Source of the DNA: Rhodocytophaga rosea
GTDB lineage: Bacteria > Bacteroidota > Bacteroidia > Cytophagales > 172606-1
Length of the DNA: 64,000 nucleotides
Reading direction: 5' to 3'
Assembly: GCF_010119975.1 (NCBI RefSeq)
Contig: NZ_CP048222.1
Span: 5,494,501 to 5,558,500, forward strand
Of the stretch, positions 1 through 64,000 are shown piece after piece (within the stretch, counting starts at the first letter, position 1; each line of letters starts with the position of its first letter). A model generated the notes under the pieces. That model saw only the letters and a program-made list of their open reading frames with translations. It had not been told where the DNA came from and made no database searches. Both the position numbers and the translations under genes were made by a program.

Positions 1-2397
1 TGCTTTACTGCGGCTGAATAAAGTTGATAATTTTTTTATTACGCCATTACTTCTGGATTCCTCTTCATAATACCCATAGCCATATCCATATTTGTTGCCA
101 TATCCGTTATAATACCCATATGATTTGTTAATTCGAAGATCATTGAGAACAATGGCCAGATTTCTTATAGACTTGTCTGTTTGTAATTTATTTACGGTAT
201 CCAGAAAAACTTTTTTTGAATACTTCTGCCGGACGATAAAAATATTAATATCTGCATATTTCATAGCGATCAGTGCATCCGTTACCAGGCCAATAGGAGG
301 GGTATCCACAATAATATAATCATACTGTGGACGTAGTTCCTCCAACAGGTTTTTCATCGTATCGCTCATAATTAATTCGGAAGGATTCGGAGGAATGGGA
401 CCGGCAGGAAGAATATCCAGATTTTCTAACTTACTTTTAATAATTACCTGAGCAGCTTTGGCTTTTCCGATCAGTACGGTACTCATGCCCTGTTCATTTG
501 ATATGCCCATGTCCTGATGAATTTTAGGTTTACGCAGGTCTAAACCCATCAGTAGAATTCTTTTACCCGAAATAGCCAGAATGGCTGCCATATTTAATGA
601 AAAAAAAGTTTTTCCCTCTCCGCTAATGGTAGAGGTGACCGTTACGATCTTATAGTCTGCATCAATGGCTAAATATTGGAGATTTGTACGAATCGAACGG
701 AAAGCTTCTGCAATAGCTGATTTAGGCTTATCTGTCACGACCAGGTTACTTCCATAAGTATTCCGTGCATGATTAATAGTACCCAGAACCGGAACTAAGG
801 TCATTTTTTCCAGCTGGCTCCTGTCTGTGATGGTATCATCGAGAAAATCTTTAATAAAGATATAACTCAAGCATAAAGAGAGGCTTGCGAAAACTGCAAT
901 AATGTAAGCCATACCTGTTTTCGGCTTAATAGGAGTTCCTGGTGTTCCTGCATAATCTAATACTACGTTATCAGCGATTGTAGCTGCTTTGGCAATGCTG
1001 GTTCGCATTTTCTGCTGCCATAAGAGTAGAAATATATTTTCATTTAATGACCGGTTGCGTTCTATACCTAAAAATTGCCTTTCCGTGGTGGGGATTTGTG
1101 CCAGTTTTTGTTCAAACCTGTTTAAAGTTGTATTGATAATTCTCAGGTTTGTAAGTAAGGCCTCTCTGAAGTTTTGTGCATTGCTGAGTAGTTCATCCCG
1201 AATCACAATGATCTGACGATTGATGGCCCGCACCTGTGGGGCAAGTTCCGTATTATTTAATAAAAGGTTTCTACGTTGTATTTCCAGTTGATTTAATGCA
1301 TTCAGGTTAGCACTGATTGCCGCGTCCTGGGCACCAATATTAGAGGTAGAGATATTACTAATATCACCTCCGCGCCTGATATGGCTGTTAAGGGAATCCA
1401 ATGACTTTAGGGTGAGCTCAATCTCTATACGTCTTTTATCAAACTCTGTAAAACGCTGTAGGGCAAAGTCAGCGCTTAAATTAGTCATACCCTTTTCCCG
1501 TTTAAATGCTTCAATATTCCCTTCAGATAAATTTAAACTATCACTAATTTGCTGTAACTGTTCATTAATAAATGAAATCGTATTGTTAGCTACTTTGGTT
1601 TTCTCATCCTTGCTTCGCTCTGTATATTGATCTATTAATGTATTTACAAAATCCCTGGCCCGCATCGCTACCTGGTCATCACAGGAAATTACTAATATAG
1701 AAGTCTCTTCATCAGCCCGTGTTACATCTACCTTGCCTCTATATTCCGCTACCAAACTTGCCGGGTGATATATCGTGAAGGCATATCCATCTTCATGATC
1801 TATCACAGCCTGCCCACGAGGATTTAAACGAAGGCGGAATCTGCCAAAGTCGTTATTGAATAGTTCATTTATTTGATAAATGCTACCGGACTTTTCACCA
1901 TCTCCTATCTCATAGATAAATTTAAATTTATCTTCAGTAACAAATTCCACATCAAAGGTTTTATTATAAGCCTGACTGTATAAGGTATCTATTTCAATAA
2001 TAAATGGGGTGCTCGTATATAAATCAGTTGTTTTGAACCTGCCTTTAGCAAAATAAGAAATCCGTAATGACATAGGCATGTTTTTTACAGCCCTTTCAAC
2101 CATTAATTTGGATTTAATAATTTCAATTTCTGTAGATAGGTTCTTTTTATTTTTGAATAAGTCTAAGCCTTGTAATTGTACGGCATCATCACCGAGAGAA
2201 TTTGACGCTTCATCTTTAACAATGATTGTACCTGCTGCTTTGTACACGGGTTGAGAATATCTGACATATATATACGCAACTATTAAAGCAATAATTATGG
2301 ATAAAATTATTAATAACCAATGATTTATAATCAGCTTGAGAATACGTTTAAAATCAATATCCTGGTTTTCAGAATACTGAAAAGTATGTTGGTTCAT
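1..2397 (-). CDS. Wzc-like polysaccharide co-polymerase / tyrosine kinase (3' end cut by window edge)
   Basis: The reading frame is open from the ATG at 2397 to base 1 (799 codons), so only the last residues are missing. Seen: a membrane segment at about residues 25-46, a long coiled-coil-prone periplasmic region (GumC/Wzz type), a second membrane segment near 492-512, then a BY-kinase domain with Walker A (ISGEGKT, about 590), Walker A' (LMGLDLRKPK) and Walker B (IIVDTPP, about 692). The C-terminal tail has eight tyrosines in about 17 residues, the usual autophosphorylation cluster of bacterial tyrosine kinases. Known family role: control of exopolysaccharide chain length and export at the inner membrane. 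Its start overlaps the stop of the upstream Wza-like gene by 4 nt (ATGA), so the two are probably co-translated. Confidence 0.9.
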   Translation of the reverse strand, partial: MNQHTFQYSENQDIDFKRILKLIINHWLLIILSIIIALIVAYIYVRYSQPVYKAAGTIIVKDEASNSLGDDAVQLQGLDLFKNKKNLSTEIEIIKSKLMVERAVKNMPMSLRISYFAKGRFKTTDLYTSTPFIIEIDTLYSQAYNKTFDVEFVTEDKFKFIYEIGDGEKSGSIYQINELFNNDFGRFRLRLNPRGQAVIDHEDGYAFTIYHPASLVAEYRGKVDVTRADEETSILVISCDDQVAMRARDFVNTLIDQYTERSKDEKTKVANNTISFINEQLQQISDSLNLSEGNIEAFKREKGMTNLSADFALQRFTEFDKRRIEIELTLKSLDSLNSHIRRGGDISNISTSNIGAQDAAISANLNALNQLEIQRRNLLLNNTELAPQVRAINRQIIVIRDELLSNAQNFREALLTNLRIINTTLNRFEQKLAQIPTTERQFLGIERNRSLNENIFLLLWQQKMRTSIAKAATIADNVVLDYAGTPGTPIKPKTGMAYIIAVFASLSLCLSYIFIKDFLDDTITDRSQLEKMTLVPVLGTINHARNTYGSNLVVTDKPKSAIAEAFRSIRTNLQYLAIDADYKIVTVTSTISGEGKTFFSLNMAAILAISGKRILLMGLDLRKPKIHQDMGISNEQGMSTVLIGKAKAAQVIIKSKLENLDILPAGPIPPNPSELIMSDTMKNLLEELRPQYDYIIVDTPPIGLVTDALIAMKYADINIFIVRQKYSKKVFLDTVNKLQTDKSIRNLAIVLNDLRINKSYGYYNGYGNKYGYGYGYYEEESRSNGVIKKLSTLFSRSKA

Positions 2398-3179
2398 ATC
2401 CGGTTTATAAGTGTAATAATTAGTACAGAAACTGATAAAACAGTACTTACAATAGCTGTAATAGGTCTTATTGTATCTAATTGCTTTCGGCGTAGAGGCT
2501 CTACATAAATAACATCATTAGGTTGCAGCCTGGAAATGATAGGTTCTATCATTTCATCTTTTGTAATATCCAGACGATAAGTGGTGGTTTCCTTTGTTTC
2601 CCGGTCGCTTCGGATAAGCCTGATGTTTTTTCTGTTGCTATAGCCAGTCAGGCCACCGGCCTTTGCCAGTAGTTCTGTAAAAGTTATATATTCATTATCT
2701 GCCTGATAAGTACCAGGACTTGATACTTCACCTAGTACTGTTACCGGAAATGATAATGTTTTTACCTGTATATAAATAAGTGAGCTATCGACTACATAAA
2801 GCAATAATCTGGAGCGAATGGTATCAGCAGCTTGTATTAGCGTAAGCCCGGAAACTTTTATTTTTCCCACGTAAGGGAGTTCAATCAGCCCATATTTGTT
2901 TACAAACGTTCCCTGGTCATAAGGCCTGCCTGATCCTCCGGTTTGACCACTGGGTTTGAAAGCAGCAAAACTCTGTGGATCTATTCCATCTATTGCCAAA
3001 GATAATATATCATATGGGGCTATTGTAAATTCATAATCTTGATTCTTAAACTCAGGCAGGCTATCAGGAGTATTATTTGTTTTATCCCTTTGGAAATAAA
3101 CAATATTACGGAGAGGAATACAGCCATAAGAAGTTAAAACGATAATGAAAAAATATACTATCCGAAGTGTTACGTTCAT
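2394..3179 (-). CDS. Polysaccharide export outer-membrane lipoprotein (Wza/SLBB family)
   Basis: 261 residues. The N-terminus is a lipoprotein signal with a lipobox-like TSYGC ending at Cys20. A Poly_export domain follows (about 50-140, with YDILSLAIDG), then an SLBB-type segment (VTVLGEVSSPGTYQ, about 150 onward) and a C-terminal hydrophobic segment (about 240-260), as in Wza proteins that anchor a helix in the outer membrane. Length fits short Bacteroidota members. Inferred role: outer-membrane channel for capsule or exopolysaccharide, working with the kinase immediately downstream. It is the first gene of the unit; no clear promoter was found in the 563 bp upstream. Confidence 0.9.
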   Translation of the reverse strand: MNVTLRIVYFFIIVLTSYGCIPLRNIVYFQRDKTNNTPDSLPEFKNQDYEFTIAPYDILSLAIDGIDPQSFAAFKPSGQTGGSGRPYDQGTFVNKYGLIELPYVGKIKVSGLTLIQAADTIRSRLLLYVVDSSLIYIQVKTLSFPVTVLGEVSSPGTYQADNEYITFTELLAKAGGLTGYSNRKNIRLIRSDRETKETTTYRLDITKDEMIEPIISRLQPNDVIYVEPLRRKQLDTIRPITAIVSTVLSVSVLIITLINRI

Positions 3180-3742
3180 GTGAGATCTTGGAAATAATCA
3201 GCAGGGAAATACAGCAAAGGGGAGTCAGATTTGGTTAACAGTGTTACAAGTATTTATGCAAACATTTGTTTATATAGCCGGAATTCAATAATAAGACTAT
3301 TCAGGCTAATAAATCGTCCAAACCATTTATACAATTTTAGTTGTCATTATCCCAACAGGTATTTCGATTATGTAATAATTTTATATAACATGCGAAGTTA
3401 AGAGAAAAATATAATTTGTGGGGCAATTTACCCAATGCTTTGCTTAGGTATGTTCATTAATTAATATTTACTCTTACTAACGGTCATAGGTTAATTATCC
3501 ATATAGTTATACTTCCTGTTACTTTCTAAAAGAACAGTTGCCTTCTATCTTAACCCCTCTTTTAAAAATTATACAAAGCACCATAAAATTCGTATAATCT
3601 GATAATTACGGCAAATGCCGGATATAAAAACTAAAATTCATTTACAGCCAGTATGGTTTTCGCCCTTATAAACAAATAGAATATATCATCAGCTATTGTT
3701 GTTTGTAATACAGGATGTATACATTTGAATAAAATTTAACGC
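3180..3742. other. Divergent intergenic region, 563 bp
   Basis: AT-rich spacer between the divergent export operon and thiL. I see no credible coding frame. The only recognisable signal is a Bacteroidota-type promoter at the thiL side (3699-3727). No strong hairpin was found. Confidence 0.5.
3699..3727 (+). promoter_or_regulatory. Candidate Bacteroidota promoter for thiL
   Basis: TTG at 3699-3701, an 18-nt spacer, then TACATTTG at 3720-3727. The second element matches the Bacteroidota -7 consensus TAnnTTTG exactly. The start codon is 16 nt downstream, so the leader would be very short. This is pattern matching only. Confidence 0.4.
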
Positions 3743-4777
3743 ATGAACCCAACACAAAGAACAGAACTCAAAGAACTAGGTGAGTTTGGATTGATCCGTA
3801 AAATAAGCGCCGGTATTGAATTGCAGAATAAAGAATCTGTTACTGGCATTGGCGATGATGCGGCTGTTATGGATACAGGTGCAGATCAGTATACGTTAAT
3901 TTCTACAGATATGCTGCTGGAAGGTATTCACTTTGATCTGAGTTATGTGCCCTTGCAACACCTGGGCTATAAAGCGGTGGCTGTAAACGTGTCCGATATT
4001 GCTGCTATGAACGGGATTCCCAAACAAATTACAGTAGCTATTGCCCTCAGCAGCCGGTTCTCAGTCGAAGCCATTGAATCCTTATATGCTGGTATTAAAG
4101 CAGCTTGTGCTGAGTATAAAGTAGATCTGGTAGGCGGCGATACTACTACTTCCAAAGCCGGACTGGTTATTTCTATTACAGTGCTGGGCCTGGTAAATAA
4201 ATCTAAAGTAGTATACCGGCATACAGCCAAACCCAATGATATTATTTGTACATCAGGTGACCTGGGAGGGGCATTTATAGGATTGCAATTGCTGGAACGG
4301 GAAAAACAGGTTTTTCTTGCTAATCCGGAAGCTCAGCCGCAACTGGAAGGCAAAGATTATGTAATAAAACGGCAACTCAAGCCAGAAGCCAGAATGGATG
4401 TGGTGTATGAACTTGATGAATTAGGGATTGTGCCTACATCTATGATTGATATTTCGGATGGGCTGGCTTCCGAACTGCTGCATTTGTGTACCCGTTCTGG
4501 CACTGGTGCAATAATATTTGAGGATAAAATACCTATTGATGGTGAAACATATAATACGGCCGCTGAATTTAATATTGATCCGGTAACCTGTGCACTCAAT
4601 GGCGGAGAAGATTATGAACTGCTTTTCACGATCCGGCAAGAAGATTTTCCTAAATTAAAAAATCACCCGGATGTTTTTTTTATTGGGTATATGACTGATC
4701 AGCCTAAAGACATACATTTGGTTACCAAGGCAGAAAATAAGGTTCCGATCCGGGCACAAGGCTGGGTGCATTTCTAG
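3743..4777 (+). CDS. thiL: Thiamine-monophosphate kinase
   Basis: 344 residues, standard length. ThiL phosphorylates thiamine monophosphate with ATP to give thiamine diphosphate in the cytoplasm. Seen: GIGDDAAV near residue 36, the Mg/ATP-binding STDMLLEGIHF, the NVSDIAAMNG segment, VGGDTT near 135 and the C-terminal ALNGGEDYELLFT, all diagnostic of ThiL and the related AIR-synthase fold. The ATG at 3743 gives the conserved start LGEFGLIRKI shortly after. A small secreted-protein gene follows after 13 nt and may share the transcript; no other thiamine gene is present. Confidence 0.96.
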   Translation: MNPTQRTELKELGEFGLIRKISAGIELQNKESVTGIGDDAAVMDTGADQYTLISTDMLLEGIHFDLSYVPLQHLGYKAVAVNVSDIAAMNGIPKQITVAIALSSRFSVEAIESLYAGIKAACAEYKVDLVGGDTTTSKAGLVISITVLGLVNKSKVVYRHTAKPNDIICTSGDLGGAFIGLQLLEREKQVFLANPEAQPQLEGKDYVIKRQLKPEARMDVVYELDELGIVPTSMIDISDGLASELLHLCTRSGTGAIIFEDKIPIDGETYNTAAEFNIDPVTCALNGGEDYELLFTIRQEDFPKLKNHPDVFFIGYMTDQPKDIHLVTKAENKVPIRAQGWVHF

Positions 4778-4790
4778 AGAGAAAATAAAT

Positions 4791-5207
4791 ATGAACACCT
4801 TTGGTAAATATTATCTTGTCCTGGTTTTATTCCTGTACAGCCTGCAGGTATGTGCACAGGTAGAGAATAATTTAACCGCTGCACCTAAAAAATCTTCCCG
4901 GTCAGAAAAGAGAGTAAAGCCCAGAATAAAAACGCCAGAAGTTTCTATTCCTTTGCGTATTGTGGTAACAGATATCCGCAATATTGGTTATGGAAACCGT
5001 TGTGTGGGAGAAGCAACCCAAAAAGTGGGCTTTGTTTATGTACCTATGCCCATTCAGGAAGTTGAACGTAAATCCAGGTTTTATTATTTCCTGCACAACC
5101 AGTCTGCCAAGCTCAAATTAACGTTGAAAAATGGCCCTTTCTGGCATAAGAAACTCAAAAAAAGCATCAAACGCTGCCTCCAATCTACCGGTGATTTTAC
5201 TGGATGA
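4791..5207 (+). CDS. Small secreted protein of unknown function
   Basis: 138 residues with a clear signal peptide (YYLVLVLFLYSLQVCAQ, cleavage after about residue 22). The mature part is very basic, with a Lys/Arg-rich linker (residues 33-48) and a Lys-rich C-terminus (HKKLKKSIKRC). Two cysteines lie in the mature protein. I recognise no domain. It starts 13 nt after thiL and is probably co-transcribed, but nothing links it to thiamine. The signal peptide supports a real gene. Confidence 0.7.
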   Translation: MNTFGKYYLVLVLFLYSLQVCAQVENNLTAAPKKSSRSEKRVKPRIKTPEVSIPLRIVVTDIRNIGYGNRCVGEATQKVGFVYVPMPIQEVERKSRFYYFLHNQSAKLKLTLKNGPFWHKKLKKSIKRCLQSTGDFTG

Positions 5208-5290
5208 TAGGCATTGGAAGATTACAATATTTAGAAGATTGAAAAATTGAACATATAAAATTTAGCTTCTACTATTTATCTCTCTACTCC

Positions 5291-6634
5291 CTAAATCCCT
5301 GTATAATTAAATGGTGTAATCAGCCGGAGTTCTTCTTTTACGGCATCGCTTACTGAAAGTGAATTGATAAAGGCAGTAATGGCACTAAAGCTTATTTTTT
5401 CGTTGGTACGGGTGAGCTCTTTTAAGGCTTCATACGGTTTGGGATAGCCTTCCCGCCGTAAAATCGTCTGAATACCCTCAGCTACTACCGCCCAGTTATC
5501 TTCCAGATCTTCATGAATGGCTTTAATATTGATCTCTATTTTATCGAGGCCTTTCAGCAGGGACTGGTAGGCAATCAGCGAATGGGCCAGGGGTACACCA
5601 ATGTTACGGAGCACAGTAGAATCGGTTAAATCCCTTTGCAGCCTGGAGATGGGTAATTTGGCAGATAAATGTTCCAGCAAGGCATTGGCAATTCCCAGGT
5701 TCCCTTCGGAATTTTCAAAATCAATGGGATTTACTTTGTGGGGCATGGCTGAAGAACCAATCTCCCCTTTTTTAATGGATTGTTTGAAATACCCCATCGA
5801 AATATATTGCCAGATGTCCCGGTCCAGGTCGATCAGAATGGTATTGATACGCTTGAGGTTATCACAAAGGGCAGCCAGCTGGTCGTAATGCTCGATCTGA
5901 GTAGTATACCGGTATCTTTTCAAGCCCAGGATTTCATTTACGAATGTATCAGCAAAACCTATCCAGTCAATTTGCGGATAGGCTACCGAATGTGCATTAA
6001 AATTACCAGTAGCGCCACCAAATTTCCCGGCAAATGGAACTTGCTCCAGGCTGTGTACTTGTTGTTGCAGCCGTTCACAAAACACCATAATTTCCTTTCC
6101 CAGACGGGTAGGAGAGGCTGGTTGTCCGTGTGTATGTGCCAGCATTGGAATGGCTTCCCACTGGTGGGAAAGTTCCTGTAATTTGGTTTGCAGTCTATGT
6201 AATACCGGAATAATTTCAGTGTTCATGCCTGCCTTCAATGACAATGGAACAGCTGTATTATTAATATCCTGGGAGGTAAGTCCAAAATGAATAAATTCAG
6301 TAAAATTAGCTACCTGCAAGGCATCAAACCTGGACTTAATGAAATATTCCAGGGCTTTTACATCATGGTTGGTTGTTTTCTCGATTTCTTTGATCTGCAG
6401 AGCATCTTCTTCTCCAAAATTTTCATACAGCTTCCGCAGGTCAGCATATTTTTCTTTGGGAAAATCCTGTAATTGAGGCAAAGGCAGCTCACACAAAGCA
6501 ATAAAATATTCTACTTCCACCAGAACCCGGTAGCGGATCAGCCCTTGTTCCGAAAAATAGGGTGATAAACTGGAAACCTGCCGCCAGTACCGTCCGTCGA
6601 TGGGCGATATGGCCGTAAGCTGATTAATATCCAT
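5291..6634 (-). CDS. purB: Adenylosuccinate lyase
   Basis: 447 residues, normal length. PurB catalyses two fumarate-releasing steps of purine synthesis (SAICAR to AICAR; adenylosuccinate to AMP). Seen: the start PIDGRYWRQVSSLSPYFSE, TTNHDVKALEYF (about 87-98), the HTHGQPASP box with catalytic His near 167-169, and the lyase signature GSSAMPHKVNPIDFE at about 293-307 with the catalytic serine loop. The set is specific for PurB rather than FumC or ArgH. It is a single-gene unit; its 3' end faces the thiL unit. Confidence 0.97.
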   Translation of the reverse strand: MDINQLTAISPIDGRYWRQVSSLSPYFSEQGLIRYRVLVEVEYFIALCELPLPQLQDFPKEKYADLRKLYENFGEEDALQIKEIEKTTNHDVKALEYFIKSRFDALQVANFTEFIHFGLTSQDINNTAVPLSLKAGMNTEIIPVLHRLQTKLQELSHQWEAIPMLAHTHGQPASPTRLGKEIMVFCERLQQQVHSLEQVPFAGKFGGATGNFNAHSVAYPQIDWIGFADTFVNEILGLKRYRYTTQIEHYDQLAALCDNLKRINTILIDLDRDIWQYISMGYFKQSIKKGEIGSSAMPHKVNPIDFENSEGNLGIANALLEHLSAKLPISRLQRDLTDSTVLRNIGVPLAHSLIAYQSLLKGLDKIEINIKAIHEDLEDNWAVVAEGIQTILRREGYPKPYEALKELTRTNEKISFSAITAFINSLSVSDAVKEELRLITPFNYTGI

Positions 6635-6816
6635 ATATTTATTGCTTAAACTGCGTCAAAATTGATCATTAATTCCTGATATTCCCAAAATTTTCTGTCT
6701 TATACTTGTTTTGCATTTTTTAAGAACGGCTGTGTGGATAGGCAAGTTTACAAGTTTATAAGAAGGCAACCTTTTTCTATTTATATTGTTGCGATTTACT
6801 CCATTACATTTACTGT

Positions 6817-7815
6817 ATGCCTGAAACTTTAATGAAAGCCGTTCTGGTGCATGAGCCTGGCGGACCAGAACAATTGTATCTGGGAGAATGGGAGAAACCT
6901 CAGCCTGCTGCCCATCAGATTCTGGTAAAAGTGGCTGCTACCGCCCTAAACCGGGCCGATACTTTGCAACGGGCCGGTAAGTATCCGCCCCCTTCTGGTG
7001 CCAGTCCGGTGTTAGGCCTGGAGATAGCCGGACAAGTAGTGGAAGTAGGAACAGGTGTTTCCAGGTGGAAAACGGGAGATAAAGTATTTGGATTATTACC
7101 TGGGGGCGGCTATGCACAATATGCCGTTATACATGAAGACATGGCAATGCCTGTGCCCAAAGGTATGTCAATGGAAGATGCAGCGGCCATTCCGGAAGTG
7201 TTTTTAACGGCATTTCAGGCGCTGAGCTGGCTGGGGAAATTGAAATCTGGTGAGCAAGTGCTGATTCATGCCGGAGCCAGTGGGGTAGGAACAGCCGCCA
7301 TTCAACTGGCCAGTAAAATGGGTGCAAATGTGATGGTAACAGCTTCGGCAACCAAACACCAGATATGCCTGGCATTAGGAGCTTACGCGGCCATAGATTA
7401 CAAAACAGAGTCTTTCGATAAAAAAGTGCAGGAGATTACTTCCGGCAAAGGGGTAGATGTGATTATTGATTTTATAGCTGCTGATTATTTCACCAAAAAC
7501 ATAGATTCGCTGGCAACGGAAGGAAGGCTGGTGTTGCTGGCTACGCTAAGCGGAGGTAAAGTAACTGATTTTGATCTGCGGAAGATCTTGTCTAAGCGTT
7601 TACAAATTATGGGTTCTACCCTGCGAAGCCGTAGTCTGGAATATCAGATTTCACTAACCAGGGAAATGGCTGCTTTTGCCTTACCTCATTTCCAGAAAGG
7701 AACCCTGCAGCCGGTAATCGACCGTATTCTGGACTGGACTCAGGTACAGGAAGCGCACCGCCTGATGGAAAGCAATGCAAATTCAGGCAAAATTGTATTA
7801 CGGGTTACAGAATAG
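6817..7815 (+). CDS. NAD(P)H-quinone oxidoreductase (zinc-free MDR, PIG3-like)
   Basis: 332 residues. Opens with MKAVLVHEPGGPEQLYLGE and ALNRADTLQRAGKYPPP, typical of the PIG3/zeta-crystallin branch of the medium-chain dehydrogenases. The Rossmann motif HAGASGVGTAAIQLA lies near 151-165. The cysteine and histidine zinc ligands of alcohol dehydrogenases are absent. Family members reduce quinones or other electrophiles with NADPH. The ATG at 6817 is used; the internal Met6 (MKAVLV) at 6832 is an equally good start. The next gene, a lipoprotein, lies 57 nt downstream on the same strand. Confidence 0.9.
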   Translation: MPETLMKAVLVHEPGGPEQLYLGEWEKPQPAAHQILVKVAATALNRADTLQRAGKYPPPSGASPVLGLEIAGQVVEVGTGVSRWKTGDKVFGLLPGGGYAQYAVIHEDMAMPVPKGMSMEDAAAIPEVFLTAFQALSWLGKLKSGEQVLIHAGASGVGTAAIQLASKMGANVMVTASATKHQICLALGAYAAIDYKTESFDKKVQEITSGKGVDVIIDFIAADYFTKNIDSLATEGRLVLLATLSGGKVTDFDLRKILSKRLQIMGSTLRSRSLEYQISLTREMAAFALPHFQKGTLQPVIDRILDWTQVQEAHRLMESNANSGKIVLRVTE

Positions 7816-7872
7816 ATTGCCGGAATCCTTTTAGTAATTATTATTTCTTATTTTAAATTCGTTGACTTATAT

Positions 7873-8340
7873 ATGAAACAAAACATTGGATTTGTATTTC
7901 TCTGCACACTACTGATAGCTTGTGGAAAAGAAACTGCACAAAATATACCCAATCAAATGGCTACACCCATTGCAGGCACCTGGAAACTATTGACCGGAAC
8001 CATCATTGAAAAAGGAGATACTACTGTTACAGATTATACCAAAAATGTATCTTTTATAAAAGTCATTAATGATACCCATTTTGCCTTTATGCAGCATGAT
8101 TTAACCAAAGGCAAAGATTCTGCTGCTGTTTTCTCTTCTGGAGGCGGCAGATATTCTCTCACCGACAGTGTATACACAGAACACCTGGAATATTGTACAG
8201 CCAGAGAGTGGGAAGGACATGATTTTACTTTTACAGTTTCTATGCGGAACGATACACTCATTCAGCAGGGAATCGAGAAAATTGAAAGTGAAGGAATAAA
8301 CAGGCTGAATATTGAGAAATACGTGAAAGTGAAACAATAA
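7873..8340 (+). CDS. Lipocalin-like lipoprotein of unknown function
   Basis: 155 residues. The N-terminus is a lipoprotein signal with lipobox LIAC (Cys17). The mature part begins with GTWKLLTGTI near residue 36 and alternates beta-strand-like segments, a pattern common in small Bacteroidota lipocalin-like proteins. No catalytic motif is visible. It probably sits in the periplasm or outer membrane. It follows the quinone oxidoreductase by 57 nt, but no functional link can be read. Confidence 0.75.
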   Translation: MKQNIGFVFLCTLLIACGKETAQNIPNQMATPIAGTWKLLTGTIIEKGDTTVTDYTKNVSFIKVINDTHFAFMQHDLTKGKDSAAVFSSGGGRYSLTDSVYTEHLEYCTAREWEGHDFTFTVSMRNDTLIQQGIEKIESEGINRLNIEKYVKVKQ

Positions 8341-8508
8341 TGGAAGTATTAAGTAGTGAGTACTAAGTATTGAAGTAGCAGAAACCTGTATTCAGTTTGC
8401 TTGCTATGTTTTCATTCCTACTTTTGCACTTCTTTTAATATTAAACAGTAAGACATAATCTAAATTTGAATACGTTGCCCATTATTTACGCTGCAAGGTC
8501 CATGTAAT

Positions 8509-9237
8509 ATGCTGGCTATATTAAAAAAAGAAATCCGGAGCTTTCTTAACTCGCTCATTGCCTACATCATCATGATCATTTTCCTGACTGGCATGGGCTT
8601 GTTTGTGTGGGTATTTCCGGATACCAACCTGCTCGATTATGGTTTTGCCGACCTGTCGATTCTGTTTTACCTGGCTCCGTATGTGTATATGTTCCTGATA
8701 CCGGCGATTACCATGCGCACCTTTGCCGAAGAAAAAAAAGCTGGTACTCTGGAATTATTGCTCACTCGTCCTCTTTCCGACTGGGACATTATTCTGGGCA
8801 AGTATCTGGCTAGCCTGCTGCTGATTATTTTTACCTTGATTCCTACCCTGGTGTATTATTACAGTGTATATACCCTTGGAAATCCGGCCGGGAATATAGA
8901 TTCTGCCGGAGTATTTGGCTCCTATATCGGATTGGTATTATTAGGGGCAGTGTTTACGGCTATTGGCATTTTTGCTTCCAGCATCAGCGATAACCAGATT
9001 ACTTCTTTTATTGTAGCGGCTTTTTTATGCTTTGTTTTATATGCCGGCTTTTCTTCCCTCACTTCCCTGGATGCCCTGGGAGAAATGGCCTATTTTATTA
9101 ATCAACTAGGCATTGATTATCACTACAAAGCCTTGAGCAAAGGGCTAATAGATTCCCGGAATCTAATTTATTTCTTCAGTTTAATCGCCTTTATGCTGAT
9201 GGCTACCAGACTTGTGCTGGGCAGCCGGAAATGGTAG
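8509..9237 (+). CDS. gldF: Gliding-motility-associated ABC transporter permease GldF
   Basis: 242 residues, family length. About six membrane segments, with the ABC-2 type signature FAEEKKAGTLELLLTRPLSDWDIILGKYL between segments 2 and 3. The start LAILKKEIRSFLNSLIAYII and the end LVLGSRKW fit GldF. In known systems GldF pairs with GldG (auxiliary subunit) and GldA (ATPase) in gliding-associated transport. Here neither gldG nor gldA follows: the next gene is convergent and ends 10 nt away. Membership in the NosY/ABC-2 permease family is certain; the specific GldF label is likely. Confidence 0.85.
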   Translation: MLAILKKEIRSFLNSLIAYIIMIIFLTGMGLFVWVFPDTNLLDYGFADLSILFYLAPYVYMFLIPAITMRTFAEEKKAGTLELLLTRPLSDWDIILGKYLASLLLIIFTLIPTLVYYYSVYTLGNPAGNIDSAGVFGSYIGLVLLGAVFTAIGIFASSISDNQITSFIVAAFLCFVLYAGFSSLTSLDALGEMAYFINQLGIDYHYKALSKGLIDSRNLIYFFSLIAFMLMATRLVLGSRKW

Positions 9238-9247
9238 CTTTTCTTAA

Positions 9248-10093
9248 TTATGCGAAGCTATAGCCGGGCTGGTAGTTTTTCTCAAATTCCCTGAATAACT
9301 GGTATACATGCAGCGTAACTTTTCCTGGTTTGCCTGTTCCTATTTGCTGATCATCCACTTTTGCAACAGGCACAAGCCGCTTATTTGTTCCGGTCAGGAA
9401 AGCTTCATCGGCTTCTGCTAATTCATGCCATAATACCGCCCGTTCTTCTACCTTATAGACAGTGGCCGCTAAATCCAGAACGGTTCTTCTGGTAATTCCT
9501 TTCAGAATATGATCGGAGGGTGTAATGATGGTTTGTCCTTTTACGATGAAAAAATTGCTGCGGGTAAGTTCAAGAATATGCCCATTGTGGTGATAGAGAA
9601 TATCATAAGCTTGCTGCCCTTTCACCTGGTGGCGTAAGCGTAAGGCTTCCGAATAATTAGTTGTTTTAATTTCAGCCATCTCCCGCAGGTAGGTATGGCT
9701 CATGAGCTTTACACCAGTCTGCACTTCTTTTTCTGGTGCCAGGGCTAAGTGTTCGGCTGTAATAATCAGTGTAGGTTCTGTAAAAGTAAAGCTGTCGGGA
9801 GTAAAGCCCCCGGTAAGCAGCAAACGGATACCAGCCTCCTGTAATCCACTATGTTCCAGTGTATCGTATACCAATTTTGTAATCTCCTCATCTGTGTAAT
9901 TCAATGGCAGTTCCATTAAAGCAGCCGATCTTCTGAAACGGACCAAGTGTTTTTCCAGTAGGAATGGTTTGCCATGCGCTGTGCGGCAGAAGTCAAAAAT
10001 GGCATAGCCCCTTAATAAACCCAGGTCACTTACCGGAATACTGGCTTGTGTGCCAGGTACAATTTCTCCATTGATGCAGCAGGAAACAATCAT
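9248..10093 (-). CDS. Class IV aminotransferase (BCAT/D-amino-acid aminotransferase family)
   Basis: 281 residues. PLP-dependent fold-type IV enzyme: catalytic Lys143 in IKTTNYSEAL, the ELTRSNFFIV block near 175-184 and TGTNKRLVPV near 235. The N-terminal SDLGLLRGYAIFDFCRT is characteristic of this group. It is shorter than standard IlvE (about 300-360) and closer in size to D-alanine aminotransferase or aminodeoxychorismate lyase, so the exact substrate is open. It converges on gldF with 10 nt between stops. Confidence 0.85.
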   Translation of the reverse strand: MIVSCCINGEIVPGTQASIPVSDLGLLRGYAIFDFCRTAHGKPFLLEKHLVRFRRSAALMELPLNYTDEEITKLVYDTLEHSGLQEAGIRLLLTGGFTPDSFTFTEPTLIITAEHLALAPEKEVQTGVKLMSHTYLREMAEIKTTNYSEALRLRHQVKGQQAYDILYHHNGHILELTRSNFFIVKGQTIITPSDHILKGITRRTVLDLAATVYKVEERAVLWHELAEADEAFLTGTNKRLVPVAKVDDQQIGTGKPGKVTLHVYQLFREFEKNYQPGYSFA

Positions 10094-10215
10094 AGAAGCA
10101 GGAAATAAGCAGGGTTGAACGTAAGCCTACAAAATTAGATGATTCTCAGGCAGGGAGCAATGGCTGTAATTGAGAATTAATGAAATTTTGTAGGCTGGCT
10201 CGAATGGCTGTTGCT

Positions 10216-12651
10216 TTACTCATTCCTCAAACTGATGACTGGGTTAGCTTTGGCAGCTTTTAATGAATGGAAAATTACTGCTAAAAAGGCAGTGGCTATC
10301 CCGATAAGTCCGGCTATGGCAAATAATTGCCAGGAAAGTGAAATCCGGTAGGCAAAATCCTGCAGCCATAAGTCCATTAGATAGGCGGAAAAAGGCACAG
10401 CAATCAGGAAAGAAAGCAGGGTTAGCCGAAGCATATCTTTGTTGAGTAGAACAAATATCTGTGAAACAGAAGCACCCATTACCTTTCGAATGCCTATTTC
10501 TTTGGTTCGGTTCAAGGCATGAATTCCGGATAAGGCGAACAAACCCAGGCACGACATAATAACGGCAAACACCGTAGCGATGCCCACAATACCTGTCCAA
10601 TTGCGGTAAGTAGTATATTGCTCTTTTAAATTTTCATCCAGAAAGGAGTATACAAAAGGCTGATCAGGAGCAAGCTTTTTCCAGGTTTTTTCTATTGCCT
10701 GTAAAGCTGTTGGAATACGTCCCTGTCGTAGTTTGGCCACTATATATGTAGGCCAGTCTTTACTGTAAGATAAAGCTAAGGGAGCAATTTTACTTTCTAG
10801 AGAAGCATAGTGATGATCCTGCATTACGCCAATAATCTTAGTTCCCATTAAGGTATTAATTACACCTGTACTATCCCTTCCTATCATGTTGGCTAAGGTC
10901 TCATTTACAATCATTCCTTCCTGATCTGTCTTACGATCTGGAGAAAAATTTCTGCCTTCTACCAGCTTAATTCCCAGAGTAGATAAATAATGTTCATCTA
11001 CTATAAAAATATCAACATTCGTCTGCTCATTATTAATTTCAAATCCCATAGAAAACACTTGTCTGGTAATAGTGGCTCCAGAACCACTTAGAGAGATTAT
11101 ATCCGGATTGGTATTTGCCCATTGCCTGAAGCGGTCTACCAGTTGAGCAGATTGATTTGTCGAAGCAAAATTCCTCACAATAAGCACTTGTTCTTTGTCA
11201 AAGCCTAAGTCTTTTTCGCTGATATAGCGCATCTGGCCATACATAATGAGCGAACTGCTTACCAGGAACAGACACATGCTGTATTGAACCAATAGCAAAA
11301 TTCTGGAAAACCAGGGATTGATCCGGTAGGTACGGGAACCTTTCAATATGTTTGCCGGCTGAAAATCGGATAATACCAGGGCAGGATAACCTCCGGCAAC
11401 TATACCCACCAGCAAGGCAATAAGCAGCAGTATACCTGCCAGTAGCGGTTCTTGCCACAAACTAAAATAGAGTTGCTTACCGGTAAATGCATTAAATGCA
11501 GGCAAAAACAGGTAAACCAGCCCAACTGCCATTAGCATGGCCATCCATACCAGAACCTGAGATTCCGCCCATAGTTGCCCGATCACTTGCTGTCGGCTGG
11601 CTCCCATCACTTTCCGGATACCAATTTCCCCTAATCTGGAGGCAGCGCTTGTAAGGGTAAGTGAAATATAATTGATACAAACTACAAAAAGAATGAGTAG
11701 GCCCAGGGCACTTAATATATAAGAATAAATAGGGTTATTTACTTTTGGCCAGATTACTCTGGTATCGAAATGCGTATCGGTTAAGGGTGTAACGCCCGCC
11801 TGCAGCACTTTTACGTGTTGGGGTACTTTTTCATGCTGGCGGTGCATATCGCTGAATGCAGCCAACCGTCGGTCTACAAAGGCTTGCATTTTGGCCAGGA
11901 AGGGCTTTACTGAAGCTTTAGGTGATAATAGCAGGAAAGTAGGAATGGAAAAATTACTATTCATCACATTTTTGTCTTGCTCATAATTGGCCATCTGCTC
12001 GATACGCAGCAACATGTTAAAACTGATGCTGGAATTTGCTGGTGCCTCTTTTGCAATGCCGCTTACAATAAAGCCCTTCTTCACATCCCGCTGTGTAAGA
12101 TATAAAGTCTTGCCCATCGGATTTTGCTTACCAAAATACTTGGCAGCCATTTTCTCTGTAATGGCGATGCTGGTTGGCGAAGCCAATACATTTTCTTTAC
12201 GGCCTTGTAGCAGTTCAAAAGAAAACACTTGAAAGAAATCAGCATCTGTATAGTGAACAGTTTCCTGAAAAGATTCTTTACCGTTGCTCACTACTGTCCC
12301 TATCTCTTTCAAGCGCACACATGTTTCTATTTCCGGTATTTCCCGTTTTAAAGCCGGACCAAAGGGTATAGAGAAATGAATCCAAGTACTGCTAACTTCT
12401 CCACTTTTGGGGTTAGTCAGACCGTTTTGTGCTTTTTTGTTCTTGGCCAGGTCAGGCAGGTTAATTAGTTCCAGGCGGTAGATGCGGTCGGCTTTTTCGT
12501 GGAAGCGGTCGAAAGAGTACTCCTCTTTGACAAACAGGAAAATGAGCATACAAAAAGCAATGCCGGTTGCCAGGCCAAAGATGTTAATACAGGAGAATAC
12601 TTTATTCCGCCGGATCATGCGCAGCGAGATGTTGAGATAGTTTTTGAACAT
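10216..12651 (-). CDS. MacB/FtsX-type ABC transporter permease, two-repeat form
   Basis: 811 residues, the usual size for Bacteroidota FtsX/MacB-PCD permeases. Starts MFKNYLNISLRMIRRNKVFS and has the first membrane segment at about 20-42, a periplasmic MacB_PCD domain, FtsX membrane segments near 310-450 with GEIGIRKVMGAS, then a second repeat whose C-terminal FtsX part holds TKEIGIRKVMGAS near 715. These proteins usually associate with a LolD-like ATPase and export small molecules or peptides, or act as mechanotransmission modules. No ATPase gene is adjacent. It lies behind the M56/BlaI pair on the same strand, but a strong hairpin separates them. Confidence 0.9.
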   Translation of the reverse strand: MFKNYLNISLRMIRRNKVFSCINIFGLATGIAFCMLIFLFVKEEYSFDRFHEKADRIYRLELINLPDLAKNKKAQNGLTNPKSGEVSSTWIHFSIPFGPALKREIPEIETCVRLKEIGTVVSNGKESFQETVHYTDADFFQVFSFELLQGRKENVLASPTSIAITEKMAAKYFGKQNPMGKTLYLTQRDVKKGFIVSGIAKEAPANSSISFNMLLRIEQMANYEQDKNVMNSNFSIPTFLLLSPKASVKPFLAKMQAFVDRRLAAFSDMHRQHEKVPQHVKVLQAGVTPLTDTHFDTRVIWPKVNNPIYSYILSALGLLILFVVCINYISLTLTSAASRLGEIGIRKVMGASRQQVIGQLWAESQVLVWMAMLMAVGLVYLFLPAFNAFTGKQLYFSLWQEPLLAGILLLIALLVGIVAGGYPALVLSDFQPANILKGSRTYRINPWFSRILLLVQYSMCLFLVSSSLIMYGQMRYISEKDLGFDKEQVLIVRNFASTNQSAQLVDRFRQWANTNPDIISLSGSGATITRQVFSMGFEINNEQTNVDIFIVDEHYLSTLGIKLVEGRNFSPDRKTDQEGMIVNETLANMIGRDSTGVINTLMGTKIIGVMQDHHYASLESKIAPLALSYSKDWPTYIVAKLRQGRIPTALQAIEKTWKKLAPDQPFVYSFLDENLKEQYTTYRNWTGIVGIATVFAVIMSCLGLFALSGIHALNRTKEIGIRKVMGASVSQIFVLLNKDMLRLTLLSFLIAVPFSAYLMDLWLQDFAYRISLSWQLFAIAGLIGIATAFLAVIFHSLKAAKANPVISLRNE

Positions 12652-12699
12652 GCTGGGTTAGGTTTAGGAGAACGATGGGAAGTAGCTGAAATAATTTAT

Positions 12700-12739
12700 A
12701 AAAAAATAGGGATACTTTTTAAAGTATCCCTATTTTTTT
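12700..12739 (-). terminator. Perfect 19-bp hairpin between the M56 gene and the FtsX permease
   Basis: Arms at 12700-12718 and 12721-12739 are exact reverse complements around a 2-nt loop, with A/T tracts at the outer ends. It starts 21 nt past the stop of the M56 gene and lies 48 nt before the permease start. Best read as the terminator of the BlaI-M56 unit; both outer tracts could serve as a U-run, one per strand. Confidence 0.8.
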
Positions 12740-12760
12740 ATTGACAATCAATCCGTTAAG

Positions 12761-14278
12761 CTACTTCTTCAACTTAAACTCTATGACTCCTTTTTTATCT
12801 TCTGCACCGAATTTTCTCAAAGAATTAATATCCTTATATACATTGATGCTTGCTATTTCCTCACCTTTGATCTTATTGAGCTGTGCCTTGTCTACTACCT
12901 TTCCATCTACCAGGTACAGAATCTTATGATCCGGGGAATCAGTAGAATCGCTCTTGATAACTATCTTCCGGCCTGTTATTCCGGTATTCCCATCAGGAAA
13001 AGCCGTAAGATTATGTGCATTGATCTGAACTTCTCCAGAGAGAGTTGCACGTGCAGATTTGGCAATAGGTGTGTCAGTTAATTTTAACAGCACAATCATA
13101 CCAGCCTGCGGGGTAATTGCCATTTCTGTGGTATTGAAATTTTCAAGCTGGAACACCAGTATTTTATCCTTTTCATTTACGTTTATGCTGAATTTGCCAC
13201 TTGCATCGGATTGCGTACTGGTAGCTTGCCCTTTCACCTGGATATGTACACCAGATAAAGGGGTATCCCTATCTGCATCTTTTATTATGCCTGTTACAGC
13301 CCTGACCTGAATGGAAGTAGATGGTGTAACAGGTTGCTCTGGCAGTATGATTTTGCGGCTTAAGGATAATATCTGGTTTTCGATTTTCTTAGCCTGGGTT
13401 CCATGAAAAAGCAGTATACAACCAGTTAGTACTGGAAGAACCAGCGCAAATTTCAGGCGGAAGGTGAGGGGAGAAGCTGATTTGTTCATCATACGAATGC
13501 GTTTTAAGAGTCCTGATTGATTAAAGTTATTAGTGATCATAAAATTCCTTTCCGGAAGTGTAAGCCTGAGTAAGTTTGACTGGTAATTTTCCACAGAAAA
13601 TCCTGTTTTCAATACAGATTGGTCAGCAATGTACTCCAGATTAAGTTTCACCAGATTTCGATGAAGCCAGGCAAAAGGATTAAACCAGAAAAAAATGGTA
13701 TACACTTCCGATAGTAATCTGTCTAGGGTATGATACCCGGCGATGTGTACCTGCTCATGCTGAATAATCTGCCAAAGGGCGTCTGACTCATACGGTTCGG
13801 GATTGAGGATGAGATACCGGAAAAATGAAAACGGGCTGTCGGTTTTCGTAGATGATGCCAGCACAAAAGGATATTGGCTGATTACATTGGCATTCCGGAT
13901 GAGTTTATACACCGAAAACAATTGAATGCCGAATCTGGCAAGTAAAAAGAGAACAACCGCTAAATAGAGTAAATAGGCTGTTTCCATCCAATAAGCGAAA
14001 TTATGTGTGGCCGGGGTGGCAGGTTGAGAATCTGCAAAAGCAAACCGGCTCACAGGAGCCGTATCCTGTGTTAAAGGCGTATAGTTAGTCTTTTCAAGAT
14101 TTAATTGTAATGGAGCAATATCCAGTAGAGGCAATCCAAGAGAAAGCGTCAAATTAGCCAGCAATACAAAACGTTTCAACTGGTGGAACGTGTCTTTGCG
14201 TAAGAACAGCCAGAATACCAGATACAGGCTGGCAAGCGTAATACTTGCTTTAATCAGATAAATTAGCAGAATACTCAT
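12761..14278 (-). CDS. BlaR1/MecR1-like M56 metallopeptidase with CarboxypepD-reg tail
   Basis: 505 residues. Four N-terminal membrane segments surround an M56 peptidase domain with the zinc motif HEQVH at 174-178 and a downstream NLEYIADQ glutamate near 215. A further membrane segment lies near 280-295. The outside part has no penicillin-binding domain; it carries a CarboxypepD-regulatory-like domain (VRAVTGIIKDADRDTPLSGV, about 325-405) and a short TonB-plug-like end (EEIASINVYKD, about 480). This architecture is widespread in Bacteroidota. Inferred role: an anti-repressor protease sensing an envelope signal. Its ATG overlaps the blaI stop by 4 nt. Confidence 0.9.
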   Translation of the reverse strand: MSILLIYLIKASITLASLYLVFWLFLRKDTFHQLKRFVLLANLTLSLGLPLLDIAPLQLNLEKTNYTPLTQDTAPVSRFAFADSQPATPATHNFAYWMETAYLLYLAVVLFLLARFGIQLFSVYKLIRNANVISQYPFVLASSTKTDSPFSFFRYLILNPEPYESDALWQIIQHEQVHIAGYHTLDRLLSEVYTIFFWFNPFAWLHRNLVKLNLEYIADQSVLKTGFSVENYQSNLLRLTLPERNFMITNNFNQSGLLKRIRMMNKSASPLTFRLKFALVLPVLTGCILLFHGTQAKKIENQILSLSRKIILPEQPVTPSTSIQVRAVTGIIKDADRDTPLSGVHIQVKGQATSTQSDASGKFSINVNEKDKILVFQLENFNTTEMAITPQAGMIVLLKLTDTPIAKSARATLSGEVQINAHNLTAFPDGNTGITGRKIVIKSDSTDSPDHKILYLVDGKVVDKAQLNKIKGEEIASINVYKDINSLRKFGAEDKKGVIEFKLKK

Positions 14279-14637
14279 TTTTTATTCTTATTAATAGCTT
14301 CAATAATTTCTTTCAATTCTGCTTCACTGATCTTCTCTTTTTCAGCAAAAAACGAAACCAGCTTTTTATAAGAATTATCAAAGTAGCTGGATAATATTTT
14401 TGAAATGAAGCCTTCCTGGTATTGTTCCCGGCTGATGAGCGGATAATATTCGTAGGTGGTGCCATAGGCCGTATAGCCAACATAGCCTTTTTCTTCCAGA
14501 TTCCGGATAATAGTAGAAATCGTATTGTAATGGGGTTTGGGATCAGGCAAGTGAGGAAATAAATCCTTGACAAAACCTTTTTTTACTTCCCATAAAATTT
14601 CCATTACCTGTTCTTCTTTAGGTGTAAGCTTTTCCAT
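14275..14637 (-). CDS. BlaI/MecI-family transcriptional repressor
   Basis: 120 residues, family length. Begins LTPKEEQVMEILWEVKKGFV and holds the winged-helix recognition segment HYNTISTIIRNLEEKGYVGY (about 36-55). The C-terminal half (about 75-120) matches the dimerisation region where BlaI is cut by its M56 partner. It is translationally coupled to the M56 gene. The near-perfect 42-bp inverted repeat just upstream (14648-14689) is the obvious autoregulatory operator. Confidence 0.93.
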   Translation of the reverse strand: MEKLTPKEEQVMEILWEVKKGFVKDLFPHLPDPKPHYNTISTIIRNLEEKGYVGYTAYGTTYEYYPLISREQYQEGFISKILSSYFDNSYKKLVSFFAEKEKISEAELKEIIEAINKNKK

Positions 14638-14647
14638 ACACCAAATG

Positions 14648-14689
14648 TAAACTATAAAATTTAGTTATGCAACTATATTTTATAGTTTA
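14648..14689. promoter_or_regulatory. Double BlaI-type operator upstream of the blaI-M56 operon
   Basis: Two 15-bp sites of form ACTA-N7-TAGT stand in tandem: ACTATAAAATTTAGT (14651-14665) and ACTATATTTTATAGT (14672-14686). Their centres are 21 bp apart, about two helical turns. Together they form a 42-bp palindrome around 14668.5 with 13-bp perfect outer arms (14648-14660 and 14677-14689) and only three mismatched pairs in all. The ACTA/TAGT half-sites resemble the TACTA/TAGTA half-sites known for staphylococcal BlaI/MecI. The element ends 11 nt before the blaI start. Confidence 0.8.
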
Positions 14690-14789
14690 TTAACGAAAAA
14701 TTTAGTTGTAAAGTTTGAAAGAAAGAATTAGCTGTCTGTTAGGGAATAAAACAGCAGGAATAGAATAATAGATGAGAATTTACCAGAAA

Positions 14790-16019
14790 TTAATTATTAA
14801 CCAGCGGATTAAGCTTATTATCGCCTCGCCATAAAGTAGTAGAAGGATGGAAAAATTTCCAGGAATGCCAGTATTCCTGATATGCCTGAATTTTGGTGAG
14901 TTGTTTGCCTGCAAAAGTTCCTTCTATACACTCGCCTGTATAGTTCCACAACGATTGAGTAGCAGTATCCCGAAGGCCGGAACGAGTAGAATCAAGCGTA
15001 AATACAAGCGTTTCGTTATTTACTTTGCGGTTCCACACATGAAAAGACAAACTATCTTTTTCGATCATTACTACTACCGGAACTTGCCCGATGGTATCAT
15101 TCACCAGTTGATGTTTCTGAAGTTGTTTCCAGTCGTAGGCTTTGGCTTTGCCCTGCATATCTACGCCTAATACCCAGCTTTTTCGGATCAATGTATCCGG
15201 GTTAAGGGTTGAATCCCTGTCTATGGGTTGTAATCGGTCGTAGCGCTTCAATCCATCATAGGATTCGGCATAGGTTGAATCTGGTTGTAGAACAAGAGAA
15301 TGTGGATATTTTTCAAGCCAGGAGCGCAAAGAAAGTTGCTCGGCGTTGATTTCCTGCAACATTTTTCCTTTCAAAGGACCCACTGCTGCTTCTCCGGTGG
15401 CCTGATACCACCAGGATTTTGTATCCGGATCTTCTATGACCGCATTGTAATGCCTGGCACCTACGAGCCGGAAAGCCTGGTATTTGCCATTAATGACTGG
15501 GCTATATACCCGTCCTGTGCGGCACATGGTACAATAAGTCACTAATACCGGAGTAGTTCCCACACTATCCTGTACTTTGTGATGATAGCCTAAATAATTT
15601 ACCGGATATGCTTTGGCTACATTGCCTTCTACCACACCAATTACTAGTAATGAATCCGGCACTATATTCTGTTTGGCATCAGAAAAACGGATGATTTCAG
15701 GTTCTTCAAACATCCGTTCAGCTTTATACATCCAGTCGGTGAAATATAATAGTCCCAGGCAAAACAGGAAAACACTTCCCCGGATGGTTTTTTGTTGCCA
15801 GTTTCCCTGGGTAAATGTTTTCCACAATGGCCAGGCTACCAGCATAAAACCAATAATGCGCGAGGGCAACACTATTTTCTCCAGATAGTATACAAACCAG
15901 ATGGCTTCCATATCCTGGCTGCCGGGGAAAGGCATCAACAGGTAAGCATGTATTAAAGCGGGAACAAGCAGCAGAAATATTCCCAGCCAGAAAACGATTG
16001 TCAAAACTCGGGTACTCAT
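14790..16019 (-). CDS. DUF3179 domain membrane protein
   Basis: 409 residues. Three or four N-terminal membrane segments (about 5-28, 40-62, 80-96) precede a large extracytoplasmic DUF3179 domain. The family hallmark is the CxxC box in VTYCTMCRTGRVY (about 160), followed by VGARHYNAVIEDPDTKSWW. The function of DUF3179 is unknown. Its ATG overlaps the stop of the preceding AhpD-like gene by 4 nt, so it is the last gene of the six-gene operon. The CxxC box, in an operon with three CxxC AhpD-like proteins, hints at shared redox or metal chemistry; that is inference. Confidence 0.85.
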   Translation of the reverse strand: MSTRVLTIVFWLGIFLLLVPALIHAYLLMPFPGSQDMEAIWFVYYLEKIVLPSRIIGFMLVAWPLWKTFTQGNWQQKTIRGSVFLFCLGLLYFTDWMYKAERMFEEPEIIRFSDAKQNIVPDSLLVIGVVEGNVAKAYPVNYLGYHHKVQDSVGTTPVLVTYCTMCRTGRVYSPVINGKYQAFRLVGARHYNAVIEDPDTKSWWYQATGEAAVGPLKGKMLQEINAEQLSLRSWLEKYPHSLVLQPDSTYAESYDGLKRYDRLQPIDRDSTLNPDTLIRKSWVLGVDMQGKAKAYDWKQLQKHQLVNDTIGQVPVVVMIEKDSLSFHVWNRKVNNETLVFTLDSTRSGLRDTATQSLWNYTGECIEGTFAGKQLTKIQAYQEYWHSWKFFHPSTTLWRGDNKLNPLVNN

Positions 16020-16570
16020 ACTTTTACTGGTGCCGAAGGTAATACATATCCTTTTTCTACCATCCGCTTGCCCATTTCTTCATAGGCTTCGGGTTCTGTT
16101 GGCGTAAAACTAGCCAGTCCATCTACATAGCGGTTAAACATACAAAAAGTAGCGGCTATCAGTACCGTATCATGAATCTCCTGGTCTGTGGCACCATATT
16201 GTCTGGCTAAAGCTACATCCTCGTCCGAAACAGAACGGGCATCCTGGGCGACTTTTCCGGCAATGGTGAGCAAAGATTTAAGCTTGTCAGAAATAGGTGC
16301 CGACTGGTAATCTTCCAGCACGAAATCTACCACTCCTTTTTCATCTTTAAACAAATAACGGGCAGCTGCTGCATGTGAACTCATGCAAAATACACATTCA
16401 TTCTGGGAAGAAACAAAGGTAGCAATGAGTTCCCGTTCTGCTTCTGAAAGGGTAGAAGGCCCACGCAATAAAGCGCCAGCCAGTTCGTACAGGTAGTGTC
16501 CGGTTTCAGGACGGAACAATACCAGACTGCGGATGCCTGGAACGCCTTGTAATACATTTATATGTGCCAT
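16016..16570 (-). CDS. AhpD-like carboxymuconolactone decarboxylase family protein (copy A)
   Basis: 184 residues from the ATG at 16570; an upstream ATG at 16600 would add 10 residues. The shorter start is preferred because copies B and C begin with the matching MPHI/MAHV and PGI blocks. Seen: CVFCMSSH, the CxxC-x3-H active-site layout of AhpD, then GATDQEIHDTVLIAATFCMFNRYVDGLASFTPT. Resembles the peroxidase-related CMD subgroup. The residue before the second Cys is Phe, where AhpD has a proton-relay His, so AhpD-type peroxidase activity is uncertain. The stop overlaps the DUF3179 start. Confidence 0.88.
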   Translation of the reverse strand: MAHINVLQGVPGIRSLVLFRPETGHYLYELAGALLRGPSTLSEAERELIATFVSSQNECVFCMSSHAAAARYLFKDEKGVVDFVLEDYQSAPISDKLKSLLTIAGKVAQDARSVSDEDVALARQYGATDQEIHDTVLIAATFCMFNRYVDGLASFTPTEPEAYEEMGKRMVEKGYVLPSAPVKV

Positions 16571-16648
16571 TGGAAAAGATTCAGGATTAAAAGATAACAA
16601 AATTATATACTTAAAATGCTTGCTTGCCTAAGTAAGCAGAGAAATCAC

Positions 16649-17908
16649 TTACCCATTTCCCTCCGATGCTGAAATTTTTACATCCTTTGCTACCCAAGTG
16701 ACTATAAAGCCGATAACAAAGGTGACCGAGAAAGCGAGTACAGCATTGCCATATCCTCCCAACACGGCTACCAGGGTTCCTACAAAGAAAACCACGGTTG
16801 CTGTAGCCAATCGCCCTAAATTAAAACAAAAACCGGTTGCTGTAGCCCGGATAAAGGTTGGAAATAATTGCGGTAAATACGCTGATAAAGTACCCTGGCT
16901 TATACCAAAAAACAAAGCTAGTAAAGCGGTTTCCAGGTAAATAATAGTGGAGAACACCGTATTGGTGGTAAACAGGATCAGACACATTACAAAGCTTCCG
17001 GCAAAGGTAATCAGCAGTGTTTTACGGTAGCCAATGGTATTAGACAAAAATCCGGAAATGGCTCCGCCAATAATGCCGCCGCTGCCTAAAAGCATCATGG
17101 TAATGCCTCTTTCCTGTTGCCCGGAGGTTTGAGAAGGAAACAGGCTTTGTATCCAGGTAGGCATCCAGGAAAAGATGGCCCATAATCCCACCAGCATAGC
17201 CCCGAAAATAAGCGAACCTATCCATACATTCTTGCGGTGCGCTGGCTCTAACAATAGACTGAAACTACTTGGTTTTGTTTGTAGCCTGGCTTGCGAACGC
17301 ATATTGGTCCATTGGGCAGATTCTTTCAGTACGAGACTGGCGATAATAGCCATCCCAAAGGGAATCCACCCTACAAAGAAAGCTTCCCGCCAGTTTGAAA
17401 CCAGATTATTAATTGCTCCGGCACTAATAATCCCGATGGGGAAGGCAATAGCCAATATGCCGAGTGCAATATTTTTAGTCTTAGCCGGCCATGTTTCCGA
17501 CACTAAAATGGTAGCCAGTACCAGTACTGCCCCCACTCCTATACCTGTTATAAACCGGCAAACAATTACCATTGCCCAGGAGGTAGAAAAGCCAGTAAGA
17601 ATGGTAAATACTGAATATAGTAATACAGCAGTAGTAAAAGCTTTCACCCGGCCTATACTATCCCCGGCAAAGCCAAATCCGATACCTCCCAGCATCCAGC
17701 CAAATAAATACACAGAACCAATATAGGCACCTACTCTGCCGAGTTCTGCTTCACTTACACCTCCCATCAGGTCTCTAACTACCACTGGTAAGTATACAGA
17801 CATTAACGTAGAAACCAGTCCGCCGCCTATATAGCAAATCAGGCAAACGGCAAATACTATCTGCCTGGAGAAAGTAGTTTTGGGGCTAACAACCGCAGTG
17901 ATCTGCAT
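16649..17908 (-). CDS. Major facilitator superfamily transporter
   Basis: 419 residues with about 12 membrane segments in two halves. Loop 2-3 carries GFAGDSIGRVKAF, a variant of the MFS motif A (GxxxDRxGR), and a related GFLSNTIGYRKTL lies in the second half. The CRFITGIGVGAVLVL segment resembles AAHS/sugar-porter carriers of small organic or aromatic acids. It sits between the TonB-receptor gene (52 nt upstream) and AhpD-like copy A (about 78 nt downstream), suggesting it carries the same substrate across the inner membrane. The substrate cannot be read. Confidence 0.88.
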   Translation of the reverse strand: MQITAVVSPKTTFSRQIVFAVCLICYIGGGLVSTLMSVYLPVVVRDLMGGVSEAELGRVGAYIGSVYLFGWMLGGIGFGFAGDSIGRVKAFTTAVLLYSVFTILTGFSTSWAMVIVCRFITGIGVGAVLVLATILVSETWPAKTKNIALGILAIAFPIGIISAGAINNLVSNWREAFFVGWIPFGMAIIASLVLKESAQWTNMRSQARLQTKPSSFSLLLEPAHRKNVWIGSLIFGAMLVGLWAIFSWMPTWIQSLFPSQTSGQQERGITMMLLGSGGIIGGAISGFLSNTIGYRKTLLITFAGSFVMCLILFTTNTVFSTIIYLETALLALFFGISQGTLSAYLPQLFPTFIRATATGFCFNLGRLATATVVFFVGTLVAVLGGYGNAVLAFSVTFVIGFIVTWVAKDVKISASEGNG

Positions 17909-17960
17909 ATAAAATAGAATTGAAATACTGAATAAATTTTAATAAAAATTCCTATCTGGC

Positions 17961-20735
17961 TTAGCGAAATAATTCATCGAAAGTGATGGATACATAATAC
18001 AGTCCGCCTACTGCCGGTGAACCATACGCCTGTACAATATATTGATTTGTCAAGTTGGAAGCGCCAAGCTTGAAAATGGATTTGATAGCCGGAACTTTGT
18101 AGCTGACCTGGGCATCCAGCATGTGGTAGGCCTGTATACGTCCTGGTTGCAGTTCATTAAAAGAACCTACCCAGTTGAAAGCATCCTGCCAGTGCCAGGC
18201 TACATTGAAGCCAACATTACCCAATACACTGGGATTGGAAATACTTAGATTGGTTTTGTAAGCAGGCGTATTAAATGCAGGGATATTGTTTGGATTGGCA
18301 TCTCTCAGGTTGAACTCCGTCCAGGTGGCATTTCCGCTGATAACAAAATTGGATGGCAAATAATAGGTTAATCCTAGTGTAGAACCTTGTACACTTACTT
18401 TATCTTTGGCATTCGTGTACAGCTGATAGGCTTGGCTTTTGCCATTCAATAATTCGGAAGCTGCCTGAGAATTAATACTTCCATCTGCATTTAATATCTG
18501 GCTCTGTGGCTGAATCACTACCTGGTTAAGGATAAAATCTGTATAGCTGCTGTAATAATAATTCAAATCTACTATCAGCTTTCTGCCCAGTAAACCTTTG
18601 TAGCCAATTTCGTAGCTTTCGATGCGTTCTGGTTTAATATAGGCCACATTTGATTTTTGCAGTAGACCTTTGTTTTTCTCAATTGCCTGAGGAGGTGGAG
18701 TACCAGCCCCTACATCAGCACCAAATGCACCGCCGAATGCGCCAACTGATGAAGCAGTAAACGTATTCTCATACACATTCATGCCTTTGCTGTTATTAGG
18801 AACGCCTCCTAAGATGGTAATGGGTCCGGCAAACAATTTGATATACTGGTCTACTGGCGTGGGATTGCGGAAACCAGATTGAAAAGAGGCCCGGAAGTTA
18901 TGGTTTTCTGTAGGAGAAAATACAGCTGATGCCCTGGGGGTAAATCTACCTTTGAAATTTTCGTTTTTGTCGTAGCGGCCAGAGGCGGTGAGTTTGAGTT
19001 TATTATCCAGTAGTTCTTTGGAAGCCTGCACAAAAGCACCATACTCATTGATTGTGATTCTCTCGTTTTTATCATCCAATAAAGTCCCATCTGTAAACAT
19101 ATCATACAGGCGGTAATTACCACCGACCAGTACATTTAGCACTTTGACTTGCTTGCTGAAGTCATACTGGCCTTCGGCATGATACAGTTTGCTGTTACTA
19201 AAGATACCGGCCCCAATCTGGCCGCCATAAATACCAGTTAATCTGTCTTTTTCCCGTTCGAACTCAGCAGTGCCAGGCTGAAAACGGCCTTCATCAGCAA
19301 ACCCACGGGCCGTCGAATGATTTTGAGCGGGTACATTGGAAATATTCCCGGTATACGCTGCTGTATAGCGCCCAAACCAGGTATCATCTGCTTTATCGGA
19401 AGAAACCACATTTCCGTCCAGATCTCTTACCCATGTTTTATTAATATGCTGACCAAGTGTACGGACATTATAGGAATCATGCGAATTTTCGATGGTTGTA
19501 TAAGCCCTTACAAAAAACTGGCTGCCCCGAAGTTCAACCCGGTGCTGTTGCAAGGTAAAATTATTGATAGAAAAACGGCTGCTGCCAGTATAATTAGCGG
19601 TACCCTGGCCAAAATTGTATTGATAAATCGCTTCCAGGTTACTGTTGATGCGGTAATGTAAAGCGCCGTTGAGTTTAAGGCTTTTCACCCGGTAATCTGC
19701 CAGGTATTTTTCCTCATAGCCGGTACGGGAAACCCTGCCAATGCCCGGAAGTGCTCTGGCTACTTCATCCCCATATATATTCATGGCATTTTTAGCTGGG
19801 TTCGATTCACCTCTTTGCTCAATGGGTGTCCTGGAATCTACATCTGTATAATTGGTGGCATTCCAGTCGAGGCCAGTCAGGTAAGAGGCATTGATTTTGA
19901 AAGCAAACCTATTGTTAATGGCTTTGGCATAACGCAGGGCTACATCATATACCGGCGAAGCATCGGTTGAAGGATCGCTTACATGATTGATACCCACTTT
20001 GGTCATGGCACTTAAGCCCTGAAACTGGAAAGGATCTTTGCTGCGCATCATCAATACACCGTTAAAGGCAACCGGGCCATACAGGGCAGAAGCTGCGCCG
20101 GGAATCAATTCTACGCTTTCTGCATCCAGGTCGGAAAGTCCGAATAAATTACCCACGGCAAAGTTGAGTCCGGGGGTCTGGTTATCTACGCCATCTACTA
20201 ATTGTAAAAAACGGCTGTTTCCAGTACCGGCAAAACCACGGGTATTGATGGCTTTATAGGTAAGCCCGCTGGTGACCATATCCAGCGATTTCATATGCTG
20301 CAAGCCATCGTAAAAATTAGCCGACGGTGTCTGTTGAATGCTGCGGATATCCATTTTTTCAATGCTTACCGGCGAGCGCATGATATTCTCTTCCACTCTG
20401 GAGGCGGAAATCACCACTTCCTGCATGAGGGTAGTTTGAGGAGAAAGAGAAATTGCTATACTCGTACTGGCGGCTGAAAGATCCACTTCCTGCCGTTCAT
20501 AGCCCACAGCTGATACAGTAAGCGTAAGAGGAAAAGATAGGTTAGTAGAAAGGCTGAATTCCCCTTTGTTGTCGGTTGTGGTACCAATGATGCTTCCTTT
20601 CACCCAGACATTAGCCCCAACCAGCCCCTGGCTGGAGGAACCATCTGTAATTTTTCCGGAAATCGTAGACTGGGCGTAAGTAAATCCGGAAAATAAAATC
20701 AACAGTAGAATTATGTAGTAGGAGAAATGTTTCAT
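17961..20735 (-). CDS. TonB-dependent outer-membrane receptor with CarboxypepD-reg domain
   Basis: 924 residues. Signal peptide ends at about residue 21 (FSGFTYAQ). A CarboxypepD-reg-like domain follows (TISGKITDGSSSQGLVGANV, about 23-105), then the plug (EVVISASRVEENIMRSPVSI, about 107; ALYGPVAFNGVLMM, about 223) and a 22-strand-type barrel ending in YYVSITFDELFR with the family's terminal aromatic region. There is no SusD-like partner, so it is not a SusCD glycan system. It is the third gene of the operon, 37 nt after AhpD-like copy B. The ligand is unknown. Confidence 0.93.
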   Translation of the reverse strand: MKHFSYYIILLLILFSGFTYAQSTISGKITDGSSSQGLVGANVWVKGSIIGTTTDNKGEFSLSTNLSFPLTLTVSAVGYERQEVDLSAASTSIAISLSPQTTLMQEVVISASRVEENIMRSPVSIEKMDIRSIQQTPSANFYDGLQHMKSLDMVTSGLTYKAINTRGFAGTGNSRFLQLVDGVDNQTPGLNFAVGNLFGLSDLDAESVELIPGAASALYGPVAFNGVLMMRSKDPFQFQGLSAMTKVGINHVSDPSTDASPVYDVALRYAKAINNRFAFKINASYLTGLDWNATNYTDVDSRTPIEQRGESNPAKNAMNIYGDEVARALPGIGRVSRTGYEEKYLADYRVKSLKLNGALHYRINSNLEAIYQYNFGQGTANYTGSSRFSINNFTLQQHRVELRGSQFFVRAYTTIENSHDSYNVRTLGQHINKTWVRDLDGNVVSSDKADDTWFGRYTAAYTGNISNVPAQNHSTARGFADEGRFQPGTAEFEREKDRLTGIYGGQIGAGIFSNSKLYHAEGQYDFSKQVKVLNVLVGGNYRLYDMFTDGTLLDDKNERITINEYGAFVQASKELLDNKLKLTASGRYDKNENFKGRFTPRASAVFSPTENHNFRASFQSGFRNPTPVDQYIKLFAGPITILGGVPNNSKGMNVYENTFTASSVGAFGGAFGADVGAGTPPPQAIEKNKGLLQKSNVAYIKPERIESYEIGYKGLLGRKLIVDLNYYYSSYTDFILNQVVIQPQSQILNADGSINSQAASELLNGKSQAYQLYTNAKDKVSVQGSTLGLTYYLPSNFVISGNATWTEFNLRDANPNNIPAFNTPAYKTNLSISNPSVLGNVGFNVAWHWQDAFNWVGSFNELQPGRIQAYHMLDAQVSYKVPAIKSIFKLGASNLTNQYIVQAYGSPAVGGLYYVSITFDELFR

Positions 20736-20772
20736 AAGAAATTAAGTAGCGATACACGTGATAAGAAAAAGT

Positions 20773-21336
20773 CTAAGAAGTTTTAAGATGATCATACCCC
20801 TGGGGCATCCGGGTATACCCATGGTGAACAATCCGGTCGCCCAGCCGCTGATAAAAAGCTGGATCTGTAGGCGTTACGCTGGCTAAGCCATCTACATATT
20901 TGTTATAGAGGCAAAACAGCGAAGCAATCAACACTGTATCATGAATTTCTATATCCGTAGCCCCGGCAGCTTTGGCCTGCTCAATAATACCGGTAGTCAC
21001 TTTTTTCCCAGACTGCTGGACAAGCCTTGCAATCTGGAGCAGTATTTTCATTTTCTCACTGACAGGTGCTTGCGAGGGATCATTTTTTACTGCTTCGCTG
21101 GTGGTATGGTCACCCAGCAGTAAATCGGCCGCTGCCGTATGGGCGGTTGTACAAAAGCGGCACTGGTTGCCGTGGGAAACGACTGTAGCAATCAGTTCGC
21201 GTTCGCCTTGGGTGAGGGTAGATTCTCCCCGCAATAAGATCTGGGTAAGATTCCGGATAGGCATCGCCGTATCGAGTCGGTATTCAAGTAAGCCGGTAAT
21301 GCCGGGCAAATGGTCAGGTAAAGGAATATGTGGCAT
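20773..21336 (-). CDS. AhpD-like carboxymuconolactone decarboxylase family protein (copy B)
   Basis: 187 residues. Same architecture as copies A and C: MPHIPLPDHLPGITGLLEYR start, GERELIATVVSHGNQ, the CRFCTTAH active-site box (about 73-80) and GATDIEIHDTVLIASLFCLYNKYVDGLASVTPT. Phe again precedes the second Cys. A paralogue, not a recent copy, since many positions differ. It lies 109 nt after copy C and 37 nt before the TonB-receptor gene. Confidence 0.88.
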   Translation of the reverse strand: MPHIPLPDHLPGITGLLEYRLDTAMPIRNLTQILLRGESTLTQGERELIATVVSHGNQCRFCTTAHTAAADLLLGDHTTSEAVKNDPSQAPVSEKMKILLQIARLVQQSGKKVTTGIIEQAKAAGATDIEIHDTVLIASLFCLYNKYVDGLASVTPTDPAFYQRLGDRIVHHGYTRMPQGYDHLKTS

Positions 21337-21445
21337 AATTTTGACAAAATGTTTCCTTGCTTTCCCAGCAGGGCTGGAAAAGGATTAAAATCAATGAATA
21401 TTAATGTAATTATAGCTGGTTGCGGAACTTGGGGAGGATGATCGA

Positions 21446-22000
21446 TTACATCGGTATAGGAACGGAATTTAAATATCCTTCTTCTGCCAGTCTCTTTCCA
21501 GCCTCTGCATACCGGTCTACCTGTTGAGGAGCAAAAGTGCCTAAGCCGTCTACGTAGCGGTTGAACATGCAAAAAGCAGCGGCGATTAATACCGTATCAT
21601 GGATCATATTGTCGGTAGCGCCTAAATTTCTGGCAGTTTCAATGTCTTCTGTCGTCACATTTCTGCCACTTTCTTTCACCTTACCTGCAATATTGAGCAG
21701 TGCCTGCATAACCGGCCTGATTTCCAGACCATCCGTTACACTGTCTCTGGTGACATCTATAAAGCGGGCAGGTTTTCCAAAATGAGATAAGGAAGCATTT
21801 AAATGAGTATTGGAGCAGAAAGTGCAGATATTCAGACGGGAAACATGCGCTGCAATGAGTTCCCGCTCAGCGGCAGATAAGCCTTCATTGGTTTGCAGAA
21901 GCACTTCGGCTACGCCATTCAAGGCTCTGGCCGTATGAGGCCACTGCATCATGAGTCCGACTATACCAGGCATGTTATTATTCAGGTGTACATGTGCCAT
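21446..22000 (-). CDS. AhpD-like carboxymuconolactone decarboxylase family protein (copy C), first gene of operon
   Basis: 184 residues. Start MAHVHLNNNMPGIVGLMMQW, then AERELIAAHVSRLNI, CTFCSNTH as the CxxC-x3-H box (about 77-84), and GATDNMIHDTVLIAAAFCMFNRYVDGLGTFAP. This is the promoter-proximal gene of the six-gene minus-strand unit, divergent from fumC across 263 bp. Members act in disulfide or peroxide chemistry or as decarboxylases; which applies here cannot be told from sequence. No good promoter match was found upstream (TATCTTTT near the start is a 7/8 match to the -7 element). Confidence 0.88.
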   Translation of the reverse strand: MAHVHLNNNMPGIVGLMMQWPHTARALNGVAEVLLQTNEGLSAAERELIAAHVSRLNICTFCSNTHLNASLSHFGKPARFIDVTRDSVTDGLEIRPVMQALLNIAGKVKESGRNVTTEDIETARNLGATDNMIHDTVLIAAAFCMFNRYVDGLGTFAPQQVDRYAEAGKRLAEEGYLNSVPIPM

Positions 22001-22263
22001 TACTAAAGATTTAGATTAAAAGGTGAAATAGTTTAATTTTTCAGGGATAAAAGATAGAAAGTAAAATTTTTTGATGCCCGGCAAATACTTCAATCTGCCC
22101 ATTTGTTATCTGAAAAAACGGTTTTATTGTTTGAATGTAAAGTTTATAATGAGAAGAGCTACCACCACCTGACGTTTGGTTTTTTAGGATTGCACTGCTT
22201 TTGCTGATTTCATTACTCATCCTCAACTTTTCTTTGTTAATTCGCAGACCAAAATTGAAGATT

Positions 22264-23658
22264 ATGGAATACCGCATAGAAAAAGACACGATGGGCGAGG
22301 TAAAAGTACCTGCCGACAAATATTGGGGTGCTCAAACCCAGCGTTCTAAAGAAAATTTTACCATTGGCGGACACCTGATGCCGGTGGAAATTATCCAGGC
22401 ATTTGCTATTCTGAAAAAAGCAGCGGCCAGAACCAACCAGGAACTAGGCGTATTACCTGCCGAAAAAGCAGATATTATTGCCCAGGTATGTGATGAAATC
22501 CTGGCCGGCAAACTCGATGACCAGTTTCCGCTGGTGGTATGGCAAACTGGTTCCGGTACACAATCCAATATGAATGTGAACGAGGTAGTGGCTAACCGGG
22601 CGCACGTACTGCTGGGTGGCAAATTATTGGATGACAAAAAGAAAATCCACCCAAACGATGATGTAAACAAATCGCAATCCTCGAATGATACTTTCCCTAC
22701 GGCGATGAGTATTGCTGCCTATAAACTGGTGGTGGAACATACCATTCCTATGGTGCAAAAGCTGCGTAATACCTTGCAGCAGAAATCTGAGGCATTTAAA
22801 GAAGTAGTAAAAATAGGCCGTACCCACTTTATGGATGCGACCCCCCTCACTTTAGGCCAGGAATTTTCAGGCTATGTAGCCCAGCTGGATCATGGCATAA
22901 AAGCCTTGCAGAATACCTTAGCTCATTTATCTGAACTTGCGCTGGGCGGAACAGCCGTAGGAACAGGACTGAATGCACCTAAAGGATATGCTGAACTGGT
23001 AGCGAAAAAAATCTCTGAATTTGCCGGACATTCTTTCAAAACGGCTCCGAATAAATTTGAATCCCTGGCTGCCCATGATGCTGCCGTGGCCACTTCTGGC
23101 GCTTTAAAAGGTTTAGCGGTAAGCCTGATGAAAATTGCCAACGACATCCGGATGCTTTCTTCCGGCCCAAGGTCTGGCATTGCCGAAATTCTGATTCCGG
23201 AAAATGAGCCTGGTTCTTCTATTATGCCCGGTAAAGTAAATCCAACCCAGGTAGAAGCCTTAACGATGGTGTGTGCCCAGGTAATTGGCAATGATGCAGC
23301 GATTACCATTGGCGGCATGAACGGCCATTTCGAACTGAATGTATTTAAACCAGTGATTATCTTTAACCTGCTGATGGCTGCCAGATTGATTGGCGATGCC
23401 TGTGATTCTTTCGATAAAAATTGTGCGATTGGTATTGATCCCAACTATCCGGTGATCGAGAAAAACCTGGAAAATTCACTGATGCTGGTTACCGCTCTTA
23501 ATCCGCATATTGGGTATGAAAATGCGGCTAAAATTGCCAAAAAAGCCCATAAAGAAGGCACCTCTCTGCGTCAGGCAGCACTGTCGCTCAATCTGCTCAC
23601 CAATGAACAATTCGACCAGTGGGTAATTGCCAAAGATATGATTGGAGAACTGAAATAG
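22264..23658 (+). CDS. fumC: Fumarate hydratase class II
   Basis: 464 residues from the ATG at 22264, close to the 467 of E. coli FumC. The frame is open upstream to 22201, but those 21 residues are hydrophobic and not family-like; homologues begin at [20 protein letters not shown]. Catalyses fumarate/malate interconversion in the TCA cycle. Seen: [14 protein letters not shown] (about 98), [12 protein letters not shown] (about 138), [17 protein letters not shown] (about 185) and [13 protein letters not shown] (about 317). A single-gene unit ending in a strong bidirectional hairpin. Confidence 0.97.
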
Positions 23659-23675
23659 GCAAGGATTCCAAAATA

Positions 23676-23709
23676 ACAAATGGTCGGGTTAGAATACCCG
23701 ACCATTTGT
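23676..23709. terminator. Bidirectional terminator between fumC and the Mn-catalase gene
   Basis: Perfect 14-bp stem (ACAAATGGTCGGGT at 23676-23689 and its complement at 23696-23709) with a 6-nt loop. It is 17 nt past the fumC stop and 24 nt past the stop of the convergent catalase gene, so it can serve both. Confidence 0.8.
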
Positions 23710-23733
23710 TTATATCAGAATAAACGTATTACC

Positions 23734-24635
23734 TTAAAACTTAATGCCCATTTTAGCGGCAGCAGCGGCAAACATATCCGGATCAATTCCATCTGACCCA
23801 GGTGCATTCAGTTGAGGTTCTTCCTCCAGGTCGGGAGCCGGAACGCCTTCGGGCGAGCCGAATATCACTTCAAGCGGCTGGCCATCTTCCGGATGCGGAC
23901 CATTGAATATACTTCCTACCTGCTGATAATCATTCTGGCTAAAGGTATATAATATCCGGTGTAAGCCACTGGATTCATATTTACGGGTTTCCGGAAAAGC
24001 TTTATTACTCAGATCTGGCACAGGTACCAGTTTGGTAACGGCCACACCAGTGAGTTGCTCCAGCGCACGGGCATAAGCCACTACGTGTACGCCGCCACGA
24101 ACCAGCAGATAGCCTACCATTTCACGGGCTGTTGGGTCTGTTACCATTTCATAGGCCCGCATTTTATTGGCTCTCGCAGCGCATTCCAGAAAGAAATTAT
24201 GTAACAGATCCAGTTTCAGGTTGCCACTGCTGAATACATTCTGCCCAGTCCACCAGTCACGCATCGAATCCATTGGAAAGGAAGCCTGGCCACTGGCAAT
24301 AAAATGGCGGGAATTACGGGCATCAGTGGCTTTTTTCAAAGGGCCAGGTTCAGGATCAAATCCACGTTTGGTCGTTCCGGTCAGCAGCAGATTGATTGCA
24401 TAAGAAACTACTTCAATGTGGCCGTATTCTTCGCCGGCAATACTGTATATCAGGTCATAGAAAGGACGCAAACGCTTTCTTCCTCTGAAATTAAACGACT
24501 GGTAGGTATAATTCATTAAGGTTGACATTTCGCCAAATTTACCACCCAGCATTCCTGGATAGCAGCGGCATCATTGGGAGAGGGATTGCTGGGTTGGGGC
24601 AGCTCAATAGGCAGCCGGTCCATACGTAAGATCAT
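23734..24635 (-). pseudogene. Manganese catalase with N-terminal 1-nt frameshift
   Basis: The main frame (24552-23734, 272 residues) is clearly Mn-catalase. All five expected ligands are present, numbered from the internal ATG at 24552: E8 (LGGKFGEM), E42 and H45 (GEEYGHIE), E123 (FLECAARANK) and H156 (VRGGVHVV). The family's N-terminus is found just upstream in another frame: from the ATG at 24635 it reads MILRMDRLPIELPQPSNP and ends NDAAAIQE. After QE the expected LLGGKFGE continues in a different frame, consistent with one missing base near 24550-24555. The upstream frame then stops within about ten codons. This may be a real disabling mutation, a sequencing error, or a gene starting at the internal ATG without its N-terminal arm. 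Confidence 0.8.
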
Positions 24636-24788
24636 ATTAAGGTAGTTTGAGTTTTATAAAATGAATAATTATTTCCTGCATAAAAGGCAAATACAAGTGA
24701 GAGTTGTTATAATAAGTTTATCAATTTTGCTAAAATAGAATTTTTCTAATAAAATTTTTTTAAAAGTTACAGCCTAATTCGCCATCTT

Positions 24789-25820
24789 TTAACGATTGTT
24801 CCTTGTTGTATTTTTCTTTCGGGCTTTTCGTTTTGCCTGTCGCCTGCGGTCTTCCTGTTCCTGCATCTCAAGTACCATAGCAAGTACTTCATCCATATCA
24901 ATTTCCATATGAGGTTCTGGCTGAAGTTCCCTGGCAAGCGATGCGGGCATGATCCCAGTCTTCAGGAAAGTTTGCAATCCATCACGCAAAGCAGTAAGTC
25001 CGTCGATAGCCTGGTCCATATCATGGGTCATATATTGGAGCATACCATCATTCTTTTTCATGTGTTTATGCATTTTTCCTGCCTCCGAGCGGTTAATATT
25101 AGCTGTTTCTTTTTTTGTACGCCGCAACTGGGCATCCAGCAGTTCTATGTCTGACATCAGGCGGTCTATCTGTTTCTGGAGTTGGTCAATCAGGGAAACA
25201 GAATCAGTTACTTCGGCATACTCACTAGTTAGGTACTGGGCTTCAATGGCAAGTAATGCGGCCATGTCTCCATTTTTGTAAGCTTCATTGATGCGTTGCA
25301 TGAGGATATGCAGTTCCTCAGATTCTTTATTGTTTCTGGCTTTATCCGGATGAAAACGAGTGGCCAGTTTCAAAAATAACTTGCGGATATTTTGTCCTTC
25401 AATGGGTGCCGGGCTTACGGCAAAGGCGGAGAAAAAATCTGCCGACCGGGCTTCCTGTTCTTCCCAGGTATTTTCTCCTTCAGAGGTTTCTTTTTGTTCG
25501 GCTGGTGATTCAGTATCCATATCTTTCGCCATCTGTTTAAGTATCTTTTTCTCCCGCTTGGTTAATAATCTGGATGTACTGGCATCGGTGAGCAATTTTT
25601 GCAGTTCTTGTTGCAATTGTTTTAAAACAAGCATTTTCGCCTGTATCACAGCAAAAGCCTGCCTTTGTATAGCAATCATGTCTTCTTTTAATTGCTGTAT
25701 CTTTGATTTTTCAGTTTCCAGTTTTTTTAATAATGCCTGATATTTTTTCTGCAGCGATTTTAACTCAGCTTCTTTTTCGGTAAGTACAGGATTGATGATC
25801 AGTTCTTTTTTTACAGACAT
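24789..25820 (-). CDS. Coiled-coil J-domain protein
   Basis: 343 residues. Residues 10-110 are a long Lys/Glu/Gln-rich coiled coil. A J-domain-like segment follows at about 146-190: IRKLFLKLATRFHPDKARNN with the diagnostic HPD, then LMQRINEAYKNGD. A second coiled coil (about 210-250) and a very basic tail (RRQAKRKARKK) complete it. There is no G/F region or zinc finger, so this is a class C J-protein that should recruit DnaK to a particular client. It is an isolated single gene. Confidence 0.8.
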   Translation of the reverse strand: MSVKKELIINPVLTEKEAELKSLQKKYQALLKKLETEKSKIQQLKEDMIAIQRQAFAVIQAKMLVLKQLQQELQKLLTDASTSRLLTKREKKILKQMAKDMDTESPAEQKETSEGENTWEEQEARSADFFSAFAVSPAPIEGQNIRKLFLKLATRFHPDKARNNKESEELHILMQRINEAYKNGDMAALLAIEAQYLTSEYAEVTDSVSLIDQLQKQIDRLMSDIELLDAQLRRTKKETANINRSEAGKMHKHMKKNDGMLQYMTHDMDQAIDGLTALRDGLQTFLKTGIMPASLARELQPEPHMEIDMDEVLAMVLEMQEQEDRRRQAKRKARKKNTTRNNR

Positions 25821-26395
25821 GCCAATAGATTTTGGTGGTTGATGAATGTAAATCTAATAAGAAAGTACAAACTAGTTTTTTTGCAGTGTATCTCAAGGCC
25901 AAAACATTGTTTTAAAATTAATAGCAGCGATTTTATTTTCTTTAATTGAATTATCCATTTCATTAGTCTTATTCATTCAATCTGATATAAAGCCTATTTG
26001 AAAAATTAAATATATCAATCTGTACGGATACCCGAATAATATATGTCCATAGGTTGATCTGAAAAAAATATTATATTTTAATGGGAAATGTCAAAATATT
26101 TACGTTAATTAATTTCCCGTTTCTCTTATTAAAAGAGGCTTGACTTATTTAAACCAGCCTTTAAAGTATAAATAATCTTAAGTTTATTCCCTTTTTTAAG
26201 CAACCATTAGCCCGTGGAAACTTTGTTATGTTAAAATTTTATAGCTGAAAATTTCATTTATAACTAACATAAAATTAAAATATTACAAAAGTGTATTTTG
26301 TAAATTATTGATTATGAATAATAAATAATTATAAACATGCAACTTTGCGTAGTAAAATGAAGTAAAAAACTCATGTCTAATCGATTATTACCGCT
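25821..26395. other. AT-rich divergent intergenic region, 575 bp
   Basis: Very AT-rich, with no coding frame that looks real. Apart from a weak 7-bp inverted repeat (GGGAAAT at 26083-26089, ATTTCCC at 26112-26118), no clear hairpin or consensus promoter was found. It separates the J-domain gene (minus) from a small acidic protein gene (plus) and must contain both promoters. Confidence 0.4.
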
Positions 26396-26746
26396 ATGCA
26401 ACACACCCATCTTCAGAACCTGCAAAAATTTAAGGAATTCACATACATCGAGCCCCGGTTGAGGGATCTGTATGTAGAAATCAAGAACCTTAGCGAAAAG
26501 GATGTAGCCGCATATGGACTAGTAACCCGAATGTGGCTTGAAAAGTACAAGCCGCAATTGATGGAATTAGTAGGACATAACCGTCCTTACCAGGATGAAC
26601 TGGCTACCGATGAAGCGTATAAAGTAGCTTATAATGCGTTATTTAATGTGTTGCCTTACGGTAATATTGATGAAGAAGAATATGATGATGAGTTTGAGGA
26701 AGAATATGAATTTAAATCATGGTATGAACATTATCTGAATTATTGA
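26396..26746 (+). CDS. Small acidic protein of unknown function
   Basis: 116 residues, helical and charged. The last third is strongly acidic (DEEEYDDEFEEEYEF, about 92-106) and ends in WYEHYLNY. No signal peptide, membrane segment or known domain. The acidic tail suggests a protein-binding or nucleic-acid-mimicking role, but that is conjecture. It stands alone after a 575-bp spacer and is followed by a strong hairpin at 26892. Confidence 0.65.
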   Translation: MQHTHLQNLQKFKEFTYIEPRLRDLYVEIKNLSEKDVAAYGLVTRMWLEKYKPQLMELVGHNRPYQDELATDEAYKVAYNALFNVLPYGNIDEEEYDDEFEEEYEFKSWYEHYLNY

Positions 26747-26891
26747 TACCCCAAATGCTGATTTTTTGTGTTTTATACATGTATAGTTAATTTTTTTCGC
26801 ACACGCTATATGTTTGTGTGCCCTATTTTTATATGTAGAACACCCTGACAGGGTACAAGAAATTTTTATAAAACCGGAAGTAGCACTATAT

Positions 26892-26933
26892 AACAAACCT
26901 GGCTTTGTGATAGCTCACAAAGCCAGGTTTGTT
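26892..26933. terminator. Perfect 19-bp hairpin terminator
   Basis: Arms 26892-26910 and 26915-26933 are exact complements around the loop TAGC. It lies between the acidic-protein gene (plus, stop 26746) and ldhA (minus, stop 26962), so it may end both transcripts. The stem is unusually long. Confidence 0.8.
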
Positions 26934-26961
26934 TTGTTGTAGAGGGATATGTAGAGGTTAT

Positions 26962-27951
26962 TTAACGTACTGCATTCACCAGTGCTTTTTGTTGTTCAAA
27001 ATCAGAAATGTTTTGCAGAGTAACCTGTGCAATACCTTGCAGGGCATTTCTGGTAAAAAATGCCTGATGGCCGGTAATAAGCACATTGGGGAAAGAAAGC
27101 AGGCGCATAAATATATCATCCTGTATCACTTTCTCTGAGAGGTCTTCAAAAAAAAGATCAGCTTCTTCTTCATAAACATCCAGTCCTAAATATCCGATAT
27201 GTTCTGTTTTTAATGCCTCAATTACATCTGGTGTATCAATAAGCGCACCCCGGCTGGTATTGATCAGCATTACTCCCCGTTTCATTTTTGCAATGGCGTT
27301 GCGGTTGATCAAATGCCTGGTTTGCGGGGTAAGCGGACAATGCAGGGAAATGATATCCGATTGTGTATAAATTTCATCCAGTGAGCTATAAACTACACCC
27401 ATTTGCTCACATTCCTGGTCAGTGGCGACATCATAACCCAAGACCTGGCATCCGAATCCTTTTAAAATCTGGGCAGTAACTTTGCCAATTTTTCCCAAGC
27501 CGATCAAACCGACCGTTTTCCCATGTAAGTCAAAACCCATCAATCCATTCAAGGAGAAATTTCCCTCCTTCACCCGGTTATACGCCCGGTGTGTTTTGCG
27601 GTTCAGGGTGAGTATAAGAGCAAGGGTATGTTCGGCTACCGAATAAGGTGAATACGCTGGTACCCGAACTACTTGTATGCCGGCCTGGGCAGCAGCAGCT
27701 AAATCTACATTGTTATAACCGGCACACCGCAATGCAATCAGCTTTACACCTACATCCGCCAGTTGTTGTATCACCTCTTTGTTTGCCACATCATTTACAA
27801 AAATGCATACTGCCTGATAATTAGTGGCCAGCGAAGCTGTTCCGGTATGTAAAGGAACATCCAGAAAGTACAATTCGTGAGAATGGTGCTGGTTATCCGA
27901 TTGAAAAAATTGTCTGTCATAGGTTTTAGAGCTGAAAAATATTACCTGCAT
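26962..27951 (-). CDS. ldhA: D-lactate dehydrogenase (2-hydroxyacid dehydrogenase family)
   Basis: 329 residues, the length of E. coli LdhA. Reduces pyruvate to D-lactate with NADH. Seen: LIALRCAGYNNVDLAAA (about 73-89), the nucleotide-binding GLIGLGKIGKVTAQ (about 148-161), HCPLTPQTRHLINR, the catalytic-Arg block NTSRGALIDT, GLDVYEEE with the Glu, and ITGHQAFFT with the catalytic His near the end. These details fit the fermentative D-LDH subgroup. A good promoter match lies directly upstream. Confidence 0.93.
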   Translation of the reverse strand: MQVIFFSSKTYDRQFFQSDNQHHSHELYFLDVPLHTGTASLATNYQAVCIFVNDVANKEVIQQLADVGVKLIALRCAGYNNVDLAAAAQAGIQVVRVPAYSPYSVAEHTLALILTLNRKTHRAYNRVKEGNFSLNGLMGFDLHGKTVGLIGLGKIGKVTAQILKGFGCQVLGYDVATDQECEQMGVVYSSLDEIYTQSDIISLHCPLTPQTRHLINRNAIAKMKRGVMLINTSRGALIDTPDVIEALKTEHIGYLGLDVYEEEADLFFEDLSEKVIQDDIFMRLLSFPNVLITGHQAFFTRNALQGIAQVTLQNISDFEQQKALVNAVR

Positions 27952-27968
27952 AGCTTTTTGTTTTTGCG

Positions 27969-27998
27969 CAAAAATAGAGTTTTCCTCTGGCCCACCAA
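27969..27998 (-). promoter_or_regulatory. Bacteroidota-type promoter of ldhA
   Basis: On the minus strand: TTG (27998-27996), a 19-nt spacer, then TATTTTTG (27976-27969), an exact match to TAnnTTTG at canonical spacing. It lies 18 nt before the ATG, implying a leader of about ten nucleotides. Confidence 0.55.
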
Positions 27999-28163
27999 CA
28001 CAATTTTATAAAGCTCTGAATAGTAGTGAAAAAGAATAAAGTTTTTTGTGAATGTTTTAATTTAAAACAAGCATGGCCTTATAACTTATATGACAGGTAT
28101 ATTGATTGAGCAGCAGCGACACTTATGAGGGATGAGCAAAAGGCAAACGCAATACATCCACAT

Positions 28164-28192
28164 AAAAAAAGCCGGATCATCAGTCCAGCTTT
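28164..28192 (-). terminator. Terminator of the gene at 28216-28692
   Basis: On the minus strand, AAAGCTGGA and TCCGGCTTT form a 9-bp stem (one G-T pair) with a 7-nt loop, followed by a T-run. It starts 24 nt past the stop codon. Confidence 0.7.
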
Positions 28193-28215
28193 GTAACAAA
28201 AATACCTGTGTAGGC

Positions 28216-28692
28216 TTAGAATCTTTTTCTTAGATACGACTCTACTTCCTGAGGTTTAAATATTTTTTTGCTTGGATTTCTTTCCAGCAGCACCGATAAA
28301 GACCGGTGATGCATCTCATCCAATCGTGATTCGAGCAATAGATCTTTCAGGTTACTTCTCGAAATAGTTTCTACTGTCCAGCGATTATCATTTTTTTCAT
28401 ACAATTGCTTGTCTATTAATGTACCCAGGTGCTGAAACACTTCTGCTTCGCTCCAGGGGGCCGTTTGTACAGGCTTAAAAGTATCAATACCCAGGTCAAA
28501 TTTCAGATGCAATTGCTGCTTTCTGAGGTTGTTGTTAAGCATTTCAAAAATGGTCGTTTTTAATGACGGACTTGCAAAACGGTTGTCCATCAGGCTGCGA
28601 AGTGCCATCCGGCTGATAAATCCGTCTTTAGACAAATTTTCAACCCTGGCTACGAATTGCTTTTCATCCCATTGATGCGTATAGTTTGACAT
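28216..28692 (-). CDS. Cytoplasmic protein of unknown function
   Basis: 158 residues, soluble, mostly helical by composition, no signal peptide. Segments such as GFISRMALRSLMDNRFASPSL and WSEAEVFQHLGTLIDKQLYEK look like short helical bundles. I recognise no family. The terminator directly downstream supports a real single-gene unit. Confidence 0.6.
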   Translation of the reverse strand: MSNYTHQWDEKQFVARVENLSKDGFISRMALRSLMDNRFASPSLKTTIFEMLNNNLRKQQLHLKFDLGIDTFKPVQTAPWSEAEVFQHLGTLIDKQLYEKNDNRWTVETISRSNLKDLLLESRLDEMHHRSLSVLLERNPSKKIFKPQEVESYLRKRF

Positions 28693-28890
28693 AGTAGTAA
28701 TATTTGATGAGTATCCTGTGTGAAAATTTTAAATAATGGTTTAATTCGCAGGTCAAGATGGTAACCCTGTTTTTACAGGCAAAGGCTATTTGGGTAAAGT
28801 TGCGGAGAGCTGTTTTGCTAAGTTCTTTATCAGAACTATATAGATACCTATGATTACAATGACAGATATTACGTCCTATACTAAAAGATA

Positions 28891-29148
28891 CTAGTCTTCA
28901 TCTTCTTCATCCATATCTTCATCTGCATCTTCCTCAATATCTTCATCATAGGTAAATTCTTTGTCATCTTCTACAGCCAGCTGGTTAAAATCTATATCAC
29001 CCAATGACTCAGAAAAGAAATCGTCGTCATCTTCATCCGCAGAAGGGTCATAATAATCGCTGGGCGTAGCATACGAGCGGCTCATGGTACGGGCAGAATT
29101 TGTAGTAGTCTTAGTAACAGGCTGAAAGGCGCATAAAGATTGTAACAT
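28891..29148 (-). CDS. Small protein with extreme acidic tail, unknown function
   Basis: 85 residues. The first 35 are Ser/Thr-rich (TKTTTNSARTMSRSYATPSD); from residue 37 on about half are Asp/Glu, in runs such as DEDDDD and ending DMDEEDED. Low complexity makes a coding call less certain, but the frame opens with a clean ATG and has no overlapping rival. No hydrophobic segment. Possibly a disordered binding partner. Confidence 0.5.
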   Translation of the reverse strand: MLQSLCAFQPVTKTTTNSARTMSRSYATPSDYYDPSADEDDDDFFSESLGDIDFNQLAVEDDKEFTYDEDIEEDADEDMDEEDED

Positions 29149-29344
29149 AGCTTTGATGTTTAAAATTAAGCAAAAACAGGTGCTTGAATATGGAATCTAA
29201 ATTCTCAAAAACATTGATGAGAGTAAAGTATAAATTCCCGGCCTATCTTACGTATTACAGTTTTAGCAGGAATGTGTACCATTATTTGCTGTATATTGAG
29301 GCATATTTTACTTTCCGGTAGTTTTTATTTAATAATTTACCGCT

Positions 29345-30322
29345 ATGCTTTTCAGAACAGAACTTGTTGTAAAGCCTTTTCCGGTGCAATTATCGCTTGA
29401 TTCCCGGATTTTATCGGTGGGCTCATGCTTTGCAGAAGTAATCGGTAACCAGCTGAAAACAAATAAGTTTAAAGTAATAATTAACCCATTCGGAACCATT
29501 TTTAATCCGGTTTCTCTCACAAGTTTGCTGGAAACAAGTTTGACTTCAAAAAAGGTAACCGCCAGCCGCATGATTGAAAGCCTGGGAATATGGTACCATT
29601 ACGATTTGCATTCCAGTATTTCGGCTTCCGGCCAGGATAAACTCATCGGGATGATCGAAGAAAAAATGGAGCAGACTGCTCACTTTATCGCCCAGGCCGA
29701 CTGGATTTTTATAACCATGGGAACCGCCTTTGTTTACCAGTTTCAAGACTCCGGCGAGATCGTGGCTAATTGCCACAAAATGCCTTCCAGGCTATTCACC
29801 AAACGATTACTTGAGATACATGAGATTACAGAGGCAGTACATGCTTTATACAATCAATTAATAAAATTACGTCCGCAGGTACGCCTGTTACTGACCGTGA
29901 GCCCGGTACGTCATATCAAGGATGGCATTCTTGAAAACCAGGTAAGCAAATCGATACTCCGCCTGGCCTGCCATCAATTAACGCAGCAATTTGACCATAT
30001 CTATTATTTCCCCAGCTACGAACTGATGATGGATGACCTGCGGGAGTACCGTTTTTACAAACAAGATCTGATTCATCCTTCCGGAATGGCCGAAGAATAT
30101 ATATGGGATAAGTTTGTACACGCATTGGTAGATATACCTACGCAGGCATTCATAAAGGAATGGCAAACTATCAGGCAGGCATTAGCCCATCAGCCTTTTC
30201 ATCCGGAAACTGCCACCCATCAGCAATTTCTCAGGCAAACCTTAGCTAAATTGAAAGCACTGGCAAATAAAGTGGATCTACAGCAGGAAATTGCTCTGGT
30301 GGAAAAACGTATATATGAGTAG
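29345..30322 (+). CDS. GSCFA domain protein
   Basis: 325 residues. The name-giving motif is visible as SVGSCFAEVIGNQL (about 25-38), followed by NPFGTIFNPVSL. GSCFA proteins are SGNH-hydrolase-like and common in Bacteroidota and Proteobacteria; LLTVSPVRH near 180 and DLIHPSGMAEEYIWD near 240 supply the later SGNH-type blocks. The substrate is unknown; ester hydrolysis or acyl transfer is a reasonable guess. A single-gene unit. Confidence 0.9.
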   Translation: MLFRTELVVKPFPVQLSLDSRILSVGSCFAEVIGNQLKTNKFKVIINPFGTIFNPVSLTSLLETSLTSKKVTASRMIESLGIWYHYDLHSSISASGQDKLIGMIEEKMEQTAHFIAQADWIFITMGTAFVYQFQDSGEIVANCHKMPSRLFTKRLLEIHEITEAVHALYNQLIKLRPQVRLLLTVSPVRHIKDGILENQVSKSILRLACHQLTQQFDHIYYFPSYELMMDDLREYRFYKQDLIHPSGMAEEYIWDKFVHALVDIPTQAFIKEWQTIRQALAHQPFHPETATHQQFLRQTLAKLKALANKVDLQQEIALVEKRIYE

Positions 30323-30557
30323 TATGTTATATAGACTTTAGCTGATCACAATTGCGCATACTCAAAACGTTTGACAAGTTCTCACCAATACTAAAACTTG
30401 TGTTTAGATAGCTCTATCGGGGTAAAATTATAGTCATTCCGGAAATAGTGTTTATAATAGATAAAGAGTTAAACAATAAAATGTATCTGTGAAAATTTGG
30501 TTTGATAGACTAATCAGATATATTGACCCTTATTTTTGATTAATTGGGTTATTATCT

Positions 30558-31247
30558 ATGAACAAACAATTAAAACAGATTATTATCTGGCTGCTTATTC
30601 CTTCCATTGCCTTTTCAGGTTTTGTAATGCTTCCCAAGAAAAAGAAGATAGTATTCTTTGGCGACTCTATTACCCAGGCGGCTGTACAGCCGGATGGCTA
30701 TATTGATGTATTAAATAAAACACTGGCCCAGAAAGGGAAAAGTGATAAATTTGAATTAATTGGTGCCGGCATCAGCGGCAATAAAGTGACTGATCTACAA
30801 AAACGCCTGGAGAAAGATGTGCTTTCCAAACAACCAGACCTGGTCATTATTTATATAGGCATTAACGATGTCTGGCATTTTACCCATCCTAATACCAACG
30901 GCCAGGGCACCCCTGCCGACAAATTTGAGGCAGGACTTATAGATGTAATTACACAAATTAAAAATACAGGTGCTAAAGTGGTACTTTGTACGCCCAGTGT
31001 AATTGGCGAAAAAACAGATGGCAGTAATCCGCAGGATAAAATGCTGGATGAATATTCAGACATCAGCCGGAAGGTAGCCAAAGCTACTGGTAGCAAGCTA
31101 TGTGACCTGCGTAAAGCTTTTATAGATCACTTAAAAACAAATAATACAGCCAATCAGGATAAAAATATTCTTACTAGTGATGGCGTGCATTTAAATAAAG
31201 AAGGAAACGCTTTTGTAGCTGCCCAAATGAGCAAATTTCTGAAATAG
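30558..31247 (+). CDS. Secreted SGNH/GDSL hydrolase
   Basis: 229 residues. An N-terminal hydrophobic segment (about 7-25) suggests export or anchoring. Block I FFGDSITQ (about 33) carries the nucleophile Ser, GISGNKV the block II Gly, IYIGINDVWHF (about 96) the block III Asn, and TSDGVHLNKEGN (about 205) the catalytic Asp-His. This is the lysophospholipase/acetylxylan-esterase-type layout. A TATTTTTG at 30531-30538 resembles a -7 element, but no TTG lies at the right spacing. Confidence 0.9.
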   Translation: MNKQLKQIIIWLLIPSIAFSGFVMLPKKKKIVFFGDSITQAAVQPDGYIDVLNKTLAQKGKSDKFELIGAGISGNKVTDLQKRLEKDVLSKQPDLVIIYIGINDVWHFTHPNTNGQGTPADKFEAGLIDVITQIKNTGAKVVLCTPSVIGEKTDGSNPQDKMLDEYSDISRKVAKATGSKLCDLRKAFIDHLKTNNTANQDKNILTSDGVHLNKEGNAFVAAQMSKFLK

Positions 31248-31353
31248 AGTACATAAAAGTTTTGTATCTGTTTCAAATCGGGAATCTGTTAATTTATTTC
31301 ATTCAAATTATTTAATGTTTTTTATGCTGACACTTACCTAATAAACTACTGCT

Positions 31354-33009
31354 ATGGACCTGAGAGGAGTTTTTAAAGGCTATACCATTTACTGGATTGT
31401 ACTTCTCATCACCTTTTTACTGATCGGAAACATCTACCTCATTTATCAGAACAGTGAGACCATCAGACGAAATGTAGCCATCTATGAGGAAGCAGAAAAA
31501 ATAAAGGTAAATACCACAGAAGTAATCAGAAATCTGCACCTGATCGACATGATGCTGCGGAGTTATGCGCTGACGAATAACAATGATTTTTTAGAAACAG
31601 CAGATAGTTGCATTCAAAATAAGGACATTATCTATTCCAGTCTGGAAAACTCGCTTCATAAGCAGGGGTATGACATGGAAAAATTCACCTCCATGCGGGA
31701 AGGGGTTTATAAGTATTATACCGTTATCGATGACATGAAAACCCATCTATTAAAGGGTGAAAAGGAAAAATTTTCAGAAATACTTAAACCTGATCCTGGA
31801 TTTAGTGCCTGGACAGCTTTTAATTCCTTTAGTAAGGATGTAAATGATTTTGAGAATAATATAAAGCAGCAAGCCTATGCAGAATATCTGGAAGCTGTCC
31901 GCAATAGTTATTTGCTTCAGATTATTCTCTTCTTTCTGGCAGTTCCTACGCTCGCCTTTATGGCCTATCATGCGAGACGGGATTTTTACCTGTCTGAAAA
32001 ACTCCGGCAATCTACTGAGGAAAACTATACAATTGTGGCCGAACAAAATGAAATGCTCGAACGGATGGTGAGAGAGCGCACCAAAGAAGTGGTCGAGCAA
32101 AATAAAATGATAGGTGCCCAGTATGAGGAAATTACCGCTCGCAATGAGCAGCTGGAATTGCACCAGAGAGAAATAGAAGCACGTAGAAATGAATTGGGTG
32201 AGCAATATGCAGCTTTGCAGGAAGCCAACAAAATTATTGAGCAGCAACACCACGAAATTCAATCCAAACACGATGAACTGGCCAGGGAAGTAGAGAGGCA
32301 GACGTATGATTTAAAACAAACCAATCTGGAACTGATTGAATACAACCGGAGCCTGGAACAGTTTGCCTACATTATTTCTCATAACCTGAGAGGTCCGATG
32401 GCCCGGTTAACTGGCCTGGCTTCTATTCTTGAAATGGCTCAAAATGATTCAGAAGCCAAATCAATTATCGGGATGATGGTGAAGTCTACCCACGATCTCG
32501 ATCAGGTGATTAAAGACCTTACCATGATTCTGGAAGTACAAAAGACCGGTTCGCAGATGCTGAGCGAAATTAAGCTGGATGCGCTTGTAGATAAGGCAAC
32601 TACTATCCTTACGGCTGAAATTCAGGAGACCGGCGCTTTAATAAAAAGAGAATTAGGCGCAAAATCCGTTTACTCACTGGCTCCTTACCTGGAGAGCATT
32701 ATATATAATCTGTTTAGCAACGCCATCAAATACCGCCATCCCAACAGGCGTCCTGAAATTTCTATCACTTCTGTACGCGAAAATGGCTATACCAGAATCG
32801 ATGTAGGAGATAATGGCCTCGGAATGGACTTGAAAACTTATAAAAACAATTTATTCAATCTCTATAAACGTTTTCATTTTCATGTGGAAGGAAAAGGCCT
32901 TGGATTATATCTGGTAAAAACGCAAATCATGGCTTTAGGCGGAAAAATCGAAGTTAAAAGCGAACCCGAACAAGGTACTATTTTTTCCCTTTTTCTGAAA
33001 AACGCATAA
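31354..33009 (+). CDS. Membrane sensor histidine kinase
   Basis: 551 residues. A membrane segment (about 10-31), a periplasmic CHASE3-like helical sensor (about 35-180), a second membrane segment (about 187-206), a long coiled coil (about 215-335), then HisKA with the phospho-acceptor His343 (YIISHNLRGPM) and an HATPase domain with N box NLFSNAIKYRH, DNGLGMDL and GKGLGLYLVK. Ser-His-Asn around the acceptor His is typical of Bacteroidota hybrid-like kinases. No response-regulator gene is adjacent, so the partner is encoded elsewhere. Confidence 0.92.
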   Translation: MDLRGVFKGYTIYWIVLLITFLLIGNIYLIYQNSETIRRNVAIYEEAEKIKVNTTEVIRNLHLIDMMLRSYALTNNNDFLETADSCIQNKDIIYSSLENSLHKQGYDMEKFTSMREGVYKYYTVIDDMKTHLLKGEKEKFSEILKPDPGFSAWTAFNSFSKDVNDFENNIKQQAYAEYLEAVRNSYLLQIILFFLAVPTLAFMAYHARRDFYLSEKLRQSTEENYTIVAEQNEMLERMVRERTKEVVEQNKMIGAQYEEITARNEQLELHQREIEARRNELGEQYAALQEANKIIEQQHHEIQSKHDELAREVERQTYDLKQTNLELIEYNRSLEQFAYIISHNLRGPMARLTGLASILEMAQNDSEAKSIIGMMVKSTHDLDQVIKDLTMILEVQKTGSQMLSEIKLDALVDKATTILTAEIQETGALIKRELGAKSVYSLAPYLESIIYNLFSNAIKYRHPNRRPEISITSVRENGYTRIDVGDNGLGMDLKTYKNNLFNLYKRFHFHVEGKGLGLYLVKTQIMALGGKIEVKSEPEQGTIFSLFLKNA

Positions 33010-33080
33010 TATGCCAGTTTTTTGTCGCTTATTATAAAAGTACAACCCAAAATTTGAGTACTATTGCCGAAAAAATACCT

Positions 33081-33452
33081 ATGAAAGGCGTTTATTCCAT
33101 CCTGCTGTTGATCCTATCCAATATATTTATGACTTTAGCCTGGTATGGACATTTGCAGTTTAAACATATTTCCTGGCTCAAAGGCCTGGGTCTGGTAGCA
33201 GTGATCATGATCAGCTGGGGACTGGCTTTTTTCGAATATATCTTTCAGGTGCCTGCCAATAAAATTGGCTACCGCGACAATGGAGGGCCGTTTTCATTGT
33301 TTGAGTTAAAAACCATCCAGGAAGCCGTTTCACTGATTGTGTTTATCCTGATCACCGTTTTTGTGTTCCGCACAGAAAAAATGGCCTGGAACCATATGGT
33401 TGGCTTTCTGCTGATTGTGCTGGCAGTTTTTTTTATCTTCAAAAAATGGTAA
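33081..33452 (+). CDS. DUF486 small membrane protein (DMT-like)
   Basis: 123 residues from the ATG at 33081. The frame also opens at a TTG (33054), but homologues start near MKxxxLLILSNIFMTLAWYGHL. Four membrane segments in about 120 residues and the family block SWGLAFFEYIFQVPANKIGY are present. DUF486 proteins resemble half-size drug/metabolite transporters; function unknown. The stop is 3 nt from the stop of the convergent RbsC-like gene. Confidence 0.85.
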   Translation: MKGVYSILLLILSNIFMTLAWYGHLQFKHISWLKGLGLVAVIMISWGLAFFEYIFQVPANKIGYRDNGGPFSLFELKTIQEAVSLIVFILITVFVFRTEKMAWNHMVGFLLIVLAVFFIFKKW

Positions 33453-33455
33453 GTA

Positions 33456-34493
33456 TTATGCTTTAATGCGGTGTTTGAGCCGGTCAATGGCTACAGCGCC
33501 GATGATAATTACGCCGATAATTACCTCCTGTACAAAGTTAGGCACACCCAGCATATTACAGCCGTTGCGCAGTACCGCCATAATGAGTGCGCCAATAATA
33601 GAGCCCATGGCACTTCCTTCGCCTCCACTCAATGAGCCTCCTCCAATTACCACCGCTGCAATAATATCGAGTTCCATACCGGCAGCTGCTGTAGGGTCGC
33701 CTACCGTCAGGTTGCTGTACTGCATAATGGAAGATATCCCGACAAACATGGAACTGAGGGTGTAAATAGCAATACGGTTAAGTGAAATATTAATTCCACA
33801 CAAGCGGGCTGTTTTTTCATTAGAACCAATTGCAAAAATATATCGGCCAAAAACAGTATACTTTAACAGAATAGCGGTAAAGGCTACCAGCAAAATGGTC
33901 ATCCATACACCGGGAGCAAAAATGAGCCAGCCTGGTTCAGGGTCGAGTAGCATGAGTTTTTGCAGGCCATTGGCAGGTGTACTCACGGTTTGTTCTTTTC
34001 CAATCCATTTGGCAATACCCCTGGCAATTTGCATCATACCCAGCGTGATAATAAAAGGTACAATTTTAAGCCTGGAAGTAGTAAGACCGATCAGCCAGCC
34101 ACAAACCGCACAAGCAGCAATGCCACCAATGGCTGCCAAAAATGAAATCCCCACGCCTGCTTCCGGTACATTACCCCCCATGTTAAGTATGGTTGCAATG
34201 ACCACGGTGCCCAGTGCGATCTGCGAACCTACACTCAGGTCGATGCCACCGGAAATAATCACAATGGTCATGCCCATTGCAGCAATACCCACAATAACCG
34301 TTTGCGTAATAATGGTTTTTATATTATAAAAGCTGTAAAACTCAGGTGGACAGAGAATAATAAACAGGATAAACACCGAAAGCAATCCAAAAAACGGAGC
34401 AAACTGGAGAATGATCTTTTTAGGTCCTGGCAATCGTCCGGCGCCTGCTGGTGTATTTACTGGTAATGGCTCTACTTCTATTTTTGAAGACAT
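33456..34493 (-). CDS. RbsC-like sugar ABC transporter permease, orphan
   Basis: 345 residues with about ten membrane segments. Matches the BPD_transp_2 family: GMTIVIISGGIDLSVGSQIAL (about 96), TLGMMQIARGIA (about 155), FGRYIFAIGSNEKTARLCGI (about 215) and VVIGGGSLSGGEGSAMGSIIGA (about 290). These permeases import ribose, xylose and similar sugars, or autoinducer-2. Neither an RbsA-type ATPase nor an RbsB-type binding-protein gene is nearby. Confidence 0.9.
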   Translation of the reverse strand: MSSKIEVEPLPVNTPAGAGRLPGPKKIILQFAPFFGLLSVFILFIILCPPEFYSFYNIKTIITQTVIVGIAAMGMTIVIISGGIDLSVGSQIALGTVVIATILNMGGNVPEAGVGISFLAAIGGIAACAVCGWLIGLTTSRLKIVPFIITLGMMQIARGIAKWIGKEQTVSTPANGLQKLMLLDPEPGWLIFAPGVWMTILLVAFTAILLKYTVFGRYIFAIGSNEKTARLCGINISLNRIAIYTLSSMFVGISSIMQYSNLTVGDPTAAAGMELDIIAAVVIGGGSLSGGEGSAMGSIIGALIMAVLRNGCNMLGVPNFVQEVIIGVIIIGAVAIDRLKHRIKA

Positions 34494-34868
34494 ATGTCAA
34501 AAATTCTTAATAAACTAGTTCAGGTGGCTATGTGACTAAAAATGATAATAAACAAGGTGGGTAATTTACTTAAATTTTATTCAATTTCTGAACAGAAGAT
34601 AGTTTAGCCTTGAAAAGTTAATATTCCGGAAAAACTTTCAAGCTTTAAAATGCTGTATATGCGACTTTAGAGTTCCTTCACAAACAGATGGTTTGTGCCA
34701 TATATCTTTGTTTAGGAAAGAAGTATACGGCAACATCTTCTATAAAATGAAATGCGCATCGTTTGTTTCTGAGAAAAAATCAGAAATTTGCCTGATAGCG
34801 GCAATCTTTGTAAAGTAGCATAATACTATCTTTCCCATTCAGCAGGCAAACGTATATTTACTTTTTTT
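34494..34868. other. Divergent intergenic region, 375 bp
   Basis: No coding frame. Two small hairpins: CACAAAC/GTTTGTG (34679-34697, 5-nt loop) and TTTCTGA/TCAGAAA (34766-34786, 7-nt loop). TATCTTTG at 34703-34710 fits the -7 consensus but has no TTG at the right distance. The region must hold the promoters of the permease (minus) and the large membrane-anchored protein (plus). Confidence 0.4.
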
Positions 34869-36698
34869 ATGGTAACATTTGATGCAGATTTATCCTTTCT
34901 ATACCTGGCATCGGGTGTTTCGCTGCTTGTATTGCTACTGTTAGCCTGGTTAGCCTGGAGGCGAGTCAATAAGAAACGCCTTGCCTGGCGTATGGCCGCC
35001 AGTAGTGTGGGCATGATATCTTTGATGATGCTTGCATTAAAACCACAATTCAGACAAACTGTTTTGCCACAAGAAGCCATTTTATTGACAGAAGGAACAA
35101 ACCAGGATAGTTTACAATCGCTGCTTCAAACCTTTACCGGAGATGTGCCAGCTATCTTTACAACGGATAGTTCTTCTTCTCAATCATTCGCTAAGCAGGA
35201 AGTAAAATGGACACCAGATATAGCCTATTTGCGGCGGAATCATCCACAGGTAAACCGATTACATATCCTGGGTTATGGATTAAGCCATGTAGAATTAGAC
35301 GCACTTGATTCTCTGCAAGCGATTCCTCACCTTTCTCTGTTAGAAGGAGGTTTTCATGCTGTACACTGGCCGCAACTAACACAAGCCGGAGAAGCTTTAC
35401 ACCTACAAGGAATCTATGAAAACAAAGCGGCACAGCCTGTAAAACTGGTATTAGAAGGATTCGGTCTCCGGCTGGATTCCTTGGAAATACCTGCCAGCCA
35501 GACAAAGGAATTTGATTTACAAACCTTGGTAAAAGAATCAGGTAGCTTTGTATATAGCCTCAATGTGTTCATAAATAATCGTCTGATTGCAGCAGAGAAA
35601 ATACCCATTCTGGTGGAGCCGCCTTCTCTCATACGGTTTATCATTCTGGAATCATTTCCGGGATTTGAAGTAAAATTCCTGAAAACATGGCTTTCCGAAA
35701 GGCAATATACTGGTATCGTGCGTACCACCATTAGCCGGGATAAGTACCGTACCGAATACATTAACCAGGAGAAAGTAAATGCCAATACCCTGAATGCTAC
35801 ACTGCTGGAAACTATAGATCTTGTGATTGCAGATGAGCAGTCGGTAAGTGGGTTGAGTAGCCGAGAACAGGCAGCCTTACAACAGGCAATGGAGGAAAAA
35901 GGTGTAGGGCTGCTCATTCTCTGGAAAGAACCGCAGAACAGGAAAGGGAACTTGTTTACAAATTCATTTAAAATTAATACGCCGCCCAGGCTGGAAGAAC
36001 AACCTACGAGAGTTACCTGGCCAGATATGTCATCAGGTGCAGTTTCCATTAGCGCAACAGGTGCCAGAATAGAATATAGCCCTGGAACCAGGCCAATGGT
36101 GCAGGATGAAAAAGGAGGAATCCTGGTGAGTACGCAGGTGTGGGGCAGGGGGAAAATGATGGCAAGCCTGCTAAATTCAAGCTATATGTGGGTGCTGGAT
36201 GGAAAACAAACACTATATTCCAGTTATTGGTCTGCATTGCTCAGTAGCCTTGTAGCTGGCAAAGAACCGGAACAAACCTGGCAGATTGCTTCGAAAATAC
36301 CATTGGTACATCATCCGCTTACATACACCTTAACAACTTATGCATCACAAACACCAGTTGGGTTGAGCGGCAATGTTTCTTTTTACTTAGCACAGGATGC
36401 ATTGAATCCACAGCGATGGAAAGGCACGTTCTGGCCGGATTCAACTGGCTGGAGGGTGGTACAAACAGAAGGAGGAAATCCTTACTGGCATTATATTTAT
36501 TCTTCCTCCAATTGGAAAGACCTGCAATGGAAGGAGAGGAGGGAAGCTACTTTACAATGGGCCAACCGCCAGCATATGAAACTTACAGCATCTTCAACAA
36601 GTGTCAGTCAGTTTGTTACAAAGCCTGTTTCCTCTCTTTGGTTTTTCTTACTCTTTCTGGGAAGTATGGCTTATTTGTGGATCGAGCGGAAGTTGTAA
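34869..36698 (+). CDS. Large membrane-anchored protein of unknown function
   Basis: 609 residues. Two membrane segments at the N-terminus (about 10-31 and 42-60), a large outside domain, and one membrane segment at the C-terminus (about 588-606) followed by ERKL. The middle part (about 255-360) has a Rossmann-like run with IRFIILESFPGFEVKFLKTWL and GVGLLILWKEP, reminiscent of the amidotransferase-like domain of some Bat/VWA membrane proteins. I do not recognise a named family. An isolated gene with its own long upstream region. Confidence 0.75.
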   Translation: MVTFDADLSFLYLASGVSLLVLLLLAWLAWRRVNKKRLAWRMAASSVGMISLMMLALKPQFRQTVLPQEAILLTEGTNQDSLQSLLQTFTGDVPAIFTTDSSSSQSFAKQEVKWTPDIAYLRRNHPQVNRLHILGYGLSHVELDALDSLQAIPHLSLLEGGFHAVHWPQLTQAGEALHLQGIYENKAAQPVKLVLEGFGLRLDSLEIPASQTKEFDLQTLVKESGSFVYSLNVFINNRLIAAEKIPILVEPPSLIRFIILESFPGFEVKFLKTWLSERQYTGIVRTTISRDKYRTEYINQEKVNANTLNATLLETIDLVIADEQSVSGLSSREQAALQQAMEEKGVGLLILWKEPQNRKGNLFTNSFKINTPPRLEEQPTRVTWPDMSSGAVSISATGARIEYSPGTRPMVQDEKGGILVSTQVWGRGKMMASLLNSSYMWVLDGKQTLYSSYWSALLSSLVAGKEPEQTWQIASKIPLVHHPLTYTLTTYASQTPVGLSGNVSFYLAQDALNPQRWKGTFWPDSTGWRVVQTEGGNPYWHYIYSSSNWKDLQWKERREATLQWANRQHMKLTASSTSVSQFVTKPVSSLWFFLLFLGSMAYLWIERKL

Positions 36699-36828
36699 TT
36701 GGTTAACTGGCCATTTATCAGTAATATATTTCATTCAGTGATATTAAGCTTCTGGAAATTTCATACAGTCCATATACTGCCTTTCCTCCTCCAGGGCCGG
36801 AGAGGCCCCGCTTTCGCATCCGTCACTC

Positions 36829-36871
36829 TATACAACCCGCACATGGCCAATGCTGACCCAAAGGTTGTATA
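36829..36871. repeat. 9-bp inverted repeat in a GC-richer intergenic patch
   Basis: TATACAACC (36829-36837) and GGTTGTATA (36863-36871) are exact complements with a 25-nt spacer. A smaller GGGCC/GGCCC hairpin lies just before it (about 36794-36808). The patch is more GC-rich than the surrounding spacer. It could be a structured RNA element, a decayed mobile-element end or chance. Confidence 0.35.
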
Positions 36872-36978
36872 AGGTGACTCCTGCAAAAGCTGTTATCAGC
36901 AAATACGCATATTAGTTTTTATTTGAATATTATTTTATTGCTGCCTAATAAATTAGGCACTATAGGCCATTGACAAAT

Positions 36979-37503
36979 TTAGAAGGCGATCAGTTTTTGT
37001 ACCTGGCTTTCCAGTAGCTGGTTATAGATAGGATTGGTAATCTGGTTATCCGTCATGTTGGCTTCGATTCTGGACAGTTTTACCCGTAAACCGATCATAT
37101 CCATGCCCAGGTAGCTCAGTACATCGCTCAGGTGGCTCAGGGCAGCAGCACCACCTTGTACGCCGGAAGATAGTCCGACCAGCGCTGCTTTTTTATTATT
37201 CAACGAGCTGGGGTATTTCAGGCCGTCAATAAAAGCCTTGAGCACTCCCGGATAGGAACCATTGTATTCCGGCACTACAAATACAAATTTATCGCTTTGT
37301 TCAATGAGTTTCCGGAGTTCGTTGAATGCCGGATTTTTGCCGGAATTGCTGTATAAGGCAGTATGTGTAAAATCGGGAGGGAGGTCTCTCAAGTCGAGAA
37401 TAATACTTTCTACCTGATGTCTGGCCAGGAGTTGCTGATAATGTAAAGAAATAATTTTAGAAATAGAGTTTGCCCGGTTCGTGCCGCAGATGATCGTGAT
37501 CAT
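36979..37503 (-). CDS. NAD(P)H-dependent FMN reductase
   Basis: 174 residues, flavodoxin-like fold. Opens ITIICGTNRANSISKII, the FMN phosphate loop, and has FVVPEYNGSYPGVLKAFID near 87-105, the classic PEYNxSxPGxLKxxID box of FMN_red proteins; LVGLSSGVQGGAAALSHL follows. Members reduce FMN, azo dyes, quinones or chromate with NADPH. A single-gene unit divergent from the downstream TonB receptor. Confidence 0.92.
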   Translation of the reverse strand: MITIICGTNRANSISKIISLHYQQLLARHQVESIILDLRDLPPDFTHTALYSNSGKNPAFNELRKLIEQSDKFVFVVPEYNGSYPGVLKAFIDGLKYPSSLNNKKAALVGLSSGVQGGAAALSHLSDVLSYLGMDMIGLRVKLSRIEANMTDNQITNPIYNQLLESQVQKLIAF

Positions 37504-37754
37504 GTAAAAGTTTCCTGAAATACCTTTTCAACTAATTTTAACACATAACAGCACAGACGTCATTTAGGTTTACACTCGTATTTAACCTATGCTGTGTAGC
37601 TTATTGCGACTACAAAAGTAAAACTCCCGGCAAAATAGAATGTGTTTTTAAATAGATAGCGATTAAAACAAACTTTATTTTTAATCTATTACTCCACAAC
37701 AAACGTAATTTATTTAGATTCGCTTTTTAAGCTACCACCTTTTTGATTTGTTAC

Positions 37755-40046
37755 ATGAAAAAATATACTTTTCTGTTCCTTGGATTTCTTTATTTGTGTT
37801 TCAATGTACATGCGCAGACTATTATTACCGGAAAAGTACTAGATGCACAAACGCAAGAACCAGTAGAAGCAGCACAATTATATACACCTAATTTGATTTT
37901 ACTGGGAACGACCAATGCCGAAGGTAATTTTGAGATCCGGACAGATACGCTTATCTCATCATTTACGGTAAATAGCCTGGGATATACACCGCAAACTATA
38001 CAGATTAAGGCAGGCCAAACATATATAGAAATCCGTTTACAAGAATCTATTCGTACGCTGAATGAAGTAGTGGTGACCGGCTACGAAACCAACCGCAAGT
38101 TAATAGAGACAGCTGGTTCTATAGCCTTACTTTCCAATGTAGACCTGCAACGATTCAGCAATACTTCCCTGCTTCCGGCGGTTAATACGGTTCCTGGGGT
38201 GCGGATGGAAGAACGTTCGCCGGGAAGTTACCGCCTTTCGATCCGGGGAAGCCTCATCCGGGCTCCGTTTGGGGTGCGGAATGTAAAAGTATACTGGAAC
38301 GATATTCCTTTTACCGACCCTGGCGGCAATACCTATCTGAACCTGATGGATTTTAATGCCATTCAGAATATGGAAATCATCAAAGGTCCAGCCGGAAGTA
38401 TTTACGGCGCCGGTACTGGGGGAACGGTATTGCTGCAAAGTTTGGCAAAAGGAGAAAATAAGCCTGGTGTGCAGGTTTCTGGTATTGTGGGATCTTACGG
38501 GTTAAAAGGATTGCAAACGCTGGTGCAAACGGATGGAGATACACCATTAGTGGCCGGATATTCCCGTTTAGAGTCAGATGGGTATAGAGAGCAGAGTGCC
38601 ATGCGCAGAGATATGTTTCATTTTTATTACCAGCCGTTCAAAAGCGAAAAAAGAACGATACAGGTAAGCGGATTTTATTCAGATTTGTACTACCAGACCC
38701 CAGGCGGCCTCACCAGGGCACAATTTCAGCAGAATCCCAGGCTTTCCAGACCGGCAGCCGGCCCGAACCGGAGCAGTATTGAACAGAAAGCGGCTATTTA
38801 TAATAAAACTTTTTTTGTAGGTGCTTCCCAGCAATATACCTTTAACAGCAAATTCAGCAATAGTACTTCTATCTATGCTACCTCCGGAAAATTTGAAAAT
38901 CCATTTATTTCCAATTATGAACGCAGAGCCGAACAAGGATTTGGCGGCCGTACCAAATTTGCTTATGTACAAGACTTAGGAAATACTACTATCAAATATA
39001 CGGCTGGCGCCGAATTCCAGACCTATTTTGCCTCCGACCGGGTATATGGAAATAACCTGGGGCAACCAGATACCCTGCAATTCGACGATGAAATTGGTGC
39101 TACCCAGTATTTTATTTTTGCCCAGGCTGAACTGGAATTGCCCCATGATATTGTATTGACCGCCGGAGCAAGTTACAACCGACTTACATATAATCTGCTT
39201 CGGTTATCCGGAGTGCCGCCATTTCAGCAGCAGGACCGTAAGTTCAGCCCGGTGGTTTCTCCCAGAATCGCCCTGCTCAAAAACTGGCACGACCGTTTTG
39301 CGCTACATGGAAGTATTGGGTTTGGCTATTCACCACCAGCAATTACAGAAGTCCGTCCTTCTGAAGCTACTTTTAATACTGGCCTGAAACCTGAAATTGG
39401 CGTGAATTATGAACTTGGCTTCCGGGGAAGTTTGCTGCAAAACAGGTATTCTTTTGATCTTACTGGTTTCTCCTTGCAACTCCGGGAAACGATCGTACGC
39501 CGGTCTACAGATAGCGGAGCGGAGTATTTTATAAATGCTGGCGCTACTTCACAAAAAGGAATTGAACTGGCCAACTCATTTGCACTGGTAAACAATCCGG
39601 CACAAATTATTTCCGGCGTTCGGCTGCTACTGAATTATACGTTTAATGATTTCAAATACAAAAACTATCAGCAAAATACCACTGATTTTTCAGGAAAAAA
39701 GATTGCCGGTGTAGCCCCAAATATAGTAGTAGCAGGTATTGACGTACAATCTAAACCTGGGTTTTATGCCAATATCACTTATACTTATACCGATATCATT
39801 CCGCTCAACGATGCCAATTCCGAGAATGCTGTAGATTATACCTTACTCAGTGGCCGCATTGGCTGGAAAAAGCAGTTCAATCTGGTCGAATTACAGGCTT
39901 ATGCCGGTATAGATAATGCATTAAATACCCGCTACAGTCTGGGAAATGACCTGAATGCCTTTGGAAACAGATTTTTCAATCCGGCGGCTGACCGGAATTA
40001 TTATGGAGGAGTATCAGTGAAATACCTGTTTAAAGCCAGAGACTGA
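37755..40046 (+). CDS. TonB-dependent receptor (FecA-like)
   Basis: 763 residues from the ATG at 37755; a TTG four codons earlier is less likely because the signal peptide begins MKKYTFLFLGFLYLCFNVHAQ. A short CarboxypepD-reg domain (ITGKVLDAQTQEPVEAAQ, about 23-100), plug (NEVVVTGYETNRKLIETAGS; VPGVRMEERSPGSYRLSIRG; GPAGSIYGAGTGGTVLL) and a barrel ending GGVSVKYLFKARD. The compact size and plug are closer to siderophore or metal receptors than to SusC. No SusD or transport partners are adjacent. Confidence 0.92.
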   Translation: MKKYTFLFLGFLYLCFNVHAQTIITGKVLDAQTQEPVEAAQLYTPNLILLGTTNAEGNFEIRTDTLISSFTVNSLGYTPQTIQIKAGQTYIEIRLQESIRTLNEVVVTGYETNRKLIETAGSIALLSNVDLQRFSNTSLLPAVNTVPGVRMEERSPGSYRLSIRGSLIRAPFGVRNVKVYWNDIPFTDPGGNTYLNLMDFNAIQNMEIIKGPAGSIYGAGTGGTVLLQSLAKGENKPGVQVSGIVGSYGLKGLQTLVQTDGDTPLVAGYSRLESDGYREQSAMRRDMFHFYYQPFKSEKRTIQVSGFYSDLYYQTPGGLTRAQFQQNPRLSRPAAGPNRSSIEQKAAIYNKTFFVGASQQYTFNSKFSNSTSIYATSGKFENPFISNYERRAEQGFGGRTKFAYVQDLGNTTIKYTAGAEFQTYFASDRVYGNNLGQPDTLQFDDEIGATQYFIFAQAELELPHDIVLTAGASYNRLTYNLLRLSGVPPFQQQDRKFSPVVSPRIALLKNWHDRFALHGSIGFGYSPPAITEVRPSEATFNTGLKPEIGVNYELGFRGSLLQNRYSFDLTGFSLQLRETIVRRSTDSGAEYFINAGATSQKGIELANSFALVNNPAQIISGVRLLLNYTFNDFKYKNYQQNTTDFSGKKIAGVAPNIVVAGIDVQSKPGFYANITYTYTDIIPLNDANSENAVDYTLLSGRIGWKKQFNLVELQAYAGIDNALNTRYSLGNDLNAFGNRFFNPAADRNYYGGVSVKYLFKARD

Positions 40047-40095
40047 AAATATAATATTATTAATTTTCCATGCAGCAAGATTATACTGCTTAGGG

Positions 40096-40551
40096 TTAAT
40101 CCAGTGGCGGCATCATGTGTGTGCTGATTGCAATACGGTTCCAGGCATTAATTCCAATAATCGCCATAATAATTTGTGCTAAACTCACTTCATCTAATAA
40201 TCTGGCAGCATTGGCATAAGTTTCATCGGAAACTTTCTGATGAATAAGCGTAATCTCTTCGGTAAGCGCTAAAATGGCCCGTTCAACTTCAGTAAAATAA
40301 GGTGTTTCACGCCAGGCATTAAGGGCATAAATCCGTTGTTCGGTTTCGCCTAATACCCTGGCTTCTTTGGTGTGCATGTCGATACAAAATGCACACCCAT
40401 TGATCTGGGAAGCTCTGATTTTAATCAGATGTTTTTGAATGGGTGTCAGTTTAGTTCTGCTCAGGTATTTTTCAAAGGAGAACATCGTTTCGTAGGCTTT
40501 TGGCTCTACTTCTTTCATTACTATTCGAGAGTTCATGGTGTGTAAGAGCAT
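40096..40551 (-). CDS. AhpD-like carboxymuconolactone decarboxylase family protein (copy D)
   Basis: 151 residues; Met6 (40536) and Met12 (40518) are alternative starts. Contains INGCAFCIDMHTKEAR with CxxC-x3-H (Cys53/Cys56/His60), the general AhpD-family box, followed by AWRETPYFTEVERAILALTEEIT, characteristic of the alkylhydroperoxidase AhpD-core group. It belongs to a different subgroup from copies A-C. Last gene of the Crp/Fnr - NDH-2 - DoxX - AhpD unit, 5 nt after doxX. It probably acts in peroxide or thiol homeostasis. Confidence 0.9.
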   Translation of the reverse strand: MLLHTMNSRIVMKEVEPKAYETMFSFEKYLSRTKLTPIQKHLIKIRASQINGCAFCIDMHTKEARVLGETEQRIYALNAWRETPYFTEVERAILALTEEITLIHQKVSDETYANAARLLDEVSLAQIIMAIIGINAWNRIAISTHMMPPLD

Positions 40552-40556
40552 ACAGG

Positions 40557-41015
40557 TTAAGAAAATATTTTACTTTTTTTGGCGGTAAGCAGAGAATCAA
40601 TGCTGTAAGAATAGGCTGGAAATGCAGCTAATAACAGCGAACCGGCACTCACGGCAAATACTGAATAATTCAAAGGGGCCCTGATACCTAAGGTGAGAGC
40701 CATAGATAAGGCAAACAGCAGCGTTAGCACAAAACTGCCTAAAGCCATAAGTCTTGTCTGATATCCGACCATCAGCAATACGCCAAACAGCACTTCAGCA
40801 ATCGTTGCCATCCAGCCCATTATATCAGATAGCGGCCTGCTCAGAAAGGGAAGTAACACATAGGTATAATCCAGAAAATTGTTCCAGTTTCCCCAGGCTA
40901 CATTGTTTTCTCCCGGAGCGCCTAACCAGCCAAACCGGTCTAGTACCGCGTTCAAAAATCCGATTCCCAGGGCAAGACGCAAATACAACTGGGCATGTGT
41001 GGCGTAAGACTTCAT
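40557..41015 (-). CDS. DoxX-family membrane protein
   Basis: 152 residues with four membrane segments. RLALGIGFLNAVLDRFGWLG at the start and GWMATIAEVLFGVLLMVGYQTRLMALGSFVLTLLFALSMAL in the middle fit the DoxX/DoxD superfamily. Members occur with thiol-redox proteins and quinone enzymes. It lies between the NDH-2 gene (31 nt upstream) and the AhpD-like gene (5 nt downstream), consistent with a membrane redox unit. Confidence 0.88.
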   Translation of the reverse strand: MKSYATHAQLYLRLALGIGFLNAVLDRFGWLGAPGENNVAWGNWNNFLDYTYVLLPFLSRPLSDIMGWMATIAEVLFGVLLMVGYQTRLMALGSFVLTLLFALSMALTLGIRAPLNYSVFAVSAGSLLLAAFPAYSYSIDSLLTAKKSKIFS

Positions 41016-41046
41016 AGTGTATACATTTAGGATAGATGGATTTAAT

Positions 41047-42459
41047 TTAAACAGATTCTTTGTGGTTGGCCGGCTTAAAAATCATCCGGAGCGCCTGGTC
41101 TCTGGTGAGATAGGCAACTACCCATCCATAGAGAGTTTTTATCTTATTATTATAGTTGACCAGAGAAACCAGGTGAATAAACAGCCAGCTGAGCAGTCCT
41201 AGAAAACCATTCAGATGCAGTTTATGCTTAAACAGGTCGGCTACAGCATGGTGACGGCCAACGATTGCCATATCGCCCCGGTCAAAATAGTGAAAGGGTT
41301 TTAATTTTTTGTTTTTTGACATAGCTTTTAAATTTCTGGCCAGGGTAGTTCCCTGCTGAATAGCGACCTGTGCCAGCTGCGGATGCCCTTTCGGATATAC
41401 CGGGTCAGTTTGTTGAATGCTGATGTCACCAATGGCATATACATTTTTGAGGCCTTTTATCTGGTTAAATTCGTCGGTAACAATCCGTTTTCCTGCGCCA
41501 AGGCTGGTTTCCGGAATACCTTCAAACGTATGAGCTGTAATACCAGCCGCCCATATCAATGTTTTTGATTCCATAACTTCGCCATCGGAAAACTGTACCT
41601 GGTCGTTCTCAAAATTTACCACCCGTGTATTCAGCTTTACCCTGACACCTAATTCAACCAGCGCTTCGTAGGTTTCTGTATGGGTTTTTTCACTCATGGG
41701 TGCCAGCAAGTGAGGCATTGCATCCACAATTATAATTTGTCCTCCGGCTCCGGCTAGTTCCGGATACTCCTTTGTCAGAATAAAGTTTTTCATTTCAGCC
41801 AGCATACCGGCCACTTCCACACCTGTAGGACCACCACCTACTACAACCATAGTCAGGAGTTTTTTGCGTTCGATGGGATCTTTTTCAATGGCGGCTTTTT
41901 CCAGGGTTTTAATCAGTTCATTTCGCATATAAATGGCATCATCCATTCCTTTCAGGGAAATGGCATTTTTCTCAATGGTTTCATTTCCGAAAAAATTAGT
42001 TTTAGCCCCGGCCGCCAGTACAAGATAATCATACTGTAGTTCACCGTCACTTAACTGAATTGTCTGGCTTTGGGGATTTATACGAACCAGTTCAGCCATC
42101 CGGAAAGTGATTCCCTTATTGCGGAACAGTTTACGGAACGGATAACTGATGCTGGCAGGTTCCAGAAAACCGGTAGCCACCTGATAGAGCAGCGGATTGA
42201 AAAAATTATAGTTATTTTTATCTACCAGCGTAATGCGGTAATGGGTGTTCTTATATAAATGCTGGATCAGATTTAAACCGGCAAACCCTCCGCCTACGAT
42301 CACAATATGTTTTTTAGAAGTAGGTGACGGTACTTTATTGAGTTGTTGTACAGATGATTCAGTAACAGCCAAAGTATTTTTCCGGACAGGTTCTGGCGAA
42401 AGCAAAGTTTCTTCCTGCGCCAGAAAATTTATAAAAGAGGGGAATGTTAGCGTTTTCAT
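41047..42459 (-). CDS. ndh: Type II NADH:quinone oxidoreductase (NDH-2)
   Basis: 470 residues. An N-terminal extension of about 45 residues precedes the FAD-binding KHIVIVGGGFAGLNLIQHL (about 50) and the NDH-2 block YNFFNPLLYQVATGFLEPASI. The NAD-binding VVVGGGPTGVEVAGMLAEM lies near 205, and the C-terminal VYAIGDIS holds the FAD-contacting Asp. The end (LNGFLGLLSWLFIHLVSLVNYNNK) is the amphipathic membrane-association region. It oxidises NADH to reduce quinone without proton pumping. Second gene of the Crp/Fnr-led operon. Confidence 0.93.
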   Translation of the reverse strand: MKTLTFPSFINFLAQEETLLSPEPVRKNTLAVTESSVQQLNKVPSPTSKKHIVIVGGGFAGLNLIQHLYKNTHYRITLVDKNNYNFFNPLLYQVATGFLEPASISYPFRKLFRNKGITFRMAELVRINPQSQTIQLSDGELQYDYLVLAAGAKTNFFGNETIEKNAISLKGMDDAIYMRNELIKTLEKAAIEKDPIERKKLLTMVVVGGGPTGVEVAGMLAEMKNFILTKEYPELAGAGGQIIIVDAMPHLLAPMSEKTHTETYEALVELGVRVKLNTRVVNFENDQVQFSDGEVMESKTLIWAAGITAHTFEGIPETSLGAGKRIVTDEFNQIKGLKNVYAIGDISIQQTDPVYPKGHPQLAQVAIQQGTTLARNLKAMSKNKKLKPFHYFDRGDMAIVGRHHAVADLFKHKLHLNGFLGLLSWLFIHLVSLVNYNNKIKTLYGWVVAYLTRDQALRMIFKPANHKESV

Positions 42460-42520
42460 GATACCTTTTGTTGGTCATAACAAAGGTCATCAATCCGTCA
42501 GACTTTTCTCTTAAACTACT

Positions 42521-43105
42521 TTAAGAAACGCTTCGCCTGTTTTTAGCCCGCAGCATACTCAGAAATTCAGGGGTAAAACCCAGAAAAGAAGCCAGCATAT
42601 ATTGCGGAATCCGCTGCACAAAATCCGGAAAATTTTTACTGAACTGCTGATACCTTGCCTCTGCAGATTCACTCAGAAACAATTCCATTTTCCGCAAAGC
42701 AGCTGTATAAGCCCGTTGCATCATCAGCCGGAAATAGCGCTCCAGCTTAGGAATTTTGTGAAATAATTCCTCATATACCTCGCTGGAAATTACAACTACT
42801 TGTGAATCTTCTACGGCCTGTATATAATAGGGAGAAGGAACTCTGTTTTCAAAACTACGGTAATCGCTGATCCACCAGTTTTCTATGCCGAATTGTAAAA
42901 TCTGTTCTGCCCCACTATCAGTGACTGAGTACAAACGGAAACAGCCTTCCAGCACAAAATACATCCCTGAGCAGACCTGTCCTTCTTTTAAGAGAAAGTC
43001 TTTTCTGGAAATGGTGGTTACCTGTAAATAGGATTGGAGTATATCCTGCTCTGTTATATCCAGATGTACAAATTTTGACAGGTGATCGAGCAGTTGTTTA
43101 CACAT
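42521..43105 (-). CDS. Crp/Fnr-family transcriptional regulator
   Basis: 194 residues. A cyclic-nucleotide-binding-type beta-roll at about 20-120 (LKEGQVCSGMYFVLEGCFRLYS) and a helical C-terminus with the HTH region RIPQYMLASFLGFTPEFLSMLRAKNR. No Fnr-type cysteine cluster is visible, so it is not an obvious iron-sulfur sensor. Typical of the small Bacteroidota Crp/Fnr regulators that sit upstream of redox genes. First gene of the unit, 61 nt before the NDH-2 gene. Confidence 0.9.
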   Translation of the reverse strand: MCKQLLDHLSKFVHLDITEQDILQSYLQVTTISRKDFLLKEGQVCSGMYFVLEGCFRLYSVTDSGAEQILQFGIENWWISDYRSFENRVPSPYYIQAVEDSQVVVISSEVYEELFHKIPKLERYFRLMMQRAYTAALRKMELFLSESAEARYQQFSKNFPDFVQRIPQYMLASFLGFTPEFLSMLRAKNRRSVS

Positions 43106-43203
43106 AGGGTGCTAATATATTGAAGTGGAAATTTATACATTTCATGCGTAAGAAAACTTTTAAATTGATTCTTCCATTATAATTTGAATTTTGTACACAT
43201 AAA

Positions 43204-43231
43204 AAATGCATTTCCGGGGAGAAATGCATTT
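43204..43231 (-). terminator. fabI terminator hairpin
   Basis: AAATGCATTTC (43204-43214) and GAAATGCATTT (43221-43231) are exact complements around a 6-nt loop, 29 nt past the fabI stop. On the minus strand the stem is followed by a T-rich stretch. Confidence 0.75.
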
Positions 43232-43259
43232 GAAATCAAATTAGGATATTAAATACAAA

Positions 43260-44072
43260 CTATTGTCTCATTTTCTCTACAATCTCTTCCGAAATACCAG
43301 AGGAGGAAAAACCTCCATCGTGATACAGGTTTTGCATGGTCACTTTGCGGGTGAGATCAGAGAAGAGACTAATTACATAGTCGGCACATTCTTCGGCAGA
43401 GGCATTACCCAGGGGAGACATTTTATCGGCATAGTCAAAGAAAGCATCAAAGCCGCCAACACCAGTACCTGCTGTTGTTTTGGTGGGGGACTGGGATACG
43501 GTATTAACCCGTACTTTTTTCAGTTTGCCATAGCGGTAGCCATAACTGCGGGCAATGGATTCGAGCACTGCTTTTGCCTGGGCCATATCCGAATAATCGG
43601 GAAACGTACGTTGAGACGCAATATAGGATAAGCCTACTACCGAACCATATTCATTGATAGCATCCAGTTTTTCAGCCACCTGCAGCATTTTATGAAAAGA
43701 CAAGGCAGAAATATCCAGGCTTTTGAGGAACCATTCATAATTTAAATCACCATAGGAGCGGCCTTTCCGCACATTCGGACTCATGCCAATGGAGTGGAGC
43801 ACAAAATCTACTTTTCCGCCCAGCACTTCCATCGAGCGTGTGTATAATTTTTCGATATCCTCTACCAAGGTTGCATCCGCCGGAATGATTTCGGCCCCAC
43901 ACGCTTCAGCCAGTTTATTGATCTGACCCATCCGCATAGCGATAGGCGCATTGGTGAGGGTAAATGTAGCACCTTCTTCTTTTGCTTTCAGAGCGATTTT
44001 CCAGGCAATAGATTTTTCATCCAGGGCGCCGGAAATAATACCTTTTTTTCCTTGTAATAAATTATAAGCCAT
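43260..44072 (-). CDS. fabI: Enoyl-[acyl-carrier-protein] reductase (NADH)
   Basis: 270 residues. Final reductive step of fatty-acid elongation. Starts YNLLQGKKGIISGALDEKSIAWKIA, the FabI-type variant nucleotide-binding loop. VDFVLHSIGMSPN (about 90) and LSYIASQRTFPDYSDMAQAKAVLES hold the SDR catalytic Tyr and Lys at FabI spacing. The C-terminal FSDLTRKVTMQNLYHDGGF also fits. The FabI of this phylum is often slightly longer than the E. coli protein, as here. A single-gene unit with its own promoter and terminator. Confidence 0.95.
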   Translation of the reverse strand: MAYNLLQGKKGIISGALDEKSIAWKIALKAKEEGATFTLTNAPIAMRMGQINKLAEACGAEIIPADATLVEDIEKLYTRSMEVLGGKVDFVLHSIGMSPNVRKGRSYGDLNYEWFLKSLDISALSFHKMLQVAEKLDAINEYGSVVGLSYIASQRTFPDYSDMAQAKAVLESIARSYGYRYGKLKKVRVNTVSQSPTKTTAGTGVGGFDAFFDYADKMSPLGNASAEECADYVISLFSDLTRKVTMQNLYHDGGFSSSGISEEIVEKMRQ

Positions 44073-44101
44073 TTATCAGGTGTGTTTAGGGTTAAAAAAT
44101 T

Positions 44102-44136
44102 TAAAGTTATAAGTTTCCCTGAAAAAAGCAGACAAA
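44102..44136 (-). promoter_or_regulatory. Candidate fabI promoter
   Basis: On the minus strand, TTTG (44136-44133), a 23-nt spacer and TAACTTTA (44109-44102). The second box matches 7 of 8 positions of TAnnTTTG and the spacing is slightly long. It lies about 30 nt before the ATG. Confidence 0.35.
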
Positions 44137-44330
44137 GGCTTAAATTTTCAGAACAGCTTTGGTTTCCTACCGGGATCATTTAGCAGGCAGACATGAGCTG
44201 TATGGAAGCATGTACCAGGTTTTTCAGCTCAACAATATATCTGACTTATAAAGAGTTTGTTACCTCCTTAACTATATCTGTATAAAAGTGGAAGATACCT
44301 GTGTTCATCTACTCAATTCCACAATATTCT

Positions 44331-44849
44331 ATGAAAAATTTTCTTGCCCTTGTTTGTATCATATTTCTATCTGGCACAAGCGGAATTTGCGCAGATTCAA
44401 CTGCCACAGCCTTCCGGAAGAATATTATCTTTCTGGAAGCAGGCGGCAAAGGTCCGGTGTATTCTTTAAACTATGAGCGCATTTTCCGGCAGGGGAAGAA
44501 ACTTTCGTATAGTTACCGGCTCGGCTTTTCGATATTACGGGAAGATTTCTCTGTGCCTGTGGCTTTTACAGCTTTTACAAGTCCCGGAAGCCATCACCTG
44601 GAACTAAGCCTGGGACTTACGCCGGAAGTGCATAAGTACCGCACTTTTCTCAGTGGCGACAACCTGTCTGATAAATACCTGTACATTACGCCAGGTATTG
44701 GCTACCGTTACCAGAAACGGGAGGGCAGACTAATGGTTTCGGCTGGTGTATCGCCCCTTATCTTTTTCGATCCGCCTTCTGATGATGTATTTAATGTGAA
44801 ACCGGAATTTAAGCCTTCTGCCCAGCTTGCCCTCGGATTCTGCTTTTAA
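44331..44849 (+). CDS. Small outer-membrane-type protein, paralogue 1
   Basis: 172 residues from the ATG at 44331; a GTG ten codons earlier is open but precedes a typical signal peptide (MKNFLALVCIIFLSGTSGICA). The mature part has alternating beta-strand-like segments with VYSLNYERIF (about 42) and ITPGIGYRYQKREGRLMVSAG (about 125), ending in aromatic LALGFCF. These suggest a small eight-strand barrel. The gene at 45604 shares both blocks (NVNYERNI; LGYRFQKPTGGLIFRAG). Function unknown. Confidence 0.75.
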   Translation: MKNFLALVCIIFLSGTSGICADSTATAFRKNIIFLEAGGKGPVYSLNYERIFRQGKKLSYSYRLGFSILREDFSVPVAFTAFTSPGSHHLELSLGLTPEVHKYRTFLSGDNLSDKYLYITPGIGYRYQKREGRLMVSAGVSPLIFFDPPSDDVFNVKPEFKPSAQLALGFCF

Positions 44850-45603
44850 TATAGGTTTTTAAGTCAATAAAATTTTTGTTTAAGGCACCCTCACAAGTGC
44901 CTTTTTTTGTAAATCTCCGCGGTAAAACTACTTCGGATGTGCCGCTTGGTTTTCAGATACATACACATAAAGCAGTTAATTCACTGTATCCACATGACTA
45001 AGGCTTTCTAAAAATATACTCATAAAGGGACAAGCGCATACCATAGCGGCAATACAATAACACGACAAGCAAAGTGCAATCTTGTATTCAAAAAATACCG
45101 AAAATATACTACACCCTACTACAAAACTTTTGTATATTTAATAATTAGCTGCAAGCAACATCGAATGGTAAAATCCCACCGAATATTGACACTTGTTTTG
45201 TTGTTCGGATTTTCCTCTTGGGACAGGTCAGCTTAACAAGTAAAGTATTTTACAGACACCTGTTGATAGTTCATAGTTCAACGGCCAGAAGTAGAGCGCA
45301 GAAATCAAATACGCTTCACTTTATACAAAAAGCTATTTAATGAAACGAAAATAGTTGTATTTTTTGAATAATAACCGCCTGTAGCCAGCACAGGCTTTTC
45401 CGGAACCCAAGCAGACGAATCAACTTGGTGCTATGTTCATTCGAATCGGCTTTAGCTTGGGCAGATGAGTTAATAACATTTGACTAGATTCAACATTTGT
45501 AATTTTAATGGGCTGACGTAAACGGACGACAGTAGTCATGATCTCCGCCTGCACAAAGCCCTCAACGTTGGCTGCTATTTCAAAACATCAAAACCACCTT
45601 CTT
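44850..45603. other. Gene-poor 754-bp spacer with relic signal peptide
   Basis: After the terminator at 44882 no intact gene is seen. A 23-codon frame at 45165-45236 reads like an export signal (MVKSHRILTLVLLFGFSSW) and then stops at once; adding one base would extend it as WGQVSLTSKV. This looks like the stump of an exported-protein gene. An 8-bp palindrome CAACGTTG lies at about 45560. Confidence 0.4.
44882..44908 (+). terminator. Terminator of the gene at 44331-44849
   Basis: AAGGCAC (44882-44888) and GTGCCTT (44897-44903) form a 7-bp stem followed by a T-run, 32 nt past the stop codon. Confidence 0.7.
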
Positions 45604-46080
45604 ATGAGAAATTTATTCATGAATTTTTCTAATATAATTCTTGTAGTACTACTTTTTATGCACAGCCTAAAAGCTCAAGATACCCAAAAAAAATTGTCCG
45701 ATAAATTAAATATCGTACATGCATATGTAGGCCTTATAGAATACAATGTTAATTATGAACGAAATATATTTCTGCGCCCAAAATCATCAAGCAATCTGCG
45801 ATTAGGTGTTGGTCATGGAATGTTTCTTGTTGCCGGAGAGGGGTATTATATGAATGGTGCGTTTGTTCATTTATTTGGAGCTAAGAATTCTCATTTTGAG
45901 ATTAATGCCGGCGTGAAATACATGCTGACAAACAGTATCTCAGACCCTCCATTTTCAGACCAGCTATTACCCGATATTTTTCTAGGTTACCGGTTTCAAA
46001 AACCTACAGGAGGTTTGATTTTCCGGGCAGGAATCAATTATCTGACACTCCTAAACATAGGAATTGGCTACGCATTTTAA
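45604..46080 (+). CDS. Small outer-membrane-type protein, paralogue 2
   Basis: 158 residues from the ATG at 45604; the frame opens earlier at 45538, but the signal peptide MRNLFMNFSNIILVVLLFMHSLKAQ fixes the start. The mature part shares the NVNYERNI and LGYRFQKPTGGLIFRAGINYL blocks with the gene at 44331 and ends in GIGYAF, a barrel-like C-terminus. The two are divergent paralogues, not a recent duplication. Function unknown. Confidence 0.75.
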   Translation: MRNLFMNFSNIILVVLLFMHSLKAQDTQKKLSDKLNIVHAYVGLIEYNVNYERNIFLRPKSSSNLRLGVGHGMFLVAGEGYYMNGAFVHLFGAKNSHFEINAGVKYMLTNSISDPPFSDQLLPDIFLGYRFQKPTGGLIFRAGINYLTLLNIGIGYAF

Positions 46081-46196
46081 AATGATTACGAATCAACAAT
46101 TAAAAAGTAACTGATTTCAACTCGCTTGTGAAAGCCAGCCGCCAAGCGTGCATTTGCAATAGCATGAGTGACAGAATACATGTATACTACAAAACT

Positions 46197-46907
46197 TTAT
46201 TTTGCTTTATTATACCCGCTCAGGCACTCACGAAATGGTTTGCCCTGATTATAAATGCAATCACAAAATTCTTCGCAGGCTTTTGGACTACGATTGCCAC
46301 CACATCCATTTCTGCATTCCAATTCGGAATTACCAGGCCTGATGTCGTATAGAAAATGGTTGATAACTACTACGGCAGCTATGATCGCTACAACACACCC
46401 GAAAAACACGAACGGAAATTTACTGCTCCATTGTTTTTTCCTTGCTGCGGAATCATCTTGTTTAATTTGTTTGAATGGCAAAATAAATTGTATCCGGTTG
46501 TAGTGCCAGCATAATAAGTATAAATTGGCCAGCACCATTAATGTTGTGATACGGGTGCCTTCAAACCGGACTGCATATGCCAGGATACAAATATTGAGGA
46601 TAATGGGGAAAGACATTAATGCCCCCAGAAGAGCCGTTCTCGGAATAAGCAACAAAAGCGCAATTAGCAACTGCGAAATACCGATAAAGGTGTAGTAGAA
46701 TTCTGTGTAATAGAGTGCTTCCAAATAGTGCCCCAGCGGATGATTAACGGATAAGCCACTGGCAAACTGTTCTCCCATAATTTTTACATATCCTGATGGA
46801 ATAAAGCCCAGAGCCAGCACAATACGACAGAAAATGGCAAAATAATGAAACCATTTGTTGCTCTTGGCTTCATTATACATCCGGGTAAGCTTGCCAGAAA
46901 TATTCAT
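46197..46907 (-). CDS. DoxX-family membrane protein with cysteine-rich C-terminal tail
   Basis: 236 residues. Four membrane segments in the first 140 residues with the DoxX-like start CRIVLALGFIPSGYVKIMGEQFA and LIALLLLIPRTALLGALMS, then a fifth membrane segment (about 165-185). After it comes a 45-residue tail with six cysteines: CRNGC, then ACEEFCDC and REC. That tail is not part of standard DoxX proteins and could bind metal or form disulfides outside the membrane. It stands alone in a gene-poor stretch. Confidence 0.8.
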   Translation of the reverse strand: MNISGKLTRMYNEAKSNKWFHYFAIFCRIVLALGFIPSGYVKIMGEQFASGLSVNHPLGHYLEALYYTEFYYTFIGISQLLIALLLLIPRTALLGALMSFPIILNICILAYAVRFEGTRITTLMVLANLYLLCWHYNRIQFILPFKQIKQDDSAARKKQWSSKFPFVFFGCVVAIIAAVVVINHFLYDIRPGNSELECRNGCGGNRSPKACEEFCDCIYNQGKPFRECLSGYNKAK

Positions 46908-47562
46908 AGAATAAAAGTTAAGTTATTGGCCACCAATAGCTTTGTATCCCATCTGTTTTCCTTCCGTCAAATCGTTAATAAGTATTTGTAAAGTACTTTG
47001 AATTACAAAGTAAATAAAAATAAATTATAATTAGTGCAGGAAGAGAATATTTTTAATTTGACACTTTACCTTGTAAAACACAAGCAACCTGAAACGGTAG
47101 CGTTCATTATATGGGAAGGCTGTATATAATTGAAAGCTCGAGGAAATGAAAATAAGTATTATTTACTTATTGCTGGTAATATTGATTTTGATCACGTGAA
47201 CCAATAACAAAAAGGGGTGGAAATTACTATACCAATATCAGCACTGAAAATTAGACAATGACAAGCAGCTATTCCTAAGTGAACGGGCTGAAAATGTATT
47301 ACGAAATGTACGGTCAGGGAAGCCTGATCGTTTTAATTCACGGTGGTGGTTCAACCATTTAAATTTTGAATGAAAAGCTTTTAAACAAGCAGAAAACTAA
47401 ATAAAAAATCGCAGGCAAGGGCGATTCTAAATACAAATGTGGATTTAGCTTTCAGAAATCAACATTTGTTTTGGCCAGTGAATAACAAATACTGCCACAA
47501 TATCAAGCTCTATCCGTTAACAATTATTGTATAAACAACTTCCATAACTAAATAAACAAGCG
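46908..47562. other. Gene-poor 655-bp stretch with a hydrolase relic
   Basis: Very AT-rich. The only recognisable content is the alpha/beta-hydrolase remnant at 47146-47362. No terminator or consensus promoter was identified. Confidence 0.5.
47146..47362 (+). pseudogene. Remnant of an exported alpha/beta-hydrolase gene
   Basis: The ATG at 47146, after a GAGGAA purine run, opens a signal-peptide-like frame (MKISIIYLLLVILILIT) that stops at codon 18. Further on, 47279-47362 encodes NGLKMYYEMYGQGSLIVLIHGGGSTI, the start of an alpha/beta hydrolase: the cofactor-free NGLxxYYExYGxG opening and the HGGG oxyanion segment. It then stops. The nucleophile elbow and the rest are absent. At least two stops or frameshifts and a large 3' loss mark it as dead. 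Confidence 0.7.
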
Positions 47563-47973
47563 ATGAACAACCAGATCGAATTTATTAACCCCGACGAGTT
47601 ACTTAAAAACCCTGCATTTTCTCAGATTGCCATTACAAAAGGAAATGGCCATACAATTTACATTGGCGGGCAAAATGCTATAACGAAAGACCTGGAAATA
47701 ATTGGAAAAGGTGATATTGCCTTACAAACTGAGTACGCATTAAAGAACATAGAAACTGCTCTGAAGTCCTGCGGTGCAACTTTAGACGACCTGTTTAAAT
47801 TGACAATTTATATTGTACAAGGTCAGGATCTACGAAAAGGTTTTGAAGGCGCACAGAGTTTTATAAAAAAATTAAAAAATCCGCCTGTTATTTCCGGAAT
47901 TGTGGTGGCAGGTTTGGCTAACCCCGATTATTTAGTGGAAATTGAAGCGGTTGCCTTCAAAAGAGAAAAGTAA
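47563..47973 (+). CDS. RidA family protein
   Basis: 136 residues, family length. RidA enzymes hydrolyse reactive enamines and imines from PLP enzymes to ketones. Seen: GHTIYIGGQNAITKDLEIIGKGDIALQTEYALKNI in segments, DDLFKLTIYIVQGQD and the end PDYLVEIEAVA with the conserved Glu. The canonical arginine near residue 105 (PARxTV in active members) is not evident; here PPVISGIVVAGL occupies that region, so it may be one of the RidA subfamilies lacking deaminase activity. An isolated gene in the accessory stretch. Confidence 0.88.
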   Translation: MNNQIEFINPDELLKNPAFSQIAITKGNGHTIYIGGQNAITKDLEIIGKGDIALQTEYALKNIETALKSCGATLDDLFKLTIYIVQGQDLRKGFEGAQSFIKKLKNPPVISGIVVAGLANPDYLVEIEAVAFKREK

Positions 47974-48284
47974 ATATAGAAAAGTAAGCCATGCGAACGG
48001 AGCAACTTTTAACTAAGCCTTATATCTAAATCTGATAATACTTTTTCACATTCAGCATGTGCTGAACGGCTCCAGGCGGAGAAGCGAAAGTATAGATTTA
48101 CCACTAGAGAAAATACTTTAAGAACTGAATAAGAAGCAACTAATTGCTACCGGGATATTTGTCTAATGGCCAACAGGTGTCTATTGCTGCCATATCGCTA
48201 GTACATAATTCCATAGCAGTAGTTTTACAGAACTCTCAATTCCCGTAATACCTAAAATATTTGAATCAGTTTTGACGACTACAT
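47974..48284. other. Intergenic region with a 16-bp palindrome
   Basis: 311 bp between ridA and the AraC regulator. TTCAGCATGTGCTGAA (48051-48066) is a palindrome with 7-bp arms and a 2-nt centre. It could be a regulator site for the AraC gene 219 bp downstream. No other feature was seen. Confidence 0.4.
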
Positions 48285-49208
48285 ATGCCTCACCAGACAT
48301 TAGATAGCAAAAATATTGACACACTCCGCAATATTCCTGACCTTATCCCAGTATACCGTGAATATTATGAAGATTGGAACATTCGTGTATTTGACAGGAA
48401 AAAGCACGAATGCAGAAACTACGTATCTCCTAACAGGCGAGAATTTTTTAAAATACTTTTGATCACCGAAGGCATTGGTGTTTTTACAATCGGATTAAAT
48501 ACTTATTATATTGAAAAGCCGGCTATCTTATTTATCCATCCAAATGATATCATTTCCTGGAAGAATCTTTCCGAAAAAAACAGGGGTTTTTATTGCTTAT
48601 TTAAAAAAGCATTCCTGAACGAACATACGCAACTAAAAACAGCTATTGATAAGTACGATTTATTTACAGATAAAGCTAAAAGCATTATCTCGTTAAATGA
48701 GGTTGAAGCATCCAGGTTAGAATCTATTTTTATTAAGCTCTATGAAGAAGAGTTGTCAGGAAACAAATTCAGCGAAGATTCGATGCAGGCTTATGTACAG
48801 GTATTATTGATTGAAAGCATCAAAATTGGCAACTATCCCAAACCAGATAATGTATCGGATGAATACAAATACATTCACCAGTTTTTTCAACTGCTGGAAC
48901 GGGAAACAACTAATATTAATTATACCACACCCATTCGTATCAAAACAGCAAAAGAATTTGCAGCCAGTTTATCGGTTCATCCCAATTATTTAAATGCATT
49001 GCTTAAAAAGCATACGGGACAAAATGTAAGTACGCATATTCGCAGCCGCTTGCTTGAAGAAACCAAAATTTTGCTGGTTCAAACGGATTGGAGTTTACAG
49101 GAAATCGGCTATAGTATTGGCTTTGCTGACCAACCTAATTTTAATTTGTTTTTCAAGAAAAACACTGGTATTACTCCTTCTGAATTCAGGAAAAGCTACC
49201 ATCTTTGA
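48285..49208 (+). CDS. AraC-family transcriptional regulator
   Basis: 307 residues. A cupin-like N-terminal sensing domain (about 20-170) and a C-terminal double-HTH AraC domain: FAASLSVHPNYLNALLKKHTGQNVSTHI (about 225-252) and WSLQEIGYSIGFADQPNFNLFFKKNTGITPSEFR (about 267-300). It likely controls the VOC gene that begins 79 nt after its stop, or itself. The N-terminal ligand cannot be inferred. Confidence 0.92.
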   Translation: MPHQTLDSKNIDTLRNIPDLIPVYREYYEDWNIRVFDRKKHECRNYVSPNRREFFKILLITEGIGVFTIGLNTYYIEKPAILFIHPNDIISWKNLSEKNRGFYCLFKKAFLNEHTQLKTAIDKYDLFTDKAKSIISLNEVEASRLESIFIKLYEEELSGNKFSEDSMQAYVQVLLIESIKIGNYPKPDNVSDEYKYIHQFFQLLERETTNINYTTPIRIKTAKEFAASLSVHPNYLNALLKKHTGQNVSTHIRSRLLEETKILLVQTDWSLQEIGYSIGFADQPNFNLFFKKNTGITPSEFRKSYHL

Positions 49209-49287
49209 TATTCATAAGATATCCTTTGCTTTCAATATCAGTCCGCCATCAAACTGTTTTCATCTTTGTATCCTAAAGCAAAATAAA

Positions 49288-49743
49288 ATGAAAACAGTAG
49301 TAAACATCCCGGCAGTTAACAGCAACAGCAAATTTTCAAGCATGAAAGGCAGCCATGTAGCCATGAGAGTACCTGACTTTGAAGCAAGCAAAAAATGGTT
49401 TACTGAAAAACTTGATTTTCGGGTTATTCACGAATGGCCTTTTGGCGATCTTAAACTTGCCTATTTAGCACCAGCCACAGACGATAATTTTTGGGTCGAA
49501 CTTCTTGCAGGCGGTACTCCGGATAAACAACCTGATTACAGCGACCTTAATGAGAGCCTTCATCAAGCGGGTTATCATCATTTTTGTATAAACGTTAACA
49601 GCGTTGATGAGACACTGGCTGAATTGCGTAAAAGAGAAGTTACCATTGTAGGCGAACCGTTTGACATTGAAATAATCGGCCGCCGCCTTGCTTTTTTTGC
49701 AGATCCCTGGGGAAACCTTATCGAACTTGCGCAAGTTTTGTAA
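49288..49743 (+). CDS. VOC-family (glyoxalase/dioxygenase-fold) protein
   Basis: 151 residues from the ATG at 49288. The frame is open back to 49054 but that stretch overlaps the AraC gene. Seen: SHVAMRVPDFEASKKWFTEKLDFRVI with a metal-ligand His in HVAM, WVELLAGG with the Glu position, HHFCINVNSVDETLAELR and FFADPWGNLIELAQ with the last Glu. This is the four-strand-pair VOC fold with three of the usual ligands in place. It may detoxify or cleave a small aldehyde or aromatic; the substrate is unknown. Confidence 0.88.
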   Translation: MKTVVNIPAVNSNSKFSSMKGSHVAMRVPDFEASKKWFTEKLDFRVIHEWPFGDLKLAYLAPATDDNFWVELLAGGTPDKQPDYSDLNESLHQAGYHHFCINVNSVDETLAELRKREVTIVGEPFDIEIIGRRLAFFADPWGNLIELAQVL

Positions 49744-49767
49744 TTAAATCACCGCTATCTTCAGAGA

Positions 49768-49800
49768 GACAATCGCCAGGCTTATAGCGGTTGTCTTTTT
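49768..49800 (+). terminator. Terminator of the VOC gene
   Basis: GACAATCGC (49768-49776) pairs with GCGGTTGTC (49787-49795, one G-T pair) and is followed by five T residues, 25 nt past the stop. Confidence 0.75.
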
Positions 49801-49951
49801 AATAACACTTGGTAAGTAGACGACCAAAGCCGCCACTAACATTTATATTGCTCTCAGCAGGGCTTGATGTTGAAACATCAGATATTTGTATCTATGTATT
49901 TTGTTTGGTCTGACGAATTTCTATTTCCACACATTGTAAATACCCAATCAT

Positions 49952-50641
49952 TTATAACTCTCTAATTTTAATATTCCGGAAGTAGATAGGGGCACCGGCA
50001 TGTTTTCCCTGAAAACCAATATGTCCATGGGTAGGTAGTTCGGCTAAGGGTTTGTTGAGCCAGGCAGGAATTTCTGAGCCATCCGGATTAGTTTTGGCAG
50101 AGGTCCATTTGCTCATATCTATCTGGTTCACCTGCTCGCCATTAAGTAAGATATAGATCATTTTATCCTGGCATGTAATCGTATAGCGGTTCCATTCGCC
50201 TGGTTTTTTAACCACTTTATTTTTTGTTGCTCCCTGATGTCCAAAGGCAGCGCCACATTGCCAGCTAGCCGGAGACTTTGCCCATTGTTCGGCATAATCA
50301 TCAGCAATCTGAATTTCTATGGAGTTGGGAATCCAGTTGGAAGTGTCACTGGCATACACAATAACGCCGCTGTTGGTGCCAGGTGCCGTTTTGAATTCAA
50401 GGTCCAGAATAAAATTATCATACGGTTTCGCCGACCAGATGGCCTGGTCTTCTGAAGCAGTAAGTACCCCATTTTCTACAGTCCATATTCCTTTCGGATA
50501 GGCCGCATTGGAAAGATCAGTTGTAAATAAATCGACCCATCCCTTCTGGGAGGTATTGGGATGCTTTTTTGGAGGAACTTGGGCAAAGCAGGAAAAAGTG
50601 ATGCTTGTAAGAATGAAAGCAAGTAGAAAGTATTTTTTCAT
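49952..50641 (-). CDS. Secreted DUF1080 protein (3-keto-disaccharide hydrolase domain)
   Basis: 229 residues. Signal peptide MKKYFLLAFILTSITFSCFAQ. The rest is a single DUF1080 concanavalin-like domain: WVDLFTTDLSNAAYPKG, FILDLEFKTAPGTNSGVIVY, PNSIEIQIADDY and the C-terminal GHIGFQGKHAGAPIYFRNIKIREL, which are family hallmarks. DUF1080 proteins are secreted sugar-active proteins. It is 46 nt downstream of the sugar isomerase gene, which suggests co-transcription. Confidence 0.92.
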   Translation of the reverse strand: MKKYFLLAFILTSITFSCFAQVPPKKHPNTSQKGWVDLFTTDLSNAAYPKGIWTVENGVLTASEDQAIWSAKPYDNFILDLEFKTAPGTNSGVIVYASDTSNWIPNSIEIQIADDYAEQWAKSPASWQCGAAFGHQGATKNKVVKKPGEWNRYTITCQDKMIYILLNGEQVNQIDMSKWTSAKTNPDGSEIPAWLNKPLAELPTHGHIGFQGKHAGAPIYFRNIKIREL

Positions 50642-50687
50642 AGAAAAAGGAATTAGGATGGCTGAATATACTCAGAAAGAATAATTA

Positions 50688-51497
50688 TTAGGAAATAATA
50701 GGCTTCAAATACCGGATGCTTTCTTCTGCCCAGCGGTTTTCTTTTTCAATGATAGCCAGAATATTTTCTTCCGGCGGCGTCCATAACTCTAAAATAGCAC
50801 TCTGGCATTTATTATACGGAGCCAGTTTTTCCAGCAGCCATTCAGTGCGGAGCATTCCTTTTCCAGCCGGGCGGCCTTCCACTACGAATCCCATCATATG
50901 ATACACCCGTTGCACCTGAAAATCTTTTACATGCAGGTTTACCGTATAGGGAGCCAGTATATCAACCACTGTTTCTATACCTTCACCAGCGCCCATCGAA
51001 TTCACCGAATCCAGGCAGATGCCTACCTGTTCTGTACCTAGTTTTTCTATAATGGATGCAAACGTTCGGGCGGTGAAACGGTCGTGGTTTTCAATGGCGA
51101 GTATAATATTACTTTGTTTCAGGTCTGGAATCAAGTCTTCGATCCGGTCAATTATTTCCTGGGGCGAAGGATGAAAGCCTGGGCCATCTACCACAATGCG
51201 CAAAAAAGGGGAACCGAGTTGTTTGGCAATGGCGATATATTGCAGCACAAGTTCTGGAAATAAACCCCGCATACCAATTTCTGTAAAAATTCCCTGATTC
51301 TGGGCAAAAGCCCCTAACTCACGCAAAGCTGAGTCAGCAAATGTATGTAAGGGTAGGTTATCAGCAAATTGTACGCAATATACACCTAAATCTATGGCTT
51401 TTTGAAGCAAAGCTTTGGCATCCATACGTTTTTTCGGCTCTTTGCCAGGTACGCCAATCGCCCAGGTATAGGTATAGGTACTAATGCCAAGTCTCAT
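50688..51497 (-). CDS. Sugar phosphate isomerase/epimerase family protein (TIM barrel)
   Basis: 269 residues. AP-endonuclease-2-like TIM barrel: MRLGISTYTYTWAIG start, ILAIENHDRF (about 132) with metal-ligand Glu, GICLDSVNSMGAG (about 159), VNLHVKDFQ (about 190) and SAILELWTPPEENI (about 238) with the last Glu. Family members include xylose isomerase-like, tagatose and inosose enzymes. It sits before a DUF1080 gene, a common Bacteroidota pairing. The reaction is unknown. Confidence 0.88.
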   Translation of the reverse strand: MRLGISTYTYTWAIGVPGKEPKKRMDAKALLQKAIDLGVYCVQFADNLPLHTFADSALRELGAFAQNQGIFTEIGMRGLFPELVLQYIAIAKQLGSPFLRIVVDGPGFHPSPQEIIDRIEDLIPDLKQSNIILAIENHDRFTARTFASIIEKLGTEQVGICLDSVNSMGAGEGIETVVDILAPYTVNLHVKDFQVQRVYHMMGFVVEGRPAGKGMLRTEWLLEKLAPYNKCQSAILELWTPPEENILAIIEKENRWAEESIRYLKPIIS

Positions 51498-51563
51498 GTA
51501 GGAATTGAAAAGATTGTTTATGGAGGGCAGTATGTAGATACAGAATTAAATTTACGGAGCCTT

Positions 51564-52064
51564 TCAACTTTCGACTATTATCTTTTTAATCTGTTTGTCT
51601 TTTGAAATACTGACTACCAATAACTCATCAGTTAAATCTTCACTAATGGTATAATCGAATATAGCTAAGGTTTCGTCTTCCTTATCTGCATATAAGCCTA
51701 TTCTTGATAAATAAATAGCCGATAAAATCTGGTCTTGCTTTTTGAGTTTTTTGTCGACATTGAGTAGTAATTCATCCATTTCATCTGTTTCTATTTCATC
51801 CTTAACAATTTGTATATAAGAATGAGTAAATCCTTTTTCCTTTAGGTCCTTTTTCAATGCTAAACTGATAGAGATTTCATATTCACTTAAATTATTTAAG
51901 AAATTGTCAACTAGTTCAAATGTTGCGGCATCTGTCTGTTTAGGCTTATCTATGTACAAATCTATAGAAACAATTCTGCCTTTATATTCGATTTCTGACT
52001 CATACCATTCTTCTGCTTTTTCTAAGTCAATCTCCCCAAAATATCTAGAACTATATGTGTGCAT
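51564..52064 (-). CDS. DUF2004-like cytoplasmic protein
   Basis: 166 residues, acidic, soluble. The opening SSRYFGEIDLEKAEEWYESEIEYKGRIVSIDLYI resembles DUF2004 proteins, and a short LLVVSISKDKQIKKIIVES strand closes it. DUF2004 members occur among polymorphic-toxin immunity proteins and elsewhere, but no toxin gene is nearby. Codon choice is more AT-rich than in the sugar genes around it, so it may be a later insertion between araD and the isomerase. Confidence 0.65.
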   Translation of the reverse strand: MHTYSSRYFGEIDLEKAEEWYESEIEYKGRIVSIDLYIDKPKQTDAATFELVDNFLNNLSEYEISISLALKKDLKEKGFTHSYIQIVKDEIETDEMDELLLNVDKKLKKQDQILSAIYLSRIGLYADKEDETLAIFDYTISEDLTDELLVVSISKDKQIKKIIVES

Positions 52065-52112
52065 AAGTTTAATTTTTACATAAATCCGTTTTCTTTTCCT
52101 TTAAATAGAGAA

Positions 52113-52811
52113 CTAATAACTTTGCCCATAATATGCATTTTTGCCATGCTTGCGCTGATAATGTTTGTCAATGAGCGTATCCTTAATAGTGGGGGTAAGC
52201 GGATTAATTTGCAGGGTTAAGTAAGCCATTTTGGCGAGTTCTTCCAGAATCACACTGTTGTAAATGGCTTTTTGTGCATTCTTTCCCCACGTAAACGGCC
52301 CATGACAAGCTACCAGTACCATCTCTACTTCCTCATAAGATACATTTTTAAACACTTCCAGAATCTGGTTTCCGGTTTCTGTTTCATAATCGCCTTTGAT
52401 CATTTCATCTGTCATCACCCCGGTGCAGGGAATATTGCTTACCAGATGGTCGGCATGGGTAGTGCCGAGATTGGGAATAGGACGCATAGCTTGTGCCCAG
52501 GCAGCAGCATAGGTGGAGTGTGTATGCACAATGCTTCCAATCCTGGGAAAGTGATTGTAAAGCAATATATGCGTTTTAGTATCAGAAGAAGGCCGCATAT
52601 GCCCCAACACGATATGTCCCTGCATATCTACAATCACCATATCTTCCGGACGGAGTTCTTCATAGGGTACACCGCTGGGTTTAATGGCAACTACGCCTTT
52701 GTGCCGGTCCACAATGCTGACATTTCCAAAAGTATAGAGCACCAGTTTTTTTTCCGGCAGAAGCATATTCGCCTCAAAACATTCTTCCTGTAAGGTGACA
52801 TATAGGCTCAT
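52113..52811 (-). CDS. araD: L-ribulose-5-phosphate 4-epimerase
   Basis: 232 residues, AraD length. Class II aldolase fold with zinc. Seen: GNVSIVDRHKGVVAIKPSGVPYEEL (about 29), the zinc ligands in HTHSTYAAAWAQA (about 96-108), the GTTHADHL block and, near the end, NPLTPTIKDTLIDKHYQRKHGKNAYYGQ, the AraD-specific C-terminus. Converts L-ribulose-5-P to D-xylulose-5-P. It follows araB by 46 nt in the same transcript; no araA is nearby. Confidence 0.95.
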   Translation of the reverse strand: MSLYVTLQEECFEANMLLPEKKLVLYTFGNVSIVDRHKGVVAIKPSGVPYEELRPEDMVIVDMQGHIVLGHMRPSSDTKTHILLYNHFPRIGSIVHTHSTYAAAWAQAMRPIPNLGTTHADHLVSNIPCTGVMTDEMIKGDYETETGNQILEVFKNVSYEEVEMVLVACHGPFTWGKNAQKAIYNSVILEELAKMAYLTLQINPLTPTIKDTLIDKHYQRKHGKNAYYGQSY

Positions 52812-52857
52812 TTTCTCAAATCTTTAGATACTAGTCATTTGTCTTTTAGGCAATAAA

Positions 52858-54534
52858 TTATTCCGAAGAACTCATTTCCTTTTCCACAAAAACCCCCAGT
52901 TTACAATACTTCTGGTAAATCTGCCCATAGAAGGTAGCATGTTCAGGAACGGGTTTATATTCCTGCTCGAATCCGGAACCCATTTTGGCCGAAGCTTCTT
53001 CTACAGATGCATATATTCCGGCACTTACGGTGGCAAACATACCTGCACCTAAAGCACAAGCTTGCTCAGAACGGGCAATTTTGATAGGCATATTGAGTAC
53101 ATCGGCTAGCGTTTGCATTACAAAAGGCGACTTTTTAGCTACACCCCCCAAACCGATTACCGAGCGAATGGGTATACCTTCAGCTACAAAACGATCAATG
53201 ATGGATTTAGCCCCAAAGGCAGTAGCTTCCACGAGTGCTTTAAATATCCTGGGGGCATCACTTCCTAAGTCTAAACCAGCAACAGCGCCTTTTACTACCT
53301 GGTTGGCATCTGGGGTTCTCCGGCCATTGAGCCAGTCTAACGCGAGAATACCCGATTCTGTAACCGGAATGTGTTGGGCTTGTTCGGATAACACATCAAT
53401 TAAATTCGCAGTAATTTCTTCTTCGAGTTTTGCTTTGGTAGGCGCATCAATGAGAGAAGTCCGGGAGAGCATTTGTTGTACCGGCCATACTAATAATTGC
53501 TGAAACCAGGCATATACATCGCCAAATGCTGATTGACCGGCTTCCATGCCCATCATGCCGGGAATAATAGATCCGCTTACTTGTCCGCATATGCCTTTTA
53601 CGAGTTTGCCATCCACTTCTGAAAGCGGCGCAATCAGCATATCGCAAGTAGATGTTCCCATTACTTTACTCAAGGCATAAGGTTCTATCTGGGCTCCTAC
53701 TGCCCCCATATGTGCATCAAAGGCACCAACACCTACGATTACTTCCTGAGATAAACCCAGTTTCTCTGCCCATTCCAGAGAAAGATTGCCGGCGGCAATA
53801 TCAGAAGTATAGGTATCTTTATATAAACGGCTTCGCAAATCTTTCAGCAATGGATCGAGTCTGGTCAGAAATTCTTCGGAAGGCAGGCCATCAAATTCTT
53901 CGTGCCACATGGCTTTGTGTCCGGCGGCGCAACGGCTCCTTTTGATCTGGGAAGCATCTTCTACGCCGGTAAGTACCGCCGGAATCCAGTCGCAGTGTTC
54001 TATCCAGGAATAGGCGGCTTGCCGTACGTTGGCATCCACCCGCAACATATGCAGGGTTTTGGCCCAGAACCATTCGGAAGAATAGACGCCTCCGACATAT
54101 TTAGTAAAATTGGTGCCTCCCCAGGTTTTAGCAAGTTTATTGATTTCTGCTGCTTCTTTTACGGCTGTATGGTCTTTCCAAAGCAGAAACATCGCATTGG
54201 GATTTTCTTCAAAACCAGAGGTAAGCGACAAAGGGACACCCTGTTTATTGATGGCCACTACCGTAGAACCGGTAGTATCAACCGAAATGCCTTTCACCTG
54301 GCTTTTTACATCTGGTGTACATTGCGCCAGCGCTTTTTTTACGGAGATTTCCAGTCCTTCCAGGTAGTCAAGGGGATGCTGCCGGAATTGTGATTCTGTT
54401 GGGTTGCAGTATTTGCCTTGTTTCCAGCGGGAATAATAGTGAACAGCTGTAGCCATTTCTTTCCCGTTGGTTGCATCAATGACCAGCGCACGGACAGAAT
54501 CTGTCCCGAAATCTACTCCAATTACGTACGACAT
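52858..54534 (-). CDS. araB: Ribulokinase
   Basis: 558 residues, family length. FGGY kinase fold: IGVDFGTDSVRALVIDATNGKE at the start with the catalytic-loop Asp, ISVDTTGSTVVAI (about 84), GAFDAHMGAVGAQ (about 272) and GLGGVAKKSPFVMQTLADVL (about 462), plus the C-terminal ACALGAGMFATV. Phosphorylates L-ribulose before AraD. First gene of the araBD pair; an isomerase step (AraA) must be encoded elsewhere. Confidence 0.96.
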   Translation of the reverse strand: MSYVIGVDFGTDSVRALVIDATNGKEMATAVHYYSRWKQGKYCNPTESQFRQHPLDYLEGLEISVKKALAQCTPDVKSQVKGISVDTTGSTVVAINKQGVPLSLTSGFEENPNAMFLLWKDHTAVKEAAEINKLAKTWGGTNFTKYVGGVYSSEWFWAKTLHMLRVDANVRQAAYSWIEHCDWIPAVLTGVEDASQIKRSRCAAGHKAMWHEEFDGLPSEEFLTRLDPLLKDLRSRLYKDTYTSDIAAGNLSLEWAEKLGLSQEVIVGVGAFDAHMGAVGAQIEPYALSKVMGTSTCDMLIAPLSEVDGKLVKGICGQVSGSIIPGMMGMEAGQSAFGDVYAWFQQLLVWPVQQMLSRTSLIDAPTKAKLEEEITANLIDVLSEQAQHIPVTESGILALDWLNGRRTPDANQVVKGAVAGLDLGSDAPRIFKALVEATAFGAKSIIDRFVAEGIPIRSVIGLGGVAKKSPFVMQTLADVLNMPIKIARSEQACALGAGMFATVSAGIYASVEEASAKMGSGFEQEYKPVPEHATFYGQIYQKYCKLGVFVEKEMSSSE

Positions 54535-54785
54535 GTAAGCTATGTGTTCTGAAAAATAGATCGATTAATTTCAAATTAAAATTTGTTACATACAAATGCT
54601 TAGTGAAATTTTAAGATAGCATAAATATTAATGAAATGAATTAAAACGGCTTCATCTGATTGCTTATTTATAATATACTGAATTTTAGAGCTTTAAGAAG
54701 CTAAATAGTATCCTCGTTTATTCTCTTAATCACTCTGTGGATGAACGGCCATTTCTTACTACCTTTACAACTTACCTGAATTGTG

Positions 54786-55367
54786 ATGATTGTAATTGGA
54801 AATACTTGCATCAGCGATGATATTGCAGATCAGTTTTTTGTATGCGACCTGGAAAAATGCAAAGGAGCCTGCTGTGTGGAAGGTGACCTGGGTGCACCTT
54901 TAGAGAAAGATGAATTGCCGGTACTGGAAGAAGTATATAAATATGTAAAGCCGTATTTATCCAAAGCCGGAAAAAGAGCCATCAAACAACAGGGCCATTA
55001 TATTCTGGATGAAGATGGTGATTATTCAACTCCCACTATTGGCAAACGCGAATGTGCCTATGCTATTTACGATGAAAAAGGTATTCTCAAATGTGGCATT
55101 GAACAAGCGTACCTGGATGGAAAAATAAACTTCCGCAAACCCATTTCCTGCCATTTGTATCCTATCCGGATTACCAAATACGAAGAATACCATGCCATCA
55201 ACTACCACCGCTGGCAAATTTGTAATCCGGCTTGCAGGCATGGGCAGGCATTGGGTGTACCGCTGTATAAATTCCTGAAAGCGCCGCTGATCCGGCAGTA
55301 TGGGGAAGAATGGTACAATGAACTGGTCCGGCTGATTGCTGAAAAAGAGAATCAGACTAATACATAA
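54786..55367 (+). CDS. DUF3109 family protein
   Basis: 193 residues from the ATG at 54786; a GTG one codon upstream is also possible. Cysteines occur as [17 protein letters not shown] (about 21-37), [21 protein letters not shown] and CNPACRHG, the conserved DUF3109 pattern, related to the YkgJ-type CxxxCxxCC zinc or iron-sulfur clusters. Function unknown; the pattern implies metal binding. A single-gene unit next to the superoxide dismutase gene. Confidence 0.93.
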
Positions 55368-55468
55368 ATTTTTTTCCGGACAATGAATGGTTTTTAAGAG
55401 TTTGCTCTAAATTGCACCCGTTTAGCGCTTTTCAGCGTATCAGTAATAAACCAAAACTCAAAACCTTC

Positions 55469-56125
55469 ATGAATACCTTCAAATCCCTTTTTATGGCCTT
55501 TTGTGCCGCAGCCATACTGAGCAGTTGCAGTGGCGAAAACAAAACCGCTGATAATGATAATACGGCAGCAGAGGCTACCGACAGCACCGTAGGTGCCAAT
55601 ATGACTGCTGATACTACTACCAGCATGATGGAAGCAGATACTGCTGGCGGTATGATGATGGGAGGACCAGGCGGCCAATCAGCGCAAGCTACCATTTCTT
55701 CAGCTAGTGGAAGCGGTTTAACTGGTCAGGCTACCTTTACTAAAGAAAGTAGCGGTGTAAAACTGGTGCTTACCGTTGAAAAAGCGACTCCCGGACCGCA
55801 TGCCGTACATTTACACCAGAACGGTGATTGCAGCAAGCCGGATGCTACTTCTGCCGGTCCACACTGGAACCCAACTAAAGCGCAACATGGCAACCGGGAA
55901 GCAGGTGCACACCATCAGGGTGATATGCCGAATATGGAAGTAGGCCAGGATGGAAAAGGCCGCCTGGAACTGACTGTAAGCGACTGGACAATTGGAGGTA
56001 CTGATACTACCACTAATATTATCAATAAAGCCATTATTGTACATGCCAAAGCTGACGATTATAAAAGCCAGCCTGCCGGAAATGCGGGTGACCGTATTGG
56101 CTGTGGCGTAGTTACGTTGAAATAG
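55469..56125 (+). CDS. sodC: Lipoprotein Cu/Zn superoxide dismutase
   Basis: 218 residues from the ATG at 55469 (the frame opens at 55412, but the lipoprotein signal with lipobox LSSC begins here). After a 45-residue linker rich in Asp, Thr and Met (TSMMEADTAGGMMMGGPGG), the SodC domain shows HAVHLHQNGDC with two Cu ligands, GPHWNP, AGAHHQGDMPNM with zinc-site residues, AIIVHAKADDY with the last Cu His, and GDRIGCGVV completing the Cys pair. It should dismutate superoxide on the outer face of the cell. The Met-rich linker may bind copper. Confidence 0.93.
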   Translation: MNTFKSLFMAFCAAAILSSCSGENKTADNDNTAAEATDSTVGANMTADTTTSMMEADTAGGMMMGGPGGQSAQATISSASGSGLTGQATFTKESSGVKLVLTVEKATPGPHAVHLHQNGDCSKPDATSAGPHWNPTKAQHGNREAGAHHQGDMPNMEVGQDGKGRLELTVSDWTIGGTDTTTNIINKAIIVHAKADDYKSQPAGNAGDRIGCGVVTLK

Positions 56126-56147
56126 TAAAATATATTTTATCTCGTAT

Positions 56148-56181
56148 GGCCTGGTATGCATCAGCATGTCCAGGCCTTTTT
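56148..56181 (+). terminator. sodC terminator
   Basis: GGCCTGG (56148-56154) and CCAGGCC (56170-56176) pair, with an inner ATGC/GCAT extension, followed by five T residues. It lies 22 nt past the sodC stop. Confidence 0.8.
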
Positions 56182-56312
56182 ATTATTTGTGGCTTAAAAA
56201 CAGCCTTATACGATGGGCATATGCATAGGCTTTGAAACCAATCAAAAAATTTCAAGGTTTTTATAGCAATCCTGATTTCTTGATTAACTTGCAATAACCA
56301 CCTGAAAAGCGT

Positions 56313-57284
56313 ATGAGTGAAATATTGTATAAAGAGATACCTTCTCTGGACTTAGCCGATTTTACTTCCGGAGATGCCGCCAGAAAAGCAAAGTTTGTAG
56401 AAACTTTGGGAGAAGCGTTTAACAACATTGGTTTTGTGGCAATTAAAAACCATGGCCTTACCGACGAACTTACCGAAAAGTTATATTCTATTATCAAGCG
56501 TTTCTTTTTCTCTCCGGATGAACTAAAGCTTAAGTATGAAGTTCCCGGCCTGAACGGCCAGAGAGGCTATACGGCCAAATTAAAAGAACATGCCAAAGGC
56601 CGTACCACCGGCGATTTAAAGGAATTTTACCACATCGGCCAGGAAGTAACCGACAATGACCCTATAAAAGCGGAATATCCGGCCAATGTATTTCCGGATG
56701 AATTCCCCGAAATGCGGGAAGTAGGCCTGGAAGTGTACCGCCGCCTGGAAAATGCAGGAAAAACCATGCTCCGGGCCATTGCTTTGTATGTAGGCTTAGA
56801 TGAGAATTATTTTGAAGCCAAAGTAAAAAACGGAAACAGCATTTTGCGAGCTATTCATTATTTTCCTATTGAAAATCCGGATGCGATTCCACAAGATGCC
56901 GTACGGGCCGCTGCACATGGCGACATCAACCTGATCACTTTATTGATGGGTGCCAGTGCCGATGGCTTACAGGTGTTGCGCCGGGACGGAAAATGGATTC
57001 CGATTACCGCCCTTCAGGAGCAAATTGTAGTGAATGTAGGTGATATGCTCGACCGGCTGACAAACAACAAACTCAAATCTACGATTCACCGGGTAGTAAA
57101 TCCACCCAGAGAAAAAATGGGCACCTCTCGTTTTTCTATTCCTTTTTTCATGCATCCCCGTTCCGAAATGGACCTCACCTGCCTGAAAAATTGTATAGAT
57201 GCCGGGCATCCCAAGCAATATTCAGATATTACCGCAGGAGAATTTTTAATGGAAAGGCTGGCAGAAATCGGACTGAAAAAATAG
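56313..57284 (+). CDS. Isopenicillin-N-synthase-family 2-oxoglutarate/Fe(II) oxygenase
   Basis: 323 residues. An N-terminal DIOX_N region (EIPSLDLADFTSGDAARK; NNIGFVAIKNHGL) and a C-terminal double-stranded beta-helix with the iron triad His202-x-Asp204 (AHGDINLITLL) and His259 (STIHRVVNP). Arg273-x-Ser275 (RFS) is the 2-oxoglutarate-binding pair. These features place it in the IPNS/ACC-oxidase/GA-oxidase family. The substrate cannot be read. The chrA gene starts 3 nt after its stop, so the two are translationally linked. Confidence 0.92.
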   Translation: MSEILYKEIPSLDLADFTSGDAARKAKFVETLGEAFNNIGFVAIKNHGLTDELTEKLYSIIKRFFFSPDELKLKYEVPGLNGQRGYTAKLKEHAKGRTTGDLKEFYHIGQEVTDNDPIKAEYPANVFPDEFPEMREVGLEVYRRLENAGKTMLRAIALYVGLDENYFEAKVKNGNSILRAIHYFPIENPDAIPQDAVRAAAHGDINLITLLMGASADGLQVLRRDGKWIPITALQEQIVVNVGDMLDRLTNNKLKSTIHRVVNPPREKMGTSRFSIPFFMHPRSEMDLTCLKNCIDAGHPKQYSDITAGEFLMERLAEIGLKK

Positions 57285-57287
57285 CAA

Positions 57288-58523
57288 ATGTACCTGGAGC
57301 GCGTCACCCGCAATATCGTTCAAACCCCATTATTGCCTGCTACACAAGTAGGACGCATCCGCTACTACATCTTTTTGAAAGACGTACTGATTATGGCCTT
57401 AACGGCTTTTGGAGGACCACAAGTCCATATAGCGATGTTACTCAAACGCATGGTAATAAAACGGGCCTATCTGACGGAAGATGAATTGATTGAACTAAAT
57501 GCACTTTGCCAGGTATTGCCCGGACCTACTTCCACCCAGACCATTACGGCGATTGGTTTTAAGGTAGGAGGCCCTAATCTGGCCTATCTTACTTTACTTG
57601 TCTGGATTGCTCCGGCGGTACTGATTATGACCATTGTGGGATTATTCGTTTCATACCTGCATGAACATAATATTCCCCTCAATTTTACCCGGTTTATCCA
57701 GCCTATGGCCGTAGGTTTTATGATCTATGCCGGGTATAAGATCAGCCTTAAAGTAATTAATGGGCGTACCAGCGTAGGACTGGCTGTATTAGCTGCTATT
57801 ATTTCCTTCTTCTTTCAATCGCCCTGGGTTACACCTTTGGTTCTGCTTTCGGGTGGGGTGGTAACAGCGCTTCAATATAAAAAACATGAGCGCCTGCAAC
57901 ATAAAAAACCGCTGCAAATCCAGTGGGCGAACTTTATACTCTTTATTTCGGTGGCTTTTGCTGCAGCTATTCTGGGGGGTATTACCAAATGGCTGCCCCT
58001 GCGTTTATTTGAGAACTTCTACCGCAACGGAAGCCTCATTTTTGGTGGAGGGCAGGTGTTAATTCCGATGCTGTATACAGAATTTGTGCAATTTAAAAAT
58101 TATCTCAGCGGGGAAGAATTTCTTTCCGGACTGGCTATTGCCCAGGTAGTGCCAGGACCAGTATTTTCGTTTACGGCGTTTATCGGAACCTTATCCATGC
58201 GGAAATATGGCATTGGCGGAGAATTGCTGGGAAGTTTTATGGCGACAGCCGGCATTTTTCTGCCGGGTACTTTTATGATATTTTTCGTATACCGTTTCTG
58301 GAACCAGCTCAAACAATACCGGGTCATCCGTGCTTCCCTGGAAGGAATCAATTCCACCAGCACCGGTCTGATTGCGACAGCAGCGGTATTGCTGTTTATT
58401 CCGATGCATCAGGATGTTGCCAATGTAGGTATTGTGGTAGGTACTTTCTGTTTGCTCATGTTTACCCGGATTCCGCAGCCGCTTATTATCCTGGCAGGCT
58501 TACTGGCCGGGTTTATTTTTTGA
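57288..58523 (+). CDS. chrA: Chromate transporter family protein (ChrA, two-domain form)
   Basis: 411 residues with about ten to twelve membrane segments in two CHR domains. Each half has the hallmark: TAFGGPQVHIAML with LNALCQVLPGPTSTQ in the first, and FGGGQVLIPML with GLAIAQVVPGPVFSFTAFIG in the second. ChrA exports chromate, probably by exchange with sulfate; many relatives have unknown anion substrates. It starts 3 nt after the IPNS-like oxygenase, an unusual partnership. Confidence 0.92.
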   Translation: MYLERVTRNIVQTPLLPATQVGRIRYYIFLKDVLIMALTAFGGPQVHIAMLLKRMVIKRAYLTEDELIELNALCQVLPGPTSTQTITAIGFKVGGPNLAYLTLLVWIAPAVLIMTIVGLFVSYLHEHNIPLNFTRFIQPMAVGFMIYAGYKISLKVINGRTSVGLAVLAAIISFFFQSPWVTPLVLLSGGVVTALQYKKHERLQHKKPLQIQWANFILFISVAFAAAILGGITKWLPLRLFENFYRNGSLIFGGGQVLIPMLYTEFVQFKNYLSGEEFLSGLAIAQVVPGPVFSFTAFIGTLSMRKYGIGGELLGSFMATAGIFLPGTFMIFFVYRFWNQLKQYRVIRASLEGINSTSTGLIATAAVLLFIPMHQDVANVGIVVGTFCLLMFTRIPQPLIILAGLLAGFIF

Positions 58524-58658
58524 TTTCGAATAAATTTTCTTCTCCCTTTGCCTTTCTATCTCAAAAAAAATTATCTTGAGCCAGGTTAGCATTCCAGGTT
58601 ATACCACGAATGTATGTTAGCCTCTCTATCGTTTTGTTCACCGTCAATATATTGAGCC

Positions 58659-59792
58659 TTGAAAATAGCTGTTCCGAAAGAAACCAAACCTTACGAAAAA
58701 AGAGTAGCCCTCACACCGGATATTGTAAAATCATTGCTGAAAGCCGGATGGACTTGTATCATCGAAGAAGGCGCGGGTGTTTCTTCTAATTATCCGGATG
58801 AAACATACCGCCAGGCTGGTGCAAGTATTGCTTCCTCCAAAGCCCAGGTATACAGTGAAGCCGATGTATTGCTGAAAGTAAATGCGCCTTCGGCAGAAGA
58901 AGTCCAACTTCTGAAACCCGGAGCTATAGTGATCTCTTTTTTATACGCCTACACCATTCCGGAACTGGTACATGTACTTCAGGAAAAACAGATTTCTGCA
59001 TTTTCTATGGATGCTGTTCCCAGAATTTCCAGGGCGCAGAAAATGGATGCACTCAGTTCTCAGGCAAACTTAGGCGGATATAAAGCAGTATTGCTGGGTG
59101 CCAATCACCTGGCCAAAATCTTCCCGCTGATGATGACAGCGGCCGGTACCATTACCCCAGCGAAAGTACTTATATTTGGTGCAGGCGTAGCTGGTTTACA
59201 GGCTGTTGCTACAGCCAAACGTTTGGGAGCAGTAGTAGAAGTAACGGATGTTCGCCCGGAAACGAAGGAACAGGTAGAATCTCTGGGCGGCCGGTTCCTG
59301 GAAGTAAAATCAGATGAAGGCGTAAAAACGGAGGGTGGATATGCCAGAGAAGTATCTGCGGAATATTTGCAAAAACAGAAGGAACTGGTTGCTAAACACG
59401 TGGCGGATGCGGATATTGTCATTACCACAGCTCTCGTAATGGGTAAAAAAGCGCCTATTCTGATAACTGAAGACATGGTAAAGACTATGAAACCAGGGGC
59501 TGTGATTGTAGATATGGCCGTTGAATCTGGTGGAAATTGCGCCATCAGCGAACTTAATAATACGGTGGTAAAACATGGTGTAACTATTATTGGAGAATCT
59601 AATCTGCCGGCTCACCTGGCGATGAATGCGAGTGATTTGTATGCCAGAAATATCAGTACCTTGCTGTTGCATCTGGCAAATAAGGACGGCTTTAAATGGG
59701 AGATGGAAGAAGAAATAACCAAAGGCAGTTTGATCACCCACAAAGGCGAACTCGTACATGGATTCACCAAAGAAATTCTGAGTAAGAAATAA
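58659..59792 (+). CDS. pntAA: NAD(P) transhydrogenase subunit alpha, NAD-binding part (PntAA)
   Basis: 377 residues starting at TTG (58659). An in-frame stop (TGA) lies two codons upstream, and the protein begins MKIAVPKETKPYEKRVALTPD, exactly at the family start, so TTG is the start codon. Seen: the AlaDh/PNT N-domain, then ILIFGAGVAGLQAVATAKRLGA (about 169), VEVTDVRPETKEQVESLGG and IVDMAVESGGNCAISE. Binds NADH for proton-coupled hydride transfer to NADP. A small membrane subunit follows after 25 nt; pntB does not follow. Confidence 0.95.
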   Translation: MKIAVPKETKPYEKRVALTPDIVKSLLKAGWTCIIEEGAGVSSNYPDETYRQAGASIASSKAQVYSEADVLLKVNAPSAEEVQLLKPGAIVISFLYAYTIPELVHVLQEKQISAFSMDAVPRISRAQKMDALSSQANLGGYKAVLLGANHLAKIFPLMMTAAGTITPAKVLIFGAGVAGLQAVATAKRLGAVVEVTDVRPETKEQVESLGGRFLEVKSDEGVKTEGGYAREVSAEYLQKQKELVAKHVADADIVITTALVMGKKAPILITEDMVKTMKPGAVIVDMAVESGGNCAISELNNTVVKHGVTIIGESNLPAHLAMNASDLYARNISTLLLHLANKDGFKWEMEEEITKGSLITHKGELVHGFTKEILSKK

Positions 59793-59794
59793 TT

Positions 59795-59812
59795 ATTAGT
59801 CATTAGTCATTA
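59795..59812 (+). repeat. Short tandem repeat between pntAA and pntAB
   Basis: ATTAGTC occurs twice in tandem followed by ATTA, filling most of the gap before the pntAB start. Low-complexity repeats of this type are plausible slippage products; no function is implied. Confidence 0.6.
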
Positions 59813-59817
59813 AATAT

Positions 59818-60108
59818 ATGTCGGTAGAAAACTTAATTATCCTTTTATACATTCTGGTATTGTCCAGTTATGTAGGCTTTGAACTCATTGCCAAAGTGCC
59901 TCCTACCTTGCATACACCCCTCATGTCTGGGGCAAATGCGATTTCCGGAATTACGATTGTGGGGGCCATTATTTGTTCAAATGAACTGGGATATACTACG
60001 GTGAGTAAAATCCTGGGAATGCTGGCGCTCATTCTGGCAACCATCAATGTAGTGGGCGGATATGTAGTTACCGACCGGATGTTACAGATGTTTAAGAAGA
60101 AAAAGTAA
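59818..60108 (+). CDS. pntAB: NAD(P) transhydrogenase subunit alpha, membrane part (PntAB)
   Basis: 96 residues with three membrane segments. LLYILVLSSYVGFELIAKVPPTLHTPLMSGANAISGITIVGAI in segments and ATINVVGGYVVTDRMLQMFKKKK are diagnostic of the PntA C-terminal membrane domain when it is a separate polypeptide. It is needed for the proton channel with PntB. PntB is not encoded in the 402 bp downstream nor elsewhere in the window. Confidence 0.94.
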   Translation: MSVENLIILLYILVLSSYVGFELIAKVPPTLHTPLMSGANAISGITIVGAIICSNELGYTTVSKILGMLALILATINVVGGYVVTDRMLQMFKKKK

Positions 60109-60510
60109 AAGGGCTTTTACTACTGTTAAGGTTTAATGCATATGAAAAAATATGTTTATGGTATGCATTGCCTTATTTTTAATGGGCAGTTTTAGTCATT
60201 CCATAATCCAGGTTCCAGGTAAAGTTCCCTATTCCCTTTCTTCTCCCAAATTAGTTAATTGCTCTTTCACTCCTGAAATAGCTTCAATAAATATCCTGCT
60301 TTGCTAAAAAGAGTTAAAACCAGGTTCTGTTCTACGCAATTGCTGCTTTTTTTGTAATTTTCAGCCGAAATTGCAGAATGATAGCATATGATTTTAGAGA
60401 AACCCCTACGCTGAAAATTGGAATTTTACAGCGATCAGACATTGTTTTGCTGTTACTAAGGTTATTCCTACATATAGTCATAGCTTTCCATACTTAAACC
60501 AGAAACGATT
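60109..60510. other. Intergenic region after pntAB, 402 bp
   Basis: No coding frame of note; in particular no trace of pntB. The first part holds the hairpin at 60128-60180. Nothing else was recognised; the promoter of htrA must lie here, but no TAnnTTTG match stands out. Confidence 0.5.
60128..60180 (+). terminator. Likely terminator of the pntAA-pntAB transcript
   Basis: AATGCATA (60135-60142) pairs with TATGCATT (60162-60169); an outer AAGG/CCTT pair extends the stem across a small internal loop, and ATTTTT follows. The loop is long (19 nt), so confidence is moderate. Its presence 20 nt after pntAB argues that the transcript ends here without pntB. Confidence 0.5.
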
Positions 60511-61938
60511 ATGAAGCAAACCTTAAAAGTACTCGTACTTAGTTTTATTGCAGGTATTTCGGGTGCCTATACATTTGAGCAATTCCAGCCTGATGAACCC
60601 AAGCCGGGTGTTCAAAACCAATTACCCTTACAGCAAGCCAGTAATAGAGAAACGTATACCAACGCGCTTGCTGTAACGCCGGATTTTGTGGCAGCCTCTG
60701 CACTCAGTACACCAAGTGTAGTATATATTAAAACTGCTTCTACGGCCTATGCCCAACAGGATTTTTTTGATTTTTTCTTTGGAGGTGGGGGCACCCGTGA
60801 GCAAAAAGTGATCAGTTCCGGTTCGGGGGTTATTTTTACCAGCGATGGCTATATTGTAACGAATAACCACGTAATTGAAAATGCGACTACGATTGAAGTA
60901 ATTCATAGCAAACGTTCGTATGTGGCCAAACTCGTCGGAACAGATCCATCTACTGATCTGGCGATTCTGAAAATAGAAGGCAAAAACCTTCCCAATGCCA
61001 AATTAGGCCGTTCCAAAGATGTGCAGGTAGGAGAGTGGGTACTGGCCGTGGGTAATCCTTTTAACCTGGAATCAACTGTAACAGCCGGGATTGTAAGTGC
61101 CAAAGGCCGGAATATCAATATTCTCAGCAGCCAGTTTCCCATCGAATCCTTTATTCAGACCGATGCTGCCATTAATCCTGGGAATAGCGGTGGAGCGTTG
61201 GTAAATGCCAAGGGTGAACTGATCGGGATCAATACAGCTATTTTGTCCAGAACAGGTTCGTATACCGGATATGGATTTGCTGTTCCGGTGGATATTGTGG
61301 TGAAGTCAGTAAATGATATTATTAAATATGGGGAAGTTCAAAAAGCTTTCATGGGCGCTGAAGTAACTGATATTACCTCAGAAACTTTCAAGCAATACAA
61401 CCTGTCGGATTACTCTGGTACGGTGGTTACTTATGTGGAGAAAGGCGGAGCGGCTGAAAAACTGGGCATTCGTAAAGGAGATGTGCTTGTAAAAATCAAT
61501 ACGGAGGATATCAACAGCAAAAGTGCATTTGATGAACAACTCAGTTATTACCGGCCTGGTGATAAAGTGAAAGTCACCTTCCGGCAAGCAGGAAAAATAA
61601 GAGAAGGAGAGGCGCTGCTGACTAACCGGGAAGGAACCACGGAAGTGCTCAAACGGGAAACTTTCTCTATAGAGGGCCTGGGAGCAGATCTGGAAACAGT
61701 TTCCAAAGTAGAACGGGATAAGTTAGGTATTGAGAATGGCGTACGGGTTTCCAATATCCGCAGTGGCCTGATGGGCCGCTTAGGTATGGAAGAAGGATTT
61801 ATTATTACCGCTATTAATAAACGTCCGGTGACTTCAGCCAAAGAAGTAGTAGATGTATTAGGCAGTATGCGGGGCAGGGTAATTGTGGAAGGAATCGACA
61901 GAAGGGGAAGGGGCAGCTATTATCAGTTCTCGATGTAG
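60511..61938 (+). CDS. HtrA/DegP-family serine protease with two PDZ domains
   Basis: 475 residues. N-terminal signal/anchor (about 5-22), a linker and a trypsin-like protease domain with the triad His120 (VTNNHVIEN), Asp149 (STDLAILKI) and Ser226 (NPGNSGGAL). PDZ1 begins near [23 protein letters not shown] (about 262-360) and PDZ2 near residue 385-470. Envelope protein quality control is the family role. A single-gene unit with its own terminator. Confidence 0.94.
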
Positions 61939-61954
61939 AATTAGCTTTATCTAT

Positions 61955-61991
61955 AAAAAGAAAGCGGCGTATATATCGCCGCTTTCTTTTT
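61955..61991. terminator. Bidirectional terminator between htrA-like gene and uvrA
   Basis: Perfect 15-bp stem (61955-61969 and 61977-61991) with a 7-nt loop. The A-run on one side and T-run on the other let it end transcripts from both convergent genes. Confidence 0.85.
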
Positions 61992-62014
61992 ACAAGTTAA
62001 GTAAGCTTTGTTGT

Positions 62015-64000
62015 CTACAACTTTTCCCGCAGGAATCTGGCGGTATGGTTATCATTTAGTTTTATCAAATCTTCAGGTAAACCGGCAAACGTTACATAAC
62101 CTCCGTTTTCTCCTCCTTCCGGACCTAAGTCAATGATCCAGTCGGCGCACTTGATCACATCCATATTGTGTTCAATAATAATCACTGAGTCTCCCTGTTC
62201 TACTAAAGCATTAATCGCATGTAACAGCTTTTTGATATCATGAAAATGCAAGCCGGTGGTAGGCTCATCAAAAATGAATAAAGTACTCCCTTGATTCGGA
62301 TTGCCTTTTCCCAGGAAAGAAGCCAGTTTTACCCGTTGAGCTTCTCCACCACTAAGCGTATTAGAAGATTGTCCCAGTCGTACATATCCTAAACCCACTT
62401 CCTGCAAAGGATACAATTTTTCCAGTAGTTTATTTTTGTCAGCGAAGAAGGTAATGCTATCGTCGATGGTCATTTCCAGAATGTCGGCAATGTCTTTATC
62501 CTTATACTTCACTTCCAGAATTTCGCCTTTAAACCGTTTTCCACCACAGCTTTCACATTTAAGATAAATATCAGCCATAAACTGCATTTCTATCTTTACT
62601 TCGCCTTCTCCCTGGCAAACTTCACAGCGGCCTCCATCCACATTAAAGGAGAAATGAGACGGTTTATACGACCTGGCTTTAGCCAATGCTTGATCTGCCA
62701 TCAGGTTTCGGATCAGGTCATAGGCTTTGATATACGTTACCGGATTGGAACGGGAAGATTTTCCAATCGGATTCTGGTCAATAAACTCCACCGAAGTAAG
62801 TAAACTTAGGCTTCCATCTATTTTATCGAACTTGGCAGACTCATCGCTGTAATTGCCATAAATTTTGCTCAAGGCCGGATATAATACTTTTTTAATGAGT
62901 GTAGATTTACCAGAACCACTCACGCCGGTTACCACGGTAAGCACACCCAATGGAAATTTGACATTGATGTTTTTCAGATTGTGTTCTCTGCCGCCTTTCA
63001 CTTCCACATAATCTGTCCATCTGCGCTTAATTCTGGGCACAGTAATCTGGTCTGTACCATTTAGGAAACGGCTGGTATGTGTATCTGCCTCTCTGATCTC
63101 ATCCAGATTTCCCTGGAACACCAATTCACCTCCATGTGAACCAGCATCCGGGCCAATATCAATGATCTGGTTTGCCATCCGCATTACTTCTTCTTCATGT
63201 TCTACCACAATTACCGTATTTCCTAAATCCCGCAGCATTTCCAACACACTAATGAGTTTCTGCGTATCGCGTGGATGCAAGCCAATGCTGGGCTCATCCA
63301 GAATGTACATCGAACCCACCAGTGCGCTGCCCAAAGATGTAGATAATTTGATCCGCTGGTATTCTCCGCCGGAAAGGGTAGAAGTTAAGCGGTTCAGTGT
63401 CAAATAACCCAATCCTACTTTATCCAGGTAAGACAAGCGGTTTCTGATTTCTACCAGAATTCGTCCGGCTACTTTCTGCTGATACGGTGCCAGTTCGAGT
63501 TCTTCAAAAAACTGGGATGTTTTGGTAACAGGCATCAGCACCAGATCAGTGATAGATTTGCCCCCCACTTTTACATAGGCTGCATCTTTACGCAGGCGAC
63601 TTCCCTTACATTCCGGACAAGTAGTACGTCCCCGGTAGCGGGAAAGCATCACCCGATATTGAATTTTATGAGTTTTGGATTCGATATATCTGAAAAAAGC
63701 ATCCAGGCCATCAAAATATTCATTTCCGGTCCAGAGCAATTGCTTTTCCTTTTCTGTCAGATCCTGGTAAGGCCGGTGAATAGGAAAGTCGAAACGGATG
63801 CCATTTTTTACCAGGGGCACCTGCCATTCATTCATTTTCTCACTGCGCCAGGGAGCGATGGCTCCTTCATATACTGATAAATTTTTATCCGGAATCACTA
63901 AATCTTCATCAATACCCAGTACTTTGCCAAATCCTTCGCAGCGGCGGCAGGCACCATAGGGATTATTAAAACTAAATAGATTGATACTGGGTTCTTCAAA
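62015..64000 (-). CDS. uvrA: UvrABC excinuclease subunit A (5' end outside window)
   Basis: 661 codons are visible; full UvrA has about 940, so about 280 N-terminal residues lie beyond base 64000. The frame is open to the edge and reads NPYGACRRCEGFGKVLG, the first zinc-finger region, then the second half TTCPECKGSRL. The ABC signature LSGGEYQRIKLS and Walker B YILDEPSIGLHPRD of the first cassette, Walker A VTGVSGSGKSTLIKK of the second, the second zinc finger CEVCQGEGEV...CESCGGKRF and LSGGEAQRVKLA are all present. Role: damage recognition in nucleotide excision repair. An in-frame Met at 63898 is internal. Confidence 0.97.
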   Translation of the reverse strand, partial: FEEPSINLFSFNNPYGACRRCEGFGKVLGIDEDLVIPDKNLSVYEGAIAPWRSEKMNEWQVPLVKNGIRFDFPIHRPYQDLTEKEKQLLWTGNEYFDGLDAFFRYIESKTHKIQYRVMLSRYRGRTTCPECKGSRLRKDAAYVKVGGKSITDLVLMPVTKTSQFFEELELAPYQQKVAGRILVEIRNRLSYLDKVGLGYLTLNRLTSTLSGGEYQRIKLSTSLGSALVGSMYILDEPSIGLHPRDTQKLISVLEMLRDLGNTVIVVEHEEEVMRMANQIIDIGPDAGSHGGELVFQGNLDEIREADTHTSRFLNGTDQITVPRIKRRWTDYVEVKGGREHNLKNINVKFPLGVLTVVTGVSGSGKSTLIKKVLYPALSKIYGNYSDESAKFDKIDGSLSLLTSVEFIDQNPIGKSSRSNPVTYIKAYDLIRNLMADQALAKARSYKPSHFSFNVDGGRCEVCQGEGEVKIEMQFMADIYLKCESCGGKRFKGEILEVKYKDKDIADILEMTIDDSITFFADKNKLLEKLYPLQEVGLGYVRLGQSSNTLSGGEAQRVKLASFLGKGNPNQGSTLFIFDEPTTGLHFHDIKKLLHAINALVEQGDSVIIIEHNMDVIKCADWIIDLGPEGGENGGYVTFAGLPEDLIKLNDNHTARFLREKL

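Follow-up and report, generated by a model that had tools for sequence, protein, structure and literature searches.

The solved proteins nearest to CMD_B, one of three CMD/AhpD-like proteins of the locus described here, are in sequence as well as in fold the "peroxidase-related" proteins of TIGR01926 (2prr, 3c1l, 2pfx, 2oyo, 6k40). They share Glu, CxxC and His with our three proteins at matching places, but have Tyr before the second Cys where ours have Phe, and Trp (three times), Met (once) or Leu (once) where the CMDs of the locus have an invariant His132. AhpD of Mycobacterium tuberculosis (1gu9, 1knc) is a distant fold match to CMD_B. Its Glu-Cys-Cys-His relay residues, as given in excerpts of a published account (PMC3141380), are also present in our proteins. 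In contrast to AhpD, the locus CMDs have Phe or Tyr in place of the relay residue His132 of that enzyme, their first Cys is dispensable and no AhpC-like gene was recognised adjoining them. According to the same excerpts, PA0269 has Tyr at the relay-His position and is a weak Cys-dependent peroxidase (PMC3141380). RclX of Pseudomonas aeruginosa has the CMD fold and a CxxC and is linked to hypohalous oxidants; in excerpts of its description it protects against HOCl and HOSCN (PMC7950407). It matches CMD_B weakly in sequence (7y4r, E 0.076) and differs from the locus by its solved chain of only 112 aa and its single-gene operon under RclR, which lacks transporters. The tetrabromopyrrole debrominase Bmp8 (6ohi/6ohj) has a CMD-family fold, and its entry title mentions a Cys; excerpts of one review present it as a dehalogenating CMD homologue and elsewhere as a decarboxylase (PMC7918430). 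Its identity to CMD_B is 15%, with fold ranks 32-34, and the profile search did not list it even at E ≤ 10; unlike the locus CMDs, it sits in a biosynthetic gene cluster. DUF3179 is filed as a family without known function, and many AhpD-like CMD proteins are unassigned. The locus links both to transporters and to a haloperoxidase-like partner; as the uptake system can be assayed, their substrate becomes accessible.

The window is the whole stretch of DNA that was analysed, 64,000 nucleotides from Rhodocytophaga rosea. A preliminary description had placed six minus-strand genes in it, and reading of the open frames gave all six at the same positions:

21446..22000, minus strand: CMD_C, a D-group CMD/AhpD-like protein of 184 aa (Cys59 codon 21826-21824, Cys62 codon 21817-21815)
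20773..21336, minus strand: CMD_B, 187 aa (Glu47 21198-21196, Cys59 21162-21160, Cys62 21153-21151, His66 21141-21139)
17961..20735, minus strand: TonB-dependent receptor with carboxypeptidase-like N domain, 924 aa (Pfam)
16649..17908, minus strand: MFS carrier, 419 aa (Pfam)
16016..16570, minus strand: CMD_A, 184 aa from the ATG at 16570 (Cys59 16396-16394, Cys62 16387-16385)
14790..16019, minus strand: DUF3179 protein, 409 aa (His146 15584-15582, Cys163 15533-15531, Cys166 15524-15522)
22001..22263, no strand: intergenic stretch from CMD_C to the divergent fumC, whose ATG is read at 22264

Pfam assigned the block three CMD domains (PF02627), DUF3179 (PF11376), the MFS carrier and the TonB receptor. 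The gaps from CMD_C to DUF3179, read from the DNA, are 109, 37, 52, 78 and -4 nt, as described before, the last being a 4-nt overlap of the DUF3179 and CMD_A genes. For CMD_A the ATG at 16570 was preferred to the TTG at 16600 of the ORF list because relatives start at the matching place. The stretch 22001-22263 between CMD_C and fumC is likely the promoter region. No Rfam match was obtained for window positions 12000-26000 at gathering scores, so no RNA leader was seen. Promoter-like sites (17 vs 16.4 in shuffles) and terminators (8 vs 8.7) were not in excess, and such counts speak neither for nor against co-transcription.

Each CMD protein of the window carries C-x-F-C-x3-H and the GATD..IHDTVLIA block, as noted before. 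With TIGR01926 (curated cut-off 81.8 bits) CMD_A scores above the threshold (92.6) and CMD_B (79.1) and CMD_C (74.8) just below it; CMD_C reaches 44 bits with Pfam CMD and sits on a long branch of the CMD tree. The AlphaFold2 model of CMD_B (pLDDT 94.8) matched the TIGR01926 structures best, followed by other AhpD-like proteins, PA0269 and Bmp8, with RclX lower. No signal peptide was seen by eye in the paralogues. Among 235 distinct CMD proteins Glu47, His66 and His132 are invariant and Cys62 is present in 234. Cys59 is found in 207 and lost or shifted in 28 (207 proteins with CxxC, 15 with CxxxC, 12 with one Cys, 1 with none), and it changed at least five times on a FastTree tree built with the motif columns omitted. 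The CxxC is thus not the conserved feature of the group; Cys62 is. Since His132 is invariant here and Trp, Met or Leu in the solved relatives, the active site cannot simply be equated with the one in AhpD. The Phe at the relay-His position, which the preliminary description had pointed out, is present in all three window proteins beside the other four AhpD relay residues, but it is no special trait, as 212 of the 235 proteins have Phe and 20 have Tyr there.

The DUF3179 protein matches PF11376 with 195.2 bits (cut-off 27). It consists of three long N-terminal helices followed by two similar beta domains, an internal duplication, and has YHH at 145-147 and the expected CxxC as C163-x-x-C166; YHH, CxxC and His190 mark the subfamily of the window type. 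In a wider set of 43 DUF3179 proteins Cys163, His146 and Asp151 are found in all and Cys166 in 33, the second Cys being replaced by Thr or Ser in the other 10. The name "set of CxxC enzymes" is therefore not supported for either family. In excerpts of published work, DUF3179 selenoproteins have UxxC/T and AhpD-like/TIGR01926 selenoproteins CxxU (PMC9312934, PMC13188914), so that the Cys kept here in each family is the one replaced by Sec there. This favours a view of both families as one-Cys rather than dithiol redox enzymes, as far as those excerpts go.

A Foldseek search with the DUF3179 fold pointed to Rieske [2Fe-2S] domains: among the top 50, all 27 hits with probability above 0.5 were Rieske proteins, some of them presumably so. 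Several chains reached a probability of 0.99-1.00, yet with E of 0.02-0.1 and none at E ≤ 0.001, and the two best E-values belonged to unrelated chains (probability 0.06). The likeness is one of predicted fold, for which sequence profiles give no support: hhalign reached 0.67% at best with the narrow and the wider alignment, the same as controls. The Rieske ligand motif is C-x-H ... C-x-x-H; this set is absent from DUF3179, which has YHH and C-x-x-C instead. A PDB sequence search with DUF3179 gave no convincing match. In the open-licence literature, no match joined DUF3179 with Rieske, and the excerpts on DUF3179 gave no function.

For comparison across Bacteroidota, loci were picked by likeness to CMD_B (the best 80 of at least 564 relatives, among 597 stretches), so that one CMD_B per locus is partly given by construction. 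L122 and L165, whose CMD_B was lost by longest-ORF gene picking, were left out of these 80, which gave 78 usable runs; 24 of them touch a contig or locus end, and some genomes are present twice (L048/L086, L052/L152). All locus counts below refer to these best 80 of at least 564 relatives. An MFS carrier of the same family is joined to the CMD genes in 71 of the 78 runs and a TonB receptor or SusC in 57; SusC replaces the TonB receptor in 9, and neither is found in 21. The median gap is 4.5 nt between TonB and MFS genes (≤ 50 nt in 41/42) and 2 nt between CMD and MFS genes (≤ 50 nt in 22/23). Related loci span at least 44 groups (our own grouping), and some were seen in other classes of the phylum. 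The order CMD_B-TonB-MFS is found again in nine other genomes of the same order, with TonB receptor orthologues of 59-73%. Because of this recurrence and the 44 groups, the block is more than a chance arrangement, and the gene set is conserved and tightly packed far beyond this genome. In the tree the CMD genes fall into three ancient groups of paralogues (labels A, B and D by best-blast assignment to seeds), which are mostly kept together: at least two CMD genes are present in 39 of the 50 complete MFS-bearing runs, CMD_B is alone in 11, and an A or D paralogue lies anywhere in the locus in 47.

Among the 17 recurrent neighbour clusters, 14 of which were identified as families while rarer neighbours lay outside the annotation, a LuxR-type response regulator occurs at 7 loci and a short-chain dehydrogenase at 6 of 80; no thioredoxin, AhpF or peroxiredoxin was recognised among them. 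A leader gene, cl4, occurs at the locus in other genomes, where it is variably present; a single query did not find it in the Rhodocytophaga rosea genome. This gene, the replacement of the TonB receptor by SusCD and the haloperoxidase-like link reported below were absent from the preliminary description. Among the matches listed in the open-licence literature, we found no description of this gene set, in agreement with that description, no overlap of haloperoxidase, TonB and Bacteroidetes, and none pairing haloperoxidase/VCBS/SusD.

The DUF3179 gene is the looser member of the set, being present in 31 of the 78 runs and missing from 47; its place in the operon is accordingly not general, but it is found somewhere in every CMD_B genome of the order. 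In 148 genomes of the order (Cytophagales), DUF3179 of the window type, defined post hoc by more than 400 bits to the locus cluster, is present in 12/12 CMD_B genomes vs 5/136 others. The association was also seen in a control of four families with 37 genomes listed (12/12 vs 5/25) and by genus, scored positive if any member genome has the gene (8/8 vs 2/72). In G029, for example, the DUF3179 gene lies megabases from CMD_B, yet the genome-level co-occurrence holds. One type of vanadium-dependent haloperoxidase-like (VHPO-like) protein is found in 16/17 genomes with window-type DUF3179 vs 14/131 others (four families: 16/17 vs 7/20; by genus: 10/10 vs 10/70). Within the order, only the window type co-occurs with it, compared with the rest of PF11376: the 15 genomes with other DUF3179, among them G011, G044 and G142 with 67, 91 and 100 bits, have none. 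Between CMD_B and the VHPO-like protein the four-family association is weaker (11/12 vs 12/25, P 0.011). The genome G143 has CMD_B, but no VHPO-like protein passed the threshold there. The co-occurrence partly tracks phylogeny, and the counts are raw with respect to genome size.

In Rhodocytophaga rosea the VHPO-like gene lies outside the operon, 4.3 Mb away. A VHPO-like gene is inside 18 of the 80 loci, in 11 groups; in L166, from another class, a tight run MFS-CMDx4-TonB-CRTAC-VHPO is found. The best solved relative of the co-occurring protein (c5) is the vanadium-dependent haloperoxidase 4cit (E 5.6e-11), presumably the Zobellia enzyme. Vanadium haloperoxidases are characterized by the motifs KX6RP, SGH and SRX5H. 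All three are present in 17 of 21 cluster members and part is missing in 4; the L166 protein lacks SGH. Judged by their sequences, these proteins may be phosphatases instead. That the locus and the haloperoxidase-like gene occur together may point to a pathway, so far undescribed, that handles oxidised or halogenated organics.

Our tentative explanation is that the block represents, in this genome, an import-and-redox locus conserved in Bacteroidota. The earlier idea of an uptake and processing pathway is partly supported, in that the transporters are coupled to the CMDs; its argument from CxxC enzymes is not. With the same reserve, we read the CMDs as one-Cys reductases whose substrate would be an organic acid that is imported in oxidised or halogenated form. 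The TonB receptor, elsewhere SusCD, would, to judge from its family, admit an organic anion, probably an aromatic one, to the periplasm, and the MFS carrier would pass it to the cytoplasm. The best of 25 listed families for this carrier is TIGR00895, aromatic acid/H+ symport (158.5 bits, far under the 418.55 cut-off), and its best solved relatives are SLC22A6 organic-anion carriers. The CMD paralogues might then attack the substrate through the Cys62 thiolate held by Glu47 and His66, residues pointed out by their conservation. Cys59, where present, could form an intramolecular disulfide; as it is Thr in some CMDs, these would need an outside thiol for the disulfide step. In the simplest common reaction, an oxygen or halogen added by an oxidant would be taken off again by reduction. 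DUF3179, putatively anchored in the inner membrane, could perform a related one-Cys reaction with Cys163 and His146 in the periplasm, and the haloperoxidase-like module, within the locus in some genomes, might supply the oxidised substrate or form the setting in which it arises. In favour of this mechanism are the tight conserved gene order, the residues kept in both families and their Sec counterparts, the fold matches of CMD_B with the RclX and PA0269 precedents, and the co-occurrence with the haloperoxidase-like gene. Against it stand the likeness to Bmp8, which is one of fold only, the many runs without DUF3179, the lack of a recognised reductant partner among the 17 recurrent clusters, the distance of the VHPO-like gene in Rhodocytophaga rosea, the weaker CMD_B-VHPO association, the partial dependence of the co-occurrence on phylogeny and the chance that the VHPO-like proteins are phosphatases.

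A catabolic, non-redox locus seems less probable, though it is the alternative that survives best. In this reading the CMDs would act as decarboxylases, isomerases or hydrolases on an imported acid of the aromatic or lactone type, with Glu47, His66, His132 and Asp133 in acid-base roles and Cys62 as a structural residue or covalent nucleophile. The transporters, TonB or SusCD with an MFS carrier nearest to aromatic-acid symporters, look nutritional, Cys59 is dispensable, the invariant His132 points away from a plain AhpD active site, and the short-chain dehydrogenase cluster would suit catabolism. However, the 17 recurrent clusters included no recognisable gene for ring cleavage or a CoA ligase, and the selenoprotein members of both families, known from the excerpts cited above, suggest redox chemistry. 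In addition, gamma-CMD proper, according to excerpts of PMC3141380, has neither CxxC nor the relay residues; the proteins of the locus, in contrast, have kept Cys62 and His66.

Plain oxidant defence is somewhat less likely still. Here the CMDs would be thiol peroxidases like RclX or AhpD that counter hypohalous acids or peroxides; the transporters would be unrelated passengers or a means of antioxidant uptake. The RclX and PA0269 precedents, as far as the cited excerpts go, are in its favour, and so is the tie to haloperoxidase-like genes, as the enzymes would normally yield hypohalous acid. But three paralogue groups seem more than a detoxifier requires, the repeated changes of the first Cys speak against it, and the MFS carrier, with its near-zero gaps, is too tightly joined for a passenger.

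We regard as doubtful the fullest organohalogen version, in which a surface or periplasmic VHPO makes halogenated aromatic acids or shares a niche with them, TonB/SusCD and MFS import them, the CMDs dehalogenate by one thiolate like Bmp8, and DUF3179, as a membrane-anchored Rieske-like fold with Cys or Sec replacing the cluster, carries out a matching periplasmic step. If the halogen reading is true, it would add a bacterial route of organohalogen turnover. Six unrelated same-strand genes are very improbable: gene order does vary and DUF3179 and cl4 are variably present, but the spread over at least 44 groups and other classes, the near-zero gaps and the co-occurrence even in G029 argue against fortuitous neighbours.

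Further neighbours counted at the loci were a FecA-like receptor, porins, MetE-like proteins, CRTAC and SusCD. Among viral models, one giant-virus protein was DUF3179-like.

The operon lies in a single-contig genome of 8.98 Mb (window at G000:C1:5494501-5558500). Reading of the DNA and its open frames bore out the six genes of the preliminary description with their order, strand and gaps, and Pfam and NCBIfam assign three of the products to the CMD/AhpD-like proteins (CMD_A, CMD_B and CMD_C) and one each to DUF3179, the MFS carriers and the TonB receptors. A penicillinase-repressor and BlaR1-like (M56) pair (window 12761-14637) follows downstream of the operon, on the same strand and 152 nt past the DUF3179 gene.

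The TonB receptor, used as query on 148 genomes of the order, has close orthologues (59-73%) in nine other genomes, and in each of them CMD_B, TonB and MFS are adjacent. For a wider scan, an alignment of CMD_B was applied to 84,980 species, each represented by one genome, and the best 80 of at least 564 relatives were kept as loci. By our reading of the record titles these span 44 groups, each a genus or a single unplaced genome and every one titled as a Bacteroidota lineage; the genera belong to Cytophagales, Sphingobacteriales, Chitinophagales and Flavobacteriales. In 78 of the best 80 loci the run of same-strand genes around CMD_B was usable, and 54 of the 78 runs are uncut by an end. MFS is present in 71/78 runs and DUF3179 in 31/78, while a TonB receptor was found in 48/78, SusC in 9/78 and neither in 21/78. 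A small leader membrane protein (cl4) occurs in 59/78, a vanadium-haloperoxidase-like (VHPO-like) protein in 15/78, a FecA-like receptor in 13/78, a CRTAC (FG-GAP/UnbV) protein in 10/78 and a MetE-like protein in 9/78. Two or more CMD genes lie within 39 of the 50 complete MFS-bearing runs; over the whole fetched locus, all 50 have one CMD_B each and 47 at least one CMD of group A or D. The gaps in the best 80 loci are operon-like for TonB-MFS (median 4.5 nt, ≤50 nt in 41/42), CMD-MFS (median 2 nt, ≤50 nt in 22/23) and CMD-CMD (median 22 nt, ≤50 nt in 46/62), with wider spacings for cl4-CMD (184 nt) and MFS-DUF3179 (87 nt). Minimal loci consist of CMD_B and DUF3179 alone (L130, L151, L159 and L185).

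Members of the cl4 family (~185 aa) stand at the head of the CMD locus as well as of the VHPO module. Those tried had no hit above cut-off in Pfam or NCBIfam, and one query did not find cl4 in the genome of the window. Examples are:
L086:9204-9779, cl4 leader gene (with 58 other CMD_B runs)
L217:11682-12230, cl4 leader gene
L218:15280-15819, cl4 leader gene
At L108:1109-1891 and in six other loci, the gene of a DUF2490 protein (cluster c15) lies upstream of the cl4 leader and its VHPO module.

In the phylum, a CMD of this kind (E 1e-40 or better) was identified in 21 of 296 genomes, eight of which carry two to four in tandem by our count. One locus from another class (L166) holds MFS, four CMDs, TonB, CRTAC and VHPO in one tight run. 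Some relatives stand outside such a block, since six loci from one other family (L172, L175, L177-L180) have a lone CMD amid different genes. There the single CMD adjoins one large gene or two, all from a single cluster, which by eye look like class-III aminotransferases.

The CMD proteins form three old groups, A, B and D, because only two group changes are needed on a tree of 240 proteins. CMD_A, CMD_B and the remainder were already separate on an initial 27-protein tree, where CMD_C of the window groups with D on a long branch. Glu47, His66, His132, Asn145 and Gly150 are invariant in 235 distinct CMD proteins, and Cys62, Asp133, Tyr147 and Asp149 are each present in 234. Cys59 is found in 207 of the 235 and replaced by Thr in 27 and Ser in one; the motif is CxxC in 207, CxxxC in 15, a single Cys in 12 and absent in one. 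On a CMD tree built without the motif columns, the state of Cys59 changed at least five times (three in A, one each in B and D). The operon had been proposed to encode a set of CxxC enzymes, and the CxxC is indeed present in the CMDs of the window. However, the state of Cys59 changed repeatedly while Cys62, Glu47 and His66 were kept, and it is therefore these three residues, not CxxC, that selection holds across the family. His132 marks this CMD group; alignments place Trp (three), Met and Leu at its position in the five nearest solved proteins. The predicted model of CMD_B (pLDDT 94.8) most resembles TIGR01926 structures, then other AhpD-like proteins, PA0269, the debrominase Bmp8, sestrin and RclX.

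In the DUF3179 model (pLDDT 88.3, pTM 0.85), three long helices at the N-terminus precede two beta domains. Profile-profile comparison shows its halves to be an internal duplication (probability 98.6%, E 7e-15 in the cluster set; 99.5%, E 2e-22 in a wider set), and the Cys motif is confined to the first half. No Lys or Arg lies between helices 1 and 2, and one in the short stretch between helices 2 and 3; given an N-terminus inside, the catalytic domain might be periplasmic. The 43 members compared, a few of which share a genome or come from sister genomes, all keep His146, Asp151 and Cys163; at position 166, 33 have Cys, eight Thr and two Ser. In Foldseek against the PDB no match reached E 0.001, and the two lowest E-values (0.018) belong to unrelated microtubule chains with a probability of 0.06. 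By our count, 27 of the top 50 matches have a probability above 0.5, all of them Rieske proteins. In a register set by eye, His146/147 would fall close to the His of Rieske box 1, and Cys163 and Cys166 on the Cys and the His of box 2. Comparison with profiles of 24 Rieske domains of the order (24 of 30 loci yielded a domain) scored 0.08% and 0.67%, against up to 0.41% and 0.64% for unrelated controls; the relation is therefore reported as a resemblance of predicted fold, not homology. A giant-virus protein of 236 aa (Indivirus ILV1, BFVD A0A1V0SD44) also matches the model (Foldseek E 1.1e-6, probability 1.00).

The VHPO-like cluster (c5) occurs in 18 of the best 80 loci, from 11 groups. Its best solved match is vanadium haloperoxidase 4cit (E 5.6e-11), followed by acid phosphatases (E 7.5e-5), and 17 of 21 members contain all three vanadium-haloperoxidase motifs, KX6RP, SGH and SRX5H. 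The c5 neighbour protein is, by eye, a lipoprotein. Of the 148 genomes of the order, 12 have CMD_B (E 1e-75), 17 window-type DUF3179 (a score above 400 bits against the locus cluster) and 30 VHPO-like (E 1e-80). These co-occurrence counts, which carry no genome-size control, place window-type DUF3179 in 12/12 CMD_B genomes versus 5/136 others (12/12 versus 5/25 in a control of 37 genomes from four families; 8/8 versus 2/72 by genus). VHPO-like accompanies window-type DUF3179 in 16/17 genomes versus 14/131 others (16/17 versus 7/20; 10/10 versus 10/70) and CMD_B in 11/12 versus 19/136 (11/12 versus 12/25, P 0.011; 8/8 versus 12/72), and is found in 0/15 genomes with other DUF3179. The three genes show a nested pattern, with VHPO-like outermost, DUF3179 inside it and CMD_B innermost, from which only G143 departs. 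The nesting persists with the genes far apart, as in G029, where DUF3179 lies at 2.39 Mb and the VHPO-like and CMD_B genes at 5.44 and 5.56 Mb, respectively. In the genome of the window, the VHPO-like gene and a porin-like partner are located at 1.24 Mb; in G040 this pair follows a cl4 leader, and the same kind of leader precedes CMD_B there. Against the link, DUF3179 also stands beside what by eye are apparent sugar-catabolism genes in two related genomes, together with a PAP2 and an FG-GAP-like protein (L070:7058-16998, L072:315-11369). About ten PAP2/haloperoxidase-like genes (twelve matches) are present in the genome of the window, only one of the c5 kind (53%).

Conservation, gene order, co-occurrence and residues were observed directly; the substrate, direction, reaction and compartment of the pathway we infer. 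Judged by gene families, the TonB receptor and MFS carrier would import a substrate. Among solved proteins, those nearest to the carrier are SLC22A6 organic-anion proteins; among families, aromatic-acid symport comes closest, with a score far under its cut-off. The imported acid, in an oxidised or halogenated form, may then be reduced by the CMD enzymes via Cys62. The boldest reading, from fold and haloperoxidase link, would be thiol dehalogenation after Bmp8, a CMD homologue that one passage of a review describes as dehalogenating and another as a decarboxylase (PMC7918430). The title of the Bmp8 structure entry names Cys82. Two reviews describe both AhpD-like selenoproteins with CxxU and DUF3179 selenoproteins with UxxC/T (PMC9312934, PMC13188914), one of them giving the former as TIGR01926. 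In both families, the published selenocysteine replaces the Cys that is invariant or nearly so here, and a one-chalcogen redox reaction would therefore be the simplest reading for CMD and DUF3179.

L046, a second locus in the genome of the window, has in a row a CMD gene, an open frame for TonB-SusD and the genes of DUF3179 and an M28 peptidase; it resembles the window operon in that CMD and DUF3179 flank an outer-membrane importer. SusC and SusD form one unbroken open frame of 1415 aa (L046:7464-11711; G000:C1, ~122-127 kb). The SusD lipobox is internal to this frame, so the joining may reflect either the loss of a stop codon or a fault in the assembly. The peptidase (M28 by Pfam) belongs to a protein cluster that adjoins DUF3179, or lies one gene off, in L079, L080, L082-L085 and L046, with two DUF3179 subfamilies.
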